A DNA stretch of 61,186 bases from Promicromonosporaceae bacterium (lineage in GTDB: Bacteria; Actinomycetota; Actinomycetes; Actinomycetales; Cellulomonadaceae). Every line of letters begins with the position of its first letter. The first letter of the stretch is position 1. The position numbers and the translations under genes were made by a program. Positions 1 through 61,186 of the stretch are shown in pieces. The notes beneath the pieces are model-generated. The model was not told the DNA's origin, made no database searches, and was given only the letters and a program-made list of their open reading frames with translations. The stretch covers positions 1 to 61,186 of the forward strand of contig WRHK01000020.1 in the NCBI GenBank assembly GCA_009783295.1. Reading direction: 5' to 3'.

Positions 1-173
1 AGCATGCCGTGGGCACGCCGTGTCGAGCGCGGCCAACCCACGACCAGGAGTGCACCGGCGACGAGAGCGACGAGCGCGACGACGATCAGGAACAGCGGCC
101 CGGTGAGAGCCATCGGTGTCACCCTCCCGAAGAGTCGGAGACCTGGGCCGATACGTCACCCCCAGGTCTCCCA

Positions 174-252
174 TGGTGACGCCAAGCGGACTCGAACCGC
201 CAACCCCTTCAGGAACCGCTCGGCCTGCGGCCCTCCTTCCTCAGTCGGCGCC
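174..252 (-). tRNA. tRNA-like sequence, possible degenerate tRNA
   Basis: Read on the minus strand, the 3' end is a convincing tRNA half. A 5-bp T-stem encloses a TTCGAGT loop, then a 7-base acceptor strand, a discriminator A and an encoded CCA. Seven bases at 246-252 can pair with that acceptor strand (two G-T wobbles), giving a 79-base unit of normal tRNA length. I could not fold a clean D-arm or anticodon arm with a U33-type loop, so no amino acid is assigned. It may be a decayed tRNA, an attachment-site remnant, or chance. Confidence 0.3.
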
Positions 253-254
253 TG

Positions 255-260
255 TAGCCT
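255..260 (+). promoter_or_regulatory. -10 box of leaderless promoter (vanZ-like gene)
   Basis: TAGCCT fits TANNNT and lies 7 bases before the GTG at 268, the actinobacterial leaderless arrangement. No Shine-Dalgarno sequence precedes the GTG. Confidence 0.45.
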
Positions 261-267
261 GCGCGCC

Positions 268-864
268 GTGGCAGCGCACGACCCGCACCCCGCCCCTGGG
301 TTCACCGAGAAGCCCGGAGGCCGTCTCGCCGACGACGCCACGGCGGTCCCCGCCCACGAAGGCAGGACCGTCGAGCGCGTCGTCCTCGGGATCTACGTCC
401 TGGTGCTCGTCTGGGTCGTGCTGCTCAAGCTCCACACCGACGGCTTCGGCGACCTCGTCGGCCGCCGGTCGGTCAACGTCGTTCCGTTCGGCGGGACGGG
501 CGCGGGTGGCGTGGGCGCCAGCGAGCTCGCCGTCAACGTGCTCGCGTTCATCCCGCTCGGGGTGCTCGCCTACCTGGCTGCCCGGCGGCGTCGGTTCGCC
601 AGGGTGTTCCTCCCCATCGTCGCGCTGTCGCTCGTCTTCGAGATCGTCCAGCTCGTCTTCGGCATCGGAGCCAGCGACATCACCGACGTCCTCACGAACA
701 GTGCCGGGGGCCTCCTAGGGCTGGGCATCGCCTGGCTCGGCTTCCGCGTGCTGGGCGACCGCGCCCAGCGTGGGCTCCTCGTCGCCCTCGTCGTCGTCCT
801 GGTCGCCCTCGCCGCGGGGTTCTTCGTCGTGCTGCAGGTGACGGGCATCCGGTTCCGGCTGTAG
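268..864 (+). CDS. VanZ-like family membrane protein
   Basis: The protein is about 198 residues and has four to five hydrophobic segments. It resembles the VanZ-like family, small membrane proteins linked in one branch to teicoplanin resistance but mostly of unknown role. Visible features are the first helix (VLGIYVLVLVWVVLLK), an 'NVVPFG' segment, a second helix with FIPLGVL, and the 'SDITDVLTNSAGGLLG' block typical of the family. The frame is open further upstream to position 4, but that part overlaps a tRNA-like sequence and is Arg/Pro rich. GTG 268 is preferred because a TANNNT box lies 7 bases ahead. It is convergent with the TetR gene across a perfect palindromic terminator. Confidence 0.75.
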   Translation: MAAHDPHPAPGFTEKPGGRLADDATAVPAHEGRTVERVVLGIYVLVLVWVVLLKLHTDGFGDLVGRRSVNVVPFGGTGAGGVGASELAVNVLAFIPLGVLAYLAARRRRFARVFLPIVALSLVFEIVQLVFGIGASDITDVLTNSAGGLLGLGIAWLGFRVLGDRAQRGLLVALVVVLVALAAGFFVVLQVTGIRFRL

Positions 865-868
865 CGCC

Positions 869-892
869 GCTGCGGCCCGATCGGGCCGCAGC
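869..892. terminator. bidirectional terminator
   Basis: A perfect 24-base palindrome (arms GCTGCGGCCCGA and its complement) lies between the convergent VanZ-like and TetR genes and could stop transcription from both sides. There is no T-run. Confidence 0.6.
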
Positions 893-901
893 GAGCTCAG
901 G

Positions 902-1462
902 TCAGGCGCGGACGGCCTTGTCGACGCGACGGAGGTACTCGCTCGTGGCGGCGTGCTTGCTCGTCGTGCCGGCCGTGAGGTACTCGAAGAACAGCGTCGT
1001 GTAGGCCCAGATGATGCCGAGGAACCAGTCCTCGTCGAGCGTCGGGTCGATCGAGCCGTCCGCGTGACCTCGCGGCAGCACGGCAGCGACGTCGGCCTGC
1101 TGCTGGTCGTTGAGGGGGTGCTTGGCGATCTCGTCGTCGGGCAGCGTGCCCGCCATCAGGATCGCCTGCAGCGTGCCGAGCTCGGCGTACTCGCCGCAGA
1201 GCCGTTGCACGGCCTCGCGCGCGGGTCCGACGTCGAGGCGGGCGCGCTCGTGGGCGGCGCTGGCCCGCTGGAGGGCGAGGTCGACGAGCGCGCTCAGCAG
1301 GTCGGCGCGCCCAGGGAAGTAGCGGTGGATCGTGGCCCGGCCGACCCCGGCGGCCGCGGCGATCTCACCCATGGTGGCGTTCGGATCGGCCGCCAACGCC
1401 TCGATCGCGGCGTCGATGATCGCCGCGTGCGTGCGGGCCTGCTGCCCGGTGTACTCGACCAT
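902..1462 (-). CDS. TetR/AcrR family transcriptional regulator
   Basis: A 186-residue one-component repressor. Residues about 8-55 form the TetR helix-turn-helix (AIIDAAIEALAADPNATMGEIAAAAG, then VGRATIHRYFPGRADLL). The rest is a helical ligand-binding and dimerisation domain with no assignable ligand. It is divergent from an MFS transporter 97 bases away, so it most likely represses that transporter and itself. ATG 1462 is chosen because TACCAT lies 6 bases upstream, a leaderless promoter. Confidence 0.88.
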   Translation of the reverse strand: MVEYTGQQARTHAAIIDAAIEALAADPNATMGEIAAAAGVGRATIHRYFPGRADLLSALVDLALQRASAAHERARLDVGPAREAVQRLCGEYAELGTLQAILMAGTLPDDEIAKHPLNDQQQADVAAVLPRGHADGSIDPTLDEDWFLGIIWAYTTLFFEYLTAGTTSKHAATSEYLRRVDKAVRA

Positions 1463-1468
1463 CCCCCC

Positions 1469-1474
1469 ATGGTA
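1469..1474 (-). promoter_or_regulatory. -10 box of leaderless promoter (TetR gene)
   Basis: TACCAT on the minus strand, 6 bases before the ATG at 1462. Confidence 0.45.
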
Positions 1475-1509
1475 TCCGAACGATCATCACGAGCCATTCG
1501 ATCGTGCTC

Positions 1510-1529
1510 ATGAGCCACATCTGTCTCAT
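1510..1529. promoter_or_regulatory. possible TetR operator
   Basis: An inverted repeat ATGAG-N10-CTCAT lies in the divergent TetR/MFS spacer, upstream of the MFS -10 box. The arms are only 5 bp, so this is a weak candidate. Confidence 0.25.
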
Positions 1530-1547
1530 TGATGGACAGCCGACCTC

Positions 1548-1553
1548 TACGGT
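1548..1553 (+). promoter_or_regulatory. -10 box of leaderless promoter (MFS gene)
   Basis: TACGGT lies 6 bases before the GTG at 1560. Confidence 0.45.
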
Positions 1554-1559
1554 GATGCC

Positions 1560-2828
1560 GTGATCAATCGTCAACCGCGCGCCCTGCTGAGCCGCAACTT
1601 CGTCCTGTTCGTCACCGGCTGGGAGCTCAACCAGATCGCCGGCGGCCTGCTGCGCTTCGCGCTCCCGCTCTACGTGCTGCTGCAGACGGGTGACCCCGCG
1701 CTCATGGGCGCCGTGCTGGCCGTCTCCGTCCTCCCCCAGGTGGTGCTCACGCCCATGGGCGGCGTGATCGCCGACCGGTTCGACAAGCGCCGCTTCCTGG
1801 CAGGAGCGAACTTCGCCGTCGCGGCGGCGGTCCTGATCTGGCTCCTGACGACCGGCGGGCTCGACGTCGTCCTCTCCGCGACGATCCTCATGCTGGTCTT
1901 CCTCGGCCTCGAGGCGCTGTTCTCGCCGGTGCTCGAGGCGGTGGTCCCCGCCCTCGTGCCCGAGGACCAGCTGGTGCGGGCCAACTCGGTCACCTTCGCG
2001 CTCGGCCTCGCCTCGGGCGTCGGCGCACCCGCCCTGGGCGGTGCGCTCCTGGCTCGCTGGGGCCTGACCGTCGCGCTCGGCGCCAGCGTCGCCCTGTTCG
2101 CTCTGGCGGCAGTCATCACCTGGTTCACCAGCAGTCCGAGGGCGACTCAGGAGGCCTCGGGACCGCTCCTTCGCACGGCTGTGACGGACCTGCGCGACGC
2201 CGCCCGCCACGTCGTCTCGAACGATCGCGGGCTGCGCAAGGTGCTGGTCGTCGACGTCGTGCTGGCGTTCGCGCTGGCACCCCTGCAGCTGGTCGTGCTG
2301 CCGGCGCTGCTGGTCGACGCCGGGCTGTCCAGCGGGCAGATCGGCTGGGCCACGGGCATCACGATGGTCGGGGCCGCCGTCTCCGTCACGATCATGGGAG
2401 CTCTCGGCGCGCGGGCCACGGTGCGGCTCGTCCGTCCGATCGTGCTGCTCACCGCCGTAGCGACGGCAGCGACCGGGTTCGCCTTCCTCGCCAACCCCGG
2501 GCCGACCGGATCGACCCTGGTGCTGGTCGGTGGCCTCGTCGTGGCGTTCGGCCTCTTCGCCGCCTTCTCCGTGCTCCAGTGGTCGTACGTGGGTGAGCGT
2601 GCTCCCGAGCACCTGGTGGGCAAGATCTTCGCGCTGGCCATGGTCTTGTCCGCGCTCGGCGTGGCCGCGGGCACGTGGGTCTTCGGCGAGCTGATCACCC
2701 GCTTCCTCGACACCCCCGCCGTCGTGCTGCTCTTCGCGGCAGCCATCGCCGCGGCCGTCGCCGCGGGTGCGAGCATGTCGAAGCACGCGCCCGCCTCCCC
2801 CGCTCCCCAGAGCGAGGTGCCGGCGTGA
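1560..2828 (+). CDS. MFS transporter (drug-efflux-like)
   Basis: A 422-residue integral membrane protein with about 12 hydrophobic segments. The loop after helix 2 reads GGVIADRFDKRRFL, which matches the major facilitator G-x3-D-R-x-G-R-R motif A in slightly degenerate form. The closest general type is the macrolide/drug exporter or enterobactin-exporter-like group, but the substrate cannot be read from the sequence. GTG 1560 follows a TANNNT box by 6 bases. The divergent TetR gene implies substrate-induced expression. The stop overlaps the GTG of rsgA by 4 bases, so the two are translationally coupled. Confidence 0.85.
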   Translation: MINRQPRALLSRNFVLFVTGWELNQIAGGLLRFALPLYVLLQTGDPALMGAVLAVSVLPQVVLTPMGGVIADRFDKRRFLAGANFAVAAAVLIWLLTTGGLDVVLSATILMLVFLGLEALFSPVLEAVVPALVPEDQLVRANSVTFALGLASGVGAPALGGALLARWGLTVALGASVALFALAAVITWFTSSPRATQEASGPLLRTAVTDLRDAARHVVSNDRGLRKVLVVDVVLAFALAPLQLVVLPALLVDAGLSSGQIGWATGITMVGAAVSVTIMGALGARATVRLVRPIVLLTAVATAATGFAFLANPGPTGSTLVLVGGLVVAFGLFAAFSVLQWSYVGERAPEHLVGKIFALAMVLSALGVAAGTWVFGELITRFLDTPAVVLLFAAAIAAAVAAGASMSKHAPASPAPQSEVPA

Positions 2829-3898
2829 ACGCGACCCTGCTGAGCCACGGGCTCGACCCGGCCATGTTCCTCGGCCACCCAGGAGCTCCGGCGCGGGTCA
2901 CCGCCGTCCACCGTGACCGCTATGACGTGATCACCGAGCACGGGCCGCGACACGCGCGCCTGAAGACGAGCATCTACTTCAGCGACGATCCCGGTGCGGA
3001 CGCGGAGTTTCCCACCGTGGGCGACGCCGTCACGCTGCAGTACGTGCAGGACGGGGACAGCCTGATCACCGCCACCCTGGAACGCCGCAGCTACTTCGCG
3101 CGGCGCGACCCCGACAAGGGACGCGGAGAGCAGGCGGTCGCCGCGAACTTCGACTTCTGCCTCATTCTCGGCTCGCTCAACCAGGACTTCCGGCTGCGAC
3201 GCATCGAGCGCTATCTCGCGCTCGCCTGGGACAGCGGAGCCGTGCCCGTCGTCGTGCTGACCAAGGCCGATCTGGTGGACGACCCGGAGGAGCAGGTACG
3301 GGCCGTGGAGGGCGTGGCGAACTTCGCCGACGTCATCGCGGTGAGCACCGTCACCGGGGCCGGTCTGGACCGAGTCGCCCAGTACGTGCGACCGGGCAGG
3401 ACGGCGGTGCTGCTCGGCTCGTCGGGCGTCGGCAAGTCCACGCTCGTCAACGCGCTGGCCGGCGCCGAGCTCATGGCCACGAACGAGATTTGCGAGGACG
3501 ACGCCCGAGGTCGGCACACCACGACTCACCGGCAGCTGATCGTGCTGCCGGGCGGTGGCGTGGTCATCGACACCCCCGGGATGCGCGAGCTGGGCATGTG
3601 GGAGGCGGGCGCCGGGCTGGCCCAGGCGTTCGCGGACGTCGAGTCCGTCCTGGCGCGGGGCTGCCGGTTCTCCGACTGCCAGCACGCCAGCGAGCCGGGA
3701 TGCGCGGCCACCTCGGCGATCGCGCACGGAGAGCTGGCCCAGGATCGCTGGGACAGCTACCTGAAGCTGCAGAGGGAGGTCCGGTACGCCGAGGACCGGG
3801 CCGCCCGCGCGAGGGAGAGAAAGCAGACCTGGAAATCCTTCGAGCGCGCCTATCGGGCGGCCTCCAAGGAGGGCATCGTCAAGACTGTCCGGAACTAG
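2825..3898 (+). CDS. rsgA: ribosome small-subunit-dependent GTPase A
   Basis: A 357-residue circularly permuted GTPase that acts in late 30S subunit maturation. In order there is an N-terminal OB-like region (about 15-85), the G4 motif TKAD, the P-loop G1 GSSGVGKST, the G3 motif DTPGMREL, and a C-terminal zinc-binding knuckle with Cys residues in CRFSDCQH and PGCA, followed by a basic helical tail. This G4-G1-G3 order is diagnostic of RsgA/YjeQ. GTG 2825 overlaps the TGA of the MFS gene, so this start is preferred over an in-frame extension inside that gene. Pairing with an MFS transporter is unusual for a housekeeping factor; it may be an extra paralogue. Confidence 0.9.
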   Translation: MNATLLSHGLDPAMFLGHPGAPARVTAVHRDRYDVITEHGPRHARLKTSIYFSDDPGADAEFPTVGDAVTLQYVQDGDSLITATLERRSYFARRDPDKGRGEQAVAANFDFCLILGSLNQDFRLRRIERYLALAWDSGAVPVVVLTKADLVDDPEEQVRAVEGVANFADVIAVSTVTGAGLDRVAQYVRPGRTAVLLGSSGVGKSTLVNALAGAELMATNEICEDDARGRHTTTHRQLIVLPGGGVVIDTPGMRELGMWEAGAGLAQAFADVESVLARGCRFSDCQHASEPGCAATSAIAHGELAQDRWDSYLKLQREVRYAEDRAARARERKQTWKSFERAYRAASKEGIVKTVRN

Positions 3899-3912
3899 AG
3901 GTGCCGCCCACG

Positions 3913-3936
3913 GAGCGTGACACAGCGCGCACGCTC
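3913..3936. terminator. possible terminator between convergent genes
   Basis: Inverted repeat GAGCGTG / CACGCTC with a 10-base loop, between the rsgA stop and the end of the YbhB-like gene. Confidence 0.35.
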
Positions 3937-4468
3937 ACCGCTCGTAGGTGCCGGTCAGCCGGCCCCGACCGGTGAGCGGGAGGCCCGCGTCGGCGACGTC
4001 GCGCAGGCGGAACCCCGCCGTCAGGTCGAGCGGGACGGCGACGGCGTAGAGCTGGAACACGTAACGGTGCGGGCCGTGGCCCTTCGGCGGGAACGGGCCC
4101 GCCCAGCCACGCTTGATCGAGCCCCTGCCGAGAACGATGCCCGGCGTGGCCGTGCCCGCGGTCAGCGCACCCGCGCCGACGCTGTCGACGTTCGCATCGA
4201 GCGCAGCGAGCAGGTGGGTCGAGACGCCGTCGCGCGGGGTGTCGGGGTCCTGGCAGACGAGCAGCAGTCCCTTCGTCCCAGTGGGGAGGGCAGACCATGC
4301 CAGCTCGGGCGACACGTTCGGCCCGAAGAGGTGCGCACGGTGAGCCTCGGGGATGACGCCGTCGCCGTGCGGAGCCCACGGGGCGGTCACGGTGATGTTC
4401 TCCGGGGCGTCCCAGGCGGTCTGGCTCCACAGAAGGGATGCGTCGCTGGCGTGGTGGGGCAGCTTCAT
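3935..4468 (-). CDS. YbhB/YbcL family Raf-kinase-inhibitor-like protein
   Basis: A 177-residue cytosolic protein of the PEBP fold. Visible family features are the SPELAW segment near residue 55, the LLVCQDPDTPRDG block (the DPD...P anion-binding loop), and the GWAGPFPPKGHGPHRYVFQLYAV stretch, split here as GWAGPFPPKGHGPHRY followed by VFQLYAV. Biochemical function in bacteria is poorly defined. ATG 4468 follows a TACGGT box by 7 bases, so the transcript is probably leaderless. It stands alone, convergent with rsgA and divergent from the GH76 gene. Confidence 0.88.
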   Translation of the reverse strand: MKLPHHASDASLLWSQTAWDAPENITVTAPWAPHGDGVIPEAHRAHLFGPNVSPELAWSALPTGTKGLLLVCQDPDTPRDGVSTHLLAALDANVDSVGAGALTAGTATPGIVLGRGSIKRGWAGPFPPKGHGPHRYVFQLYAVAVPLDLTAGFRLRDVADAGLPLTGRGRLTGTYER

Positions 4469-4475
4469 GGTCGCG

Positions 4476-4481
4476 ACCGTA
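4476..4481 (-). promoter_or_regulatory. -10 box of leaderless promoter (YbhB-like gene)
   Basis: TACGGT on the minus strand, 7 bases before the ATG at 4468. Confidence 0.45.
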
Positions 4482-4520
4482 CTGGACGCGCGGTGGCGGC
4501 GACGGGTACGTTCCCTTGTC

Positions 4521-4534
4521 TGACAGCGTTGTCA
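4521..4534. promoter_or_regulatory. possible operator upstream of GH76 gene
   Basis: Inverted repeat TGACA-GCGT-TGTCA, about 40 bases upstream of the mannanase start, in a position suited to a local repressor. Short arms; weak evidence. Confidence 0.25.
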
Positions 4535-4572
4535 AGCGATGGCGCGACGCTGCGCCGAAGCGGGAGGCAAGC

Positions 4573-6588
4573 ATGGACGGGCAGAGATTGCGTCGGCTGG
4601 GCCGGCGCGCGGCGGTCACGATCGCGACGACGGCTGTGGCCGTCGGCGGGCTCGCGGGCACGGCGCAGGCCACGGATCACCGGGTGTCGTCGCAGGCCAT
4701 CGAGGCCGCCGACACGATCATGAAGTGGTACGACCCGGACACCGGACTGTGGAAGACCACCAACTGGTGGAACGCGGCGAACATCCTCACGGGCCTGATG
4801 GACCTCGATCTCAAGGACCACACGCAGCGCTACGTCGACGTCGCGGCGACCACCTACGCGCAGGGCAAGGACCAGCAGGACGGCAACTTCACCAACCAGT
4901 ACAACGACGACACGGGCTGGTGGGGCCTGGCATGGCTCCGGGCCTACGAGCTCACCGGCACGCAGCAGTACCTCGACACCGCGGTGGCGGACGCCGAGAA
5001 GATCTGGGCCTTCCAGGACGACAGCTGCGGCGGCGGCATCTGGTGGAACGAGGACAAGGGCTACAAGAACTCGATCACCAACGAGCTGTTCATCAAGCTC
5101 GCCGCGCAGCTGCACAACACCCTGCCGGGCGACACGGTCTGGCTCGACCGCGCCGAGCAGACCTGGCACTGGTTCCAGGACGCCGGCCTCATCAACGCGA
5201 GCCACCAGATCAACGACGGCCTCAACAGCGCGTGCCGCAACGACGGCACCTCGCCCGTCTTCTCCTACAACCAGGGCGTGATCCTGGGCGCGCTCGTCGA
5301 GCTCGACAAGGCCGGCGACGCGGACGCGCTGTCGGTGGCCGACCAGATCGCCACAGCGGCGGTGACGAGCCCGACGCTCTCACCCCACGGCATCCTGGCG
5401 GACCCGGGCGAGCCGCAGTCGGACGGCGGCGCCGACGGGACGACCTTCAAGGGCGTGTTCGTCCGCAACCTGGACGAGCTCGACCAGCACGAGGGCGGCA
5501 CCCCGCTCTACCGCGGGTACCTGCAGCGGCAGGCCAGCTCGATCATCGGCCACGACCGCAACGCCGACGGCCAGTTCGGCTACCACTGGGCCGGCCCGTT
5601 CGACACGGCCGACGCCGCCCGGCAGGGCAGCGCGCTCGACGCGCTGGTGGCCGCTGCCCCGGACCGCGTACTGACCGTCACGGCGGACGCCGCCTATCCC
5701 GGCGGCCCGGCGGTCACAGCGCCCGGTGCCCCGGGCACGGCGACGACGTCGTTCACCAACGGCGGGCGCACGCCCGCCACCGAGGTCACGGTGACCTTGC
5801 AGGCGCCCGACGGCTGGACGGTCGAGCCGCAGACGCCGGCCGTCTCCGACCGCGTGGGTCAGACGGCCTCGCTCGCCACGACCTGGACGGTCGAGCCGCC
5901 CGCGGGCACCGCACCAGGCCGGTACACGCTCGACGCCACCACCCAGTACGACGTCCCCGGCCGCACCGGGCGGCAGTCGGTCACCGGCAGCACCCGCGTC
6001 ATCGTCGCCAACACGGCGACCCGTTGCGTGAGCACCGCGGACGGCTACTGCCCGCTCGACCTGACGGGCGACTACGACCACGACGGCGTCGCCTCCCTGG
6101 CCGACCCCGCCGCCGGCAACTTCGACGGGCTGGGCTGGAGCTACGCGGCCGACCTGCTGCCCGCACCCGGGCCGGTGACGCTGGGCGGCGTGCCCTACCA
6201 GGCGCCGTCGACGGCGGGCACGGACCCGAACTTCGTCGAGGCCTCTGGGCAGCCGCTCGTCGTCCCGGCCGGGAGCTACGCGGTCGCGCACGTGCTCGGC
6301 TCCGCGCACAACGGCAGCGTCGACACGACGGCGACCGTCGTCTACGCGGACGGGAGCACGGCATCCGTGGCGCTGCGCCTGAGCGACTGGGCAGGCGGTG
6401 CCGCGTTCGGCAACGCCAAGGCGATCGCCATGCCCTACCGCATCAAGGCCGGCAAGGGTCAGGATGGCCCCGCGGTGTCGATCTTCAGCACCACCGTGGC
6501 GCTCGACCCGAGCAAGCAGGCGAAGTGGATCGTGCTCCCGACCGACCCGCGCGTCGAGGTGTACGCCCTCACGCTCGGGCAGGGGTGA
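4573..6588 (+). CDS. secreted GH76 alpha-1,6-mannanase-like glycoside hydrolase
   Basis: A 671-residue exported protein. Residues 1-33 are a signal peptide with a twin-arginine-like basic start and an AQA cleavage motif. Residues about 35-345 match GH76 endo-alpha-1,6-mannanases, with the paired catalytic aspartates in NDDTGWW (D112-D113) and many aromatic residues. Residues about 385-475 look like a NEW3-type beta-sandwich (TSFTNGGRTPATEVTVTL). The C-terminal 180 residues form another beta-rich module of the kind that follows NEW3 domains in alpha-glycosidases. The likely substrate is fungal or yeast mannan. ATG 4573 starts the signal peptide. The gene is monocistronic and ends in a hairpin. 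Confidence 0.85.
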   Translation: MDGQRLRRLGRRAAVTIATTAVAVGGLAGTAQATDHRVSSQAIEAADTIMKWYDPDTGLWKTTNWWNAANILTGLMDLDLKDHTQRYVDVAATTYAQGKDQQDGNFTNQYNDDTGWWGLAWLRAYELTGTQQYLDTAVADAEKIWAFQDDSCGGGIWWNEDKGYKNSITNELFIKLAAQLHNTLPGDTVWLDRAEQTWHWFQDAGLINASHQINDGLNSACRNDGTSPVFSYNQGVILGALVELDKAGDADALSVADQIATAAVTSPTLSPHGILADPGEPQSDGGADGTTFKGVFVRNLDELDQHEGGTPLYRGYLQRQASSIIGHDRNADGQFGYHWAGPFDTADAARQGSALDALVAAAPDRVLTVTADAAYPGGPAVTAPGAPGTATTSFTNGGRTPATEVTVTLQAPDGWTVEPQTPAVSDRVGQTASLATTWTVEPPAGTAPGRYTLDATTQYDVPGRTGRQSVTGSTRVIVANTATRCVSTADGYCPLDLTGDYDHDGVASLADPAAGNFDGLGWSYAADLLPAPGPVTLGGVPYQAPSTAGTDPNFVEASGQPLVVPAGSYAVAHVLGSAHNGSVDTTATVVYADGSTASVALRLSDWAGGAAFGNAKAIAMPYRIKAGKGQDGPAVSIFSTTVALDPSKQAKWIVLPTDPRVEVYALTLGQG

Positions 6589-6617
6589 GCGCAGCGCCGG
6601 CGCGAACGCGTGACGGG

Positions 6618-6642
6618 GGTGCCGCCGGTTACGGGCGGCACC
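6618..6642 (+). terminator. terminator after the GH76 gene
   Basis: Perfect 9-bp stem GGTGCCGCC / GGCGGCACC with a 7-base loop, 30 bases after the stop codon. Confidence 0.55.
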
Positions 6643-6771
6643 TCCGTTCGTGCGCGCGACCCCATCGCCCGCGCGGCAGGCGGGGCCCCGTCGCGCCCAC
6701 GGCTTTGCAGGCCCGTCGCGCGGGAGGTAGGTTCCTTCGGCTCCCACCCCACCAGCCTCCGGAGGTTCGTC

Positions 6772-8820
6772 GTGCCCGCAGCCGTGTCCGAGGCCGCGCT
6801 GGACGAGGAGCGGGCGTACCTCCTGCGGGCGCGCGAGGAGCTGGCACGGATGCGTGAGCGCACCGAGGCGCTCACCGTCCACGCCGGCGACCGGATCAGC
6901 GCCGAGGCGCTCGAGCGGACGCTCGCCCGCCGCCTGGCCCAGCTCGCGGACGACCCACACGTGCCGCTGTTCTTCGGCCGGCTGGACCACGAGGAGACGT
7001 CGGGCGGCGAGGTGTTCCACGTCGGGCGGCGGCACGTCTCGGACACGGCCGGCGATCCGCTGGTCGTCGACTGGCGGGCCCCGGTGAGCGCGGCGTTCTA
7101 CCGGGCGACCCGGCAGGACCCGATGGGGGTGGCGGTGCGCCGCCGGTACGGGTTCGCGCGCGGGTCCCTCACCGGGTTCGAGGACGAGGTGCTGTCCGGT
7201 CCGTCGGCGGCCGACGTCGGGCGCTCGGAGATCCTCGAGCACGAGATCGAGCGCCCCCGCACCGGCCCGATGCGCGACATCGTGGCGACGATCCAGCCGG
7301 AGCAGGACGTCATCGTGCGCAGCGAGCTCGACCGCACCGTCGTCGTGCAGGGAGCGCCGGGGACGGGGAAGACGGCGGTGGGACTGCACCGTGCCGCCTA
7401 CCTTCTGTACGCGCACCGGGAGCAGGTCACGCGGCGCGGCATGACGGTCGTCGGGCCGAACGCGAGCTTCCTCCGCTACATCCGCGACGTGCTGCCGGCG
7501 CTCGGCGAGGTCGACGCCACGCAGACGACGATCGAGGACCTGGTCTCCACGCACGGGCGCCTGCGGGGTACTGAACCGGCTGAGGTCGCCCGGCTCAAGG
7601 GCGACGCACGCATGGCCCAGGTGCTGCGTCACGCCGTCTGGTCGCACCTGGGCGAGCCCGCTGAGGCGCTGGTGCTGCCGCGCGGGTCGATGCGCTGGCG
7701 CGTGCCCGCGCACGAGGCGCGCGACGCGATCGCGCAGGTCGTGAGCCGGTCCCCACGCTACGACGCCGGGCGCGAGCAGCTCCGGTACGCCCTGGCGCAC
7801 CGGATCCTGCAGCGGATCGAGGCGAGCGGCGACGCGCTCGACGAGCGGGCGTGGGACACGCTCGCGCGCACCAAGCCGGTCAAGGACTACACCGCCGCGC
7901 TCTGGCCGGCGATCGCGCCGGCTCGGCTGCTCCACCGGCTGCTCTCCGAACCGGAGACCCTCGCGCGGGCCGCCGACGGCGTCCTCACGCCTGACGAGCA
8001 GGCGGCGCTCGTGTGGGCGGACCCGCCGCGCAGCCCCGGCACGGCGCGATGGACCCTCGCCGACCTGGTTCTGCTCGACGAGCTCGCCGACCTGCTCGAG
8101 CGGACCACGTCTGTGGCTCACGTCGTGGCCGACGAGGCGCAGGACCTCTCGCCGATGATGCTCCGGGCGCTCGGCCGCCGGGCCCGCACCGGCTCGCTCA
8201 CCGTGCTCGGCGACCTCGCGCAGGCGACCACGCCGTGGGCGGTGCGCTCGTGGGCTGACGCGCTCGACCACCTGGGCAAGCCCGACGGACACGTCGAGCA
8301 GCTGACCGCCGGCTTCCGCGTCCCGGGCGACGTCATCGAGTACGCGGCGCGGCTGCTGCCGCAGATCGCCCCCGAGCTCGAGCCGCCAGTCGCGGTGCGG
8401 CGGTCCCGAGGCGAGCTCATGCTCACCACCGTGCCGACGATCGATCTGGTGACCGCCGCACTCGCCCGCGACGGGTCCGTGGGGCTGATCGTTCCCGACG
8501 CGACGGTGCCGCAGGTGCGGCGCCTGCTCGCCGGTGCGGGTCTCGCGTTCGCCGTCGTCGGGGAGGACGACGGCGCTACGTCCCGGCCGGCCGCCGAGGA
8601 AGCGGAGGTCACCGAGTTCGACTCGCGCCTCGACCTGGTTCCCGCCTCGCTGGCCAAGGGCCTGGAGTTCGACCACGTCGTGCTCGACGACCCCGCCGGG
8701 ATCGTCGATGGCGAGGCCAGCCGCGAGCTGGGCCTGCGGCGGCTGTACGTCTGCCTGACCCGGGCCGTGACCTCGCTGGCGGTGCGGCACCAGGGGGACC
8801 TGCCGAGCGAGCTCGCCTGA
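6772..8820 (+). CDS. helD: HelD-like UvrD/Rep-type helicase (RNA polymerase recycling)
   Basis: A 682-residue superfamily 1 ATPase of the HelD type, which binds stalled RNA polymerase and releases it from nucleic acid. The N-terminus is a coiled-coil arm (residues about 8-60, rich in Glu/Arg/Ala). The Walker A motif GAPGTGKTAV lies near residue 195, followed by HRAAYLLYAHRE; later come ADEAQDLSPMML (Walker B) and ASLAKGLEFDHVVLDDP near the C-terminus. GTG 6772 has the Shine-Dalgarno CGGAGG about 6 bases upstream; the frame is open before this but without a better start. It is shorter at the N-terminus than Bacillus HelD, as expected for class II actinobacterial forms. Confidence 0.82.
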   Translation: MPAAVSEAALDEERAYLLRAREELARMRERTEALTVHAGDRISAEALERTLARRLAQLADDPHVPLFFGRLDHEETSGGEVFHVGRRHVSDTAGDPLVVDWRAPVSAAFYRATRQDPMGVAVRRRYGFARGSLTGFEDEVLSGPSAADVGRSEILEHEIERPRTGPMRDIVATIQPEQDVIVRSELDRTVVVQGAPGTGKTAVGLHRAAYLLYAHREQVTRRGMTVVGPNASFLRYIRDVLPALGEVDATQTTIEDLVSTHGRLRGTEPAEVARLKGDARMAQVLRHAVWSHLGEPAEALVLPRGSMRWRVPAHEARDAIAQVVSRSPRYDAGREQLRYALAHRILQRIEASGDALDERAWDTLARTKPVKDYTAALWPAIAPARLLHRLLSEPETLARAADGVLTPDEQAALVWADPPRSPGTARWTLADLVLLDELADLLERTTSVAHVVADEAQDLSPMMLRALGRRARTGSLTVLGDLAQATTPWAVRSWADALDHLGKPDGHVEQLTAGFRVPGDVIEYAARLLPQIAPELEPPVAVRRSRGELMLTTVPTIDLVTAALARDGSVGLIVPDATVPQVRRLLAGAGLAFAVVGEDDGATSRPAAEEAEVTEFDSRLDLVPASLAKGLEFDHVVLDDPAGIVDGEASRELGLRRLYVCLTRAVTSLAVRHQGDLPSELA

Positions 8821-8848
8821 GCGAGGGCCTGGGTGCGCGTGGTACCCG

Positions 8849-9811
8849 TCAGGACGACACGTCCGCGGACGTGAACCGCGCCCATGCGAGCGTCGAGAAG
8901 ATGACGATCCACGCAGCCTGCACGCCGAGCCCGCTCGCGAGGGTGCGCCAGTCGGGCTGGATGCGCAGCAGCTCGGCGAAGTCGAGCCAGTGGTGCGTCA
9001 GCAGCCACGGGTGGATCGCGTGCAGGGCCGGCAGGGCGTCGAGCACCCCCGAGACGATCGCGGTGATGACGGTCGCGGCCATCGCCGCGACCGGCACCTC
9101 GGTGAGCGTCGAGAAGAACAGGCCGACCGCCACGAGGCCGGTCATCGACAGCGCCACGTACACGACCACACCGGCGATGCGTAGCGCGCCCGCCCCCAGC
9201 GACACCGTGTCGCCCGAGAGCAGCACGACGTCGTGCAGGCCGAAGAACCCCGCCCCGGCGACGAGCCCGACGATCGCGATCGCAAGGACCGCCGACCCCG
9301 CAAACGCCAGGGCGGCGAGCGCCTTGACCACCAGGAGCCGCGTCCGCGGGACGGGGACGACGAGCAGGTAGCGCAGCGTCCCGGCGGACGCCTCGCCCGC
9401 GATGGCGTCGCCCGACGCGATCGCGATCGTCAGCGGCAGCAGGAACGGCAGACAGACGAAGATGGCCGCGACGACCAGGAACAGGCCGTTCTCGGTGACC
9501 CGGCCCACGAACCCGGGCCCCTCCCCCGCCGACTGCGAGCTGCGCGTGAGGAAGAGGACGAGGGCCAGCAACAGCGGCACGGCCGCGAGGCCTGACAACA
9601 GGATGACGTTGCGGCGCCGCCCCAGCACGAGCCGCAGCTCGCTCCGCAGCAGCCGCCCGAACGCACCGGGCACGCGCTCGTCCGGCCCGCCCGCGGACGG
9701 CTCCAGGGGGCGCAGGGAGGCGTCCGGCCGCGAGCCGGGCGACTGCCGCTCGGAGCCCGCCGTCGGCTGGGGCGTGAGCGTGCCCGACGGCGTCTCGTCA
9801 GCGAGCGACAT
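8849..9811 (-). CDS. ABC transporter permease
   Basis: A 320-residue membrane protein with a Pro/Ser/Gly-rich cytosolic N-terminus (about 45 residues) and six hydrophobic segments, in the ABC-2 / NatB-like exporter permease style (a large loop after helix 1, then GDAIAGEASAGTLRYLLVVP, the conserved permease motif). It is last in a three-gene minus-strand operon: LolA/RseB-like protein, ATPase, permease, each overlapping the next. The exported substrate is unknown. Confidence 0.83.
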   Translation of the reverse strand: MSLADETPSGTLTPQPTAGSERQSPGSRPDASLRPLEPSAGGPDERVPGAFGRLLRSELRLVLGRRRNVILLSGLAAVPLLLALVLFLTRSSQSAGEGPGFVGRVTENGLFLVVAAIFVCLPFLLPLTIAIASGDAIAGEASAGTLRYLLVVPVPRTRLLVVKALAALAFAGSAVLAIAIVGLVAGAGFFGLHDVVLLSGDTVSLGAGALRIAGVVVYVALSMTGLVAVGLFFSTLTEVPVAAMAATVITAIVSGVLDALPALHAIHPWLLTHHWLDFAELLRIQPDWRTLASGLGVQAAWIVIFSTLAWARFTSADVSS

Positions 9812-10793
9812 CGAAGCCCTCCCCGGTCAGCTCGACGAACACCTGCTCGAGGTTCGACCGCCGCACCTCGAACCCGACGAGGTCGACCCCGCCCCGCACG
9901 AGCGCGGCCGACACCCGCTCGGGCGGCACCTCGCCCAACGGCGCGACGAGCCGCACGCCCTCGACATCGGGTGAGCCCAGCCCGAGTCCGCGCAGCACCT
10001 CCGCGGCGGTGGCGACGCACGAGGGCGTCGTGACGACCGCGACCCGCGCGTCGCCCCGGGCCGCGAGCACCGACCGGTCGCCCTGCAGCACCAGGCGCCC
10101 GCGGCTCATGATCCCGACGTGCGAGCAGACCTGCTCGATCTCGGCCAGCAGGTGCGAGGACACCAGCACCGTGGTGCCCCCGGCCGCGAGCTCGCGCACG
10201 AGGTTGCGCACCTCGCGCGTGCCCTGCGGGTCGAGCCCGTTGGTCGGCTCGTCGAGCACCAGCAGGTCGCGGGGTCGTAGCAGCGCGGCGGCCAGGCCCA
10301 GCCGCTGCTTCATGCCGAGCGAGTACTGCCGGTACTTCTTGTCGGCCGCCGCGGACAGGCCGACGCGCTCGAGCGCCTCACCGCTGCGCCGGGTGCGGGT
10401 GCGCGGGTCGGCGGTCGCGTCGACGGCGTCGAGCCGCGCAAGATTGGCGCGTCCGGACAGGTACGGGTGGAACGCCGGCCCCTCGACGAGCGCGCCGACG
10501 CGGGTGAGCACGCGCGACGACGCCCGCGGCATCGACTCGTCGAGCAGCCACGAGCGGCCGCCCGTCGGCTGGACGAGGCCCAGCAGCATGCGGATGGTCG
10601 TCGTCTTCCCGGAGCCGTTCGGGCCGATGAAGCCGTACACCGCCCCGCGCGGGACGCGCAGCCCGAGCCCGTCGACCGCGACCTGACCGGAACGGAACCG
10701 TTTGGTCAGCCCGTCGCTGCGCACGGCGAGCGGGCCGGTGTCCTCGGAGCCGGCCTCCGCCTCGTCGCCGACCGCCGTCGCGGCCGGCGTCAT
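9798..10793 (-). CDS. ABC transporter ATP-binding protein
   Basis: A 331-residue nucleotide-binding subunit. It has Walker A GPNGSGKTT, a signature reading YSLGMKQRLGLA, Walker B LLVLDEPTNGLDP and the switch histidine in VSSHLL. The C-terminal 90 residues form the extra domain found in CcmA/DrrA-type exporters. The ATG overlaps the upstream stop as ATGA, and its own stop overlaps the permease start by 14 bases, so these subunits are co-translated. Confidence 0.92.
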   Translation of the reverse strand: MTPAATAVGDEAEAGSEDTGPLAVRSDGLTKRFRSGQVAVDGLGLRVPRGAVYGFIGPNGSGKTTTIRMLLGLVQPTGGRSWLLDESMPRASSRVLTRVGALVEGPAFHPYLSGRANLARLDAVDATADPRTRTRRSGEALERVGLSAAADKKYRQYSLGMKQRLGLAAALLRPRDLLVLDEPTNGLDPQGTREVRNLVRELAAGGTTVLVSSHLLAEIEQVCSHVGIMSRGRLVLQGDRSVLAARGDARVAVVTTPSCVATAAEVLRGLGLGSPDVEGVRLVAPLGEVPPERVSAALVRGGVDLVGFEVRRSNLEQVFVELTGEGFDVAR

Positions 10794-12010
10794 GCGAGAG
10801 CCTGCAGCGTCGCGGCGGGGACGGCGCCGGCCAGCACGTGGCCGTCGTTGGTGATCAGCACGCTGATCAGCGCCGAGCTGAGCAGGCGACCCTGCGGCAC
10901 CTTCGTCGTCAGCTCGTTCAGGAGCGCGGCTTGGTCGCCGCCCATCCCCGGGGTGCTGCCGTCGGAGCCGCCGAGCTGGCCGAGCATGCCCGGGCCGCTC
11001 GACGCGGCGCCGCTGGGCGCGGGAACGGTCGTCGGGGCGTGCCCCTGCAGCCGCCCGTGCTCAGGAACGACGCTCCGCTCGACGACCGTCGCCCAGCCGG
11101 TGCCGTGCACGGTGGCGCCGTGCGGCAGACCGCCGGTGGCGGAGGGCGCCGACGGCGCCATCGGGTGGCCGGCGGGCAGGCCGACGACCTTCTGCTGCAC
11201 CGACGCGCCCTTGGGCGGCGAGAACGTCAGCACCGCGCTCGAGGGCATCGCGAACCTGACGCTCGTGAAGCCCACCTCGAGAGCCGGGTCCTTCGTGTTC
11301 GTGGTGCTCCACACCTGGACGCTCAGCGGCGTCTTCGTCTGCGAGTCGACCGCCACGACCACCCGGCTGACGAGCGTGCCGCCGCCCTGGGGGGTGACCA
11401 CCAGCTCGTACGCGTCGCGGCCGGCGACCTTGCTCTGGCCCTCGACGGTCACGGTCGAGAACTTCTGGACCTGCGCGAGCGACTGGTCCGCCAGCTGGCC
11501 CGGCGTCGGCATGGAGGGGGCGACGCTCGGGGTGCTCGTCGTCTTGCCGTGCTCGGCCTGGAACCGCTTCGCGGCCGCGGCGTCGAGCGTGAAGTGGACG
11601 ACGGCGTTCTTCGCGCTCGAGTACGTCCACGCCTGCGGGCCGTCCGCCACGACCGAGTACTCGGACGTCTGGCCGATCAGCGAGACGCGGCTGCGCTCCT
11701 GACCGTCGGTCCACACGCGCATCGTCGTCGTGCCGGACAGCAGGTTCGTCGGGTCGGCCGAGTCCGATGCCGACCCGAGCGGCAGGGACGGCAGGCCGAG
11801 CCGCGCGGTGTACGCGACGGTGCCTGACAGCGCCTGGCTCTGGTGGCTCGCGACCGCCGCGACCAGCTCCTGAGGCGTGATGGCCGGCAGCCCGCTGCTG
11901 CCGGCGGACGCCAGGAGTGGCGGCCCCGCGAACAGACCCACCACCGCGACCGCTGCGCCGGCGGGCACCGCCCAACGCGCCTTCGACGACATCCGTGCCG
12001 AGTCACCCAT
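10790..12010 (-). CDS. LolA/RseB-like exported protein
   Basis: About 406 residues from ATG 12010 (ATG 11992 is an alternative). The N-terminus is one hydrophobic signal or anchor segment (VPAGAAVAVVGLFAGPPLLA). It is followed by a half-barrel domain of the LolA/MucB-RseB type (repeated beta strands such as SGTVAYTARLGLP, TTMRVWTDGQERSRVSLIG, GRDAYELVVTPQ). The C-terminus has Pro/Ser-rich linkers and an ALISVLITNDGHVLAGAVP block. In Gram-positives such proteins sit outside the membrane and sense or carry lipid-like molecules. It leads an operon with an ABC exporter, so it may present or sense the substrate. Confidence 0.7.
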   Translation of the reverse strand: MGDSARMSSKARWAVPAGAAVAVVGLFAGPPLLASAGSSGLPAITPQELVAAVASHQSQALSGTVAYTARLGLPSLPLGSASDSADPTNLLSGTTTMRVWTDGQERSRVSLIGQTSEYSVVADGPQAWTYSSAKNAVVHFTLDAAAAKRFQAEHGKTTSTPSVAPSMPTPGQLADQSLAQVQKFSTVTVEGQSKVAGRDAYELVVTPQGGGTLVSRVVVAVDSQTKTPLSVQVWSTTNTKDPALEVGFTSVRFAMPSSAVLTFSPPKGASVQQKVVGLPAGHPMAPSAPSATGGLPHGATVHGTGWATVVERSVVPEHGRLQGHAPTTVPAPSGAASSGPGMLGQLGGSDGSTPGMGGDQAALLNELTTKVPQGRLLSSALISVLITNDGHVLAGAVPAATLQALA

Positions 12011-12220
12011 GAGTTCCACGATGCGCCTGTTCGGGCACCTTGTCCGTGCCACGCGGCGGCGGAAATCGTGAAGGTCGAGCGAGAAGCCGGATCACATGTC
12101 GAACCCACGACGGAGAAGCCGCTCAGGACATGGGACGCCCCTGTCATCGGTCGCGTCACAACCGTGCCAGCTGCCCGGTCGGAACTCGGACAGGAGAGTT
12201 GCCGTCCAGGGAGTGTGGGC

Positions 12221-14506
12221 ATGACCGTCGAGCTCGCGGGCGCCGAACCGTTGGGGCAGATGCTGCGCCGGCTGCGGCAGGCCGCCGACCTGACCCTCGA
12301 GGCGCTCTCGGCGGCGTCGGGCGTCAGCGACAGGACCATCAGCGACATCGAGCGGGGCGCCGCCCGCGGTCCGCAGCACCGCACCGTCGTCGCCGTCGTC
12401 GACGCGCTGCGGCCGAGCCCGGCGGACCGCGCCGCGCTGCTGCGCGCGGCCCGGGAGGGCCGGCGGCGGTCGCGGGCCGAGCCCGCGTGGCGCCTTCCCC
12501 TGCCCCGTGGGGTCGGCGACTTCACCGGTCGCGAGCCCGAGCTGGCGCGGCTGCGGTCCGTTCTCGCACCCGGCGGGACGGACGCCCCCGACCACGCGAC
12601 GAGTCCCCGTGAGCTGTCCGTCGCGCCCGTCGTGGTTGTGACGGGTCCGCCTGGGTACGGCAAGACGACCCTGGCCATTCGCGCTGCTCAGATCCTCCAT
12701 GGCGCGTTCGACGAGGTGCTGTTCCTCCAGGCGTCCGGCGGCCCCGACGGGCCAAACACCCCGGGCGACGTCGGCTCCCGGCTCGTGCGCGCACTCACCG
12801 GGACGGCCGCGCCGTCCGCCTCCGATCCGGGCCAGCTGCGCGCGCTGCTGGCCGAGCGTCGCGTGCTCGTCGTGCTCGACGACGTCGCCACGGAGCCGGT
12901 CGTCCGCGCAGTCCTGCCCGGGCGAGGCCGGTCTGCCGTGCTCGTCACCAGCAGGAGCTCGCTCGCCGGGCTGGAGAACGTCTCCCGTGTCCCGGTCGGG
13001 AGGATGGAGGCCGCCGACGCGCGTGCGCTGCTCGCCCGGATCGCGCCGGAAGGCGAGGCCGACCCGAAGGGGCTCGACCGGGTCGCGCAGCTGTGTGATG
13101 CCGTCCCGCTCGCGCTGCGGATCGCCGGGAACCGGCTGGCGAGCCGTCCAGGATGGACCGCTTCAGGACTCGCCGACAGGCTCGAGCGGCCCGAACGCCG
13201 GCTGGACACGCTGGTGGCCGGTGACCTTCAGGTCCGCGCTGCGATCGACGTCTCGCACGACCAGCTGCGACCCGCCGCCAGCGACCTGTTCCATCGCCTG
13301 GCGCTCGTCGACGGCTCCACGTTCGGCGCCGGGCTGGCGACCTTGCTGGCCGGCATCACCCGCGACGATGTCGAGGAAGGGCTCGACGACCTGCTGACGC
13401 TGAGCCTCATCCAGCCGGCCGATCGAGACAGGTTCGCCCTGCACGACCTGTTGCGGGTCTATGCGTGCGAGCGGCTGACCGCCGACGTCGGCCCGCAGGC
13501 GTTGGCGCGGCTGCACGAGGTCACGGACGAGGAGGTTCTCGCCACCACCGTCCGTGCGGGGCGGTGGTTCGAGCCAGGGCACCTGGGCGCGCGTTCCCAG
13601 CAACCCGGTGGGGCGATCCCGCTCGCCACGGCCGACGAGGCGCACTCCTGGCTCGTCGAAGAGTCCGACACGTGGCTCAGCGCCATGCGGCGGGCCGCCG
13701 CCGCTGGACGGCACGAGCGCGTCGTCGAGGTCGCCGAGTCGATGCACTGGTTCTCCGGCCTGTGGCCCTGGTGGGCGCACTGGCACGAGGTGTACTCGCT
13801 CTCCGTGGCAGCCGCCCAGGCGCTCGGGGATGCGGCGACCGTCGCCACCCATCTCGGCTACCTCGCGTGGGCCTATGTCTACTGCCAAGGTGACCCGGCC
13901 GCGGGCGAGGCGGTAGCGCGCAGGGCCCAGCGGGTCGCCGAGAACGTCGGCGACCCGGCGCTGGAGGCCTGGGGCTGGTTCTACCGCGCATGGGCCGAGC
14001 TCGCGCAGCACCGTGGCTCCGACGCGCTCGACAGCGTGCGGAACGCAACCCGCCTCTTCCTCGAGGCCGACGACCGGGAAGGAACCCCGCAGGCGCTGCA
14101 GCTCGAAGCCTCGGCGCTGTCGATGCTCGGCAGGCGCGATGCCGCCGTGGCAACCCTGCGCGACGTCGTCGCGCGTGCCCGCGACCCGCTGACGAAGCCG
14201 CGCGGGCAGGTCGCCGAGTTCACCGCGCTGTCGGCGCTGAGCTCGATCGCACGGCTCGGGGTCGAGGCCGAAGACTGGGGGTCTGTCCTGGGCCCTGCCG
14301 GCGAGGCCATCGACGGGTTCGTCGCGCACGCCGCCGAGCCCGCCGCCGCACGGCTGTACGTGCTCCGCGCCCGCGCGCGGCGCGAGCTCGGCCAAGCGGA
14401 CGACGCAGTGACGGACCTGGATCGTGCGCGGGAGCTGCTCATGGCGAGGGGCGACAACGACGCGCTGACGCAGGTCGAGGACCTCCTGCTCGCGTGGAGC
14501 GCCTGA
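12221..14506 (+). CDS. XRE-type HTH / NB-ARC ATPase transcriptional regulator
   Basis: A 761-residue STAND-type regulator. Residues about 8-65 are an XRE helix-turn-helix (LGQMLRRLRQAADLTLEALS, then GVSDRTISDIERG). A P-loop ATPase follows with Walker A GPPGYGKTTL at about 142 and Walker B RVLVVLDDV, then GLP-like and winged-helix parts (CDAVPLALRIAGNRLA; FALHDLLRVYA). The C-terminal 330 residues are helical TPR-like repeats for sensing. Such proteins act as ATP-gated activators, often of secondary metabolism. ATG 12221 is chosen because the XRE domain starts directly after it. It is divergent from the LolA-like gene. Confidence 0.85.
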   Translation: MTVELAGAEPLGQMLRRLRQAADLTLEALSAASGVSDRTISDIERGAARGPQHRTVVAVVDALRPSPADRAALLRAAREGRRRSRAEPAWRLPLPRGVGDFTGREPELARLRSVLAPGGTDAPDHATSPRELSVAPVVVVTGPPGYGKTTLAIRAAQILHGAFDEVLFLQASGGPDGPNTPGDVGSRLVRALTGTAAPSASDPGQLRALLAERRVLVVLDDVATEPVVRAVLPGRGRSAVLVTSRSSLAGLENVSRVPVGRMEAADARALLARIAPEGEADPKGLDRVAQLCDAVPLALRIAGNRLASRPGWTASGLADRLERPERRLDTLVAGDLQVRAAIDVSHDQLRPAASDLFHRLALVDGSTFGAGLATLLAGITRDDVEEGLDDLLTLSLIQPADRDRFALHDLLRVYACERLTADVGPQALARLHEVTDEEVLATTVRAGRWFEPGHLGARSQQPGGAIPLATADEAHSWLVEESDTWLSAMRRAAAAGRHERVVEVAESMHWFSGLWPWWAHWHEVYSLSVAAAQALGDAATVATHLGYLAWAYVYCQGDPAAGEAVARRAQRVAENVGDPALEAWGWFYRAWAELAQHRGSDALDSVRNATRLFLEADDREGTPQALQLEASALSMLGRRDAAVATLRDVVARARDPLTKPRGQVAEFTALSALSSIARLGVEAEDWGSVLGPAGEAIDGFVAHAAEPAAARLYVLRARARRELGQADDAVTDLDRARELLMARGDNDALTQVEDLLLAWSA

Positions 14507-14683
14507 AACGACCGCTATGCGTGCTGCGTACCGACGCGGTGTGCGCGCCGGGCACACGCCCTACGACGAAGGCGTGCAGAGCTCGACTCCTGCATGGTTC
14601 CTTCATGGTGGGGCCGGCCGGGCGCGGGTGAGGCTGGCACCGTCGGCACCTCAGGCCGGCCCTACCCCCGAAGGAGCATCACC

Positions 14684-15628
14684 ATGGCTTCACCCGTCCT
14701 CGAACCGGAGGCGCAGGCGATCGCCGACGCCACCTCCACCCCGCCGTTCCTGTACGAGCTGGGCCCCGCCGGCGCCCGCAAGGTCCTGGACGACATCCAG
14801 GCCGCCCCGATCGACAAGCCCGACGTCGACGACCAGTGGCTCACCGTCCCCGCCGAGGCGGGCGACGTGCGCGTGCGGATCGTCCGCCCCGTCGGCGCGC
14901 AGGGCCCGCTGCCGGTGGTGCTGTACATGCACGGCGGCGGCTGGGTGCTGGGCAACGCCGGCACCCACGACCGCCTCGTGCGCGAGCTGGCCGTGGGCGT
15001 CCACGCCGCCATCGTGTTCGTCGAGTACGACAGGTCGCCCGAGGCGCGCTACCCCGTGGCGATCGAGCAGGGCTACGCCACCGCCCGCTGGATCACCACC
15101 CAGGGTGCCGGATACGGCCTGGACGCCACGCGCCTGGCCGTGGCCGGCGACTCCGTGGGCGGCAACATGACCGCCGCCCTGACGCTGCTGGCCAAGCAGC
15201 GCGGTGACGTCACGTTCATCCACCAGTCGATGTACTACCCGGTCACCGACGCGGCGCAGGACACGGCCAGCTACGTCGAGTTCGCCGAGGGGCCCTTCCT
15301 CACGGCCAAGGGCATGGCCTGGTTCTGGGACGCCTACGCCCCCGACGTCGCCGTACGCGACGAGATCACTGCCTCGCCGCTGCGCGCCTCGCTCGACGAG
15401 CTCGCCGGGCTGCCCCCGGCGTTCCTGCTGGTGGACGAGAACGACGTGCTGCGCGACGAGGGCGAGGCCTACGGCCGCCGCCTGACCCAGGCCGGCGTGC
15501 CCACCACGAGCCTGCGCTACAACGGCATCATCCACGACTTCATGATGCTCAACCCGGTCCGCCCCTCGCGGGCGGCCACCGCCGCCGTCGAGCAGGCCAT
15601 CCACGTGCTGCGGGGGGTGTTCGCATGA
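14684..15628 (+). CDS. alpha/beta hydrolase, HSL-type esterase
   Basis: A 314-residue hormone-sensitive-lipase-like esterase. It has the oxyanion motif MHGGGWVLG, the nucleophile elbow GDSVGGN, an Asp in the VDENDVLRDEG segment and a His in the IIHDFMML block, completing the triad. Likely reaction: hydrolysis of short-chain carboxylic esters. ATG 14684 has the Shine-Dalgarno GAAGGAG about 8 bases upstream. The stop overlaps the next hydrolase (ATGA), so both belong to one operon. Confidence 0.88.
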   Translation: MASPVLEPEAQAIADATSTPPFLYELGPAGARKVLDDIQAAPIDKPDVDDQWLTVPAEAGDVRVRIVRPVGAQGPLPVVLYMHGGGWVLGNAGTHDRLVRELAVGVHAAIVFVEYDRSPEARYPVAIEQGYATARWITTQGAGYGLDATRLAVAGDSVGGNMTAALTLLAKQRGDVTFIHQSMYYPVTDAAQDTASYVEFAEGPFLTAKGMAWFWDAYAPDVAVRDEITASPLRASLDELAGLPPAFLLVDENDVLRDEGEAYGRRLTQAGVPTTSLRYNGIIHDFMMLNPVRPSRAATAAVEQAIHVLRGVFA

Positions 15629-16332
15629 CCGCCACCGTGGTGCTCGTGCACGGGGCGTTCGCCGGCTCCGACAGCTGGGAGGGCGTCATCGAGGGCCTGC
15701 AGACCCGCGGCATCACCGCGATCGCCGTCGCCAACCCGCTGCGCAGCCTCGCCGGCGACGCCGCCTACGTGCGCGACGTCGTCGCGTCCGTCGGCGGCCC
15801 CGTGGTCCTCGTCGGGCACTCCTACGGTGGCCTGGTCATCACCCAGGCGGCGGCCGACGCCTCCGCGGTGCAGGCCCTCGTCTACGTCGGGGCGTTCGCG
15901 CCCGCCATCGGCGAGTCGGCATTCGAGCTGTCGGGCAAGTTCCCCGGCAGCACCCTCGCCGAGGCCCTTGAGGGCTACCCGCTCGCCGACGGCGGCGTCG
16001 AGCTGCGCATCGCCCCCGCGAAGTTCCCGGCGCAGTTCGCCGCCGACCTCGCACCCGAGCGAACCACGGCCCTGGCCGCGACCCAGCGTCCGGTCACCGA
16101 GGCGGCGCTGCGCGCCGGGCTCGACGTGGCCGGCGAGCCCTGGCGCACCGTGCCGTCGTGGTTCGTGTGGGGCGCCGAGGACCGCAACATCCCGGCCGAG
16201 CTGGTGCGGTACATGGCCGAGCGCGCGGGCGCACGCCAGGCCACGGAGGTCCCCGGCGCGAGCCACGCCCTGGCCGTGTCGCGGCCCGCCGAGGTGACGG
16301 CAACCATCCTGGCCGCGGTCGACGCCGTCTGA
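15625..16332 (+). CDS. alpha/beta hydrolase
   Basis: A 235-residue alpha/beta-fold hydrolase of the EstC/methyl-ketone or salicylate-esterase-like group. It has an N-terminal VVLVHGAFAGSDSWEGVI strand-loop, the nucleophile elbow GHSYGG, an Asp in VWGAEDRNIP and the C-terminal catalytic His in GASHALAVSRP. It is coupled by a 4-base overlap to the esterase upstream; the shared pathway is unknown. Confidence 0.85.
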   Translation: MTATVVLVHGAFAGSDSWEGVIEGLQTRGITAIAVANPLRSLAGDAAYVRDVVASVGGPVVLVGHSYGGLVITQAAADASAVQALVYVGAFAPAIGESAFELSGKFPGSTLAEALEGYPLADGGVELRIAPAKFPAQFAADLAPERTTALAATQRPVTEAALRAGLDVAGEPWRTVPSWFVWGAEDRNIPAELVRYMAERAGARQATEVPGASHALAVSRPAEVTATILAAVDAV

Positions 16333-16346
16333 CCGCCGCACGCCGC

Positions 16347-16383
16347 TGAGCCCCTCGCCCCTCCCCCCAGGGCGGGGGGCTCA
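16347..16383 (+). terminator. strong terminator after hydrolase pair
   Basis: A 14-bp G/C-rich stem (one T-G pair) beginning TGAGCCCC and ending GGGGCTCA, 15 bases after the stop codon. Confidence 0.65.
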
Positions 16384-16471
16384 GCCGCGCCGCCGGGAGC
16401 CCGCCCGCAGGGCCACCGCGGCGCATCCACGTGAACCGAGGGGCACGGCTTGCCCCGATGCAACGCAGTAG

Positions 16472-16740
16472 AGCAGAAAGGTTCTGACGCGGACGGCCGA
16501 GTCCAACCTGATCAGCCCCGATCAAGTCGGCTCCGCTCGGTTCCTCTCGGAGGAGGAGCGCGTCCAGATCGCCGACCTCGCCTCGACAGGGATGGGTCCG
16601 ACGGCGATCGGGCGCGTGGTTGGACGCTCGTCGTCGACGATCAGCCGCGAGCTGCGACGGAACCTGCACTCGTCGGGTCAGTACCGGCCGTTCAACGCGC
16701 ACGGGCTCGCCGCGGCTCGAGAAGGTTCCGGTTCCCGTCA
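16472..16740 (+). pseudogene. IS30-family transposase, N-terminal fragment
   Basis: An open frame without a start codon encodes the IS30 N-terminus: RFLSEEERVQIADLASTGM, then GPTAIGRVVGRSSSTISREL, a helix-turn-helix that binds the insertion sequence ends. Homology stops near 'AHGLAAAR' and the DDE catalytic domain is missing. It overlaps the 3' end of the convergent membrane hydrolase gene, which suggests an old insertion that was deleted together with flanking sequence. Confidence 0.6.
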
Positions 16741-18072
16741 CGACTGCTGCGTCCTGTCCGTGACACCGGGCGCGGCAGTGGCCTCCCCTGACGGCGCCGG
16801 GATGATCCCGTGAAACCACATATCCAGCACGGAGGTACGCGCGAAGCAGTTGTCCGCCGTGGCGCTGTCCCAGTATTCGCCGTGCACGGCGATGTCACCC
16901 ATCAGCGCCAACTTCCAACGCGGCTTCGGTGGCAGGTACATCACTGACTTGGTCGGCCGCATCGGCGAGTCGGGAACCGGTCGCTCATTCCTACGCCTTC
17001 GAAGGCGCGGCCAGGCTGGTGTCCGTGCGGTGGCCCCGTCGCGGTCGTTCCTGAAGTTCGAGCCGAAGACGTCCGACGCATTATAGATGTTGAGCCAATC
17101 CAGTTCCGCCAGAGCGCAGCGATCTCTGAACCATTCAGGCCAATAGAGTCGTACGAAGTCCGCGGGGCAACCGACCGTCGTGAGCGACCGCACCGCCGAT
17201 GCGAGCTGGGCGAGATTGGCGCCTGGATCCTCATTGTCGCCGGACTTCTGCGGATACAAGGCCTCGAGAAGAACGAGGCTCCCGAAGCTGAAACCGACGA
17301 GATGGATCGGGCCTTTCGTCTCACGATCACGCAGGCCGTCAAGCGCCTCCCAGAGCGTCTTGACGACCGAGGCTCGATAGCGTTGCCTGTCCGCGAAGTC
17401 CATGATCCGTTCGATCCGCTGCGCCGCGGAAGCGAACTTCGGTCGGGCGAACGCCCAGATTGCAGAGACGGAGACGCCGGTGCCGATGGCGAACCGCGCC
17501 GTCGTGTCGTCGCCCACGAAACCCGTGCCGATGCCCATGGCCTTGAGGGCCGCCAGGACTGCGGCGACAGCCAGCAGGAGCAAGAGTGCGACCATGACGA
17601 ACCCGATCAGCAGCTGGAGCTTTGCTCGCGACGACTTGCCAGCACGGGACCACGCGGGCACCAGCATGACCAGGCCCCTCAGGGCCAGGAGGCTGGTCCT
17701 GACAAAGCCAGGAGTTGACCGCGCCCTATCGCCGATCAGGTCTTTGTCCTCGAGGCGGCCAAGATAGTCGAGCTCGAGCACCTCAAGAACCGGGGTCCCT
17801 GCCGGTCCGAGAATGGTCCTGCACACGCGCAGCCCTGGACTGGCCAGTTGCTGGCTCTCGACCGCCTTGTACGTCCCAGGCAGAAGTGACGCGTTGTTGG
17901 CGACAATCTCGGCGAGACGGACCCCGTTGTTGGTCGCGGACCTGGCGAACCCCGGCGCGAAGATGAGGATGGGTACGGCCACGTCGGGCTCGGTTGCTTG
18001 AGATGTCGCTCCGGGTGGCGCGGGGTCCACGGAGTCGTGCGCAACGTGCTCTTGCTGGTCAAGTTCCGACAC
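16738..18072 (-). CDS. membrane-anchored alpha/beta-hydrolase-like protein
   Basis: A 444-residue protein of unknown role. GTG 18072 has a good Shine-Dalgarno (AAAGGAG) and is preferred over a long in-frame extension with Arg/Pro-rich, non-coding-like composition. The N-terminal half has a PILIFAPGFARS segment resembling the first strand and loop of an alpha/beta hydrolase. Two hydrophobic helices follow (about residues 160-190 and 200-220), then VGFSFGSLVLLEAL, a GxSxG nucleophile elbow. A lid-like region and a His-containing C-terminus (GDIAVHGEYWD) could complete a triad. GC content and codon use are slightly lower than the neighbours. It ends beside an IS30 scrap. Confidence 0.6.
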   Translation of the reverse strand: MSELDQQEHVAHDSVDPAPPGATSQATEPDVAVPILIFAPGFARSATNNGVRLAEIVANNASLLPGTYKAVESQQLASPGLRVCRTILGPAGTPVLEVLELDYLGRLEDKDLIGDRARSTPGFVRTSLLALRGLVMLVPAWSRAGKSSRAKLQLLIGFVMVALLLLLAVAAVLAALKAMGIGTGFVGDDTTARFAIGTGVSVSAIWAFARPKFASAAQRIERIMDFADRQRYRASVVKTLWEALDGLRDRETKGPIHLVGFSFGSLVLLEALYPQKSGDNEDPGANLAQLASAVRSLTTVGCPADFVRLYWPEWFRDRCALAELDWLNIYNASDVFGSNFRNDRDGATARTPAWPRLRRRRNERPVPDSPMRPTKSVMYLPPKPRWKLALMGDIAVHGEYWDSATADNCFARTSVLDMWFHGIIPAPSGEATAAPGVTDRTQQS

Positions 18073-18232
18073 GGCGCGCTCCTTTCGCTCTCCACCGCCC
18101 CGATGTGGCCCGACGCAGGGCAGACGCGTCTGCTGCGGCAGTGACTGTGCCTCACACAGCAGGAGCGCCACGCGGGCGAACTGATACGCAGACACCTGGG
18201 CCGTGCACGCCGAGGCGGTGGGCTCCGCGGAG

Positions 18233-19105
18233 TCAGCGAGAGGCTTGCGGGAACCGCACGCCGGTGAGCTCCTCGGACGCCGCCCACAGGCGCGCCGCGA
18301 CCGCCGGGTCGCTCGCCCCCGGTGCCGGGGCGACCACGGTCGCGTCCCCGCGCACGCCGAACCACCGCGGCGCGGCGAGGCCGCCGCTCGGGACGTCGCC
18401 GACGGCGGCCAGCAGCGTCGGGCGGGCCCCGCCCGCGGGGCTCTGCGCGAGCAGCCGCGTGCCGAGGCGGAAGGCGACGTCGCCGGCCCGGTTGCCGGTG
18501 GGCACGGTGAAGTCGGTCGCCGCCCAGCCCGGGTCGGCCGCCGTCGCCAGTACGGGCGAGCCCGCCGCCGCCAGCCGCCGTCGAAGCCCAGCGGTGAACA
18601 GCAGGACCGCGAGCTTGGACTGCCCGTAGGCGCCGAACGGCGTGTAGGGCCGCTGCTCCCACTGCAGGTCGTCGAAGTCGATCCGCGCCCCGCGGTGCGC
18701 ATTCGACGTCACCGAGACCACGCGCCCGGTGAGTCGGTCCAGCAGCAGGTTCGTGAGCGCGAAGGGGCCGAGGTGGTTCACGCCGAGCTGGCGCTCGAAC
18801 CCGTCCGCGGTCTGCTGCCGGGTCGGGCTCATCGTGCCCGCGTTGTTGACCAGCAGGTCGACGGGGCCCGGCAGGCCGTCGGCGAACGCGCGGACCGAGG
18901 CGAGCGAGCCGAGGTCGAGCGGCCGCACCTCGACGTCACCCGGCATCGCCAGGGCGGCGGCCCGGCCCTGCTCCTGGTCGCGGACGGCGAGGACCACGTG
19001 CGCCCCGCGCTCGGCGAGCACGGCCGCGACCGCGCGGCCGATGCCCCGGCTGCCGCCGGTGACGACGGCGGTGCGACCGGACAGGTCGGTGAGGCGCGCG
19101 CTCAC
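18233..19105 (-). CDS. SDR-family oxidoreductase (copy 1)
   Basis: A 290-residue short-chain dehydrogenase/reductase. It has the cofactor motif TGGSRGIG near residue 15, the NNAGTM motif, and an active-site YGQSK (Tyr-x3-Lys) near residue 170, in the retinol-dehydrogenase/WW-oxidoreductase-like branch. GTG 19105 overlaps the TGA of the upstream quinone oxidoreductase, so the two are translationally coupled. Nearly the same gene pair occurs again at 59408-61186; the C-terminal ends differ slightly (here LTGVRFPQASR). Confidence 0.88.
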   Translation of the reverse strand: MSARLTDLSGRTAVVTGGSRGIGRAVAAVLAERGAHVVLAVRDQEQGRAAALAMPGDVEVRPLDLGSLASVRAFADGLPGPVDLLVNNAGTMSPTRQQTADGFERQLGVNHLGPFALTNLLLDRLTGRVVSVTSNAHRGARIDFDDLQWEQRPYTPFGAYGQSKLAVLLFTAGLRRRLAAAGSPVLATAADPGWAATDFTVPTGNRAGDVAFRLGTRLLAQSPAGGARPTLLAAVGDVPSGGLAAPRWFGVRGDATVVAPAPGASDPAVAARLWAASEELTGVRFPQASR

Positions 19106-20028
19106 AGCGTCACCACGACCTTGCCGTGCACGTGCCCCGAGGCCTGGAGGGCAACGGCGTCCTGGATCCTCTCGAGCGGGAACGTGGCCGCGACGGGCAC
19201 GGTCAGGCGTCCGTCGATGATCGCGGCGGTGAGCCGGTGGAGGTCGGCGGGCGCCGCGTCGAAGCCGCCCGTGGCGCGGACGCCGCCGGGCGGGGTGGGG
19301 CCGGCGGCGATGGTCGAGATCCGTGCGGTCGGCACCCCGAGCGCGAGCGCGGCCTCGGCCGCCTCGGTGCCGAACAGGTCGGTCGCCGCGGTCACGACGA
19401 CGCCGGACTCGCGCACCCGGTCGGCCAGCCCGGGGCCGTGCGCGACCGGCGTCGCGCCCAGGCGCCGCAGGAAGTCGAATGTCCCGGGCGAGCACGTGCC
19501 CACCACGCGCGCACCCGCTAGCCGCGCGACCTGCACCGCCAGCACGCCGACGCCGCCAGCCGCCCCGCCGACCAGCACGGTGTCCCCAGGGCGTGTCCCG
19601 ATCGCCGCGATCGCCGCGATCGCGGTCAAGCCGGGCGTGGGGAGCGCGGCGGCCACCGCGTCGCTCACGCCGTCGGGCAGAGGCCCGAGCCAGGACAGAG
19701 GCGACGGCGCGACGGAGACGACGACATGGTCGCTCGCGGCGCGCCCCAGCGCGCCGCCATAGACGCGGTCGCCGACGGCGAACCCCTCGACACTGGCACC
19801 GACCTCGTCGACGACGCCCGCGAGGTCGGTCCCGAACCCGGCCGGCAGCGTGACGCCGAATCGGGCCGCGACGTCCCGGCTCGCGGTGAGCTGCCAGTCC
19901 ATGGGGTTGAGCCCGACGGCGCGGACCCGGACTCGGACCTCGCCCAGTCCGGCGTGCGGCTCGGATATCTCCCGGACTTCGAGGACCTCAGGTCCCCCGA
20001 ACCTCTCGACGACGACGGCACGAGCCAT
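19102..20028 (-). CDS. zinc-independent MDR / quinone oxidoreductase (copy 1)
   Basis: A 308-residue medium-chain dehydrogenase/reductase related to NADPH:quinone oxidoreductase. It has a GroES-like N-terminal domain (VRVRVRAVGLNPMDWQL), a GTDLAGVVDEVG segment, and a Rossmann motif VGGAAGGVGVLAVQ. The structural and catalytic zinc Cys/His residues are absent, as usual for the quinone-reductase branch. It heads a two-gene operon with an SDR. A divergent TetR gene and two operator-like palindromes lie directly upstream, suggesting induction by an electrophile or quinone. Confidence 0.88.
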   Translation of the reverse strand: MARAVVVERFGGPEVLEVREISEPHAGLGEVRVRVRAVGLNPMDWQLTASRDVAARFGVTLPAGFGTDLAGVVDEVGASVEGFAVGDRVYGGALGRAASDHVVVSVAPSPLSWLGPLPDGVSDAVAAALPTPGLTAIAAIAAIGTRPGDTVLVGGAAGGVGVLAVQVARLAGARVVGTCSPGTFDFLRRLGATPVAHGPGLADRVRESGVVVTAATDLFGTEAAEAALALGVPTARISTIAAGPTPPGGVRATGGFDAAPADLHRLTAAIIDGRLTVPVAATFPLERIQDAVALQASGHVHGKVVVTL

Positions 20029-20047
20029 GGCAGCCTCCTGGACGCGT

Positions 20048-20066
20048 GAAAAGACTCTGTCTTGTC
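20048..20066. promoter_or_regulatory. TetR operator O1
   Basis: GAAAAGAC-TCT-GTCTTGTC, matching the O2 palindrome with one mismatch in the left half-site. It lies 20 bases upstream of the quinone oxidoreductase start. Confidence 0.65.
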
Positions 20067-20077
20067 ACCGTACCACT

Positions 20078-20096
20078 GACAAGACTTGGTCTTGTC
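20078..20096. promoter_or_regulatory. TetR operator O2
   Basis: GACAAGACTTGGTCTTGTC, a perfect 8-3-8 palindrome. Its centre is 30 bases from that of O1, close to three helical turns, so two dimers would sit on the same DNA face. Confidence 0.72.
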
Positions 20097-20126
20097 GCCT
20101 TGCTCCTGCGACGAGACGAAGTGCCG

Positions 20127-20132
20127 TAGCCT
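20127..20132 (+). promoter_or_regulatory. -10 box of leaderless promoter (TetR gene)
   Basis: TAGCCT lies 6 bases before the ATG at 20139. Confidence 0.45.
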
Positions 20133-20138
20133 GCTCGC

Positions 20139-20714
20139 ATGGCTCGCTGGGAACCGAACGCGCGCGCACGGCTCGCCGCCGCGGCGCTCGACCTGTTCGA
20201 GGAGCACGGCTACGACAGCACCACCGTCGCCCAGATCACCGAGCGCGCCGGCCTGACCAAGAGCTCCTTCTTCCGGCACTTCACCGACAAGCGCGAGGTG
20301 CTGTTCGACGGCGAAGCCATGACCGAGGCTCTCGTCACGGGCGTCGCAGAGGCGCCCGCCGACGTCGCACCGCTCGACGCGCTGACCCACGCGTTCCTGC
20401 GCACCGGCGAGACCATGTTCCCGCCAGAGCGTCGCCCGTTCCTCGCCCGCCGCGCCGCCGTGATCCGCCGCGCGCCCGAGCTCGCCGAGCGCGAAGCGCT
20501 CAAGGAGCTCGGCCTCGCCGACGCCGTCCGCACGGCCCTCGAGGCCCGCGGGACCACGCCCGTGGAGGCACGCGTCTGCGCCGAGCTCGGAGGACTCGCG
20601 TTCTCCCTCGCCTACGAGCGGTGGCTCGAGGCGGGGGCCGAGGTGCGGTTCGAGCCGTTGCTGCGCCGAGCGGAGCGAGAGGTACGCGCGGCCGCGTCGC
20701 AGTCGACGCGCTGA
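20139..20714 (+). CDS. TetR/AcrR family transcriptional regulator
   Basis: A 191-residue repressor. The N-terminal helix-turn-helix (ARLAAAALDLFEEHGYDSTT, then VAQITERAGLTKSSFFRHF) is followed by a helical ligand-binding domain with no recognisable ligand signature. It is divergent from the quinone oxidoreductase/SDR operon. Two matching palindromes in the 110-base spacer are its probable operators, so it would repress that operon and itself. Confidence 0.9.
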   Translation: MARWEPNARARLAAAALDLFEEHGYDSTTVAQITERAGLTKSSFFRHFTDKREVLFDGEAMTEALVTGVAEAPADVAPLDALTHAFLRTGETMFPPERRPFLARRAAVIRRAPELAEREALKELGLADAVRTALEARGTTPVEARVCAELGGLAFSLAYERWLEAGAEVRFEPLLRRAEREVRAAASQSTR

Positions 20715-20741
20715 GACGGAGGCGACGGCCCGAAGCGCGAC

Positions 20742-21887
20742 TCAGGCGGGGTCGACGAAGAAGGCCGGTATCGCGTCGCTCGACGCGACCGCCGCGAGGA
20801 TGCCGTCGACGGCGGCGAGGGCCTCACCGATCGTGACGTCCATGTCGAGATAGCGGTACGTGCCGAGCCTCCCGACGAAGGTGACGCCGCGCTCCGACCG
20901 GGCAGCGTCGAGGTAGCGGTCGAGCAGTGCGCGGTCGTCGGCGAGGCGGATCGGGTAGTAGGGGATGTCGCCCTCGCTGCACGCGCGGCTGTACTCCTTG
21001 AAGCAGATCGTGCGCTCGTGCGACTCCCACGGCGCGAAGTTCTTGTGCTCGGTGATGCGCGTGTAGGGGACCTCGTAGTCGCCGAAGTTCATCACGGGGC
21101 AGCCCAGCGAGTCGCCGTCGGCGCGGTACGGCTCGAAGTCGAGCGTGCGGTAGCCCAGCCGGCCGTGCTCGTGGCCGAACCACTCGTCGAGCGGCCCGGT
21201 CCAGACCACGTGGTCGAACGGCGTCCGGTCCGCGGCAACGAAGTGGTGCGACAGACGCACCTGGATGCGCTCGTGGTCGAGGATCCTCTCGACGATCGCC
21301 GTGTACCCGTCGCGGGGGATCGCCTGGTGCGGGTGGCTGAAGTACGAGTCCGCGTACGTGAACCGCACCGGCAGGCGCTTGAGGACCGAAGCCGGCAGCT
21401 GCCTCGGGTGCACGCCCCACTGCTTGCGGGTGTAGCCGTAGAAGAAGGCCTCGTAGAGGGTGCGCCCGATGAACCTGAGCGCCTGTTCCTCGAAGTTGGC
21501 TGGCTCTCCGATGCTCTCGTCCGCCTCCTGGGCGATGCGGTCGCGCGCCTCGTCGGGCGTCAGCGCCGTGTCGAACAGCTGGTTGATCGTGTGCAGGCTG
21601 ATCGGCAGCGAGTAGACCTTGCCCCCGACGGTGGTCTTGACCCGGTGGTCGTACGGCACCATCTCGCCGTAGCGGTTGACGTACTCCCACACCCGCTCGT
21701 CGCTGGTGTGGAAGATGTGCGGCCCGTACATGTGGACCATCACGCCCGTCTCGGCGTCGCGCTCGGTGTGGCAGTTGCCGGCGACGTGCGGCCGGGAGTC
21801 GAACACGGTGACGTCGTGCCCGGCCTCCGCGAGCCCCCGCCCGATGACAGCACCCGAGAAGCCGGACCCGACGACCCCGAACCTCAT
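20742..21887 (-). CDS. glf: UDP-galactopyranose mutase
   Basis: A 381-residue flavoenzyme that interconverts UDP-galactopyranose and UDP-galactofuranose for cell-surface galactans. The N-terminal FAD-binding motif GVVGSGFSGAVIGRGLAEAG is clear, followed by the family block HMYGPHIFHTSDERVWEYVN and, later, the arginine-rich YTRKQWG region. Length and motif order match bacterial Glf. The gene starts 6 bases after the OsmC-family gene, so they may be co-transcribed. No glycosyltransferase for galactofuranose lies nearby. Confidence 0.93.
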   Translation of the reverse strand: MRFGVVGSGFSGAVIGRGLAEAGHDVTVFDSRPHVAGNCHTERDAETGVMVHMYGPHIFHTSDERVWEYVNRYGEMVPYDHRVKTTVGGKVYSLPISLHTINQLFDTALTPDEARDRIAQEADESIGEPANFEEQALRFIGRTLYEAFFYGYTRKQWGVHPRQLPASVLKRLPVRFTYADSYFSHPHQAIPRDGYTAIVERILDHERIQVRLSHHFVAADRTPFDHVVWTGPLDEWFGHEHGRLGYRTLDFEPYRADGDSLGCPVMNFGDYEVPYTRITEHKNFAPWESHERTICFKEYSRACSEGDIPYYPIRLADDRALLDRYLDAARSERGVTFVGRLGTYRYLDMDVTIGEALAAVDGILAAVASSDAIPAFFVDPA

Positions 21888-21892
21888 CGCGC

Positions 21893-22336
21893 TCAGGCCT
21901 CCAGGGCGGCGTCGAGGGTGATCTCGACGCCCGTCAGCGCACGACTGACCGGGCAGCTGGCCTTGGCCGCACCCGCCGCGTCCAGGAAGCCCGCCTCGTC
22001 GAGCCCGCCCACCTCGCCGCGGACGGTGAGCCGGATGCCGGTGAGCTGGAAGCCCCCACGGACTGGGTCCGGGCCGAGGGACACGTCGGCCCGGACGTCG
22101 AGCGCCTCCGGCGTCCCGCCGCGCTGCGCGATCTCGGCGCTGAGCTGCATGGCGAAGCAGGCCGAGTGCGCGGCCGCGATGAGCTCCTCCGGGCTGGTCG
22201 TCCCGTCGGCGTCGTCGGCGGCACGCTTCGGGAACGAGACGTCGTAGGTGCCGATCCGCGAGCTGGTGAGCTCGATCTGGCCGGCACCATGCTCGAGGGT
22301 GCCGTTCCAGGCGGTCCGTGCGGTGCGAGTGGGCAT
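21893..22336 (-). CDS. osmC: OsmC-type peroxiredoxin
   Basis: A 147-residue OsmC/Ohr-family thiol peroxidase that reduces organic hydroperoxides. The two redox cysteines are visible in AAHSACFAMQL and KASCPVSRAL. TSPEELIAAAHSACFAM, with an Ala-Ala before the His, is closer to OsmC than to Ohr. ATG 22336 is chosen because upstream in-frame sequence lies inside the regulatory spacer. It is divergent from a MarR-family regulator and separated from it by three repeated boxes. Confidence 0.88.
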   Translation of the reverse strand: MPTRTARTAWNGTLEHGAGQIELTSSRIGTYDVSFPKRAADDADGTTSPEELIAAAHSACFAMQLSAEIAQRGGTPEALDVRADVSLGPDPVRGGFQLTGIRLTVRGEVGGLDEAGFLDAAGAAKASCPVSRALTGVEITLDAALEA

Positions 22337-22362
22337 GGTGTGCTCCTGTCGAGGTGATTTAC

Positions 22363-22405
22363 CTTGTGCACAAGATACTTGCACGCAAGGTATCTTGAGG
22401 ACAAG
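22363..22405. promoter_or_regulatory. three tandem CTTG-N4-CAAG boxes (MarR operator array)
   Basis: Three copies of CTTG-N4-CAAG lie at 22363-22374 (a perfect palindrome, CTTGTGCACAAG), 22378-22389 and 22394-22405, with centres 15 and 16 bases apart, filling the divergent OsmC/MarR promoter. A thiol-sensing MarR/OhrR-type repressor is the natural binder. Confidence 0.65.
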
Positions 22406-22436
22406 CCCCCCACATGGACGAGCGACAGGAGAAGCC

Positions 22437-22871
22437 ATGGGCGACCGTGTGCTCGACGACCTGCTCTGCTTCGACCTCTACTCGATCTCGCGCACGATCA
22501 CCGGCCTGTACCGGCCCGTCCTCGAGCCTGCCGGGCTGACGTACCCGCAGTTCCTCGTGCTCGTCACGCTCACCCGCGTCGGCCCGTCGCCCATCGGCGA
22601 GATCGGCCGCGCCACCCGACTCGACCACGGGACCCTCACACCCTTGCTGCGACGCCTCGCCGAACGCGGCCTGCTGTCCTTGGACCGCTCGCCGACCGAC
22701 GCCCGCAGCGTCGTCGCCTCGCTGACCGCCCACGGCGAGGCCCTGCGCCCCGTGCTGCACGACGCCGAGTGCCGCATCCGCGACTCGCTCGGCATGAGCG
22801 AAGTGGAGGTGCGCCGACTGCAGGACACCCTGCACCGTCTGGCCGACCACCTCGACACCGTGCGGGCGTAG
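22437..22871 (+). CDS. MarR family transcriptional regulator (OhrR-like)
   Basis: A 144-residue winged-helix repressor. A Cys near the N-terminus (LLCFDLYS, residue 10) sits where OhrR carries its peroxide-sensing Cys. The wing region RSPTDARSVVASLT and the recognition helix LDHGTLTPLLRRLAERGLL are typical. It is divergent from the osmC gene, the standard Ohr/OhrR arrangement, so it should derepress osmC upon oxidation by organic peroxide. ATG 22437 has the Shine-Dalgarno CAGGAG. Confidence 0.88.
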   Translation: MGDRVLDDLLCFDLYSISRTITGLYRPVLEPAGLTYPQFLVLVTLTRVGPSPIGEIGRATRLDHGTLTPLLRRLAERGLLSLDRSPTDARSVVASLTAHGEALRPVLHDAECRIRDSLGMSEVEVRRLQDTLHRLADHLDTVRA

Positions 22872-22900
22872 CCTCGGGCTCAGGCGCCCGGACGGGCTTC

Positions 22901-22919
22901 GGCGATCCGGGAGATCGCC
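22901..22919 (+). terminator. possible terminator after MarR gene
   Basis: GGCGATC-N5-GATCGCC, a perfect 7-bp stem followed by TTCTTC, 30 bases after the MarR stop. The rest of the gap (22872-23080) contains no convincing gene. Confidence 0.45.
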
Positions 22920-23080
22920 TTCTTCATGGGCGCCAGCATGCCTCGCTGATCCTGAGCTCGCACAGGCTTTGTGACGCTCGCAGACGTCTCGACGGGCTCC
23001 TGCGGGACTCGGGGGCGGGCCCGCCGTCCCGATGTCGTCACCCCGGCTCCTCCCAGGCGCTTCGGCGCCGACCGAGCGCG

Positions 23081-24061
23081 TCAGGAACGTCGGCCGCGCG
23101 GGGCAGCCGTGAGCCGCCCGTCGACGCCGTACCGCCCGAGCTGCGCCAGCAAGGCCTCGTGGCCGTCTCGCACTGTCCAGTGGATCGAGGGCATGCCTGC
23201 CGCCGGGGCGGCGTCGACGTTCACGAGGTCGTCATCGACGAGAATGATGGTCTCCGGTGCCGCGCCGATGCGTCGTGCAGCCTCGACGAAGAACGCGGCG
23301 TCAGGTTTCGCGACTCCCAGCTCGCAGGAGTAGCAGCTCGTGTCGAAGAGGTCGTCGTACCCGAAGGCCGTCCGCAGGAACGCCGCCCGGTGCGCGTCCT
23401 GGTTCGTGCCGAGATGGACGCCGTACCCGTTGCGGCGCAGCGCATCGACCAGAGCCACCGTGGCAGGAACCGCCGCGACACGGCACCAGGCGCCAGCGAA
23501 GACCTCGTCGTCCGACGCGTGCACGTCGAACTCGACGAGCAGGGCGGCGAGCAGCAGCAAGAAGCCCCCCTGACCCGCGAGCGTGGGGCGCTCCAACGCC
23601 CACGCCCGGCGCAGGAACTCCCGGGCCCTGGCGCCGACGAATGGTTCCGCCAACGCGTACCAGTCGACGTCCGGCACCTCCTGCACGACGCCGGCGGGCA
23701 GCGGCGTCGGCTCACCCCGAAAGGCCGAGACCACACCCACCTGGAACTCGTCCTCGTAGACCACGGCGCCCGGCTCGACGGCCCGTACGACGTCGAACGG
23801 CACACCGTGAGCGTCCAGGATCGCGCACAGGACGTCCACGCCGTCCTGCATCGGTCGAGGCACAGGGGCCTTGAACCACGTGACCGCGCCGATCGTGTTG
23901 CCGTCGGCGTAGAAGTCCGGGTTCGGCAGGTGCTCGATGAACAACTCCTCGACCTCGAGGTACGTCGCCACCTCCCCCGGCGTCAGCACGCCCGCACGAC
24001 GAAGTTGGTCGACGGCGACGAACACACCCACCTCGACACCGAGGCGCCCGCGATACCTCAC
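23081..24061 (-). CDS. HAD-like hydrolase with an N-terminal unknown domain
   Basis: A 326-residue protein. The C-terminal part, about 150-326, is HAD-like: LGTNQ (motif II Thr), GVAKPDAAFF (motif III Lys) and ILVDDDLVNVDAA (motif IV acidic cluster), with a helical cap before motif II. The usual N-terminal DxDx(T/V) nucleophile motif is not evident. The N-terminal 115 residues are another domain that I do not recognise (VEELFIEHLPNPDFYADGN is its most distinctive stretch). It may be a natural two-domain protein or a fusion in which the HAD lost its first strand. The start is GTG 24061. Substrate unknown. Confidence 0.6.
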   Translation of the reverse strand: MRYRGRLGVEVGVFVAVDQLRRAGVLTPGEVATYLEVEELFIEHLPNPDFYADGNTIGAVTWFKAPVPRPMQDGVDVLCAILDAHGVPFDVVRAVEPGAVVYEDEFQVGVVSAFRGEPTPLPAGVVQEVPDVDWYALAEPFVGARAREFLRRAWALERPTLAGQGGFLLLLAALLVEFDVHASDDEVFAGAWCRVAAVPATVALVDALRRNGYGVHLGTNQDAHRAAFLRTAFGYDDLFDTSCYSCELGVAKPDAAFFVEAARRIGAAPETIILVDDDLVNVDAAPAAGMPSIHWTVRDGHEALLAQLGRYGVDGRLTAAPRGRRS

Positions 24062-24194
24062 CTACACACGAACGAACCCTGGGGAGACGGTCACCGGCGG
24101 ATCCTCGCAGACAGCAACCCGCGGCCGCGCTCCAATTGTCGGCTTACCGGGGCGGGCCCTCACGGCGTCGTGTTCGGGCAGAGAGAATGCCGTC

Positions 24195-24926
24195 ATGCGC
24201 TTCTCGCAACCCCCGGTCGTGCGGGTCCTCCCCGAGCCGTCGACCCCGCTGCCGGCGCACGAGTGGCCGCGCACGATCCCCGCCGTCGAGCAGGTCCACC
24301 ACGACGGCCTCGACCTCGGCCCGGGTGTCACCTTCCTGGTGGGCGAGAACGGGTCCGGCAAGTCGACCCTCGTCGAGGCGGTCGCCGTCGCGTACGGGCT
24401 CTCCCCCGAGGGCGGCTCCCCGCACGGGCAGCACACCTCCCGCGCGACCGAGTCCCCGCTCCACAAGGCGATCCGCCTCCAACGCGGCATCGGGTCCGGG
24501 CACTGGGGATTCTTCCTGCGCGCCGAGACCATGCACGGCTGGTACACGTACGTCGAGCAGATCGGCAGCAACCCGCGCAACCCCGACCCGCGCTTCCACG
24601 AGATGAGCCACGGCGAGTCGTTCCTCACAGTCCTGGAAAGACGGTTCGACTCACCGGGCTTCTACTGCCTCGACGAGCCCGAGGCCGCCCTCTCCTTCGC
24701 CTCCACGCTCCGGCTCATGCGGGTACTCGCCGACCTCGTCGCCGACGGCGGCCAGGTGCTGTGCGCGACGCACTCCCCCGTGCTCCCGGCCCTGCCCGGC
24801 GCGACGATCTTCGAGGTCGGGCCGTGGGGCCTTCGCCGGACACAGTGGGCCTACCTCGAGCTCGTCGCGCACTGGCGCGCCTACCTCGACTCACCCCAGC
24901 GCTACCTGCGACACCTTCTCGACTGA
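24195..24926 (+). CDS. AAA family ATPase (ABC-type fold, small)
   Basis: A 243-residue soluble ATPase with Walker A GENGSGKSTL near residue 55, the signature-like SHGESFLTVL, Walker B FYCLDEPEAALSF, and a switch-like ATHSPVL histidine. This is the compact 'predicted ATPase' form related to SMC/OLD/ABC proteins, with no transmembrane or coiled-coil arm. Cellular role unknown. The ATG is chosen by the conserved N-terminus; no strong Shine-Dalgarno is visible. Confidence 0.78.
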   Translation: MRFSQPPVVRVLPEPSTPLPAHEWPRTIPAVEQVHHDGLDLGPGVTFLVGENGSGKSTLVEAVAVAYGLSPEGGSPHGQHTSRATESPLHKAIRLQRGIGSGHWGFFLRAETMHGWYTYVEQIGSNPRNPDPRFHEMSHGESFLTVLERRFDSPGFYCLDEPEAALSFASTLRLMRVLADLVADGGQVLCATHSPVLPALPGATIFEVGPWGLRRTQWAYLELVAHWRAYLDSPQRYLRHLLD

Positions 24927-25382
24927 CCACCACCGAGGTCGGGGGTGTACCCCATCCCAAGTCGGACGTCGTCGGGAGCGCGCTGCTCATGACGTTCGAT
25001 CCCGAAGACGACGGTCCACCGGCCCGTCGCGGTGCTCGCTGCGCATGGGATGGCAGTGCCAGCCGACGAGGGTTCACGGTCGGATCAGGACCGCGCGCGT
25101 TGATCGCCGGGAGCCGGTCTACCGAAGTGTCGACCCGACAACTCCCACTTAGGATGCTTGCTCAAGGTTGATATGTTGCTTCTCTACGCTCTGCCCTCGC
25201 CGTGACGAGCCTCTTCGCCGCCCGGGCATTTGTTCGTCCAGGAGCGCTTCGCGCGAGGGGTTACAGCGCGCCCCGCTCGTGGGACGTGACGGCTGTCGCT
25301 GGGGAGTGAGCCACGTTCTAGTTCGCCGGCGCCTCCGGTGGGCAGTTCTCCGTGCTAGTGCGAGAGAGGTCTCCGCCGACTG
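24927..25382. other. 456-base gap without a supported gene
   Basis: No open frame here has coding-like composition or a credible start. The second half is less GC-rich (for example TTGATATGTTGCTTC near 25168) and may hold the promoter of the following hydrolase gene. Confidence 0.4.
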
Positions 25383-26333
25383 ATGTCCAGCAAACCGACA
25401 CTCGCCTACAACGAGGAGTATGTCGAGATCAACGGCATCTCGCAGTATCTCCTTCACTACCCCGATCCCGGCAGCAGGGACGTCCTGCTCATGCTCCATG
25501 GCGGGCCTGGCGTCCCGAACTCGGTCCTGGCCTATCACCACCAGCCGTTCTACGGGCGGCTGGGCAACGTCGTCTACTACGACCAGCGTGCGACCGGGAA
25601 GACCCAGCTGAAGAGCAAGACCACCGCCGCGGACCTCAGCTGGGACCTGCTCCTGGAGGACCTGCGCCAGACGGTCGCGTACCTCAAGCGGCGCTACGAC
25701 ACGGATCGGATCATCCTGGTCGGACACTCCTTCGGGAGCATGCTCGGCAACGACTACGTGACCAAGCACCCCGGGGACGTGCTCGCCCTCATCGGATCCG
25801 GCGTGGTCACCGACAGCAGACGCCAAGGCGAGGTCTTCTACCAGCACATCCGGGAAGCTGTGGCAGCGCGTGGCATCAAGCGCGACCTCAAGAAGCTTCA
25901 GAAGGTGAGCCCGGCCCACCCGCACGTCAGCGCCAAGGAGTTCACCACCGGAGTCAGGGTCCTCAGCGACCTTGAGATGAAGTACGGCTATACAAAGGTG
26001 GCCTACATGCCGCTGCTGCGGAAGAGCCCGCTCATGAGCCTGCGTGACTTCGGCCAGATTCCGAAGAGCGGCAAGCTCACGCAGAAACTTGTGGCCGAGG
26101 TCGAGCACAACTACGACATCACGGGCACCACGAAATACGGCGTGCCCGTCTTCTACATCCTCGGACGTAAGGACCTCTGGACCTCCGGTGAGATCGCCGC
26201 GGAGCACCTGACCCAGCTCGAGGCTCCGCAGAAGGGCCTTTACTGGATCGAGGACGCCGGCCACTTCGTCGACACCGACGAACCAGGCGAGTTCTTTGAC
26301 ATCATCCGCGAGATCGTCGCAAAGTTGGCCTAG
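25383..26333 (+). CDS. alpha/beta hydrolase, proline-iminopeptidase-like
   Basis: A 316-residue hydrolase with the LMLHGGPGVP oxyanion motif characteristic of proline iminopeptidases and related S33 enzymes, the DQRATGKT segment, the nucleophile elbow GHSFGSMLG, an Asp in GRKDLWTS and the final His in EDAGHFVDTDEPGEF. Codon use is less extreme than in the neighbours (more AAG and AAC codons, occasional A/T third bases), which hints at recent acquisition. It is flanked by gene-poor sequence on both sides. Substrate unknown. Confidence 0.85.
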   Translation: MSSKPTLAYNEEYVEINGISQYLLHYPDPGSRDVLLMLHGGPGVPNSVLAYHHQPFYGRLGNVVYYDQRATGKTQLKSKTTAADLSWDLLLEDLRQTVAYLKRRYDTDRIILVGHSFGSMLGNDYVTKHPGDVLALIGSGVVTDSRRQGEVFYQHIREAVAARGIKRDLKKLQKVSPAHPHVSAKEFTTGVRVLSDLEMKYGYTKVAYMPLLRKSPLMSLRDFGQIPKSGKLTQKLVAEVEHNYDITGTTKYGVPVFYILGRKDLWTSGEIAAEHLTQLEAPQKGLYWIEDAGHFVDTDEPGEFFDIIREIVAKLA

Positions 26334-26839
26334 CGCCGCTAGTACGGGTGGTGGTCGGGTAGGGAGCAGAGTAGGCCGAACGACAAAGGGCGGGCCGAGC
26401 CGCTACTGCTCGCTGAGTCCACGTTCCTCACCTCCCTGCATCCCGAACCGCTGCGAACGGTTCTCAAAACCTCGGCGAGCCTAAGGCCGCCAGCATGAGA
26501 CCAGCTCTTTGTGAGGCGCGGATCGACGCGCGTCCGCGACCGCGACGTCGTCCTCGAACGCTCGCACGGTCCCTGCGGACAGCCTTGCGGCCCGCGCGGC
26601 CACCAGCACCGGCAACACTTCACCGAAAGGGCTCACGACACGGGCGACAACGAACGGACGGCGCGTGAGCTCGGGCAGCAAGCACCACCCGAGCGGTCCG
26701 AGCGGCTCATTGATCGGAGGCGGTCGGGACAGAGATCACGGCCGGACCACATCCGCCGAATGGCTATCCGCACTCCTGGTACCGGGGGACGGCCGGTTGG
26801 CGCAACTGCGCGCCCGACCCGCCGAGGTGCCGCTGGTGC
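26334..26839. other. 506-base gap with no supported gene
   Basis: A minus-strand frame at about 26481-26720 has some coding-like composition (VARVVSPFGEVLPVLVAARA), but it has no clear start and no recognisable family. It could be a remnant of a mobile-element gene. Nothing else is seen. Confidence 0.3.
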
Positions 26840-27388
26840 TCAGGTGGGCTCGACGGTGAGGACCATGTTGACGCCGGTGCTGTCCATCGGGGCGTGGGGA
26901 GCTTCCCTCTCGACCACGTCGATGTTCACGCGCACGTCGTGGTCGCCCACAGCGAGGTCCCGGGCCAGCTCCTGGCGGAAGATCCCGTTCCCAGGCGGCA
27001 CCCAGTTGGACTGGAACAGCACCTCGTCGCCATACAGGACCGTGAACTTGAAGTAGACGTCGTTCCGCTCCGGGTTGATGAGCGGGATGGCGGCAACCCT
27101 GCCGGTCCTCATGGTCGAGGTGAAGTACCCGTACACCGTGTACCGGCCGGGTTCGCCCTGCTGGTTGAGGTTCTCCTCCATGACGAGCGGGTCCATGGCG
27201 AACGGCTGCGCCCCGTCGTCGACTGCCGTGCCGGTCTGGGCCTGCAGCCCGTCGTGGCCGCCTCGGTGCGTCCCGAAGATGAACGCAGCGACGGCCACGA
27301 CCGCCAGCACGACGACGTAGGCGATGGGGACCCGTCTGCGCTTGGCAGGGGGCTTGGCAGGGGCGGGGTCGGCAACCTGATCAGCCAT
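26840..27388 (-). CDS. membrane-anchored hypothetical protein
   Basis: A 182-residue protein with a Pro/Ala/Lys-rich cytosolic start, one transmembrane helix (VPIAYVVVLAVVAVAAFIF, about residues 20-38) and an external beta-rich domain of about 140 residues ending NMVLTVEPT. No known family recognised. It follows the exported protein at 27405 on the same strand after a 16-base gap, so they are probably co-transcribed and act together at the cell surface. Confidence 0.7.
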   Translation of the reverse strand: MADQVADPAPAKPPAKRRRVPIAYVVVLAVVAVAAFIFGTHRGGHDGLQAQTGTAVDDGAQPFAMDPLVMEENLNQQGEPGRYTVYGYFTSTMRTGRVAAIPLINPERNDVYFKFTVLYGDEVLFQSNWVPPGNGIFRQELARDLAVGDHDVRVNIDVVEREAPHAPMDSTGVNMVLTVEPT

Positions 27389-27404
27389 GAACGCTCACAC
27401 GTCC

Positions 27405-27866
27405 TCAGCCCGCCGTGTCCAGCACCAGGGTCACGGTGCCCGTGTGCCTGCCCTGCGTCTGGGGTGACGGGCCGACCAGGTACGTGCCGAGCCTGAACGA
27501 CCCGCCGGACGACGCGGCGATCGGGATCGAGCTTCCAGAACCCATCGGTGCGTTGTTGAGGTCGTGGACGGCGTACCGGGCGGTGATGACCCCCAGGCCG
27601 TTGCGCAAGTAGCCGTCGTGCTCGACGAGCAGCCTCGCGTCGTATCTCGCGACATACTCCACGACGATCTCGCCGAACCTCGCATTGTCCGGCAGGTTGT
27701 TCGGGTCACCAAGCGGGGTAAACGCGCTGCGCGTCAGTACGAAATCACCGATCTCGATGAACACAGTCACAGCCCCGCGGTCGTCTGCCTGCGCGGCCGG
27801 AGCAATGGCGAACGCCATACCCACCGCGAGAATGCTGGCCAGTGTTCCCCTGATGATGCGCTTCAT
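27405..27866 (-). CDS. small exported protein, paralogue A
   Basis: A 153-residue protein with a signal peptide (MKRIIRGTLASILAVGMAFA, cleavage after AQA) and a mature beta-strand-rich domain of about 125 residues ending VTLVLDTAG. It is a close relative of the divergent gene at 28481-28942: the signal peptide, the internal DGYLRN-GLGV segment and the C-terminus all align. The two also share the untranslated leader with the Shine-Dalgarno GCGGAGG. No known family recognised; surface or matrix protein is the best guess. Confidence 0.75.
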   Translation of the reverse strand: MKRIIRGTLASILAVGMAFAIAPAAQADDRGAVTVFIEIGDFVLTRSAFTPLGDPNNLPDNARFGEIVVEYVARYDARLLVEHDGYLRNGLGVITARYAVHDLNNAPMGSGSSIPIAASSGGSFRLGTYLVGPSPQTQGRHTGTVTLVLDTAG

Positions 27867-28480
27867 TGTCGCCACCTCCGCGGGTTTGTCTCGTCCGTCA
27901 TGGTGACACAGAACCGGACAGCATCTCGGTCGCTGTCGCGGGATGCGCGCTGTCGGCGTGCACACATTGGACCGGTGGCGGGTCGTCAGAGCCCCAGAAA
28001 AAAGTCGGCTTCGTCTCTAGCTCAGTGTTTGCGCTGCTATCGGCCCGGATTTCGTCGCGTATCGTCACGCAGTGACTTCACTATTGACCACTACGCCGGA
28101 CACGCATATAGAGCCCTTTCGAGCTCACCAGCCACACGCGACACCCCGCACGGTCTCATCGAGAGCGGGATCCTCGGCACCCCGATGGCCGAGGCGCTCA
28201 GCTCCCTTGCCGAAGGCCGAGCGCATCCCCAACACGCGATGCGTTCTCAGGGAGCGCATCGAAGGCGATCACGATCGAAGGCGATCACGGACATCGCCGG
28301 AGCGGCAATGAAGCGCGCCAGCGGTCTCTGATCGACCGGGCCTCCGAACGACTCGGGATTGGCTGGCACCACTTGCGTCATGTGTCCCACCCCATAGTGC
28401 GCACGCTGCCACCCAGGGCAGGACGCACACGGTTGAGTGTCACTATGACGTACGAGACGTAACCTGCGGAGGTGGCGACA
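27867..28480. other. 614-base spacer between divergent paralogues
   Basis: Both ends carry the same leader (GCGGAGGTGGCGACAATG in either direction, preceded by an ACGAGAC block), evidence of an inverted duplication. The middle is AT-richer around 28000-28120. It contains an integrase-like remnant at 28230-28420, reported separately. Confidence 0.5.
28230..28420 (+). pseudogene. tyrosine-recombinase-like remnant
   Basis: An open frame without a start reads GHRRSGNEARQRSLIDRASE, then RLGIGWHHLRHVSH. The last part resembles the H-x-L-R-H box of tyrosine recombinases, with helical sequence before it. No other integrase box is seen. Weak, but in keeping with the disturbed character of 25-29 kb. 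Confidence 0.25.
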
Positions 28481-28942
28481 ATGAGGCGCATCATCACGAG
28501 AACGCTGGCCGGCTTTCTCGCCGCGGGTATGGCGTTCGCCATTGCTCCGGCCGCACACGCAGACGATGTCAGTAACGTGCGGGTTTACATCAGGGTGCCC
28601 GACATCGAGTTCACGCGCACCGACTTCATGCCCGTCGCCGACCAGGCCAACCTCGAGGCCAACGCGAAGTTCGGCGAGATCCACGTGGGGTACAGAACCA
28701 CAGACAACGCCACGCTGGTCGTCAACTACGACGGCTACCTGCGCAACCTTCTGGGAGTCGCCACCGCCAGATTCGCGTTATGGGACCCCTCCGGCGCTCC
28801 GCTGGCGGATGGAGCATCACAGCCGCTGCCGGCGACGCCCGACGGCTTGCTCACGCTCTCCACTCAGCTGGTCGGCGCACCCCCCACCGCGTCCGGCTCT
28901 CACACGGCGGACGTGACCCTGGTCCTGTCAGCGGCCGACTGA
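28481..28942 (+). CDS. small exported protein, paralogue B
   Basis: A 153-residue secreted protein with signal peptide MRRIITRTLAGFLAAGMAFA (cleavage after AHA) and a beta-rich mature domain ending VTLVLSAAD. It is a paralogue of the gene at 27405-27866, which points the opposite way. ATG 28481 has the Shine-Dalgarno CGGAGG; an in-frame GTG at 28472 is less likely because it overlaps that site. Function unknown. Confidence 0.75.
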   Translation: MRRIITRTLAGFLAAGMAFAIAPAAHADDVSNVRVYIRVPDIEFTRTDFMPVADQANLEANAKFGEIHVGYRTTDNATLVVNYDGYLRNLLGVATARFALWDPSGAPLADGASQPLPATPDGLLTLSTQLVGAPPTASGSHTADVTLVLSAAD

Positions 28943-29298
28943 GAACGCGGGAGCATCTGCGCTGCCCCCGGACGCAAGCACAGCAGACCGAACCTGCCAT
29001 CGTCCGGGACTGCTGCACGGACAGGTGACAGCTGGCCTCAGGCGGGTGCGCGTGCGGGCACGCCGAGCCCGTACGACTGCGACCAGCTGCCGAAGTCTGA
29101 GCCGTTGTAGCCCTGACTGAAGCCGAGGCCCTGGCCACATGCGGCCAAGTCCGAGCCCGAGCCCGAGCCGACCGTCCAACCGTAGGTGCCCATGACGTAG
29201 CAACCCGACACCTGGGGTTGTCGCGTCGATCGGGCCCGAGCCTCCGGCTGCCCGCGTGCCGGCGCGGAGGCGCGGAGGCGCGGACGATGGACGGACCC
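28943..29298. other. 356-base gap downstream of the RiPP operon
   Basis: No established gene. A minus-strand frame at 29038-29193 encodes a Gly/Ser/Tyr-rich 51-residue peptide with one Cys and lacks a clear ribosome site; it is discussed in the findings. Confidence 0.35.
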
Positions 29299-29481
29299 TC
29301 AGCGGTCGAGCGTCATCCGCGTCACGCTCTCCGCGTCCGGTGCTCCGGTCACGAGCCAGTAGGCCACGGCTGCGTCGCGCACCATCGTGGAACGCGCGAT
29401 ACCCCTCTGGCTTTCTGCCTGCGCCACGAGGTTCACCACAGCGTCGAGCACGGCAGCCTGAGCCGCTTGGGGGGTCGTCAT
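29299..29481 (-). CDS. small protein, last gene of the RiPP operon
   Basis: A 60-residue mostly helical protein (VLDAVVNLVAQAESQRG, AVAYWLVTGAPDAES). ATG 29481 has an AAGGA ribosome site about 8 bases upstream. It starts 25 bases after the YcaO stop on the same strand. No family recognised; its place in the operon suggests an accessory role such as immunity or chaperoning, but nothing in the sequence shows this. Confidence 0.5.
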   Translation of the reverse strand: MTTPQAAQAAVLDAVVNLVAQAESQRGIARSTMVRDAAVAYWLVTGAPDAESVTRMTLDR

Positions 29482-29506
29482 GTCGTCGTCCTTCCTGGGC
29501 TTGTCG

Positions 29507-30775
29507 CTAGATCAGTGTGTGCGAGAGCGTGGCGGGGGGGACGTCGTCCACGTCAACCAGCATCGCCCGCCACTGCTCGAGCCGCGGCTGGTGCACGCTC
29601 CACGGCTTGGTGTCGTCCATGCGGTACTGCTGGTGGCCGAGCACCAGTGCGCGCACCGCAGCCCAGCCTTGCTCGCGAACCGGGCCCGGCAGCCGGGCGG
29701 ACAGGTCCGCGACCAGCGGCGCCAGCCCGCGGTCGCGTAGCGCCCCGGCCAGGCCGCCAGCGGTCCAGGGTGCTGCCGTCGCCGGAACCTCCAAGTCGGC
29801 AGCGGCCACGACGCCGCCCTTCTCGACCCAGCCGAGGAAATGGCCGACGGCAGGCGCCTGCATGCACGCCCACGCTCGAGACTGCTCGTCGACGACGGGC
29901 CCGACGGGCGGGGCGGGCCGCTCCAGCAGTGGCAGGAGCGACGAGTACACCTGCAGAGCCTCCCGCAACGAGACCGCGACGCTCTCGCTCGGGTCTGTGG
30001 CGGCACGCGCCCCGGTTGCGAGCACCGGTGTGGCGCCCTCGTGACCGAGCACGAACGTCATCGCCGATGTCGTCCCGGGCAGATCGGTGGGCAGCAGCAC
30101 GGTGTACGCGACGGCGTCGTGCCGGTCGAGGTACTCGAGGACGTCGCGAGCCGCCGCGGTCTCGATGGACCCGAGGCGCAGCGCCAGACTGACGGCGTCG
30201 ACGAACGGGAGACGCGGCCGCAGCGACCAGCAGCACGATGATGCGTCCCGTTCCACCGACTCGCGCAGCGCGCGCTCGGCGGCGAACTCCCACCCGATTC
30301 CCGCGGCAGCGCCGGACGGTGACCCGTCGGCCCACGTGCAGGCCGGAACGGGGTCGGTCAGAAGGACGGCCGGCAGCGCCACGGGCCGTGGCCCGGCGCC
30401 CGTCAGCTCGACGGCGCGCGCCCACGCCAGGTCCTGGTGCTGCGCTCCTCGGCCGAGGCACCCGGCCGCGACGAGCCGCGCCAGGAGGTCGGCGTCGGCC
30501 GGGAGCGCCGCGTCGACGAGAGGGTCGCCCGCGGGCGCGACAAGGGAGAACCGCTCGACGGCCTCGCCGACTGCCCGGGTCATGGCGTCGACCCGGCTCC
30601 AGCCGTAGGCGCCCACGGCGTCGAACGGGGTCCTCTCCCCGCCGGCGGCCTCGCGCGCGTCGGACAGGCCCACGTCGACCGCCACCAGCCACAGCGGAAG
30701 GTCGTCGGGCGCCCGGACGGCGGACGCGCGCGCGAGGCCGTTCCGAGGGTCGAGCACACCGATCAGGTCAAGCAC
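29507..30775 (-). CDS. YcaO-domain RiPP cyclodehydratase/thioamidation-like enzyme
   Basis: A 422-residue YcaO protein. YcaO enzymes activate a peptide backbone amide with ATP to form azolines, thioamides or amidines. The ATP-binding glutamates and arginines appear as AVGEAVERFSL (about residue 70), ERALRESVERDAS (about 170) and SLREALQVYSSL (about 280). The C-terminus ends LSHTLI without the Pro-rich tail of azoline-forming members, and no fused E1-like domain is present, so an RRE-containing partner in the operon may supply substrate binding. GTG 30775 has the Shine-Dalgarno GGAGG and overlaps the preceding dehydrogenase gene by 13 bases. Confidence 0.82.
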   Translation of the reverse strand: MLDLIGVLDPRNGLARASAVRAPDDLPLWLVAVDVGLSDAREAAGGERTPFDAVGAYGWSRVDAMTRAVGEAVERFSLVAPAGDPLVDAALPADADLLARLVAAGCLGRGAQHQDLAWARAVELTGAGPRPVALPAVLLTDPVPACTWADGSPSGAAAGIGWEFAAERALRESVERDASSCCWSLRPRLPFVDAVSLALRLGSIETAAARDVLEYLDRHDAVAYTVLLPTDLPGTTSAMTFVLGHEGATPVLATGARAATDPSESVAVSLREALQVYSSLLPLLERPAPPVGPVVDEQSRAWACMQAPAVGHFLGWVEKGGVVAAADLEVPATAAPWTAGGLAGALRDRGLAPLVADLSARLPGPVREQGWAAVRALVLGHQQYRMDDTKPWSVHQPRLEQWRAMLVDVDDVPPATLSHTLI

Positions 30776-32037
30776 GTTGCCTCCATTCGTCGGGTCGCGA
30801 GGGACGCGCCGACCAGCCCGGCGACGTCTCGCGAGGTGATGCCGGCCAGGATCGGAAGCCCGCCGCCCCATCGGCGCATACAGCGGTACGCGACCTCGTC
30901 GGCGTCATCGGCGCCCCCGCGCCCGGGCGCGGGCAGGAGCGCGCAGACCCGGTCGATCATCTCGACCGGGCCCTCGCAGCCCAGGCCCGCGGCGAGGGCG
31001 CGCAACCGTCCGGCGTCGCCCCAGGCGCGTTCACCGGCGAGCACCGCGTCCGTCCACGCGGGCAGCAGCAGGGCCGTCGCGGCTGACTTCGAGATGCCGA
31101 GGACGTGCGCCAGCTCGGTCGCGACGAACCACACCGGGCTGGAGAACGACGCCCTGCCCACGTTGGCCCACCCGCCGTGCGAGTGCGCGCTGACCGCGGC
31201 GATCGCCATGCGGGTGAGCTCGTCGGGCGTAGCCGCGTCGCTCGTCGCCAGCGCGTCGGCGAGCCGCAGCAGCACGCGGAGGTCGGTCTGCGTCGTCTCG
31301 TCGCCCAGCACGTGCGTGAGCGGGTGGACCACGCCGGCCTGCCAGCGTGAGGCGAACGGCACGACCAGGCGTGCGGCCACCTCGACGACGGCCTCGCGTA
31401 CCAGGTGGGCGGGCAGCCCGGCGGTAGCGCGCGGGTCGCAGACGGCGACGTCGGGCCGCAGCCATGCACCGACGACGAGCCGCTTCCCGTCGTGCTCGAC
31501 GCAGGCCGCGGCGCTCATCTCAGCACCCGTGCCGAGCGTGGTGGGCACCGCCACAGTCACCGGGCGCGGCCGCGGCGCCTCCGACAGGAGGACGAGTCCG
31601 CTTCGGCCGGGGGCGCGCAGCAGCGCACGCTCGGCGTCGGGCAGCAGCGCCAGCACGCCGAGGTCGATCGTGGAGCCCCCGCCGAGGAGCACCACGACGT
31701 CGGCCGGGTCGCGCGCCCACGCCGAGGAAGCCCGCTCGACGTCGTCGATGTCGAGCGGGCGCGAAGCGTCGTGCCGCCACTCGTGCAGTGCGCATCCGTG
31801 CGTGGTCGCGACGGCGGCGACACGGTCGCGTAGCGAGCGGCCGTCGCCGCTCGCCACGACCGCGGCGTCGGCAACGAGTCGCAAGGCGCCGCCCGGACCG
31901 GCGCCGCCAGGTGGCCTGAGGGCCCCGCCGCGCTCGAGGGCGCCCTGGAGCGCCTGCTCGAGCGCGTCGGCGCCGGCCCACCAGGTGGCTCCGCCGCCCC
32001 ACCGCAGCACGGGTGGAGCGGTGTCGTCAGGACGCAT
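30763..32037 (-). CDS. daptide-type dehydrogenase (Fe-ADH family, MpaB-like)
   Basis: A 424-residue member of the iron-containing alcohol dehydrogenase fold. GGGSTIDLG and VPTTLGTGAEMS are the nucleotide-binding motifs; the helical domain starts after LPAHLV. The metal ligands of classical Fe-ADHs look altered: DALTH is replaced by Glu/Val/Ala residues and PHG is lost, while the AHVLG histidine remains. From recalled knowledge of daptide clusters, this family member takes part in oxidative decarboxylation of the C-terminal Thr to a ketone. ATG 32037 lies inside the end of the upstream gene (11-base overlap), consistent with translational coupling. Confidence 0.78.
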   Translation of the reverse strand: MRPDDTAPPVLRWGGGATWWAGADALEQALQGALERGGALRPPGGAGPGGALRLVADAAVVASGDGRSLRDRVAAVATTHGCALHEWRHDASRPLDIDDVERASSAWARDPADVVVLLGGGSTIDLGVLALLPDAERALLRAPGRSGLVLLSEAPRPRPVTVAVPTTLGTGAEMSAAACVEHDGKRLVVGAWLRPDVAVCDPRATAGLPAHLVREAVVEVAARLVVPFASRWQAGVVHPLTHVLGDETTQTDLRVLLRLADALATSDAATPDELTRMAIAAVSAHSHGGWANVGRASFSSPVWFVATELAHVLGISKSAATALLLPAWTDAVLAGERAWGDAGRLRALAAGLGCEGPVEMIDRVCALLPAPGRGGADDADEVAYRCMRRWGGGLPILAGITSRDVAGLVGASLATRRMEATCLT

Positions 32038-33046
32038 GCGCCAGCGCCACCCCTCGCGCGCCGAGCGCTTCGGCGAGCACCGACACCTCCTCGACGGTGC
32101 GCGCCGTGCCGCCGGCTGCCAGCAGCGCCGCCGCATCGTCGAGCGACGCTGAGGCCAGCATCGCCTCGACCACCTGGGCCGCGGCGCGCCCGACCTGGAT
32201 CGGCCGGCGGCACTGCGGGTCCGAGAGCAGGAACGTCTCCCCGTCGGTGACGAGGCAGAGGTCCGCGCGGGCAGGCGTCGACGGCGGCGTGAGCAGCGAC
32301 TGCTCCCCCGTGACCAGCACCCAGTCCCCGGGGCGGTGCCGCACGAGCGTTCGCACGAGCCGCAGGGCCGCGACGAAGGTCGCGAGCACGCCCGGCCTCG
32401 CCGTGGCGAGCACGTCGTGGACACCCTGTCCGAGGCACGGGTCCAGCCCTTCCCCCGCTGCGGCGCGCAGGACGGCCGGGGAGTCTTCGCTCGCACCGAG
32501 CATTCGACCCGCGGGCGAGGTCCGCACGGTCCCATCGGCGGCAACGTGCAGCCGGTGCAGGCCGCGCCCCGCGCAGAGCGCCTCACCAGCCACAGCGCAC
32601 TGGTCGCCCAGCTCAACCGATCGGTGGAGCAGCCCTCCGGGAAGCCGACCGGTCAGCAGCGTGTCCTGCGCGTGCGCCACCAGCGCGGCCGCGTCGGCCG
32701 GCGTGAACAACCGCACCGCGGTGGGGCCGACGATGCCGTGCTCTTGGAGCCGGGCGTACCCGACGCTCTCCAGGAAGAAGTCGGCGCCCAAGGCGACATC
32801 GGCGCCGTCGGCGGCGAGCGAGCCCGTCGCGCGCGCCCAGATCCCTGGCCCGTCGGGCAGGTCGCCGCGTGCACGCCGGTCCCCGGTGACGACGACGAGC
32901 GTGTCGTCGGTCACCAGGCCCGTCGCGGCCGCGCCGAGCCACGCGATCGCCGCCTCGCCCTCCGTGACCACGGTGCCCGGACCGCCCCGGACCCAGCCGG
33001 TCAGCCGGCCCGCCACGGCCTCTGCGACGTCGTTTGCGAGCGTCAT
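32027..33046 (-). CDS. daptide-type RiPP recognition protein (MpaC-like)
   Basis: A 339-residue soluble protein. The C-terminal 90 residues look like a RiPP recognition element: short beta strands (LCLVTDGETFLLSD, RRPIQVG) followed by helices. An upstream motif, ADGTVRTSPAGRMLG, recurs as ADGSVSTSPRGLSLG in the LLM-fusion protein at 42560, so the two share this module. The expected role is binding the precursor leader and delivering it to the dehydrogenase encoded next. The Shine-Dalgarno AAGGAGG lies 5 bases before ATG 33046. Confidence 0.65.
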   Translation of the reverse strand: MTLANDVAEAVAGRLTGWVRGGPGTVVTEGEAAIAWLGAAATGLVTDDTLVVVTGDRRARGDLPDGPGIWARATGSLAADGADVALGADFFLESVGYARLQEHGIVGPTAVRLFTPADAAALVAHAQDTLLTGRLPGGLLHRSVELGDQCAVAGEALCAGRGLHRLHVAADGTVRTSPAGRMLGASEDSPAVLRAAAGEGLDPCLGQGVHDVLATARPGVLATFVAALRLVRTLVRHRPGDWVLVTGEQSLLTPPSTPARADLCLVTDGETFLLSDPQCRRPIQVGRAAAQVVEAMLASASLDDAAALLAAGGTARTVEEVSVLAEALGARGVALAHAS

Positions 33047-33056
33047 GTCTCCTCCT

Positions 33057-34127
33057 TCATCGAGTGGCCGGCACGAGCGCCGGCACGACCTCGCGCGGTC
33101 CGAGGTGCCGGGTCACGGCGCGGAACTCAGCGAGTAGCCGCGTGCGATCCCGGTGCGTGACGGCGACGATCCGGGCGGCGTGCTCGGGCGTCGCACAGAA
33201 CAGGGGCTGGGTGACCGCGAACCCGTCCGCGTGTCGGGTGACGACCAGACCGACGCCCGGTGCGGCCGTGTCCGCCGCGAACCTCAGGTGCTCGGCGACT
33301 GGGTCTCCGTCCCAGCCCAGAGGGCGGACGAACTCGCCGCTCTCGACGAGCCGGGTGAGCCAGTCACGCATGTCCGCCAGGGCGGCTCGGCGCAGCGCAG
33401 CCTCGTGCGCTCGGTCCGCCAGCAGGCGGACGGCGTGGCGGGCGCTCTCGGCGTCGTCGAACAGCACGAGCGGGAGCCGGTAGCGTGCGCGGAGCGAGTG
33501 GCGGCGGCTGCCCTGGCGGGCCTGCATGAGGACGGTGCGCTCGTTCTGGGTCGTGAACCGGTGGCCCTGGTCCGCCATGCGCTGCCAAAGGTCCCAGTCC
33601 TCGAACCCCAGGACCTCGCGCCAGCCGCCCGCCTCGTCGACGAGCTCGCGGCGGTGCGAGACGCGCGACGTCTCGAAGACCGCGCTCAGGAGCTGGAGCT
33701 CCGGGTGCCAGCACATCGTGTAGTCCGCCGACCATGCCTGCACGGCACCCGCGAGGTCGCGGTACACGTTCCCCATGGCGATGAGCTCGGCACCCGCGTC
33801 GATCAGCGCGACGACGCGCTCGAGGTGGTCGGTCCGGTAACGGTCGTCGTGGTCGAGGTAGGCCACGACGTCGCCCCGGGCCTCGCCGAGCCCGAGGTTG
33901 CGCGGTTCGGAGGGGTCTCCGTGCGCGGAGGTCCGCACGAGCCGCACGCGGCGGTCCCTGCGGGCTGCGGCCTGCACGACGTCGTCGGTGTCGTCCGTGC
34001 TGCCGTCGGAGACGACAAGCAGCTCCCAGTCTTTGAAGCTCTGCGCGAGGACGGAGTCGATCGTGTCGCGGATCGCGGTCGACCGGTTGTACGTCGGGCA
34101 GATCACGGACACCCGCGGCACGCTCAC
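33057..34127 (-). CDS. family 2 glycosyltransferase
   Basis: A 356-residue GT-A fold enzyme. The N-terminal SVICPTYNRSTAIRDTIDSV and ELLVVSDGSTDDT segments are the GT2 nucleotide-sugar site, YLDHDDRYRTDHL holds the DxD metal motif, and FEDWDLWQRMA is the ED-like catalytic region. The C-terminal 130 residues are helical and unassigned. GTG 34127 overlaps the LanKC stop by 4 bases. Such genes occur next to LanKC in actinobacteria; whether the peptide itself is glycosylated is unknown. Confidence 0.85.
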   Translation of the reverse strand: MSVPRVSVICPTYNRSTAIRDTIDSVLAQSFKDWELLVVSDGSTDDTDDVVQAAARRDRRVRLVRTSAHGDPSEPRNLGLGEARGDVVAYLDHDDRYRTDHLERVVALIDAGAELIAMGNVYRDLAGAVQAWSADYTMCWHPELQLLSAVFETSRVSHRRELVDEAGGWREVLGFEDWDLWQRMADQGHRFTTQNERTVLMQARQGSRRHSLRARYRLPLVLFDDAESARHAVRLLADRAHEAALRRAALADMRDWLTRLVESGEFVRPLGWDGDPVAEHLRFAADTAAPGVGLVVTRHADGFAVTQPLFCATPEHAARIVAVTHRDRTRLLAEFRAVTRHLGPREVVPALVPATR

Positions 34128-36655
34128 CGGCAGGTCCCTAGCGCCAGCAGCACCCCGGCCGAGCCCGTGGCGAGGTCCGTCGAGAGCCGCAGCGCCTCGT
34201 GTCCGAGCACGACCGGCAGGCCGCCGAGCGACACGAGGTTCCGGCCGAACGCACCGAGGTGCTCGCGCAGTGCCGCGCGTGCGTCGTCGGCGAGCGCGCC
34301 CTCCACGTCCTCCGCGAGCCGGTGCAGTGCGAGGACGATGCCGGCGCGACCGTGGAACAGCCCTGCTTGCACCGCGAAGGACGACACGACCGTGCGGGCC
34401 AAGGCGTCGCGGGCGTCCTCGAGCTCGGGGGTGGGCCGGTGCCGTAGCAGCTCGAGCAGGGCGAGCAGCACGCCGCCGGTGCCGCCCGCGAGGAACGGCG
34501 GCCGCGTCTGCAGCACCTGCGGTGCGGCGGGGTCCCAGCCAAAGTCCGCGAGGTCTGCACGAAGGGCCTCCTCGGCGCGCGCGACGTGCGCTGCGTCACC
34601 GGTGCGCTCGTAGAGCCTCGTCCAGAACAGGCTGACGCCCGACCGTCCGTGGACGAGCCCCGGGCGCAGGACTCCGCGGCCGCTGTCGGCGACCCGCTGC
34701 GCAACGATGTCGCCCACCGCGACCGCACCCGCAACTGCCTCCTCCTCGCCTGTCAGGTCGGCGAGCCCGAGGTGGGCCAGGCCGATGCCGGCCAGCCCTC
34801 CGTACAGGTCGAGGCCAACATCGTCGACCGGCGTCTGGTCCACGCGGCGCAGGAGCTCTGCTGCCCGGTCCGCGCGGCCGACGCGCGCGAGCACGGACGC
34901 CATCCCGGCGAACCCGTCGAGCAACCCGGCGGAGACCGGCTGGGGGGACTGGAGCAGCCGCACCACGGCGGCGTCGAGCCAGTCCAGGTGCTCGCCCGGC
35001 ACGGCGACGTCGACTCGGCCGAGCGCGCCGATCACGCCCGCGGCGCCGGTCGCGACGTTCACGCCACCGCCCGGGACGTAGAACTGCTCCGCGTCGCCCG
35101 GGTAGAGGCGGTCGAGGCGTTCAAGGTCCGCGGCGGCGAGGATGCCGCCGGCGAGCAGGTCGCGGCACGCGGGCCAGGTGTCCTCGGCCGGAGTCGGCCA
35201 CGGCTGCCGCTCGGCCGTGCCTCCCAGGGCGGACGGCCCCTCGTGGGGGGCGGGCCCCAGGTCGCGCAGCACCGACTCCCGAAACCCGTCGCCGACGGGG
35301 AACGTGGCCGTGACCAGGTCGATCGTCTCGGCGAGCTTCTCGCGACCCCAGGTGAGCGTGTTGCCGAACGGGACGAACACCGCCAGCCGCAGCACGCCCA
35401 GGGCGTACCTGTCGACCGCGGGGCCCACATATCCGGGTGGCGCCATGAACCCGGCTGCACCGATGCCCTGAACGGCCTGGTCCGCCGACGGCGTCGCCGT
35501 CTCGAAGTCGATGAGCCGCACCGTGCCGTCGTCGGCGACGAGGACGTTGCCGGGGTGCAGGTCGCCGTAGGTGACGCCCCGGGCGTGGATGCCGGTGACG
35601 GCGGCCTCGACCTGGTCGAGAACGTGCTGCGACCAGGCGACGAAGTCTGCGAGCGCCGCGGGCGACCGGTCGCCGCGCAGTACCGGGTTGCGGCGCAGGG
35701 ATGCGTGCGACAGGGGCATGCCGTCCACGTACTCGCGAACGAGGAACTGGTGCTCGTTGCCGGGCCGGTGGTCGACCAGCTCCGGGATCCCTGGCACGCC
35801 CGCGAGCTGCTCAAGGGCCCACCGCTCGTGCTCGAGGCGCGTGACGGCGTCGTCCCCGTGCGCGTCGAGGCCCGCGAGCGGACGCGCCTCCCGCAGCAGT
35901 ACCTCGCGGCCGTCGCGCGTGTCCGTCCCGAGGTAGACGCCGCCACCGTTGGAGAAGTGCAGCGCCTTCGTCACCCGGTAGGGGAAGTCGCGAAGGCGTC
36001 CTGCGGCGCGCGCCTCGAGCGCGGGGCCGAGAACTGCTGGGATCGGGACCCACGGCGGCGGGCGGAAGCTCGGTCCGCGGTGGTCCTCGACGAGCTGTCC
36101 GTCGGGGTCGGTGATGAGGTACTCGACCTGCCCGCGGTCGTTGCGCCGCGTGATCGCCTTGAACCCGCCGTAGCGCACGTAGAGCGGGCCGTCCTCCCAG
36201 CGAAGGTCGCTGAGGATGTACGGGCCATGCAGCCCGCGCAGCCGCTCACCGAGGTCGCGCAGAAGGTTCTCGAGCTCGTGCTCGTCCGCGGGGTAGATGG
36301 TCACGAACTTGCCGCTCGACGAGCGCTCGCCGTACTTGCTGCTGCGCCGCACGAGGACCTCGGGTGACGTGAGGAACTTGAACGGCAGATGATGCTCGAC
36401 GCAGTAGTCCCGCGTGCGGCGCAGGATCTCCTCGGCGTCGGCCACCGACGCCGAGACGTGCACCTTCCAGCCCTGGGCGGGCAGCTCGGCGGCGCGCGGT
36501 GTGAGGCTGGCCCACTCCCCGTTGCCGCCCGCGTCCCAGCCGTCGGGGGTGGGGGGAAGGACGTCGCGGTACGCGGGGCCGCCGGTGCGACCGTGCGGGA
36601 GGTCGAAGAATGGCGTGTCGGCCCGGCAGTACCGCAGGTGGCGAAGGACGTTCAC
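34124..36655 (-). CDS. lanKC: class III lanthipeptide synthetase (LanKC)
   Basis: An 843-residue three-domain enzyme. The lyase domain (about 1-200) contains HLPFKFLTS and RRSSKYGERSSSGKFVTIYP. The Ser/Thr-kinase domain (about 225-500) has VTYGDLHPGNVLV and LIDFETA. The cyclase-like domain (about 530-843) has GLFHGRAGI and VHGRSGVS, where the zinc-binding Cys/His set of class I, II and IV cyclases is missing, which defines class III. It phosphorylates Ser/Thr and eliminates phosphate to give dehydroalanine/dehydrobutyrine, then may catalyse ring closure. GTG 36655 is chosen because the lyase domain starts there; upstream frame sequence lies within the M50 gene. No precursor Cys is available in this operon. 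Confidence 0.87.
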   Translation of the reverse strand: MNVLRHLRYCRADTPFFDLPHGRTGGPAYRDVLPPTPDGWDAGGNGEWASLTPRAAELPAQGWKVHVSASVADAEEILRRTRDYCVEHHLPFKFLTSPEVLVRRSSKYGERSSSGKFVTIYPADEHELENLLRDLGERLRGLHGPYILSDLRWEDGPLYVRYGGFKAITRRNDRGQVEYLITDPDGQLVEDHRGPSFRPPPWVPIPAVLGPALEARAAGRLRDFPYRVTKALHFSNGGGVYLGTDTRDGREVLLREARPLAGLDAHGDDAVTRLEHERWALEQLAGVPGIPELVDHRPGNEHQFLVREYVDGMPLSHASLRRNPVLRGDRSPAALADFVAWSQHVLDQVEAAVTGIHARGVTYGDLHPGNVLVADDGTVRLIDFETATPSADQAVQGIGAAGFMAPPGYVGPAVDRYALGVLRLAVFVPFGNTLTWGREKLAETIDLVTATFPVGDGFRESVLRDLGPAPHEGPSALGGTAERQPWPTPAEDTWPACRDLLAGGILAAADLERLDRLYPGDAEQFYVPGGGVNVATGAAGVIGALGRVDVAVPGEHLDWLDAAVVRLLQSPQPVSAGLLDGFAGMASVLARVGRADRAAELLRRVDQTPVDDVGLDLYGGLAGIGLAHLGLADLTGEEEAVAGAVAVGDIVAQRVADSGRGVLRPGLVHGRSGVSLFWTRLYERTGDAAHVARAEEALRADLADFGWDPAAPQVLQTRPPFLAGGTGGVLLALLELLRHRPTPELEDARDALARTVVSSFAVQAGLFHGRAGIVLALHRLAEDVEGALADDARAALREHLGAFGRNLVSLGGLPVVLGHEALRLSTDLATGSAGVLLALGTCR

Positions 36656-36669
36656 TGTGGTCTCCGCTT

Positions 36670-38307
36670 TCAGCGCCAGAACGGTGCGAGGTAGTTGAGG
36701 TAGAGCCACCGCCACGCCGGCCGGGTCCCGGCGTCGGCGACGGCGAAGCCTGTCGCCGACGCGGGGCGGGTGTCGGTGAGCCGGACGATGGTGACGGGCA
36801 GCTCGCCCTCGAGGTCGACGACCGGGAAGAGGGCCACGACAGGCGCCGTCCCCGGCTGCGGTGCGCCAGCCACGTGCACGGTCGCGAGGGGGCGGCTTGC
36901 CACGATCCCACGCCGCTCGAGCCTCACGGACGTGCCGGGGACGAGCGCGTCTGCGTCGGCGGATCGCGCGAGAACAAGCTGAGTGCCGCCGTCGCGCTGC
37001 ACGAACCCGCCCGTGACGGTGTAGGGCACGGGGGTGAACGCCATCGCGCCGACCGCGACGGTCACCAGCCCAGACACCAGCGCGCACCGTGCGCGGCTCG
37101 CGCCCGCTGCCAGCGCCTCGGCGAGCACTCGAGAGGCCTCGGTCAGGACGAACCGTGCGACCGCCGCGAGCAGGCACACCATCAGCACCGCTCCGACGAC
37201 GCCGAGCCCGAGCACCAGCGGTAGCCACAGGCCCAGCGCGGCCGCGACCAGGACAGCGGGAAAGAGGAGGGACGCGAGTCCGAAGGGTACGGCCCAGGGC
37301 CGGTCGGGCAGCTCGGAGGCGTAGCGACCGCCGAACAGTGCCCTCGCGACGGCGCGGCGCGCGTCGGTCATGGCCCGTTCGCGCAGGAACGGCACGTCCA
37401 GATGGCTCATGAGGGCGATGTACCCGTCGAGCTTGACGAGCGGGACGAGGTTCATCGTGGCGGTCACCACAGTGCTGGCGGCGAAGAGCAGCAGGGCGGA
37501 ACGCCAGTCGGGCCGCTCCGGCCCGACGACCAGCGCGGCCAGCGATGCCGCCGCGGCCGCGACGAGCTGCACCACGATCCCGGCGATCGCCACGCGCACG
37601 CGGGCGCGCCGATCGCGCAGCCGCCAGCCGTCGGTGACATCGCAGAAGAACGCAGGCGTGAGGTAGAAGAGCATGACGCCGAGACGGCTTGGCCGCCCGC
37701 CGGCGTACGCCAGCGCGGCCCCGTGCCCCACCTCATGCAAGGCCGTCGTGAGGAACGACGCCGCGACGACGGCGAGGAGCGCCCCGAGCGGCAGCGGGCG
37801 GGACAGCGCGTCGAGCAGCGCACCGCCTTGGACGGCCAGGACCACCAGCCCGACGGCCGCGAACGCGAGCGCCGCGACGACGACCCGCCGGTGCAGCAGG
37901 ACACGGGTCACCGGCTGCGCGACCTCGAACGCCCGCTCGGGGCGTGCCACAGTGAGCTGGAACGTCAGCGGCGGGACGTAGGTGAACAGGCGCGCACGCG
38001 CGGGCCCCCGCATGACACCGTCGTCGAGGAACCCCGCGCGCTGGAGCGACTCGAGCGCACGGACGACCGTCCCGGCGTCCCAGCGGCCCGCGCCAAGCGC
38101 GTCCACCAGGTCGTCGACCGTTCGGGTGCCGTCCAGCAGCATCAGCAGCCGCAGCATGTCCGCGGCGACCCGGACATAACGGCCGTCGGCGGTGCGCACC
38201 ACCGACGGTCCTCCGTCGGACCCCTGGTCGAGCTCCGTGCCCTCGGCAACCCGTGGCCGCTCGGGCAGGGGAGCGAGCGCGGGAGGCGCCTGGGTGCGTG
38301 CGCTCAC
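36670..38307 (-). CDS. daptide-type M50 intramembrane metalloprotease (MpaP-like)
   Basis: A 545-residue membrane protein. Residues about 30-105 look like a winged-helix/PqqD-type domain (VRVAADMLRLLMLLDGTRTVDDLVDAL). About eight hydrophobic helices follow. LHEVGHG (HExxH, about residue 190) and LVPLVKLDGY (site-2-protease LDG motif, about residue 294) are the zinc ligands. The C-terminal 130 residues are beta-rich, resembling a membrane-fusion or barrel-sandwich domain. It probably cleaves the leader at the membrane before export. GTG 38307 overlaps the permease stop by 4 bases. Confidence 0.82.
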   Translation of the reverse strand: MSARTQAPPALAPLPERPRVAEGTELDQGSDGGPSVVRTADGRYVRVAADMLRLLMLLDGTRTVDDLVDALGAGRWDAGTVVRALESLQRAGFLDDGVMRGPARARLFTYVPPLTFQLTVARPERAFEVAQPVTRVLLHRRVVVAALAFAAVGLVVLAVQGGALLDALSRPLPLGALLAVVAASFLTTALHEVGHGAALAYAGGRPSRLGVMLFYLTPAFFCDVTDGWRLRDRRARVRVAIAGIVVQLVAAAAASLAALVVGPERPDWRSALLLFAASTVVTATMNLVPLVKLDGYIALMSHLDVPFLRERAMTDARRAVARALFGGRYASELPDRPWAVPFGLASLLFPAVLVAAALGLWLPLVLGLGVVGAVLMVCLLAAVARFVLTEASRVLAEALAAGASRARCALVSGLVTVAVGAMAFTPVPYTVTGGFVQRDGGTQLVLARSADADALVPGTSVRLERRGIVASRPLATVHVAGAPQPGTAPVVALFPVVDLEGELPVTIVRLTDTRPASATGFAVADAGTRPAWRWLYLNYLAPFWR

Positions 38308-39021
38308 AGCACGTCCCGGCGCCTGGCGGCGGCCCATGCCGCGCAGGTCCCGACGGCCAACCAGACGACGATGACCGCGAGCGCGGCCGGCACCGCGAGC
38401 AGACCTGGACGCCCGTCACCATAGACGGAGCCCATCGCCATCGTGAGTGCGTACCTGCCCACACGCGGGGCGATGTGCTGCACCAGCTCGTCGACGAGCA
38501 GCGCCTGCACCAGCAGGATCCCGATCGCGCCGACCTGGCTGCGGACCAGCCAACCGACGGCCGCGCCCCACGGCGCCGCGAGCGCCGTCACGACGAAGAC
38601 ACCGAGCACCGTGTGCGTCGTCGACGGGCCCCAGACGGGGGCGATGTCCGCGGACCGGAGGAACACCCACGGCGACGCAGCGGCGAGGCCTCCGGCCAGG
38701 ACGCCGTAGGCGAGGCCCATCCCCACGGAGACGAGCATCGACACGGCCATGCCTCGCGCGCGGCTCCCGCTGACGTGCACGATGCGGCCGACCGCGCCTG
38801 TGGCGTGGTCGCGTGTGACGACGTTGGCCGCCCACAGCGCCGAGAAGAGCAGTAGCGTGAACCAGACGCGCGCCACGCCGTCGGTTGCCTCCTGGGCGGA
38901 GAGCCCGTCCGTGGAGAGCGCGAACCCCACCGCCGCGAGCATGCATGCGGCGACCCCGCCGAGCGCGAGGAGCAGCCAGCTCCAGCCTGTGAACGTCCGC
39001 TGCACGGCGGACACGAGCAGG

Positions 39022-39029
<8 letters not shown>
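38304..39029 (-). CDS. RiPP ABC exporter permease
   Basis: A 241-residue membrane protein with six hydrophobic segments and an ABC-2 permease style. It overlaps the ATPase gene by 8 bases and the protease gene by 4. The likely job is export of, or self-protection against, the mature membrane-active peptide. Confidence 0.8.
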
Positions 39030-39749
<720 letters not shown>

Positions 39750-39753
<4 letters not shown>

Positions 39754-39944
39754 CGTCTGCCCCGGGCGGCGTTGAGCGTCACCTGGGCGATGAATGCCAG
39801 CAGCAGGACGATTGTCACGACCAGCCCCGCCTGCTTCGCGGCACCGTCGAGCGTGGTCTGCGTGATGGCACCGGCCACGATGAGGAAGGGGAGAACGAGG
39901 GCGAGGGATCGGTTGTTTCGGTACCACCGGACTCGAGGGGACAC
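39750..39944 (-). CDS. small two-helix membrane protein of the RiPP operon
   Basis: A 64-residue protein with two predicted transmembrane helices (SLALVLPFLIVAGAITQ and AGLVVTIVLLLAFIAQVTL). GTG 39944 has the Shine-Dalgarno AAGGAG 5 bases upstream. It lies between the precursor genes and the exporter and overlaps the ATPase gene. A third exporter subunit or immunity peptide is plausible. Confidence 0.65.
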
Positions 39945-39982
39945 GAGCACTCCTTCGTCGATCTGTTTCACTTGAGGTGGTG

Positions 39983-40021
39983 CCCGGCCCGGGGGCGACT
40001 CTCTCTCGCCCCCGAGCCGGG
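39983..40021 (-). terminator. attenuator hairpin after precursor genes
   Basis: A 16-bp stem with one mismatch and a 7-base loop lies 20-60 bases after the second precursor stop and before the transport and enzyme genes. The arms begin CCCGGC and end GCCGGG; no T-run. It is likely to terminate most transcripts or protect the precursor mRNA, raising precursor over enzyme levels. Confidence 0.65.
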
Positions 40022-40041
40022 ACACCGTGAGTTGCCGGCGG

Positions 40042-40200
40042 TCAGGTGACCACAGCGCTCGCGACTCCGCCGTAGATCGCAGTCACAGCGAGCGAAACGA
40101 GCACGCCGTCCTTGAAGTTGTCCCAGAAGCCAGGGGCGTCCATGGGCTCAAGCTCCTGCATGTCGAGCTCGAGCGGGGCCAGGTCCGTCGTGTTGTTCAT
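40042..40200 (-). CDS. daptide-type precursor peptide A2
   Basis: A 52-residue peptide. The leader, residues 1-27, ends in LAPLELDMQELEPMDAPGFW plus D and closely matches the A1 leader. The core (about 28-52) is hydrophobic with few charges, contains two Ser and two Thr, no Cys, and ends in AVVT with the terminal Thr required for daptide C-terminal chemistry. It is shorter than A1. ATG 40200 has the strong ribosome site GAGAGGAGG. It lies 53 bases after the A1 stop and is followed by the hairpin. Confidence 0.85.
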   Translation of the reverse strand: MNNTTDLAPLELDMQELEPMDAPGFWDNFKDGVLVSLAVTAIYGGVASAVVT

Positions 40201-40253
40201 CGAGCACCTCCTCTCCAGAGGTCGGTCTGTCGTGGCACGGTGGCGTCACCGGG

Positions 40254-40442
40254 TCACGTGATGACGATCGAGGAGACGGAGACGGTCACGACGACGTAGC
40301 TGACGGCGCCGCTGACGGCCGCGCCACTGATGTAGCCCGTCACGTCCCAGAAGCCGGGGGCCTCCATCGCCTCGAGCTCCTGCATCTCGAGCTCGAGCGG
40401 TGCGAGGATCTCGCGCGCCTGAACATCGGTCAGGGTGTCCAT
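40254..40442 (-). CDS. daptide-type precursor peptide A1
   Basis: A 62-residue peptide. The leader has an acidic conserved block, APLELEMQELEAMEAPGFW, then D33. The core (about 34-62) reads VTGYISGAAVSGAVSYVVV, TVSVSSIVIT and is beta-branched and hydrophobic with no charge and no Cys. It carries five Ser and three Thr before the final Thr. These are possible substrates for LanKC dehydration, and the terminal Thr for the dehydrogenase/aminotransferase/methyltransferase route. The strong Shine-Dalgarno AAAGGAGG lies about 6 bases ahead of ATG 40442. Confidence 0.87.
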   Translation of the reverse strand: MDTLTDVQAREILAPLELEMQELEAMEAPGFWDVTGYISGAAVSGAVSYVVVTVSVSSIVIT

Positions 40443-40497
40443 GTCATTCCTCCTTTCGGTGTGTGGTCGGGGCGGTGGAACCGGACCGGACTCCGCT

Positions 40498-41769
40498 CTA
40501 GGCGGCCTCCGCACCGGTGGCTTGGTGGGCGAGCTCGTCGAGGCCCGCGCGCAGCGCCGCGAACAGCTCCGCGATGTCGGCGGGCGTGGACGTCAGCGCA
40601 GGGACGAGCTGGACCCCGTCGATCCCGGGGTGGACGACGACGCCCGCGCGCCTGACGGCCGCGACCAGGTCGCCGACCCGGTCGGCGGGAAGCAGTGCGC
40701 CGTCGTCGCCGCGTACGACGACGGCACGGAAACACCCCGTGCCGCGCGTAGCCGCCACAGCGGGGACAGTGGCGAGCAGGTCCGCGATCCCTGCGTCAAG
40801 CAGAGAGGCGACGCCGCGCCCGGCCGCGACAGCGTCGAGCCTGGTCATCTCCTGCAGCGTCGCGGAGATCGCGGCCGCGGCCACCGGCGTACCGGCCTGC
40901 GTCTCGCCGTGGATCAGCACAGCGCGGCGCTCATGGAACTCACGTGCCACCGACTCCGAGACCAGCACCGCGGACGCGGCGCACGTGCCGTTCGTCAGGC
41001 CCTTGGAGGTCAGCAGCACGTCCGGGGAGCCCGGCCACGACTCGCTCGCAAACAGTCTCCCGGTACGGCCGAACCCCGTCGCGACCTCGTCGGCGACCAG
41101 CAGGTAGCCGTGCTCGTCGCGCCCCGCCACGAGCTTCGCGACGAACTCCTCCGCCAGCGGGATCGCGCCCGTCCCGAGCAGCGGCTCGACGACGACGGCG
41201 GCGATCCGGTCGCCCTGCCGCGCCAGCAGCGCCTCGAGAGCGGCGACGTCGTTCGGCGCCACGTGTCGCACCATCCGCTGGTCGACCCCGTAGAGCCGCT
41301 GCCCCAGGTCCTCGCCGGTCAGCGAGAAGCTGCCGTAGGTCAGGCCGTGGTAGCTGCCCGTCAGCCCGACCACGACCTGGCGCCGCTCCTGCCCTCGGAG
41401 CACCTGGTAGTGCCGCGCCAGCTTCATGACCAGGTCGTTCGCGGCGCCGCCCGACGTCGAGAACAGCGCCCGGGCGAAGCGCCCGCCCGTCGCCTCGACG
41501 AGTGCCTCGGCTGCGCGGCGGGCCCAGACGCTCTCGAACCGGAACGTGTTGAGGTAGGACGCGTCGCGCAGGGCGGCCGCGGACGCCTCGGCGATCGCCT
41601 CGTTGCCGTACCCCAGGTTGGTGTTCCACAGGCCGCTTGTCCCGTCCAGGAGCGTGCGACCGTCTGCGAGGCGCAGCCGGACCCCGTGCGCCGAGGCCAG
41701 GCAGAGGTTGTCGTCGCCGTGGCTTGCCGGAGCGAGGAAGAACGGCCAGAGAGCAGGAGCGCGGGTCAC
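40498..41769 (-). CDS. daptide-type class III aminotransferase (MpaD-like)
   Basis: A 423-residue PLP-dependent fold-type I aminotransferase. It has the GTSGLWNTNLGYG N-terminal block, STSGGAANDLVMKLAR phosphate-binding region, ADEVATGFGRTG with the PLP-binding Asp, and TSKGLTNG with the Schiff-base Lys. In daptide biosynthesis it converts the C-terminal ketone to an amine. ATG/GTG at 41769 overlaps the methyltransferase stop by 4 bases. The 55-base gap that follows leads to precursor A1. Confidence 0.88.
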   Translation of the reverse strand: MTRAPALWPFFLAPASHGDDNLCLASAHGVRLRLADGRTLLDGTSGLWNTNLGYGNEAIAEASAAALRDASYLNTFRFESVWARRAAEALVEATGGRFARALFSTSGGAANDLVMKLARHYQVLRGQERRQVVVGLTGSYHGLTYGSFSLTGEDLGQRLYGVDQRMVRHVAPNDVAALEALLARQGDRIAAVVVEPLLGTGAIPLAEEFVAKLVAGRDEHGYLLVADEVATGFGRTGRLFASESWPGSPDVLLTSKGLTNGTCAASAVLVSESVAREFHERRAVLIHGETQAGTPVAAAAISATLQEMTRLDAVAAGRGVASLLDAGIADLLATVPAVAATRGTGCFRAVVVRGDDGALLPADRVGDLVAAVRRAGVVVHPGIDGVQLVPALTSTPADIAELFAALRAGLDELAHQATGAEAA

Positions 41770-42563
41770 GGGCGCACCCCCGCCTCGAGGAGCACCGCCG
41801 GGCGGCCCGCGCCCGCCGGGGCCAGCTCGTGCGTCGCGAGCACGTCAAGCCCGTGCTGATGCAGCTCGGCCTCGAGCGTCCCGCGCGGCACGACCGTGAC
41901 GACCGACGTACACACCTGGACGCGCCCGTCGGTGTCCGGCGTGGGGACGATCACCACGGTGCACTCGGTCCTGGACCCCGACCAGTCCTCGAAGAGCGTG
42001 TAGCGGCGGCCGCTCGCCCCCGTGAGCTCCTCGCCTGGACCGTTCGCGCCAGCCGACCGCTGCACGGTCGACAGCAAGAACCGTCCCCCGGGAGCCAGGT
42101 GCCGCGCGACGGCCGCGAAGAGCTCCTGTCGGCCGTCTGCGTCCAGCAGCGACACCGAAGTCGTACCGAGCACGATGGCGTCGAACGTGCGGCCGAGGTC
42201 GAACGAGCGCATATCCCCCACCACGGTGCGGCAGCGCCTCGAGAGCCGGGGCGGGAGCGCCTCGAGCCGGCTGTCCAGCAACCCGAGCATGCTCGCGGAG
42301 AGGTCGAGCGCCACGACCTCCAGTCCCAGCACCAGCAGCGGGATGGTGAGCCGCCCCGAGCCGGCGGCGAGCTCCAGCACCGGCCCGCGCACTCCGCGCA
42401 GCTGAGTCGCCAGCTCCGAGACCTCGTGCCGGTCCCTGTCGGCGAGATCGTGGTAGATCGCCGCGCCTACGGCGTCGTACACGTCGTGGAACGTCACTGC
42501 GTCGCCGTGCGCCTCCACTGCCGCCTGCGCGGGTCCTGTGAGCCGAACGGTCGCGGCGCTCAC
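41766..42563 (-). CDS. daptide-type SAM-dependent methyltransferase (MpaM-like)
   Basis: A 265-residue class I methyltransferase. VLELAAGSGRLTIPLL is motif I, VVALDLSASML the acidic end of strand 2, and RTFDAIVLGTTSVSLL motif II/IV. In daptide clusters this enzyme dimethylates the new C-terminal amine. GTG 42563 overlaps the LLM-fusion stop (GTGA). Confidence 0.88.
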   Translation of the reverse strand: MSAATVRLTGPAQAAVEAHGDAVTFHDVYDAVGAAIYHDLADRDRHEVSELATQLRGVRGPVLELAAGSGRLTIPLLVLGLEVVALDLSASMLGLLDSRLEALPPRLSRRCRTVVGDMRSFDLGRTFDAIVLGTTSVSLLDADGRQELFAAVARHLAPGGRFLLSTVQRSAGANGPGEELTGASGRRYTLFEDWSGSRTECTVVIVPTPDTDGRVQVCTSVVTVVPRGTLEAELHQHGLDVLATHELAPAGAGRPAVLLEAGVRP

Positions 42564-44647
42564 GCACGCTCCAGAGCGGGAGCCGCGAGCACGAGGCCGG
42601 CGGCGCGCAATGCCTCGTCGACGCGGGCGAGGTCGGCAATGCTGGCTGCTCCCGCCCCGGACGCCGCCTCGACGCCGCCTGCGACCAGGAGCAGCTCAGC
42701 CAGCTCGCCGACCCTCCGGCTGACACGGATCGTGCGCCGCGAGGCCATGTCGGCGACGTATGCACCGTCGTCGGACCACAGGAGCAGGACAGGCGAGTGA
42801 TCGTCGGCGCCGTCGAGCGCAGCGGCGGCGTCGCCGAGCCGACCGCCGAAGCCGGACATCCTGACACCTGTGCCACCGCGCGCCGTGAGCTCCTTGACAA
42901 CGTCGATGCCGACCACGTACCGGCCGAGCCACGGGCGGTCGCGAAGCGCGGCCACCCGCTCCTCGTGCGGAATCACGCCTGCCAGAGCGACCGCGCACGG
43001 CGGCGCTCCGGTGGCGTTCGCGTCGTCGAATGCGGCGACGAGCTCGGCGAGCGGGTCACCGACGGTGCCGAGCGACAGGCCGCGGGGCGACGTGGACACC
43101 GACCCGTCGGCGCGGACGACGAGGCGGTCGCGCGGTCCGGCCCCCGTGGTCGGGGCACCGAACGCGCACGCGTCCGCGAGCAGGACGGACGGCTCGAGCA
43201 GGAACTGCGGGACGCGCCCCGTGGCACGTGCTTCATCGGCGTCCTGAAGAAAGGCCGCGAGGTCCCCCGGATCGGTGATGCGCGCGAACGTCGGCGCGAG
43301 CACGGAGACGTACGCGCACGAGCGGTACTCCAGCGTCTGGAGAAAGACCCACTCGTCGACGGCGGCCTCGTCGCCGGGCTCCGTCAGAGAGCCGCGGTAT
43401 GTGGCGACACGCTGATCGCGGTGCGCCGCCGGAGCGAGCACGATGGTGTCGGCGTCCACGGCGTCGGAGGCGAGCAAGGAGTCGAGGTGCATCTCGTCCT
43501 CGACGACGACGATGGCGGAGCCGGGCGCGCCGGCGGCGCGCGAACGGGCCGGGCGAGCAGTCCCCCAGGCGAGCAAACGCTCCCTCAGTCTGGTCGTGTC
43601 CTGATGCATGATCGTCATCTCCTGTCGGCGTTCCATGTCAGCGTGCTCGGGGAGGTCCGTGGGCGAGGGCATCGCCGACCGCGTGGCCCAGGCGTCGAGA
43701 ACCGCCTCGACGTCCTCCAGCGCCTGACGCGCACCGAGCGTGCGGGCTACCCCGGTCGTGTTGAGCACGACCTCGTCGACGCCTGCCGCAGAAAAGGCGG
43801 CGAGCTGCTCCGCAATCTCGTCAGGTGTGCCGAGCAGGAACGCGCCGCCGTCGATCAGTGCGTGCGCGTCCGCAGCGGCATCGATGCCACCGACGGCGAT
43901 TCCCGACCGAGTCAGCATGCTGACGTAGTGCGGGAGCGCGAGATGTGCCGCGCAGCTGCCGAGAACCACATCCTGCGGTCGGCGGCCCGGCTGGTCGAGC
44001 GCGACGGGCACGATCGCGACCAGCCTCGGCTGCGGGCGGTTGACGGCCTCCGCGCCCTCGGCCGTCCCTGCGGCGACGACGTCGCCGACGTACGAGGCGG
44101 GCGTCAGCCAGGTGATCGCGGCGTCGGCGACCTCACCCGCGAGCCTCGCCATGCCGGCGCGCAGGACGCCGAGGCCGATGTCGACGCGCGGGGCCGCGAC
44201 ACGCGGCAACGACGCCTCGACTTGGAAGTAGTCGCCCTCGAGCGTGACCACGCCGTCGTCGAGCAGGCCACGGACGACAGTCATGTACTCGCGCGCCGCG
44301 GTCAGGGGGCTGGCGTAAGGGGCCCCGAGCAGCGCGCGCTGGAAGGAGCGCGCGCCGGGACCGAAGCCGGCGAGCACCGGCCGACCGGTGGCGACAGCGA
44401 GGCTCCGCGCCTGGACCGCCGCCTCGTACGGATGACGCATCGGCATGAGCGTCACGCCCGTCCCGGCCGCGAAGGGACCCATGGCGGCAGCGGCCGAGAA
44501 CGTCTGGAACGTCTCCAGCCCAAGCGATTGCCCCTGCCAGAGCCTGCAGGCGCGACCAGCCCGCACCAGGTCAGCGAACGGCTGGACGTGATCCACGCGC
44601 TGTGGGACGAAGGGGACAAGTACGCCCAGATCCATCTGCCCGCTCAT
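42560..44647 (-). CDS. LLM-class oxidoreductase fused to RiPP-recognition-like domain
   Basis: A 695-residue fusion. Residues about 5-325 are luciferase-like monooxygenase fold: LGVLVPFVPQ, GTGVTLMPMRHPYEAAVQAR, GFGPGARSF, EGDYFQVEA, and LLGTPDEIAEQLAAFSAAGV are typical of F420- or FMN-using members. A linker (about 330-370) leads to a region shared with the recognition protein at 32027, including ADGSVSTSPRGLSLG and a C-terminal strand-helix module (WSDDGAYVADMASRRTIRV) resembling an RRE. LLM/F420 reductases of the LxmJ type reduce dehydroamino acids in lanthipeptides; by analogy this could make D-Ala/D-Abu. It is the first gene of the operon. ATG 44635 is an alternative start. Confidence 0.72.
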   Translation of the reverse strand: MSGQMDLGVLVPFVPQRVDHVQPFADLVRAGRACRLWQGQSLGLETFQTFSAAAAMGPFAAGTGVTLMPMRHPYEAAVQARSLAVATGRPVLAGFGPGARSFQRALLGAPYASPLTAAREYMTVVRGLLDDGVVTLEGDYFQVEASLPRVAAPRVDIGLGVLRAGMARLAGEVADAAITWLTPASYVGDVVAAGTAEGAEAVNRPQPRLVAIVPVALDQPGRRPQDVVLGSCAAHLALPHYVSMLTRSGIAVGGIDAAADAHALIDGGAFLLGTPDEIAEQLAAFSAAGVDEVVLNTTGVARTLGARQALEDVEAVLDAWATRSAMPSPTDLPEHADMERRQEMTIMHQDTTRLRERLLAWGTARPARSRAAGAPGSAIVVVEDEMHLDSLLASDAVDADTIVLAPAAHRDQRVATYRGSLTEPGDEAAVDEWVFLQTLEYRSCAYVSVLAPTFARITDPGDLAAFLQDADEARATGRVPQFLLEPSVLLADACAFGAPTTGAGPRDRLVVRADGSVSTSPRGLSLGTVGDPLAELVAAFDDANATGAPPCAVALAGVIPHEERVAALRDRPWLGRYVVGIDVVKELTARGGTGVRMSGFGGRLGDAAAALDGADDHSPVLLLWSDDGAYVADMASRRTIRVSRRVGELAELLLVAGGVEAASGAGAASIADLARVDEALRAAGLVLAAPALERA

Positions 44648-44951
44648 TGCCTGCCCTTGATCGAATCAACCGTGACGGAGCAACCGCTGGAACGCCACCT
44701 CTTGGTGGTGAGCAAAGAGGTACTCCCCCGCGCTGACCTGCCACAACACCCGTCTCACCGACTGAGACCGGGCGCCCGGTATGTTTTTGACGTCCCGACC
44801 TTCGGCGCCTCGGACTTGTCAACGGTCCGCGAGAACCGACCGGCGGAAACACGCGGAATCCCGCGTCCCGACGTCGGTGGCTGTCGGCGCCCGTTCACAT
44901 CGCTCCACCGACCGGAGCCACGGCTGCAGGACCTCGTCGAGCAAGGCAGGC
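44648..44951. promoter_or_regulatory. presumed promoter region of the RiPP operon
   Basis: A 304-base gene-free stretch upstream of the first RiPP gene. It contains TTGAT-CGA-ATCAA at 44657-44669, directly before the start, and CCACC-TCTT-GGTGG at 44695-44708; either could be an operator or a leader hairpin. I did not find a convincing -35/-10 pair, and no pathway regulator lies in the operon. Confidence 0.4.
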
Positions 44952-45143
44952 TCACCCACGCGACAGCTCCGGTCCCGGCGGATCGAAGGTGCCTTCGCTC
45001 GTCCGGAACTGCTCGCCGCCGACGCTGAGGAGCGCGGCAAGGGTCATCGCCGCCACGAGCGCGAGCCCCACGGCGACCCCGAGCAGCGGCACCTGGTTCG
45101 GCGGGAGTTCCGCCCCTGGCTCAGCCTCCCGCAGGAGTTCCAT
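44952..45143 (-). CDS. small single-helix membrane protein
   Basis: A 63-residue protein: an acidic N-terminus (MELLREAEPGAELPP), one transmembrane helix (LLGVAVGLALVAAMTLAALL), and a short acidic C-terminus. An ATG at 45170 would add nine residues. It lies 300 bases upstream of the RiPP operon on the same strand. Function unknown; small membrane proteins beside membrane-active peptide clusters can be immunity factors, but nothing here proves it. Confidence 0.45.
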   Translation of the reverse strand: MELLREAEPGAELPPNQVPLLGVAVGLALVAAMTLAALLSVGGEQFRTSEGTFDPPGPELSRG

Positions 45144-45338
45144 GGACAGCTCGGTCGCGCGAGGGGCCACGAGCGACCCGCTTGGCTCAACACCTTGTCG
45201 GAGCTCACGGTCCTCCGGTCTAAGCGCGGCGCACCGCCGCCCAGCCCGGCAAGTCTGGGCGCGTCACGCGGAGGCCGGGATGCCTACCGGAGGAGAGCAC
45301 GACGCACTCGAGCCCACCGCGCGCTCTCGCTGTCCGGG

Positions 45339-45634
45339 TCAGGCGTCGTCGAGCGGGGGAAGGTAGTACTCGTTGAGCCGTCTGACGTCGCGCTGCATGG
45401 CGCGGAGCTCCATCTCGAGCAGGATGACGGCACGCATCATGCTGCCGACCGTGTCGAAGTTGCGATAGTCGCCGTCGACGATGTGCGCGATCAGCAGGTT
45501 GTCCAGGAAGACCTGGCTGACGACCAGGTCGCGACCGAGCATGGCGCGCATCTGCCGGATCGACGCTGCACCTGCTCGGCGGTCCAGTTCGGCGGCTCGT
45601 CCATCCAGTGATCGTACGAACGCGCTTCCGTCAC
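45339..45634 (-). pseudogene. frameshifted small hypothetical gene
   Basis: GTG 45634 opens VTEARSYDHWMDEPPNWTAE; a one-base loss near 45575 then shifts into the frame encoding IRQMRAMLGRDLVVSQVF and ending NEYYLPPLDDA at 45339. Its total length (296 bases) is one short of a multiple of three. A TATAGT box 8 bases before the GTG marks a leaderless promoter, supporting this start. No family recognised. Either a real disruption or a sequence error. Confidence 0.5.
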
Positions 45635-45642
45635 GGCGCGCG

Positions 45643-45648
45643 ACTATA
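45643..45648 (-). promoter_or_regulatory. -10 box of leaderless promoter
   Basis: TATAGT on the minus strand, 8 bases before the GTG at 45634. Confidence 0.45.
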
Positions 45649-45897
45649 GTGCACTTCGGGGCGTCCGCCGTCGCGTCCACCTCGACGACGTCGAACGACC
45701 GCACCCGCTCGTCGCTGCCCGCGGCGCGCACCAGCGCGCAGCTCCCACGCCGCCAGCCCGCCGGGCACGCTCGCGGGGCACGCGGGCGCGACCGACCGGT
45801 CGCACCCGTCGACGTGACGTCCACGTGCGGATCGTCGCACCCGCGCGGGGCCTCGAGGAGCGGGGAGGTGCGCTGACCTGCGCCACCGCACGCGGTC

Positions 45898-45903
45898 TAC
45901 GAT
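45898..45903 (+). promoter_or_regulatory. -10 box of leaderless promoter (TDT transporter)
   Basis: TACGAT lies 6 bases before the ATG at 45910. Confidence 0.45.
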
Positions 45904-45909
45904 CCGGCC

Positions 45910-46990
45910 ATGCCTGATTCCGGCAACGCCTTGCCCCGACTCGCTGCGCGTCCGGTTGGGGAACGCGGTCGAGGGACTGACCCCCGGCTACTTCGCGCTC
46001 GTCATGGCGACCGGGATCATCTCGGCCGGCATGAGCCTCGAGGGGTTCGCGGTTCTCTCTAGCGTCCTGCTGGTGGTGTGCGCGGTCGCGTTCGTGACGC
46101 TGCTGTCGCTGACCGTGTGGCGGGTCGTGGCCTACCGCGGCGCGGCCGCCGAGGACTTCATGGACCCGCGCCGCGCCTTCGGGTACTTCACCTACGTCGC
46201 CGGCACCAACGTGTTCGGGGTGCGGCTCGCCCTGGCAGGCCACCACACGGCCACGGCCGTGCTGCTGACGTTCACGTTCCTGGCCTGGGTGGTGCTGGGC
46301 TACGTCGTGCCGTGGACGGCCGTGCTCGGGCGGCAGGAGCGCCCGGTCGTGATCACCGCGAACGGCACCTGGTTCATCTGGGTGGTGGCCAGCCAGTCCG
46401 TCGCGGTGGCCGCGGCCACCATCGAGCCCGTCTTTGAGGCCGGCCGCCGCGAGCTCGCGCTGCTCGCCGTCGTGTCGTGGTCGGTCGGGGTGTTCCTGTA
46501 CGGGGCCGCCGGGGTGCTCGTCGCGCTGCGGCTGATGCTGTACAAGTTCGGGCCGGAGGAGCTGACGCCGCCGTACTGGGTCTCGATGGGCGCGCTCGCC
46601 ATCACGGTGCTCGCCGGGGCCCGCATCGTCGAGATGGCCGACGCCCCGATGGTGCACGCCACCCGCGGCCTGATCGCCGGCCTCGCCGTGGTGTTCTGGG
46701 CCTTCGCGACCTGGCTGATCCCCGTGCTGGTCGCCGCGGGCTGGTGCCGCCACGTGCGACGCCGCGTGCCGCTGCGGTACGAGGCCACGCTGTGGAGCAT
46801 CATCTTCCCGCTCGGCATGTACGGCGTCGCGAGCATCTACCTGGGGCGCGCCGACACGCTGCCGATCGTCGAGAACATCGGCCGCGTCGACCTCTGGGTG
46901 GCGTTCGGGGCATGGGCCGTGGTGCTCGCAGCGATGTGCCTGCACGTCTACCAGACGGTGTTCGCGCGGGGCCCCGCCGCGGGTGCGTGA
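45910..46990 (+). CDS. TDT-family (tellurite resistance / C4-dicarboxylate) transporter, apparent frameshift near start
   Basis: About 358 residues with ten hydrophobic segments. GLTPGYFALVMATGIISAGM near the N-terminus and GTNVFGVRLALAG are typical of TehA/Mae1/SLAC1-type channels. The continuous frame begins only with a weak TTG at 45956. ATG 45910, with a TACGAT box 6 bases upstream, opens MPDSGNALP. Removing one C from the CCCC run at 45934-45937 joins it to DSLRVRLGNAVEGL, so I read one base too many there. Substrate unknown. Confidence 0.72.
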
Positions 46991-47083
46991 TCACGGGACC
47001 GCGGCCCGACATGTCCCGCTGGACCCGGTCACCTTATCGGAACGTCTCCAGTACGACACCAGAGTGAACGCAGTGGTCTTCCT
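46991..47083. other. short gap after TDT gene
   Basis: No gene seen. A possible downstream remnant starts near 47084. Confidence 0.3.
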
Positions 47084-47496
47084 GTGTTTTGCGTGGGTGC
47101 GATCGACGAGGTTCCCGCTCGTGGCCGACGGGCCGATGTGGGTCTACACCGCGTCGTGGTCGAGGAGGACGAACGCCCGCTGTATCCAACTGAGTGCCCC
47201 CGGCGCCAGGGGTGGCACGGGCGCCCGGCAGGCTCGGACGCCTCGGCATTCCCGAAGGCCGACTGGTTGGGGACGGCGACCTGCGACCTGTTCGTACGGA
47301 AGGACCTTCCTCGACTCGTCGCCGACTTCGGCGTCACGATCGAGACGGCGACGTGCGCGTCCCGACCCTGCCTCGCCAGCAACGGATGGCGCAGAGCGTG
47401 TTCGCCGCAATCCAGAACCTCTGGACCGCTGATGCCCTCGACGTTGCTGCCCGCGACAGTCGAAATCTAGACCGCTTCGACGACGTCCTGGCCTAG
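47084..47496 (+). pseudogene. probable frameshifted hypothetical gene
   Basis: One frame reads coding-like from about GTG 47084 or GTG 47138 (LHRVVVEEDERPLYPTECPR; DWLGTATCDLFVRKDLPRLV), then loses sense after FGVTIET. A second frame takes over (GDVRVPTLPRQQRMAQSVFA, ending LDRFDDVLA). The join needs one base change near 47350. No family recognised. It lies in the same damaged zone as the neighbours on both sides. Confidence 0.35.
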
Positions 47497-47730
47497 TTTT
47501 CGACCGTCGTCGACAGGAGGGCGCGGCAAGCTTCGGGTGGTGACACGGAGATAGGCCGCGCAGCGCACACAGAGCCACCCTTCACAGGGCCGTGCGTCAT
47601 GTCAGTACCCGTGAGTACGGTCGCGGCGACGATGAACGCCCGCTTGAAGCCATACTGCCAGCTCCCACGCCGACTCCCTCAGTTCGCCGTCCCGCGACAG
47701 GTCTCCCCCGGCCTCGACGGTCCGGACCTG

Positions 47731-48219
47731 ATGCTGCACACGTTCCAGACGCGCGACGCCTACGAGGTTCTGCGCGAGCACGGCGTGCTCGTCGCTGACC
47801 CCGCGCTGGCCGAACCGCTGTTCGCTGAGGCGTACGAGTGGATGGGCAAGCAGATGAAGCGCCGGCTTGCGACTTCCGCCGACGGGATGCTGTGGCTGTG
47901 GGCGCGGCACACCCGCCGCGAGTTCACCCGGGCGGCTCGCGGCCTGCGCGGCGAGGTGCTGATCACCGTTCAGGTCGAGCGTGAGCAAGCGCTGCTGAGC
48001 CACTTCCACGACTGGCATGTCGTCCTCAACCGCGGCCTGCTCGTGCCACAGTGCGGCGGCGGGAGCATCGAAGCGTGGGAGGTGAGATTCGAGGCCAGCA
48101 ATGCCGACTGGGACCTTCGTGCCGACGACCTGCGCGACGTTCCACGCACCCAATGGCCCGAAGACCTTCGATCCGAGCTCGAAGCCTCGTGGGAGTCGAT
48201 CTTCGACCCCGACACGTAG
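47731..48219 (+). pseudogene. DUF3841-like protein, premature amber stop
   Basis: From ATG 47731 (an upstream in-frame ATG at 47599 is less likely) the 162-residue product starts MLHTFQTRDAYEVLREHGVL and contains AEAYEWMGKQMKRRL and FHDWHVVLNRG, characteristic of the DUF3841 family. TAG at 48217 stops it after DPDT, yet the same frame continues sensibly (VDTKYLQATVHEIHATDVV) to TGA near 48295, as in full-length family members. So the C-terminal 25 residues are probably cut off by a nonsense change. The N-terminal product may still be made. Confidence 0.6.
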
Positions 48220-48297
48220 GTGGACACCAAGTACCTCCAGGCGACGGTGCACGAGATCCACGCCACGGACGTCGTACGCGCCGTTCGCATCGTCTGA

Positions 48298-48506
48298 ACG
48301 CGCCTCGCGAGGCGCGTACCGGAGTCGCCTCCGTGCTCACAATGCGGGAGCGACTCGCGAGGCCCCGGCGTGAGTGTCCGATGAACGGTGCGCGGACCCG
48401 CGCCAGAGACGCTCCGCTTGACCTAGCGCCCGACGGTCGGCGCCCGCCGACCTGGCGTTGCCAACTCGGAGCGCGACTGGACTGCAAGCGGCGCCCACCG
48501 AACTCG
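48298..48506. other. gap before the IS481-type element
   Basis: About 210 bases with no supportable gene. Confidence 0.35.
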
Positions 48507-48521
48507 GCCGCGAGGAGCCGT
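48507..48521. repeat. target site duplication, left copy
   Basis: GCCGCGAGGAGCCGT, identical to 50218-50232 on the other side of the insertion sequence. At 15 bp it is within the range known for IS481 elements. Confidence 0.85.
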
Positions 48522-50217
48522 TGTGATGTCTCAGGAGATCGTTGACAGTTCTGTGCCAGGAGATCGTTGACGGTTGATGTGTCAGGACATCGGTGACGCT
48601 TCGGTCCTCGGCGGAAGGGTTGGGTTGCCTCGGCGGCGACCGGCGGCACTGACGGTCTTGATGCCGGGGGCCGGCCTGCGGTGGTCGATGACGAACTGGC
48701 CGTCCATGGTGCGCACGGTGATGAGGGTTCCCTCGATGCGGACGTGGACCTCAAGGAGCGCGTACTTGATGCCGATCGCGTAGCGCACGCCGTCGAGGTT
48801 GAGCGTTCCGTCGCTACGCAGGACGCAGACCAGGTCGCAAGCGCCTGCTGAGGTGAAGGCGTAGCGGTGCGACGCGGCCTTGCCGTTGCCGACGTACTTC
48901 GTGCCGGCGGCAGCGCGTGGGAGCTCGGCGAGGATCTCGCCGTGCATGTCGGTGACGATGATCGTCTCGGCATCAGCCGCGATGAGGACCTGCTTCTTGG
49001 CGTGGTCTCGGCCGATCTGGTAGTCGGTTCCTTCGAAGCGGATGGCGCCGTTGGAGTAGACCCGCCGGTTCGGGGCAGCATGCGGGGTAGCGGGTTTGCG
49101 CTGGCGGCGCGGCTTGGGCTTGACCTGGCTGACGGCCCTGATCGCGGCGCTCGTGCGCACCGCGCGAGGGCGGGGCGGGGCGGCGACTTCGGTGGCGTTC
49201 CACGCCCGGGCCGGGGTGATCCGTCCGGGCAGGGCTTGGTGGGGGCGTTCGGTGTTGTAGATCCGGTCGAACTGGTCGACCTGGGCCTGCAGCTCGGCGA
49301 TCGTGGCGGCCAGGGGCTGCTTGTCCAGGTACCGGAACAGCGTCTGGTGGAAGCGTTCGTTCTTGCCCTGGGTGGTCGGCTTGTAGGGCTTGCCGGTGAT
49401 CGCCTGGACCCCGAGACGTTCGACGTGCTCGACGAGCTGGCCGGTGATCCCGCGACGGGTGGGGTTGAGCGCGATGCCGTTGTCGGACAGGAGTCGTTGT
49501 GGCACCCCGTGGACCGCCACGGCCTTGTCGAACACCGCGATGGCGCCCTCGGCGGTCTCGCCGTCGGCCACGTGTGAGGCGACTGCCAGACGGGAGTGGT
49601 CGTCGATGAGCTGGAAGATCACGCACGTGCGCCCACCGGTCAGGACGTACTCGGTGCCATCCAGCTGCCAGCACGCGTTCGGTGCCGGGTAGACGAACCT
49701 GCGCCAAGCAGCGCGAGGCTTCTTCCTCGGCTCCAGCCGCGCGACGCCCGCCTCACGGAAGATCCTGGCCAGCGACGTCACCGACGGCACCGTCGCCAAG
49801 CGCATCGACTTCATCTTCTCGTGCACACTGACCGGTCCGTGGTCCAGCCCGGAGGCCTCCAGCGCCGCGCGCACCGCGACGGCGTGCTTCTTGACCTCGT
49901 CGGCCAGGCTCGTCGGGGTCGTCTTCGGCCGGCGCGACATCGGCTCGAGGACCGCGGCCTGCCCCTCAACCTTGGCTCGCTCCCGGAGCTTGTAGAACCA
50001 TGCCCGCGAGATGCCGTGCTCGGCGCAGAACGTGGACACCGCCCCGCGCGGGGCATCGTCGGGCCAGCCAGCGATAGCGAGACGAACAGCAGGATCGATC
50101 GGCGCGACGGGGTCCATGCCCGAACGCTCGCTGGGGAAGAAGCGTCAACACCTCATAGCGGCGAAGTGTCAACGATCTCCTGGCACAGAACTGTCAACCA
50201 TGTCCTGGGAGATGACA
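48522..50217 (-). mobile_element. IS481-family insertion sequence, complete
   Basis: A 1,696-bp element bounded by imperfect inverted repeats of about 50 bp that begin TGTGATG and (right end, minus strand) TGTCATC. Within them 31 bases are identical, running from GTTGACAGTTC to GATCGTTGAC. The left end also carries three direct copies of a CAGGAGATCGTTGAC-like unit about 24 bases apart, probable transposase-binding sites. Flanked by a perfect 15-bp direct duplication. It looks intact and recently moved. Confidence 0.88.
48582..50117 (-). CDS. IS481-family transposase
   Basis: A 511-residue DDE transposase. The N-terminal helix-turn-helix covers about residues 20-60 (FCAEHGISRAWFYKLRERA). The catalytic core has WQLDGTEY (first Asp), LLSDNGIAL (second Asp) and GKNERFHQTL (Glu). 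The C-terminal 170 residues form a beta-rich domain longer than in typical IS481 proteins. It is uninterrupted and complete. ATG 50117 lies about 100 bases inside the right end. Confidence 0.92.
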   Translation of the reverse strand: MDPVAPIDPAVRLAIAGWPDDAPRGAVSTFCAEHGISRAWFYKLRERAKVEGQAAVLEPMSRRPKTTPTSLADEVKKHAVAVRAALEASGLDHGPVSVHEKMKSMRLATVPSVTSLARIFREAGVARLEPRKKPRAAWRRFVYPAPNACWQLDGTEYVLTGGRTCVIFQLIDDHSRLAVASHVADGETAEGAIAVFDKAVAVHGVPQRLLSDNGIALNPTRRGITGQLVEHVERLGVQAITGKPYKPTTQGKNERFHQTLFRYLDKQPLAATIAELQAQVDQFDRIYNTERPHQALPGRITPARAWNATEVAAPPRPRAVRTSAAIRAVSQVKPKPRRQRKPATPHAAPNRRVYSNGAIRFEGTDYQIGRDHAKKQVLIAADAETIIVTDMHGEILAELPRAAAGTKYVGNGKAASHRYAFTSAGACDLVCVLRSDGTLNLDGVRYAIGIKYALLEVHVRIEGTLITVRTMDGQFVIDHRRPAPGIKTVSAAGRRRGNPTLPPRTEASPMS

Positions 50218-50232
50218 GCCGCGAGGAGCCGT
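50218..50232. repeat. target site duplication, right copy
   Basis: GCCGCGAGGAGCCGT, matching 48507-48521. Confidence 0.85.
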
Positions 50233-50452
50233 CCGTAAACGTCCAAGCGTCCGCATTCTGCGGTCTGGCCTGGGGTGATGCCTGTGGATAGATCGAGGCC
50301 GGTGGACACTTGGAAGAGTCCACCGGCCTCAGTTGCGGAATTGGCTCAGACGGGCGTGGCGGCCTGCACGGAGCCCCGCGACCAGCATGTACGCGAGGGC
50401 GATGTCCGGCGCCAACGTCGCCTGGACGGGGTCTTGCGGTTTCCTGATTTTT

Positions 50453-50468
50453 TCTGATAAATATCAGA
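50453..50468. promoter_or_regulatory. perfect palindrome operator upstream of copper genes
   Basis: TCTGATAAATATCAGA is a perfect 7-2-7 palindrome, AT-rich in a GC-rich setting, 23 bases before the multicopper oxidase start and next to TTTTTT. It is probably the operator/-10 region controlled by the Cys-containing HTH regulator at 53551 or another sensor of NO, copper or redox state. Confidence 0.65.
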
Positions 50469-50491
50469 GCCCCAACTCCCAGGAGGCTGTA

Positions 50492-51550
50492 GTGCGAGAC
50501 AGACATCTCCTCATCGGCGCGGTGGCCTTCGCGGTTGCCGCGGCCGTCCCGCTCTGGGCGCCGTCGCTGACCGCAGACGCGTCAGCCACCACCAGCCCGC
50601 ACGGCGACACCACGTCCCAGGCGGCAGCCGGGCACGACATGGGCGCCACGTCGTCCAGCGCCGCGTCCGCCAGTCCGACGGACTGGCAGGCCATGGACAA
50701 GGCCATGGCCGACCGTGCCAAGCAGTTCCCCGCGAAGACGGCCGGCGAGGGCGGCCAGTACCTCGAGCCGAAGATCCTCGCGGACGGCACGAAGCAGTTC
50801 ACGCTCACAGCGAGCGAGATCAGCTGGGAGGTCGAGCCCGGGAAGGTAGTCAAGGCGATGGCCTACAACGGCATGGTTCCCGGGCCGACGCTTCGTGCCG
50901 ACGTCGGCGACAAGGTCCAGGTCGTCCTGAAGAACGAGCTGCCGGAGTCCACCGTCATCCATTGGCACGGCATCCCGATCACCAACGACATGGACGGCGT
51001 CGCGGACATCACGCAGCCGCCGGTCCCGCCGGGCAAGTCCTTCACATACAACATCAGCGCCGACCGGCAGTCGGTCGGCTGGTACCACTCGCACCACGAC
51101 GGCACGAAGCAGGTGGGCGACGGCCTCTGGGGCGCGTTCATCATCGGCGACCTCCCGCTGCCCGGCGGCGTGAAGGCCGACCACGAGGAGATCATGCAGC
51201 TCCAGGACGCGGGCGCCATCGGCCTGAGCCTCAACGGCAAGTCGTTCCCGGCCACCAAGCCGCTGGAGATGAAGGTCGGCGAGTCGATGCTGATCCACTA
51301 CGTGAACGCCGGCACGACGCCACACCCGATGCACCTGCACGGCCTCGACCAGCTCGTCGTCGCGAAGGACGGCTTCCCGCTGGCGCAGCCCTACAAGGCC
51401 GACACGGTCCTGGTCGCCCCCGGTGAGCGCTACAGCGTGCTTGTGGTCGCGACCAAGCCCGGGAACTGGGCCTTCCACTGCCACATCTTCCCGCACTCCG
51501 AGGGGTCGACCGGGATGTTCGGCATGTTCACGGAGCTCCGGGTCTCGTGA
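50492..51550 (+). CDS. exported multicopper oxidase
   Basis: A 352-residue exported protein: a signal/anchor (LLIGAVAFAVAAAVPLWAPSL), a Ser/Ala/His-rich linker, then two cupredoxin domains. All copper motifs are visible: VIHWHGIP, WYHSHHDG, HPMHLHG and FHCHIFPHSEGSTGMFG (the type 1 Cys-His-Met set). Likely activity: oxidation of Cu(I), Fe(II) or phenols with O2 outside the cell. GTG 50492 has the Shine-Dalgarno AGGAGG 5 bases upstream. It heads a module with a NirK-like gene whose proposed start is 44 bases after the stop. Confidence 0.88.
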   Translation: MRDRHLLIGAVAFAVAAAVPLWAPSLTADASATTSPHGDTTSQAAAGHDMGATSSSAASASPTDWQAMDKAMADRAKQFPAKTAGEGGQYLEPKILADGTKQFTLTASEISWEVEPGKVVKAMAYNGMVPGPTLRADVGDKVQVVLKNELPESTVIHWHGIPITNDMDGVADITQPPVPPGKSFTYNISADRQSVGWYHSHHDGTKQVGDGLWGAFIIGDLPLPGGVKADHEEIMQLQDAGAIGLSLNGKSFPATKPLEMKVGESMLIHYVNAGTTPHPMHLHGLDQLVVAKDGFPLAQPYKADTVLVAPGERYSVLVVATKPGNWAFHCHIFPHSEGSTGMFGMFTELRVS

Positions 51551-51594
51551 CGCCGGACCCCGAACCCACGCCACCCCTTACCCCTGGAGCAGCC

Positions 51595-53019
51595 ATGTCC
51601 CTGCACGTCACCCCACCCGGCGACGCCCGAGCGTCGCACCCCTTCACAGCCGTCCTGCACACCGTCGGCACGGCGGTGGCCATCGGCCTCCTCGTCGGCA
51701 TCGTCATCGTCGCCCTCGTGCGGCCCAACGGCGCCACGGCGTCCGCGCACGGGCACGGCGGGACGGGCGTCGAGCCCGCCGCAGCGGCCGCGCCCGTCAG
51801 CTTCGACATCGAGCTCGGCGACCTCTACATCAAGCCGTCCAAGATCGACGTCCCGGCCGGGGCCGCGGTGACCCTGCACGTCACCAACGCCGGCTCCCAG
51901 GACCACACCCTCGCCCTCGAGGGCAACGACCCGACCACGGTCAAGCCCGGCACCTCGGAGGTCATCACCTGGGCCCCGCTGACCAGCTCGACACAGGCCT
52001 GGTGCACCGTCCCCGGCCACAAGGACGCCGGCATGGTCCTCGACGTCAACGTCACGGGCGGGTCCGCGCAGGCCAAGCCCGCCGCCACCGGCACGACCAC
52101 GACCGCGGAGACGGCGAGCGCCAAGATCGACCCCACGGCCAAGCCCGCCGCCGACTGGCAGCCCTACGACCCCACGCTGAAGCCCGCCCCCGACGGCACC
52201 ACGCACGAGGTGACCCTGCACGTCACCGAGAAGGCCATCGAGGTCGCCCCGGGCGTCACCCAGCAGCTGTGGACGTACAACGGCACCGCGCCAGGCCCGG
52301 TGCTGCGCGGCAAGGTCGGCGACATCTTCAAGGTCACCGTCGTCAACGACGCGAAGATGCAGCACTCGATCGACTTCCACGCCTCGAAGGTCGCGCCCAA
52401 CCTCCAGATGCGGCCCATCGACCCCGGCAAGTCGCTCGTGTACGAGTTCCAGGCCAAGTACGCGGGCATCTTCTCCTACCACTGCGGCGTCGCTCCGATG
52501 ATCCAGCACATGGGCAACGGCATGTTCGGCGCCGTGATCATCGACCCGCCGAACCTTCCCAAGGTGGACAAGGAGTTCGTGTTCATCCAGTCCGAGCTGA
52601 ACCTCGGCCCGGAGGGCCAGCCGATGGACCTCACCAAGATGATGACGGGCAACAACGACGCCGTCGTCTTCAACGGGTACTACAACCAGTACGCATTCAA
52701 GCCTCTGCACGTGGAGCCCACCGATCGGATCCGGGCCTGGGTCGTGAACCTCGCCGTGAACGAGGACCTGTCGTTCCACGTCGTCGGGTCGATCTTCGAC
52801 ACCGTCTGGAAGGAGGGCGCCTACACGCTGCGCCGGGACAACCCGGAGCACGGCGGGTCGCAGGCGCTCGACCTGGGCAGCACCCAGGGCGGCTTCGTCG
52901 AGTTCACCCTTGAGACCCCTGGCCAGTACACGTTCGTCGGGCACCAGATGCGCAACCTCTCCCGTGGCGAGGCCGGCGTGTTCGTGTCGGGCGACGGCGG
53001 AGCAGGGAGCGCGCACTGA
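51595..53019 (+). CDS. nirK: NirK-like copper nitrite reductase with N-terminal cupredoxin domain
   Basis: A 474-residue membrane-anchored protein. After one transmembrane helix (LHTVGTAVAIGLLVGIVIVA), residues about 60-155 form a plastocyanin-like domain with His in DHTLALEG and WCTVPGHKDAGM. A Thr/Ala/Lys linker leads to a two-domain NirK-like core: HSIDFHASKVAPN (type 2 ligands), FSYHCGVAPMIQHMGNGMFG (type 1 Cys/His/Met), and VNLAVNEDLSFHVVGSIFDTVW. It would reduce nitrite to NO, with the fused cupredoxin as built-in electron donor. ATG 51595 follows GGAGC; an in-frame start at 51547 is possible. Confidence 0.78.
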   Translation: MSLHVTPPGDARASHPFTAVLHTVGTAVAIGLLVGIVIVALVRPNGATASAHGHGGTGVEPAAAAAPVSFDIELGDLYIKPSKIDVPAGAAVTLHVTNAGSQDHTLALEGNDPTTVKPGTSEVITWAPLTSSTQAWCTVPGHKDAGMVLDVNVTGGSAQAKPAATGTTTTAETASAKIDPTAKPAADWQPYDPTLKPAPDGTTHEVTLHVTEKAIEVAPGVTQQLWTYNGTAPGPVLRGKVGDIFKVTVVNDAKMQHSIDFHASKVAPNLQMRPIDPGKSLVYEFQAKYAGIFSYHCGVAPMIQHMGNGMFGAVIIDPPNLPKVDKEFVFIQSELNLGPEGQPMDLTKMMTGNNDAVVFNGYYNQYAFKPLHVEPTDRIRAWVVNLAVNEDLSFHVVGSIFDTVWKEGAYTLRRDNPEHGGSQALDLGSTQGGFVEFTLETPGQYTFVGHQMRNLSRGEAGVFVSGDGGAGSAH

Positions 53020-53480
53020 TGAGCACGAGCACAGTGACCAACGCCGTCGGGGTTGCCCCCGCACCCACCGAGCGGTGGGACGCGCTCACGCTGACCGCGG
53101 CCGTCGCGTCGCTTGCGGCCGGCCTGGCGCACTACGCCGCCATCGGGCTGCACCTGCCCGACGAGGTGGTCGCAGCCGTCCTGTTCACGATCGTTGGCGG
53201 GGCCCAGATCATCTGGCCGACGCTCCTGGGCAGCGGCCGCAGATGGGTGCTCCTCGCGGGCATCGTGATCAACGGGGCCAGCGTGGTCGCCTGGACGCTG
53301 AGCCGCACCGTCGGCCTTGCCCTCGGCCACGAGAGCGAGGTCGAGCCCGTCGGGCTCCTCGACGCCGGCTGCACCCTGGCCGAGCTCGTCGTCGTGGTGG
53401 CAGCCGTGGTGCTGCTGCGGCGACGCCTGGCGCGGACCCCGGCGCCCGGCGGTCCGGAGGACGCGCCCGACGCCGACTGA
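53019..53480 (+). CDS. hypothetical four-helix membrane protein of the copper/nitrite module
   Basis: A 153-residue protein with four hydrophobic segments (for example LAAGLAHYAAIGLHLPDEVV, VVAAVLFTIVGGAQIIW and LAELVVVVAAVVLLRRRL) and no catalytic motif. Its ATG overlaps the nirK-like stop by one base, so the two are co-translated. It may be an electron-transfer or assembly partner. A strong hairpin follows. Confidence 0.7.
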   Translation: MSTSTVTNAVGVAPAPTERWDALTLTAAVASLAAGLAHYAAIGLHLPDEVVAAVLFTIVGGAQIIWPTLLGSGRRWVLLAGIVINGASVVAWTLSRTVGLALGHESEVEPVGLLDAGCTLAELVVVVAAVVLLRRRLARTPAPGGPEDAPDAD

Positions 53481-53489
53481 TCAACACAC

Positions 53490-53525
53490 GGGCTGCCCGA
53501 CGCGGGACCACGCGTCGGGCAGCCC
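53490..53525 (+). terminator. strong terminator
   Basis: A perfect 15-bp stem (arms begin GGGCTGCCC and end GGGCAGCCC) with a 6-base loop, 10 bases after the stop. No T-run. Confidence 0.75.
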
Positions 53526-53550
53526 GGCCCATGAGCACGAGGATGGGACC

Positions 53551-54291
53551 ATGGAATCCATGGCAGAGCCTCCGGTGGACGACGTGTCGGCACGAGATGC
53601 CGGCGCGTCACGCGTCGCGCTCCTGAAGGCGCTGCGCACGGCACGGCAGGCCCAGACCGTGCAGGAGCTCGCGGCAGCCCTCGGGCTCCACCCGAACTCC
53701 GTACGGTTCCACCTCTCGCGGCTCGCGGCCCACGGCCTCGTCACCGAGACCCAGGCACCGCCCGCAGGCCGCGGCCGGCCCCGCCTGGTCTACGCGGCCA
53801 CCGAGCCGGCACCCGCCGTACCGACTTCGGCCTCCGGACCGCACGGCCACCAGCTGCTGGCCACGGCCCTGTCCGCACACCTCGCCCACACCGTCCCGCA
53901 TCCCGAGCAGATCGCCGTCGACGCGGGGACGCAGCAGGGTCGCGCGCTCGTCGCACGCGACCCCGCTGCACCGCCCGCAACCGCCGAGGAGGGCAGGGCC
54001 TTGCTGACGACCCTGATGCGCGACCAGGGGTTCGGCCCCGAGTGGGACCCCGACGGCGAGCGCCTCTGGCTCCGCACCTGCCCGTTCCGCCCGGAGGCCG
54101 ACGTCGAGCCCAATGTCGTGTGCAACGTGCACCTCGGGCTCATGCGCGGCGCGCTCGATGCCGCGGGCGCACCGCTCGAGGTCACGTCGCTCGACGCGGC
54201 CCCGGCCCCGCACCCGTGCCTCGCGATGGTGCGAGCCGTCAGCGAGCGGATCGGTCGGTCACGTCCCGGCGGTACTGCCGGACGTCGGTGA
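53551..54291 (+). CDS. winged-HTH regulator with Cys-rich sensor domain
   Basis: A 246-residue regulator. The N-terminal winged helix (about 20-90; TVQELAAALGLHPNSVRFHL, then SRLAAHGLVTE) matches the ArsR/DeoR/SufR-type group. The C-terminal domain has Cys residues in LRTCPFRPEA, NVVCNVHLGLMRGAL and HPCLAMV, in the spacing used by Fe-S-binding regulators of the SufR family. It could sense NO, O2 or metal and control the copper/nitrite genes upstream. ATG 53551 follows GAGGA. Its last 53 bases overlap the convergent aldo-keto reductase gene. Confidence 0.8.
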   Translation: MESMAEPPVDDVSARDAGASRVALLKALRTARQAQTVQELAAALGLHPNSVRFHLSRLAAHGLVTETQAPPAGRGRPRLVYAATEPAPAVPTSASGPHGHQLLATALSAHLAHTVPHPEQIAVDAGTQQGRALVARDPAAPPATAEEGRALLTTLMRDQGFGPEWDPDGERLWLRTCPFRPEADVEPNVVCNVHLGLMRGALDAAGAPLEVTSLDAAPAPHPCLAMVRAVSERIGRSRPGGTAGRR

Positions 54292-55264
54292 TCGCCGCGG
54301 GGTCGCCGACCATGTCGAGCCGGCCGACGTCGATTCCGGGCGGGACGATCCTGTCGATCTGGTCGAGGACGTCGTCGGGGAGGACGACGTCCATGCCGGC
54401 GATGTAGTCGTCCAGGTGCGCCATCGTGCGCGGCCCGAGGATCGCCGAGGTGACGGCGGGGTGCGCGATCGCGAACGCGATGGCCAGGTGGCTGAGCCTG
54501 ATCCCGGCCTGGTCGGCGAGCACGACGAGCTGCTCGACGACGTCGATGCGGCGTTCGTCGGTGAGGTGGGTGAACACCCGCGCGCGACGCAGGTCGGTCG
54601 GCTGGCCGCGGCGCACCCGGCCGGTGAGCATGCCCTGCGCGAGCGGGCTCCAGACGAGCACACCGACTCCGTATCGTTGCGCTACCGGCAGCACCTCGCG
54701 CTCGATGCCGCGGTTGAGGATTGAGTAGGTGGGCTGCTCGGTGCGCAGCGGCTCCAGGCCGCGCCGCTCGGCGGTCCACTGGGCCTCGACGATCTGGGAG
54801 GCGGGCAGGGTGGACGTGCCGAACGCTCGGACCTTGCCGGCGCGGACCAGGTCCGTGAGGGCCGAGAGCGTCTCGCCGACGTCGGTCGCCGGGTCGGGAC
54901 GGTGCAGCTGGAACAGGTCGATGTGGTCGGTGTCGAGCCTGCGCAGCGAGTCCTCGACGGCGGTCATGATCCAGCGGCGGGAGGCGCCCCGCCGGTTCGG
55001 GTCGTCCCCCATCGGCAGGCCGAACTTCGTGGCGAGGACGATCTCGTCCCGGCGCCCCTTGATCGCCTTGCCGACGATCTCCTCGGACTCGCCGCCGGAG
55101 TACATGTCGGCGGTGTCGATGAGGTTGATCCCGGCGTCGAGCGCCTTGTGGATGATCCGGACCGACTCCTCGTGGTCCGGGTTGCCCATAGCGCCGAACA
55201 TCATGGCGCCGAGGGCGTAAGGGCTGACCTGGAGGCCGGTGCCTCCGAGCGTGCGGTACCTCAT
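54239..55264 (-). CDS. aldo-keto reductase
   Basis: A 341-residue NADPH-dependent oxidoreductase of the AKR superfamily. Catalytic tetrad residues are in NLIDTADMYSGG (Asp, Tyr), VLATKFGLP (Lys) and DLFQLHRPD (His); the C-terminal cofactor segment is AILGPRTMAHLDD. ATG 55264 has a GAGGAG ribosome site; upstream in-frame sequence lies next to the MFS gene stop. It follows the Bcr-type MFS gene by 10 bases, suggesting one operon, and overlaps the HTH regulator tail to tail. Confidence 0.9.
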   Translation of the reverse strand: MRYRTLGGTGLQVSPYALGAMMFGAMGNPDHEESVRIIHKALDAGINLIDTADMYSGGESEEIVGKAIKGRRDEIVLATKFGLPMGDDPNRRGASRRWIMTAVEDSLRRLDTDHIDLFQLHRPDPATDVGETLSALTDLVRAGKVRAFGTSTLPASQIVEAQWTAERRGLEPLRTEQPTYSILNRGIEREVLPVAQRYGVGVLVWSPLAQGMLTGRVRRGQPTDLRRARVFTHLTDERRIDVVEQLVVLADQAGIRLSHLAIAFAIAHPAVTSAILGPRTMAHLDDYIAGMDVVLPDDVLDQIDRIVPPGIDVGRLDMVGDPAAITDVRQYRRDVTDRSAR

Positions 55265-55274
55265 GGTGCTCTCC

Positions 55275-56513
55275 TCACTCTCCGGCCGCGGATGCGGCGT
55301 GCTCGTCACGGTTCACGTGCGCGACCAGCGCGAGGGCCGCGAGCAGCGCGGCCCCGCCCATCGCCGCGGCCGTCCCCGTTCCGTCGTTGCCGAGCAGCCC
55401 GACCACCGGCGCGACCAGCGCGCCGACGCCGAACTGGATCGCGCCGACCACCGCGGCCGCCGTCCCCGCGGCCTGCCCGTGCCGGGACATCGCCAGCGCG
55501 CTCGTGTTCGGGACCACCAGCGAGCTCCCGGCGAGCATCACCATGACGGGGACGACGAAACCGCCCAACCCGCCGATTCCCGTGGCCTGCAGCCCCACGC
55601 CCGCCGCGGCTGCGGCGACCATCACCACCAGGGCACCGCCGGCGACCTGCAGGGGCGCGAACCGGCGCAGCAGCCACGGGTTGAGCTGCGCCCCGGCGAT
55701 CATCGCCGCCGCGCACACGCCGAACGCCAGACCGAACTGCTGCTGGTCGAGCCCGTACTGGCCCTGGAGCACGAAGCTCGCGCCCGCGACGTAGGAGAAC
55801 GACGCCGCGAAACCCGCCCCGGTCGCCAGCGCGAGCAGCACGAACGGCGCGTCCCCCAGGATCGAGCGGTAGGCACGCACGCTGCTGCCGACCCGTGCGC
55901 TCCGGCGCCGGTCCGCGGGCAGCGTCTCCGGCAGCGCGAACGCCGCGACGCCGAGCAGCCCGGCGCCGAGCAGAGCCAGCGTCGCGAAGGCCCACCGCCA
56001 CGACCCGGCCAGCAGGACCGCGCTGCCCAGCATCGGGGCGAGGATCGGCGAGGCCCCCATCACGAGCATCAGCCGGGAGAGCACGGTGGCCGCGGCGCGC
56101 CCGTCGAACAGGTCGCGGACCACGGCCATCGCGACGACCGCGGCGGCCGCGCCGCCGACACCCTGCAGCACCCGCAGCACGCTGAGCACCCCGATGTTCC
56201 ACGCGACGACCGACGCCAGCGACGCGACGACGTGCAGCGCGACGCCCCAGATCAGCGGCCGACGACGACCGAGGGCGTCGGACAGCGGGCCGATGACGAG
56301 CTGGCCGAGGCCCAGCCCCAGCAGCGTGCCCGTCAGCGTGAGCTGGACGAGCGTGTCGGTCGTCTTAAGGTCGGAGACGATCGCCGGCAGGGCCGGCAGG
56401 TACAGGTCCATCGTGAGCGGGCCGAGCGCGACGAGCGCGCCGAGGACCACGACGGTGCGGAGAAGCCCGGGCCGCGGTGGGGCGGCCGGCGGGGTACTGA
56501 CGGTGACGGTCAT
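55275..56513 (-). CDS. Bcr/CflA-type MFS multidrug efflux transporter
   Basis: A 412-residue transporter with 12 hydrophobic segments. LTMDLYLPALPAI in helix 1, GLGQLVIGPLSDALGRRRPL (motif A), and the RVLQGVGGAAAAVVAMAVVR stretch in helix 4 (motif C region) place it in the drug/proton antiporter Bcr/CflA group. ATG 56513; an in-frame TTG three codons upstream is less likely. Probably co-transcribed with the aldo-keto reductase. Confidence 0.87.
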   Translation of the reverse strand: MTVTVSTPPAAPPRPGLLRTVVVLGALVALGPLTMDLYLPALPAIVSDLKTTDTLVQLTLTGTLLGLGLGQLVIGPLSDALGRRRPLIWGVALHVVASLASVVAWNIGVLSVLRVLQGVGGAAAAVVAMAVVRDLFDGRAAATVLSRLMLVMGASPILAPMLGSAVLLAGSWRWAFATLALLGAGLLGVAAFALPETLPADRRRSARVGSSVRAYRSILGDAPFVLLALATGAGFAASFSYVAGASFVLQGQYGLDQQQFGLAFGVCAAAMIAGAQLNPWLLRRFAPLQVAGGALVVMVAAAAAGVGLQATGIGGLGGFVVPVMVMLAGSSLVVPNTSALAMSRHGQAAGTAAAVVGAIQFGVGALVAPVVGLLGNDGTGTAAAMGGAALLAALALVAHVNRDEHAASAAGE

Positions 56514-56651
56514 CGTTCTCAACCTCTCGGGTCAGGAACCCTCCCGTGTGGAGGGCTTCGCGATGGCCCTACCGTCACGCCCGCCCGACCCCGCTCGCGT
56601 CGGCGGACGTCGCCTAACGTGAGGCGGTCTCGCCTAGGCGACGGCGCGCGT

Positions 56652-59384
56652 TCAGCCGAGGTCGACGTCGCGCAGCTGACGGCGCGAGGTGATGCCGAGC
56701 TTCGGGAAGATGCTGCGCAGGTGCGCGTCGACGGTGCGCGGGCTCAGGAAGAGCCGGGCGCCGGCCTCCTTGGACGTCGCGCCGGTCGCGACGAGCCGGG
56801 CGATGCGCAGTTCCTGGGCGGTCAGGTTGTCGACAGGCTGAGCGGCGCGCGTCCGGGGGTGCTCACCGGTGACACGCAGCTCGGCGGCGGCCCGGGCGGC
56901 GAACCCGCCAGGCCCCGCCAGGGACAGCTGCTCGTGGGCGGCGCGGAGCTGTTCTCGTGCGTCGCGGCGCCTGCCCTCGCGGCGCAGGTGCTCGCCGTAC
57001 AGCAGCCGGGTCCGGGCGAGGTGGGCGCGCATGCGCGTGCCGCTCAGCTGCGCGACCGACTCGCGAAACAGGTCGTCGGCGTCCGCGCCGTCGGTGGTCA
57101 GGGCCCGGCACCGCGCGGCCACTCCGAGAGCCCACGGGGACCCGGTCGCGCGCGCCTGCGACTCGAGCTCCGCGACGGCTCCGGCAGCACGTCCCGGCCG
57201 CCCGCAGCGGACGGCCGCCTCGACCAGCTCGGGCAGGGCGAGCGACGCATGGACCATCTCGCCCGCGTCGCGTGCCCGCTCTGCCGCCTCCAGCGCTGCG
57301 GTGTGGTCGCCGAGGCCGTTGTGCAGGACCGCCAGCGCGTAGTCGGCGATCGACAGGGCGGTGCCCTCGCCACGCCGCGTGCCGGCTTCCACGCTTGTCC
57401 GGCTCAGCGCGAGAGCCTCGTCCCTGTCCCCGCGCCAGGCCGCGTCGATGAGCCTGGTGTGCACGATGGGGGCGCCGCGGGTCGCGCCGAGGATGCCGTC
57501 CGCCTCGTCGAGGAGGTCCGCCACGCGGCCCGGCTCCCCCGCGTGGACCAGCACGGCGGCCTGGAAGTTGAGGGCGATCGGCAGCGAGGTGACTTCTCCG
57601 GCCCGCCGCGCGTGCTCGACGAGGTCGGCGGCGAGGGTGTGCAGCAGGGTGTCGTCCCACAGTGCCATCGCCGTGTGGCAGGCGAGCCACCGGCGGCGCA
57701 GCGTGCCGTCGGCCGGCCCGGGCGTCCGCTCCGCGAAGGCACGCTGTGCGTGCCGAAGCGCGGGAACGGCAGCGGCGTACCCGCGCAGGTGGTAGGCGAC
57801 GAGGCCGTCGAGTAGCAGGTCGGCAGGACGCGGGGCAGCGGGCGGCGCCGGCGCTCCGAGCGCGGCCTCCGCCACGCCGACGACCCCCCCGCCTCGGGCG
57901 AACCGGCCGGCCATCATCGCGGCGTCGACGGCGTCCAGGTAGGTGTCACGCGACAGCTCGGCGTCCAGCGGCGCGAGAAGCGCGGCAGCGCCGAGCATCG
58001 GGCCCAGCGCCTCGTTGCCGCGGCTCGTGTGCGCGACGACGCGGGCTCTCAGCAGCTCGGCCCGGGCGCGGCGCAGCGCGTCGAGCGGACCGGCCGTCGC
58101 CACCGCGAGCAGGTCGAGCGCGGCGGCCGCGGCGCCCGCCTCGTGCTTGGCGAAAGCTGCGTCGAGCGTCCGGGCGGCCCGGCCGGCCGGGTCGGGAGTC
58201 AGCTCGGCGGAGCGCTCCAGGAACACGGCCGCAGCGCCGGGCCCGCCCAGCGCCCGCGCACGTCCGGCGGCGAGCTGCAGGTCGGCGGCGATCTGCTCGT
58301 CGGTGCCGAGCACTGCTTGCGCCTCGTGCCAGGTGCGGCGGTCCCGGCCGGTCGTTGCGTCGGTGGCGCTCGCGATGGCGGCGTGCACCCGTCGGCGATC
58401 GGCCGGCGCGGCGGCCCGGTAGACCGCCGACCGTGCCAGCGGGTGGGCGAACCGGACCCGGGTTCCGAGGTCCAGGAGTCCGCCAGCCTGCGCCGTCTCG
58501 GCGTCCAGCGCCTCGATGCCGAGCCGCGTCGCGGCCCGCCAGAAGAGCGCAAGATCGCCCGTGGGCTCCGCGGCAGCCACCAGCAGGGCGAGGCGGGCGG
58601 CCGGGGGCAGGTCGGCCGCCTGACGCCGGAACTCCTCTTCGATCCTTTCGGGCACGCTTAGCGCGTCCGGGAGCCCGAACCCGCCGGCGAGACCGGCCGG
58701 GCCGGCGTGCCGTGCCAGTTCCCTGAGCGCGAGCGGGTTGCCTCGGGCCTCGGCGACGATCCGATCGCGGACGGTGTCATCCAGCGGTGCGCGCACCTCG
58801 GCCGACAGGAGTGCCCGGGCATCGGCGTCGGGCAGACCGGAGAGGGTGAGATCGGGCAGGCCCGCCAGGACCCTCCCCGGTTCGCCTCGTGCGGGCTCGC
58901 GCAGCGCGACCACGAGGGCCACCGGCTCGGCCTCCAGGCGCCGGGCCGCGAACGCGATCGTCTGCAGCGAGATGGTATCGAGCCACTGCGCGTCGTCGAC
59001 GAGGCACAGCAGCGGGCGCTCTGCGCTGGTTTCGGCCAGGAGGCTCAGGGTGGCCAGGCCCACGAGGAACGGGTCGGGCCGCTCGCCCGACTCGCGCCCC
59101 AACGCGACCGACAGCGCGGTCCGTTGGGGCGCGGGCAGGGCGTCCAGGTGGTCTAGGACCGGGGCACAGAGCCGGTGCAGACCGGCGAATACGAAACCGC
59201 CCTCCGCCTCGACGCCCACGGTCCGCAGCACCCGGAACCCGTCGCCTGCCGACTGCGCATGCTCCAGGAGCGAGGTCTTGCCCATGCCGGCCTCGCCGCG
59301 CACCAGCAGGACGGCGCTCCGGCCGTCGCGCGCACTCGCGACCAGCCGCTCGATCGCCTCGCGCTCGGCCTGACGTCCCCGCAC
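56652..59384 (-). CDS. LuxR-family LAL-type regulator
   Basis: A 910-residue large ATP-binding regulator of the LuxR family. Residues 1-25 lead into Walker A RGEAGMGKTSLL; Walker B-like LLCLVDDAQWLD lies near residue 125. A long helical middle region with TPR-like character follows, then the C-terminal GerE helix-turn-helix (LTAQELRIARLVATGATSKE, RTVDAHLRSIFPKLGI). These are typically activators of catabolic or antibiotic genes. GTG 59384 has a TACGCT box 6 bases upstream, which decides the start over a longer frame. It lies just downstream of the second SDR copy. Confidence 0.9.
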   Translation of the reverse strand: MRGRQAEREAIERLVASARDGRSAVLLVRGEAGMGKTSLLEHAQSAGDGFRVLRTVGVEAEGGFVFAGLHRLCAPVLDHLDALPAPQRTALSVALGRESGERPDPFLVGLATLSLLAETSAERPLLCLVDDAQWLDTISLQTIAFAARRLEAEPVALVVALREPARGEPGRVLAGLPDLTLSGLPDADARALLSAEVRAPLDDTVRDRIVAEARGNPLALRELARHAGPAGLAGGFGLPDALSVPERIEEEFRRQAADLPPAARLALLVAAAEPTGDLALFWRAATRLGIEALDAETAQAGGLLDLGTRVRFAHPLARSAVYRAAAPADRRRVHAAIASATDATTGRDRRTWHEAQAVLGTDEQIAADLQLAAGRARALGGPGAAAVFLERSAELTPDPAGRAARTLDAAFAKHEAGAAAAALDLLAVATAGPLDALRRARAELLRARVVAHTSRGNEALGPMLGAAALLAPLDAELSRDTYLDAVDAAMMAGRFARGGGVVGVAEAALGAPAPPAAPRPADLLLDGLVAYHLRGYAAAVPALRHAQRAFAERTPGPADGTLRRRWLACHTAMALWDDTLLHTLAADLVEHARRAGEVTSLPIALNFQAAVLVHAGEPGRVADLLDEADGILGATRGAPIVHTRLIDAAWRGDRDEALALSRTSVEAGTRRGEGTALSIADYALAVLHNGLGDHTAALEAAERARDAGEMVHASLALPELVEAAVRCGRPGRAAGAVAELESQARATGSPWALGVAARCRALTTDGADADDLFRESVAQLSGTRMRAHLARTRLLYGEHLRREGRRRDAREQLRAAHEQLSLAGPGGFAARAAAELRVTGEHPRTRAAQPVDNLTAQELRIARLVATGATSKEAGARLFLSPRTVDAHLRSIFPKLGITSRRQLRDVDLG

Positions 59385-59390
59385 AGCGGC

Positions 59391-59396
59391 AGCGTA
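59391..59396 (-). promoter_or_regulatory. -10 box of leaderless promoter (LAL gene)
   Basis: TACGCT on the minus strand, 6 bases before the GTG at 59384. Confidence 0.45.
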
Positions 59397-59407
59397 GTGG
59401 TCCCCCG

Positions 59408-60304
59408 TCAGTTCGCGGCGCGCCGCCCCTGGTCGACCGCGGCCCGCGGGAACCGGACGCCGGTGAGCGCTTCCGACTCCGCCCACACGCGCGCGGCGAC
59501 CTCCGGGTCGCCGGCAGCAGGGGCCGCGGCGACCACCCTGGCCGGCCCGCGCACTCCGAACCACCGCGGGGCAGCGAGGCTGCCGCCCGGGACGTCGCCG
59601 AGGGCGGCCAGCAGCGTGGGGCGGGCCCCGCCGGCGGGGCTCTGCGCGAGCAGCCGCGTGCCGAGCCCGAACGCCAGGTCACCGGCTCTGCTGCCGGTGG
59701 ACACCGTGAAGTCCGTCGCCGCCCACCCAGGGTCAGCCGCCGTCGCGAGCACGGGCGAACCCGCCGCGGCAAGCCGCCGCTGCAGCTCCGCGGTGAACAG
59801 CAGGACCGCGAGCTTGGACTGTCCATAGGCACCGAACGGCGTGTAGGGCCGGTGCTCCCACTGCAGGTCGTCGAAGTCGATCCGCGCCCCGCGGTGCGCG
59901 CTCGACGTCACCGAGACCACACGGCCCGTGATCCGGCCCAGCAGCAGGTTCGTCAGCGCGAAGGGGCCGAGGTGGTTCACGCCGAGCTGGCGCTCGAACC
60001 CGTCCGCCGTCTCCTGGCGGGTCGAGCTCATCGTGCCCGCGTTGTTGACCAGCAGGTCGACGCGGCCTGGCAGGCCGTCGGCGAACGCGCGGACCGAGGC
60101 GAGCGAGCCGAGGTCGAGCGGACGTACTTCGACGTCGCCCAGCATCGCCGCTGCCGCGGCACGGCCCTGCTCCTGGTCGCGGACGGCGAGGACCACGTGG
60201 GCCCCGCGCTCGGCGAGCACGGCCGCGACCGCGCGGCCGATGCCCCGGCTGCCGCCGGTGACGACGGCGGTGCGACCGGACAGGTCGGTGAGGCGCGCGC
60301 TCAC
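59408..60304 (-). CDS. SDR-family oxidoreductase (copy 2)
   Basis: A 298-residue SDR nearly identical to the gene at 18233-19105: TGGSRGIG cofactor motif, NNAGTM, YGQSK active site, and the same DQEQGRAAA and LGSLASVRAFADGLPG blocks with scattered substitutions. The C-terminus differs, extending as LTGVRFPRAAVDQGRRAAN. GTG 60304 overlaps the quinone oxidoreductase stop by 4 bases exactly as in copy 1. Confidence 0.9.
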   Translation of the reverse strand: MSARLTDLSGRTAVVTGGSRGIGRAVAAVLAERGAHVVLAVRDQEQGRAAAAAMLGDVEVRPLDLGSLASVRAFADGLPGRVDLLVNNAGTMSSTRQETADGFERQLGVNHLGPFALTNLLLGRITGRVVSVTSSAHRGARIDFDDLQWEHRPYTPFGAYGQSKLAVLLFTAELQRRLAAAGSPVLATAADPGWAATDFTVSTGSRAGDLAFGLGTRLLAQSPAGGARPTLLAALGDVPGGSLAAPRWFGVRGPARVVAAAPAAGDPEVAARVWAESEALTGVRFPRAAVDQGRRAAN

Positions 60305-61186
60305 AGCGTCACCACGACCTTGCCGTGCACGTGCCCTGATGCCTGGAGCGCGACGGCGTCCTGGATCCGCTCTAGCGGGAACGTGGCCGCGACCGGCACG
60401 GTCAGGCGTCCGTCCGCGATCGCGGATGTGATCCGCTGGAGGTCGGCCGGTGCGGTGTCGAAGCCGCCCGTGGCGCGGACGCCACCGGGCGGGGTGGGGC
60501 CGGCGGCGATCGTCGAGATCCGTGCGGGCGGCACGCCCAGCGCGAGCGCGGCCCCGGCCGCCTCGGTGCCGAACAGATCGGTGGCGGCGGTGATGGGGCC
60601 GACCTCGCGCACGCGGTCGGCCAGCCCGGGGCCGTACGCGACCGGCGTCGCGCCCAGGCCGCGCAGGAACTCGAACGTCCCGGGCGAGCAGGTGCCGATC
60701 ACGCGCCCACCCGCGAGCCGCGCGAGCTGCACCGCGAGCACGCCGACGCCGCCCGCCGCCCCACCCACCAGCACAATGTCCGCGGGGCGGACCCCGATCG
60801 CCGCCAGCGCCGCGAGCGCGGTCAGGCCGGGTGTCGGGAGCGCGGCGGCCACCGTGTCGCTGACGCCGTCGGGCACGGGCCCGAGCCAGGCGACGGGCGA
60901 CGGCGCGACGGGGAGGACGACGTGGTCGCCGGCGGCGCGTCCCAGCGCGCCACCGTGGACGCGGTCGCCGACGGCGAACCGCTCGACGTCGGCGCCGACC
61001 TCGTCGACGACGCCGGCAAGGTCGGTCCCGAACCCGGCCGGCAGCGTGACGCCGAATCGGGCCGCGACGTCCGGGCTCCCGGCGAGCTGCCAGTCCATGG
61101 GGTTGAGCCCGACGGCGCGGACCCGGACCCTGACCTCGCCGGGGCCGGGGGGCGGCTCGGGGGCCCCCCCCCCCCGGGGGGCGGCA
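60301..61186 (-). CDS. quinone oxidoreductase-like MDR (copy 2), 5' end missing
   Basis: The same protein as at 19102-20028. The readable part starts around VRVRVRAVGLNPMDWQL and runs through GTDLAGVVDEVG, VGGAAGGVGVLAVQ and the identical C-terminus HVHGKVVVTL. The first 25 or so codons are replaced by a G/C homopolymer-like run at about 61140-61186, which does not match copy 1. The gene is cut by the window or contig edge, so the expected divergent regulator and operators cannot be seen. Confidence 0.85.
   Translation of the reverse strand, partial: AAPRGGGAPEPPPGPGEVRVRVRAVGLNPMDWQLAGSPDVAARFGVTLPAGFGTDLAGVVDEVGADVERFAVGDRVHGGALGRAAGDHVVLPVAPSPVAWLGPVPDGVSDTVAAALPTPGLTALAALAAIGVRPADIVLVGGAAGGVGVLAVQLARLAGGRVIGTCSPGTFEFLRGLGATPVAYGPGLADRVREVGPITAATDLFGTEAAGAALALGVPPARISTIAAGPTPPGGVRATGGFDTAPADLQRITSAIADGRLTVPVAATFPLERIQDAVALQASGHVHGKVVVTL

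Follow-up and report, generated by a model that had tools for sequence, protein, structure and literature searches.

A daptide operon of probable two-lineage ancestry with a DapJ-DapB fusion in a Promicromonosporaceae bacterium

The operon at positions 44647-29299 on the minus strand of the window (the whole 61,186-nucleotide stretch of DNA that was analysed) encodes the daptide proteins DapB, DapC, DapD, DapM and DapP, an exporter of the ABC type (two genes) and two precursors that end in Thr; interleaved among these are a class III lanthionine synthetase (LanKC), a YcaO protein, a luciferase-like (LLM) reductase (DapJ) and a GT2 glycosyltransferase. It is probably a daptide operon of the DapJ/LanKC (J/KC) type in which the C-terminal module, DapB2-DapC-DapY, was acquired from a different daptide lineage, with DapB1 left on the reductase. 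The sequences support a J/KC origin for DapJ, DapB1, LanKC and DapP and, less strongly, for DapM and DapD; for DapB2, DapC and DapY they support an origin in the other daptide lineage. The enzyme mix is known from related bacteria, and the unusual part looks to be the two-lineage chimera together with the reductase fused to a recognition protein.

Gene content and organization

All of the genes lie on the minus strand. The first (42560-44647) encodes a 695-aa DapJ-DapB1 fusion in a single open frame (PF00296 at residues 62-292; NF041823 at 355-684, 314 bits). It is followed by the N-methyltransferase DapM (41766-42563; NF041820, 278 bits, above cut-off), the class III aminotransferase DapD (40498-41769; NF041821, 601 bits, above cut-off) and the precursors DapA1 (40254-40442) and DapA2 (40042-40200), which match NF041808 with 30.4 and 40.8 bits, respectively, against a cut-off of 25. 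Both precursors have orthologues in genome G541 (same family, other genus), and DapA1 also has one in G1338 (family code f35). Next are a 64-aa protein with two hydrophobic stretches, predicted to be two-helix and conserved with G541 (39750-39944; GTG start picked by eye), the exporter ATPase DapT1 (39022-39753; PF00005; ATG at 39753, longest ORF from 39927), the exporter membrane protein DapT2 (38304-39029), which has no significant family match in Pfam or NCBIfam and is assigned by position and homology across loci, and the intramembrane metalloprotease DapP, which carries the sequence HEVGH (36670-38337; NF041824, 428 bits, above cut-off). The remaining genes encode LanKC (DapKC, 34124-36655; NF038151, 884 bits; PF25816, PF00069 and PF05147; GTG start chosen at 36655, longest ORF from 37228), the GT2 protein (33057-34127; PF00535), the stand-alone recognition protein DapB2 (32027-33046), the PF00465-type oxidative decarboxylase DapC (30763-32037), the YcaO protein DapY (29507-30775; PF02624; GTG start chosen at 30775, longest ORF from 30871) and finally a 60-aa protein, S60 (29299-29481), without a Pfam or NCBIfam match but with a 54% identical protein in the equivalent place in G541. 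The starts of LanKC and DapC fall well within their longest ORFs.

The families named in the original prediction are thus present on this strand, as judged by the NCBIfam daptide models and by Pfam and NCBIfam matches for LanKC, YcaO, GT2, Fe-ADH and LLM, and its daptide assignment is borne out by above-cut-off NCBIfam daptide matches for DapM, DapD, DapP, DapB1 and both precursors. Its figure of about 15 genes is reached because the previously unlisted 64-aa gene is added. With the predicted starts, 4-base overlaps join DapJ-DapB1 to DapM, DapM to DapD, the 64-aa gene to DapT1 and LanKC to GT2; those of DapT1/DapT2, DapB2/DapC and DapC/DapY are 8, 11 and 13 bases, and that of DapT2/DapP is up to 34 provided that DapP begins at its first ATG. 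There is no overlap at DapP/LanKC, GT2/DapB2, DapY/S60 or the precursors. The grouping is more than chance, since the gene order recurs in G541. A small hydrophobic ORF lies directly ahead of DapT1 in 23 of 44 loci examined; the window's 64-aa protein scores below the cut-off of PF07291.

LanKC has the lyase, kinase and cyclase-like domains of a class III enzyme (RamC_N, Pkinase and LANC_like), and one kinase Lys is Arg in the window as it is in G541, G303, G286 and G657. DapC matches NF041822 over nearly its full length at 240.6 bits (cut-off 300), keeps the GGGSTID motif and sits in one tree with other DapC proteins; in the window, the interval from DapD to the precursors contains no DapC gene. 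DapY is placed among the YcaO proteins of daptide loci in trees of 15 and 24 rows, in which the published TfDapY and SaDapY are not knowingly included. It lacks a proline-rich (PxPxP) C-terminal end: the window protein ends in LSHTLI and that of G541 in LSHSLI, and the other 13 of the 15 rows end with a proline pattern (PHPLP, PHPLI, PQPLV and others).

The DapA1 core is GFWDVTGYISGAAVSGAVSYVVVTVSVSSIVIT if the leader is cut after ELEAMEAP, and the DapA2 core is GFWDNFKDGVLVSLAVTAIYGGVASAVVT if it is cut after ELEPMDAP; both leaders carry this ELExMEAP-like motif and both peptides have C-terminal Thr. Cleaved at the leader proline, the unmodified peptides have calculated [M+H]+ values of 3290.72 (DapA1) and 2956.55 (DapA2). 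The DapA2 core differs from its G541 orthologue at 2 of 29 residues. Neither core contains Cys, the residue that thioether rings need, so no lanthionine rings are expected. There are six Ser residues in the DapA1 core and two in that of DapA2, and core Ser and a PF00296 reductase are thus both present, as the LanKC/LanJ route to D-Ala requires. Mean core Ser fraction is 0.151 in 34 J/KC loci vs 0.028 in 16 others, in a count that dropped cores with C, H or R then later R, or with PP, trimmed some cores four residues early (window DapA2 included), gave no precursor at all for 5 of the 55 loci and supersedes a looser one that included some false ORFs. Ser-rich cores therefore go together with the presence of DapJ and LanKC. 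With the recurrence of the gene set in order in G541, this suggests that one product class probably carries both C-terminal and Ser modification, as had been proposed.

Ancestry of the genes

DapB2, DapC and DapY each group with their counterparts in G204, G110 and G122 (branch supports 100/99, 100/96 and 99/98, respectively), and the grouping recurs when more rows are included, whereas DapB1 and DapP group with J/KC loci. Approximately unbiased (AU) tests reject placement of DapC inside the J/KC clade (p 3.8e-07), of the DapB2 proteins inside it (2.9e-07) and of DapY together with six J/KC DapYs (3.6e-04), and reject DapP in the donor-like group (8e-04). DapM in that group is weakly rejected (0.032) and DapD is not (p 0.059); by branching, the nearest DapD row beyond the window and G541 is that of G041, which lacks DapJ and LanKC (89/94). 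In the larger trees, which omit G598, G654, G1102, G927, G748, G041 and rows below 75% of query length, the DapCs of two J/KC loci (G1389 and G1407) and the DapYs of two others (G913 and G858) fall outside the main J/KC groups.

The donor-like group consists of three loci, each on a contig that stops a short way upstream of DapP or the precursors. Their DapB, DapC and DapY share the lineage of the window's DapB2, DapC and DapY, but DapJ, LanKC and GT2 were not found in the stretches compared, and the three cores found there (two in G204, one in G122) have 0-1 Ser. The possibility that these genomes carry LanKC on other contigs was set aside, as their whole genomes gave no full-length match but kinase-domain stretches only (query 192-435, at most 43 bits); in the control search G541 matched window LanKC over residues 5-839. 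Gene order in G110 and G122 is DapP-B-M-D-C-Y, which becomes B-C-Y once DapM and DapD are lost. Because DapB and DapC together form a two-component decarboxylase (Dommaraju 2025, PMC12338566), a new DapC would bring its own DapB.

The gene to the right of the operon (45956-46990) is present in one of ten other genomes of the genus and that to the left (25383-26333) in none of them. An empty insertion site was not found among these ten (comparison with G004 showed a single shared gene), and ARAGORN reports no tRNA in the window.

Two DapB proteins and their proposed roles

The operon holds two DapBs, since the portion fused to the LLM reductase is itself a full-length DapB: the reductase spans residues ~1-330 and the complete DapB ~355-684. 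DapB1 scores more than twice the NF041823 (daptide_RRE) cut-off of 150, and DapB2 falls slightly under it at 142.8 bits, covering nearly the whole model (its C-terminal RRE part by itself scores 30 bits). The presence of two DapBs of different ancestry is the operon's distinguishing feature, and the first account of this DNA did not mention it. The junction DNA has AGGAG nine bases ahead of an in-frame ATG, so DapB1 may also be made alone. The partner fused to DapJ is not constant, being DapB1 in the window and a diverged third DapB in G541.

In the mechanism that we propose, LanKC would phosphorylate and then eliminate the core Ser residues of both precursors, and DapJ would convert the resulting dehydroalanines into D-Ala, the leader with its ELExMEAP-like motif being bound meanwhile by the DapB1 part of the fusion. 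The C-terminal Thr would be presented by DapB2 to its partner DapC for oxidative decarboxylation, and the terminus so produced would be transaminated by DapD and methylated by DapM. DapY may close an imidazoline with the preceding Ile or Val, GT2 may glycosylate the peptide, DapP would cut the leader and the exporter would release the peptides. Both DapBs would be retained because each serves a different enzyme. As a tentative extension, the operon could represent a natural module swap between lineages in which the two DapBs split the leader between the reductase and C-terminal chemistries, and what the altered YcaO forms at the C-terminus may be something other than the known imidazoline.

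It is also conceivable, but rather unlikely, that this is an ordinary J/KC/Y daptide operon with a redundant extra DapB, a fusion due to neutral loss of a stop codon and no division of labour. DapJ, LanKC and DapY do occur together in 15 of 55 loci, and DapJ and DapB are closely adjacent in most DapJ loci; they are separate ORFs in loci L005 and L006, and in L005 occupy one frame with a stop in between, so fusion would be an easy step. Against this, the second DapB, DapC and DapY share one different ancestry, which is no simple duplication (a private duplication of the window DapBs is ruled out by the tree and by the AU test, 7e-75), and more than one DapB per locus has been kept in two genera.

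We consider it improbable that fused DapB1 still serves DapC or several enzymes, LanKC included, with DapB2 mainly serving DapY. DapB2 does lie upstream of both DapC and DapY, and DapB1 retains 47 of the 56 positions conserved in J/KC DapBs and so shows no visible sign of release from DapC (the 31 reference rows retain 48-56, median 54, values high by construction because the same rows defined the positions). This retention also leaves decay of DapB1 after loss of its DapC unsupported. But DapC shares its ancestry with DapB2, published DapB and DapC act as a pair, and published DapY acts after the DapB, DapC and DapD steps, with no partner of its own named for it in the portions of that report drawn on here (PMC12338566). 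That the fusion or double DapB is an artefact of assembly or contamination in a draft genome of 119 contigs is scarcely credible and already largely refuted by G541, in which this layout, with DapJ and a DapB again fused in frame, is found on a single 3.57-Mb contig; the window genes are also open, without internal stops.

If the module-exchange reading is true, a natural RiPP pathway has exchanged a whole end-modification module plus its recognition protein, and a tailoring reductase carries its own leader-binding partner. This bears on how hybrid RiPP pathways are assembled and on designed swapping of DapB-DapC pairs, and the chimeric operon and fusion could open the swapping of modules in peptide biosynthesis to experimental test.

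Comparison with related loci and published daptide systems

The sample comprised 59 genomes in which DapB had a match at E<=0.001 (from overlapping samples), of which 55 were annotated, giving 57 loci, 55 with DapD; G098, G329 and G686 (weak matches) stood outside the annotation and G490, in which nothing matched, was dropped. For the other loci, gene calls came from BLAST searches in which the proteins of the window served as queries (E 1e-4). Glycosyltransferases of other kinds and distantly related YcaOs therefore escape the counts, and loci at contig or stretch ends (G148, for example) are incomplete. With these calls, 34 of the 55 DapD-bearing loci have DapJ and LanKC, 15 have DapY as well and six have all of these plus GT2; in four of the five besides the window, GT2 is on the opposite strand. 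The suggestion that such breadth might be a new RiPP type fails, because the enzyme combination is already catalogued: published clusters carry LanKC, DapJ and DapY (PMC10036551 and PMC12338566), as do the five other loci with GT2.

G541 has the same order as the window (DapJ-DapB, M, D, A1, A2, T1, T2, P, LanKC, GT2, B2, C, Y and the small protein), but has three DapBs: the diverged one fused to DapJ, then a free DapB1, then DapB2. G1338 also has DapJ, LanKC, DapY and GT2, and its precursors are clearly related to DapA1 and DapA2; it differs in having one DapB, separate from DapJ, its own DapC between DapD and the precursors, a DapY that groups with other J/KC DapYs, and GT2 on the other strand.

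Among published systems, Ren 2023 (PMC10036551) describes daptide cluster subgroups with LanKC/LanJC pairs, YcaO, luciferase-like proteins and glycosyltransferases. The sca cluster of Streptomyces capuensis, whose product has five L-Ser converted to Ala and a C-terminal Dmp, shares with the window a LanKC/LanJC pair beside the daptide core, but a YcaO or second DapB is not mentioned for it in the passages on sca. The tfDap cluster of Thermobifida fusca (Dommaraju 2025, PMC12338566) resembles the window in having DapB, C, D, M, P, T1 and T2, to which are added a homologue of LanKC, a DapJ of the luciferase-like kind and a YcaO protein, DapY, that forms a C-terminal imidazoline. The mass shifts taken from that paper are about -17 for Dmp and -49 for the imidazoline; the difference between them (nominal -32) almost coincides with the -31.99 expected for reduction of both Ser of DapA2 to Ala (-15.995 per Ser). 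A word search of the paper's main text finds no DapJ-DapB fusion or second DapB (its three mentions of "fusion" concern laboratory constructs) and no occurrence of "glycosyl". The window differs from tfDap, for which one DapB and five precursors are named, in its second DapB, its DapJ-DapB1 fusion and a DapY that lacks the terminal proline motif.

Content of the operon

The genes form one tight train on the minus strand, running from window position 44647 down to 29299 in the order DapJ-DapB1 fusion, DapM, DapD, DapA1, DapA2, a 64-aa two-helix protein, DapT1, DapT2, DapP, LanKC, GT2, DapB2, DapC, YcaO and a 60-aa protein. DapM (methyltransferase), DapD (aminotransferase), DapP (protease), DapB1 and both precursors score above the cut-offs of the curated daptide models, DapC (decarboxylase) and DapB2 match such models with scores below the cut-off, and domain matches confirmed LanKC, YcaO, GT2, Fe-ADH and LLM (the DapJ reductase); the original prediction of a daptide gene set together with LanKC, YcaO, LLM and GT2 in one operon is thus borne out. 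It also noted the LLM fusion correctly but overlooked that the partner joined to the LLM protein is itself a complete DapB, which gives the operon two of them.

The 64-aa protein (39750–39944, minus strand), which lies between the precursors and exporter gene DapT1 and has two hydrophobic stretches, is possibly an immunity protein or exporter part; by position and hydropathy criteria only, a small hydrophobic ORF directly precedes DapT1 in 23 of 44 loci. That of genome G073 adjoins an ATPase outside the operon. The 60-aa last gene (29299–29481, minus strand) gave no family match; it carries a conserved RSTMVRDAA stretch and is 54% identical to its counterpart in G541, a genome of the same family but another genus with the same operon layout. 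An integrase-core transposase, which we take to be IS21-like, lies about 4 kb past the operon (48582–50117, minus strand).

Mosaic ancestry and gene order

In trees of DapB (33 rows), DapC (28) and YcaO (15), the window DapB2, DapC and YcaO each pair with those of G541 and then group with three donor-like loci (genomes G204, G110 and G122; support 100/99, 100/96 and 99/98, respectively), and this result was repeated in larger sets. DapB1 lies within the group of DapBs from DapJ loci (91/91), which also contains that of G041; DapP (99/98) and DapM (91/90) group with those of DapJ/LanKC loci, DapD falls in a 15-member group (82/86) including G041, and DapJ and LanKC are confined to DapJ/LanKC loci in the surveyed set. 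In AU tests, whose groups were chosen after the trees were inspected, p was 3.8e-07 for DapC placed with the DapJ/LanKC clade (2.3e-06 without G602), 2.9e-07 for all J-locus DapBs united including the DapB2s, 7e-75 for all five window and G541 DapBs united, 3.6e-04 for YcaO united with six DapJ/LanKC YcaOs, 8e-04 for DapP in the donor group, 0.032 for DapM, and 0.059 (not rejected) for DapD. The contigs of the three donor-like loci stop just upstream of DapP or the precursors; whole-genome searches of these genomes with the window LanKC found kinase-domain stretches only, and the control G541 matches it end to end.

DapJ/LanKC operons commonly have the order J-B-M-D-C-A-T1-T2-P-KC, some with YcaO or GT2 after LanKC, and G110 and G122 have P-B-M-D-C-Y; loss of DapC from the former and of DapM and DapD from the latter would give the window order, J-B-M-D-A-T1-T2-P-KC-GT2-B-C-Y. 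The proposed swap would either have taken place before the genera of the window and G541 diverged, or have reached one genus from the other. G1338, with one DapB and precursors (GWWSVTGYISGAGVGGAVTYSVVATAISAT and GFWSNFKEGVSVSVAVSAVYGGVASAISAT) related to the window's, may give a picture of the unmixed operon for this peptide pair.

Since the published DapB and DapC work as a pair (Dommaraju 2025, PMC12338566), a foreign DapC would be expected to bring its own DapB. DapB1 would then lack a DapC from its own lineage, and DapB1, whose conserved positions are mostly intact, might now, or additionally, present the leader to the reductase; its fusion to DapJ suggests that it serves that enzyme. An internal start in the fusion is possible.

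Precursor cores and modifying enzymes

The mean core Ser fraction is 0.151 in 34 loci with DapJ and LanKC versus 0.028 in 16 without the pair (Mann-Whitney p 1.6e-08, a guide only, as the loci are related). There is no Cys in the 120 cores that passed a filter removing cores with C, H or R followed later by R, or with PP; such Ser-rich, Cys-free cores are consistent with conversion of Ser through dehydroalanine to D-Ala, not rings. The Lys of the LanKC kinase motif LLKEARP is Arg in 5 of 15 aligned rows, namely the window (34124–36655), G541, G303, G286 and G657.

Across 50 loci, Ala precedes the final Thr in 6 of 50 cores with YcaO versus 39 of the 70 that lack it (Fisher test, p 1e-06, uncorrected for relatedness), which fits YcaO action on that amide. 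The E-rich motifs are present in the window YcaO, but neither it nor that of G541 has the terminal proline pattern; the window enzyme may therefore make a different product or none. The DapA2 core (40042–40200) is identical to that of G541 at 27 of 29 residues, whereas the enzymes are 48–72% identical; the peptide thus seems strongly constrained.

The GGG nucleotide motif is retained in the alignment of 28 DapCs, in which the positions known as metal ligands of the Fe-ADH family mostly carry other residues. One His (ELAH, ELSH) is present in DapC of the window (30763–32037) and G541, and another residue stands there in the remaining 26. The ligands are described as likewise replaced in TfDapC of Thermobifida fusca (Dommaraju 2025, PMC12338566).

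Surveyed and published daptide loci

Searches with NF041823 in samples of relatives, class, family and order matched 59 genomes at E<=0.001, 55 of them annotated. The 55 DapD loci comprise DapJ and LanKC only (11), or with YcaO (9), GT2 (8) or both (6); core only (8), YcaO (5), YcaO and GT2 (5), GT2 (2) and DapJ only (1). The six with all four are the window, G541, G303, G1340, G1338 and G1406, the last four having GT2 on the opposite strand. Among the surveyed loci only the window (two) and G541 (three) have more than one DapB gene; the two DapB pieces of G041 abut along the profile model and appear to be one split gene, and G1302 and G1373 have two DapBs apiece, but on separate contigs. A single ORF holds DapJ and DapB in 2 of 36 DapJ-matching loci, again the window and G541; the window DapJ is fused directly to DapB1, whereas in G541 it is fused to a diverged DapB and DapB1 is free. 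A further rearranged daptide operon is the G646 locus (L074, L089), with DapB and DapM after LanKC and YcaO, apart from DapJ and DapD.

In the main texts of Ren 2023 (PMC10036551; among the matches listed, which include DUF-RRE and RRE-protease fusions) and Dommaraju 2025 (PMC12338566; laboratory constructs only) no DapJ-DapB fusion was found, although one may exist in print. The enzyme mix had been suggested to mark a new RiPP type unless already catalogued, but the same enzymes occur in published daptide clusters: these include LanKC/LanJC pairs, YcaO, luciferase-like proteins and glycosyltransferases, and the Streptomyces capuensis product combines Ser-to-Ala conversion with the C-terminal Dmp group (Ren 2023, PMC10036551), while the T. 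fusca cluster tfDap has LanKC, DapJ and a YcaO that converts the peptide end to an imidazoline (Dommaraju 2025, PMC12338566). The window operon is a daptide operon of known chemistry, with an unusual chimeric build common to a second genus.
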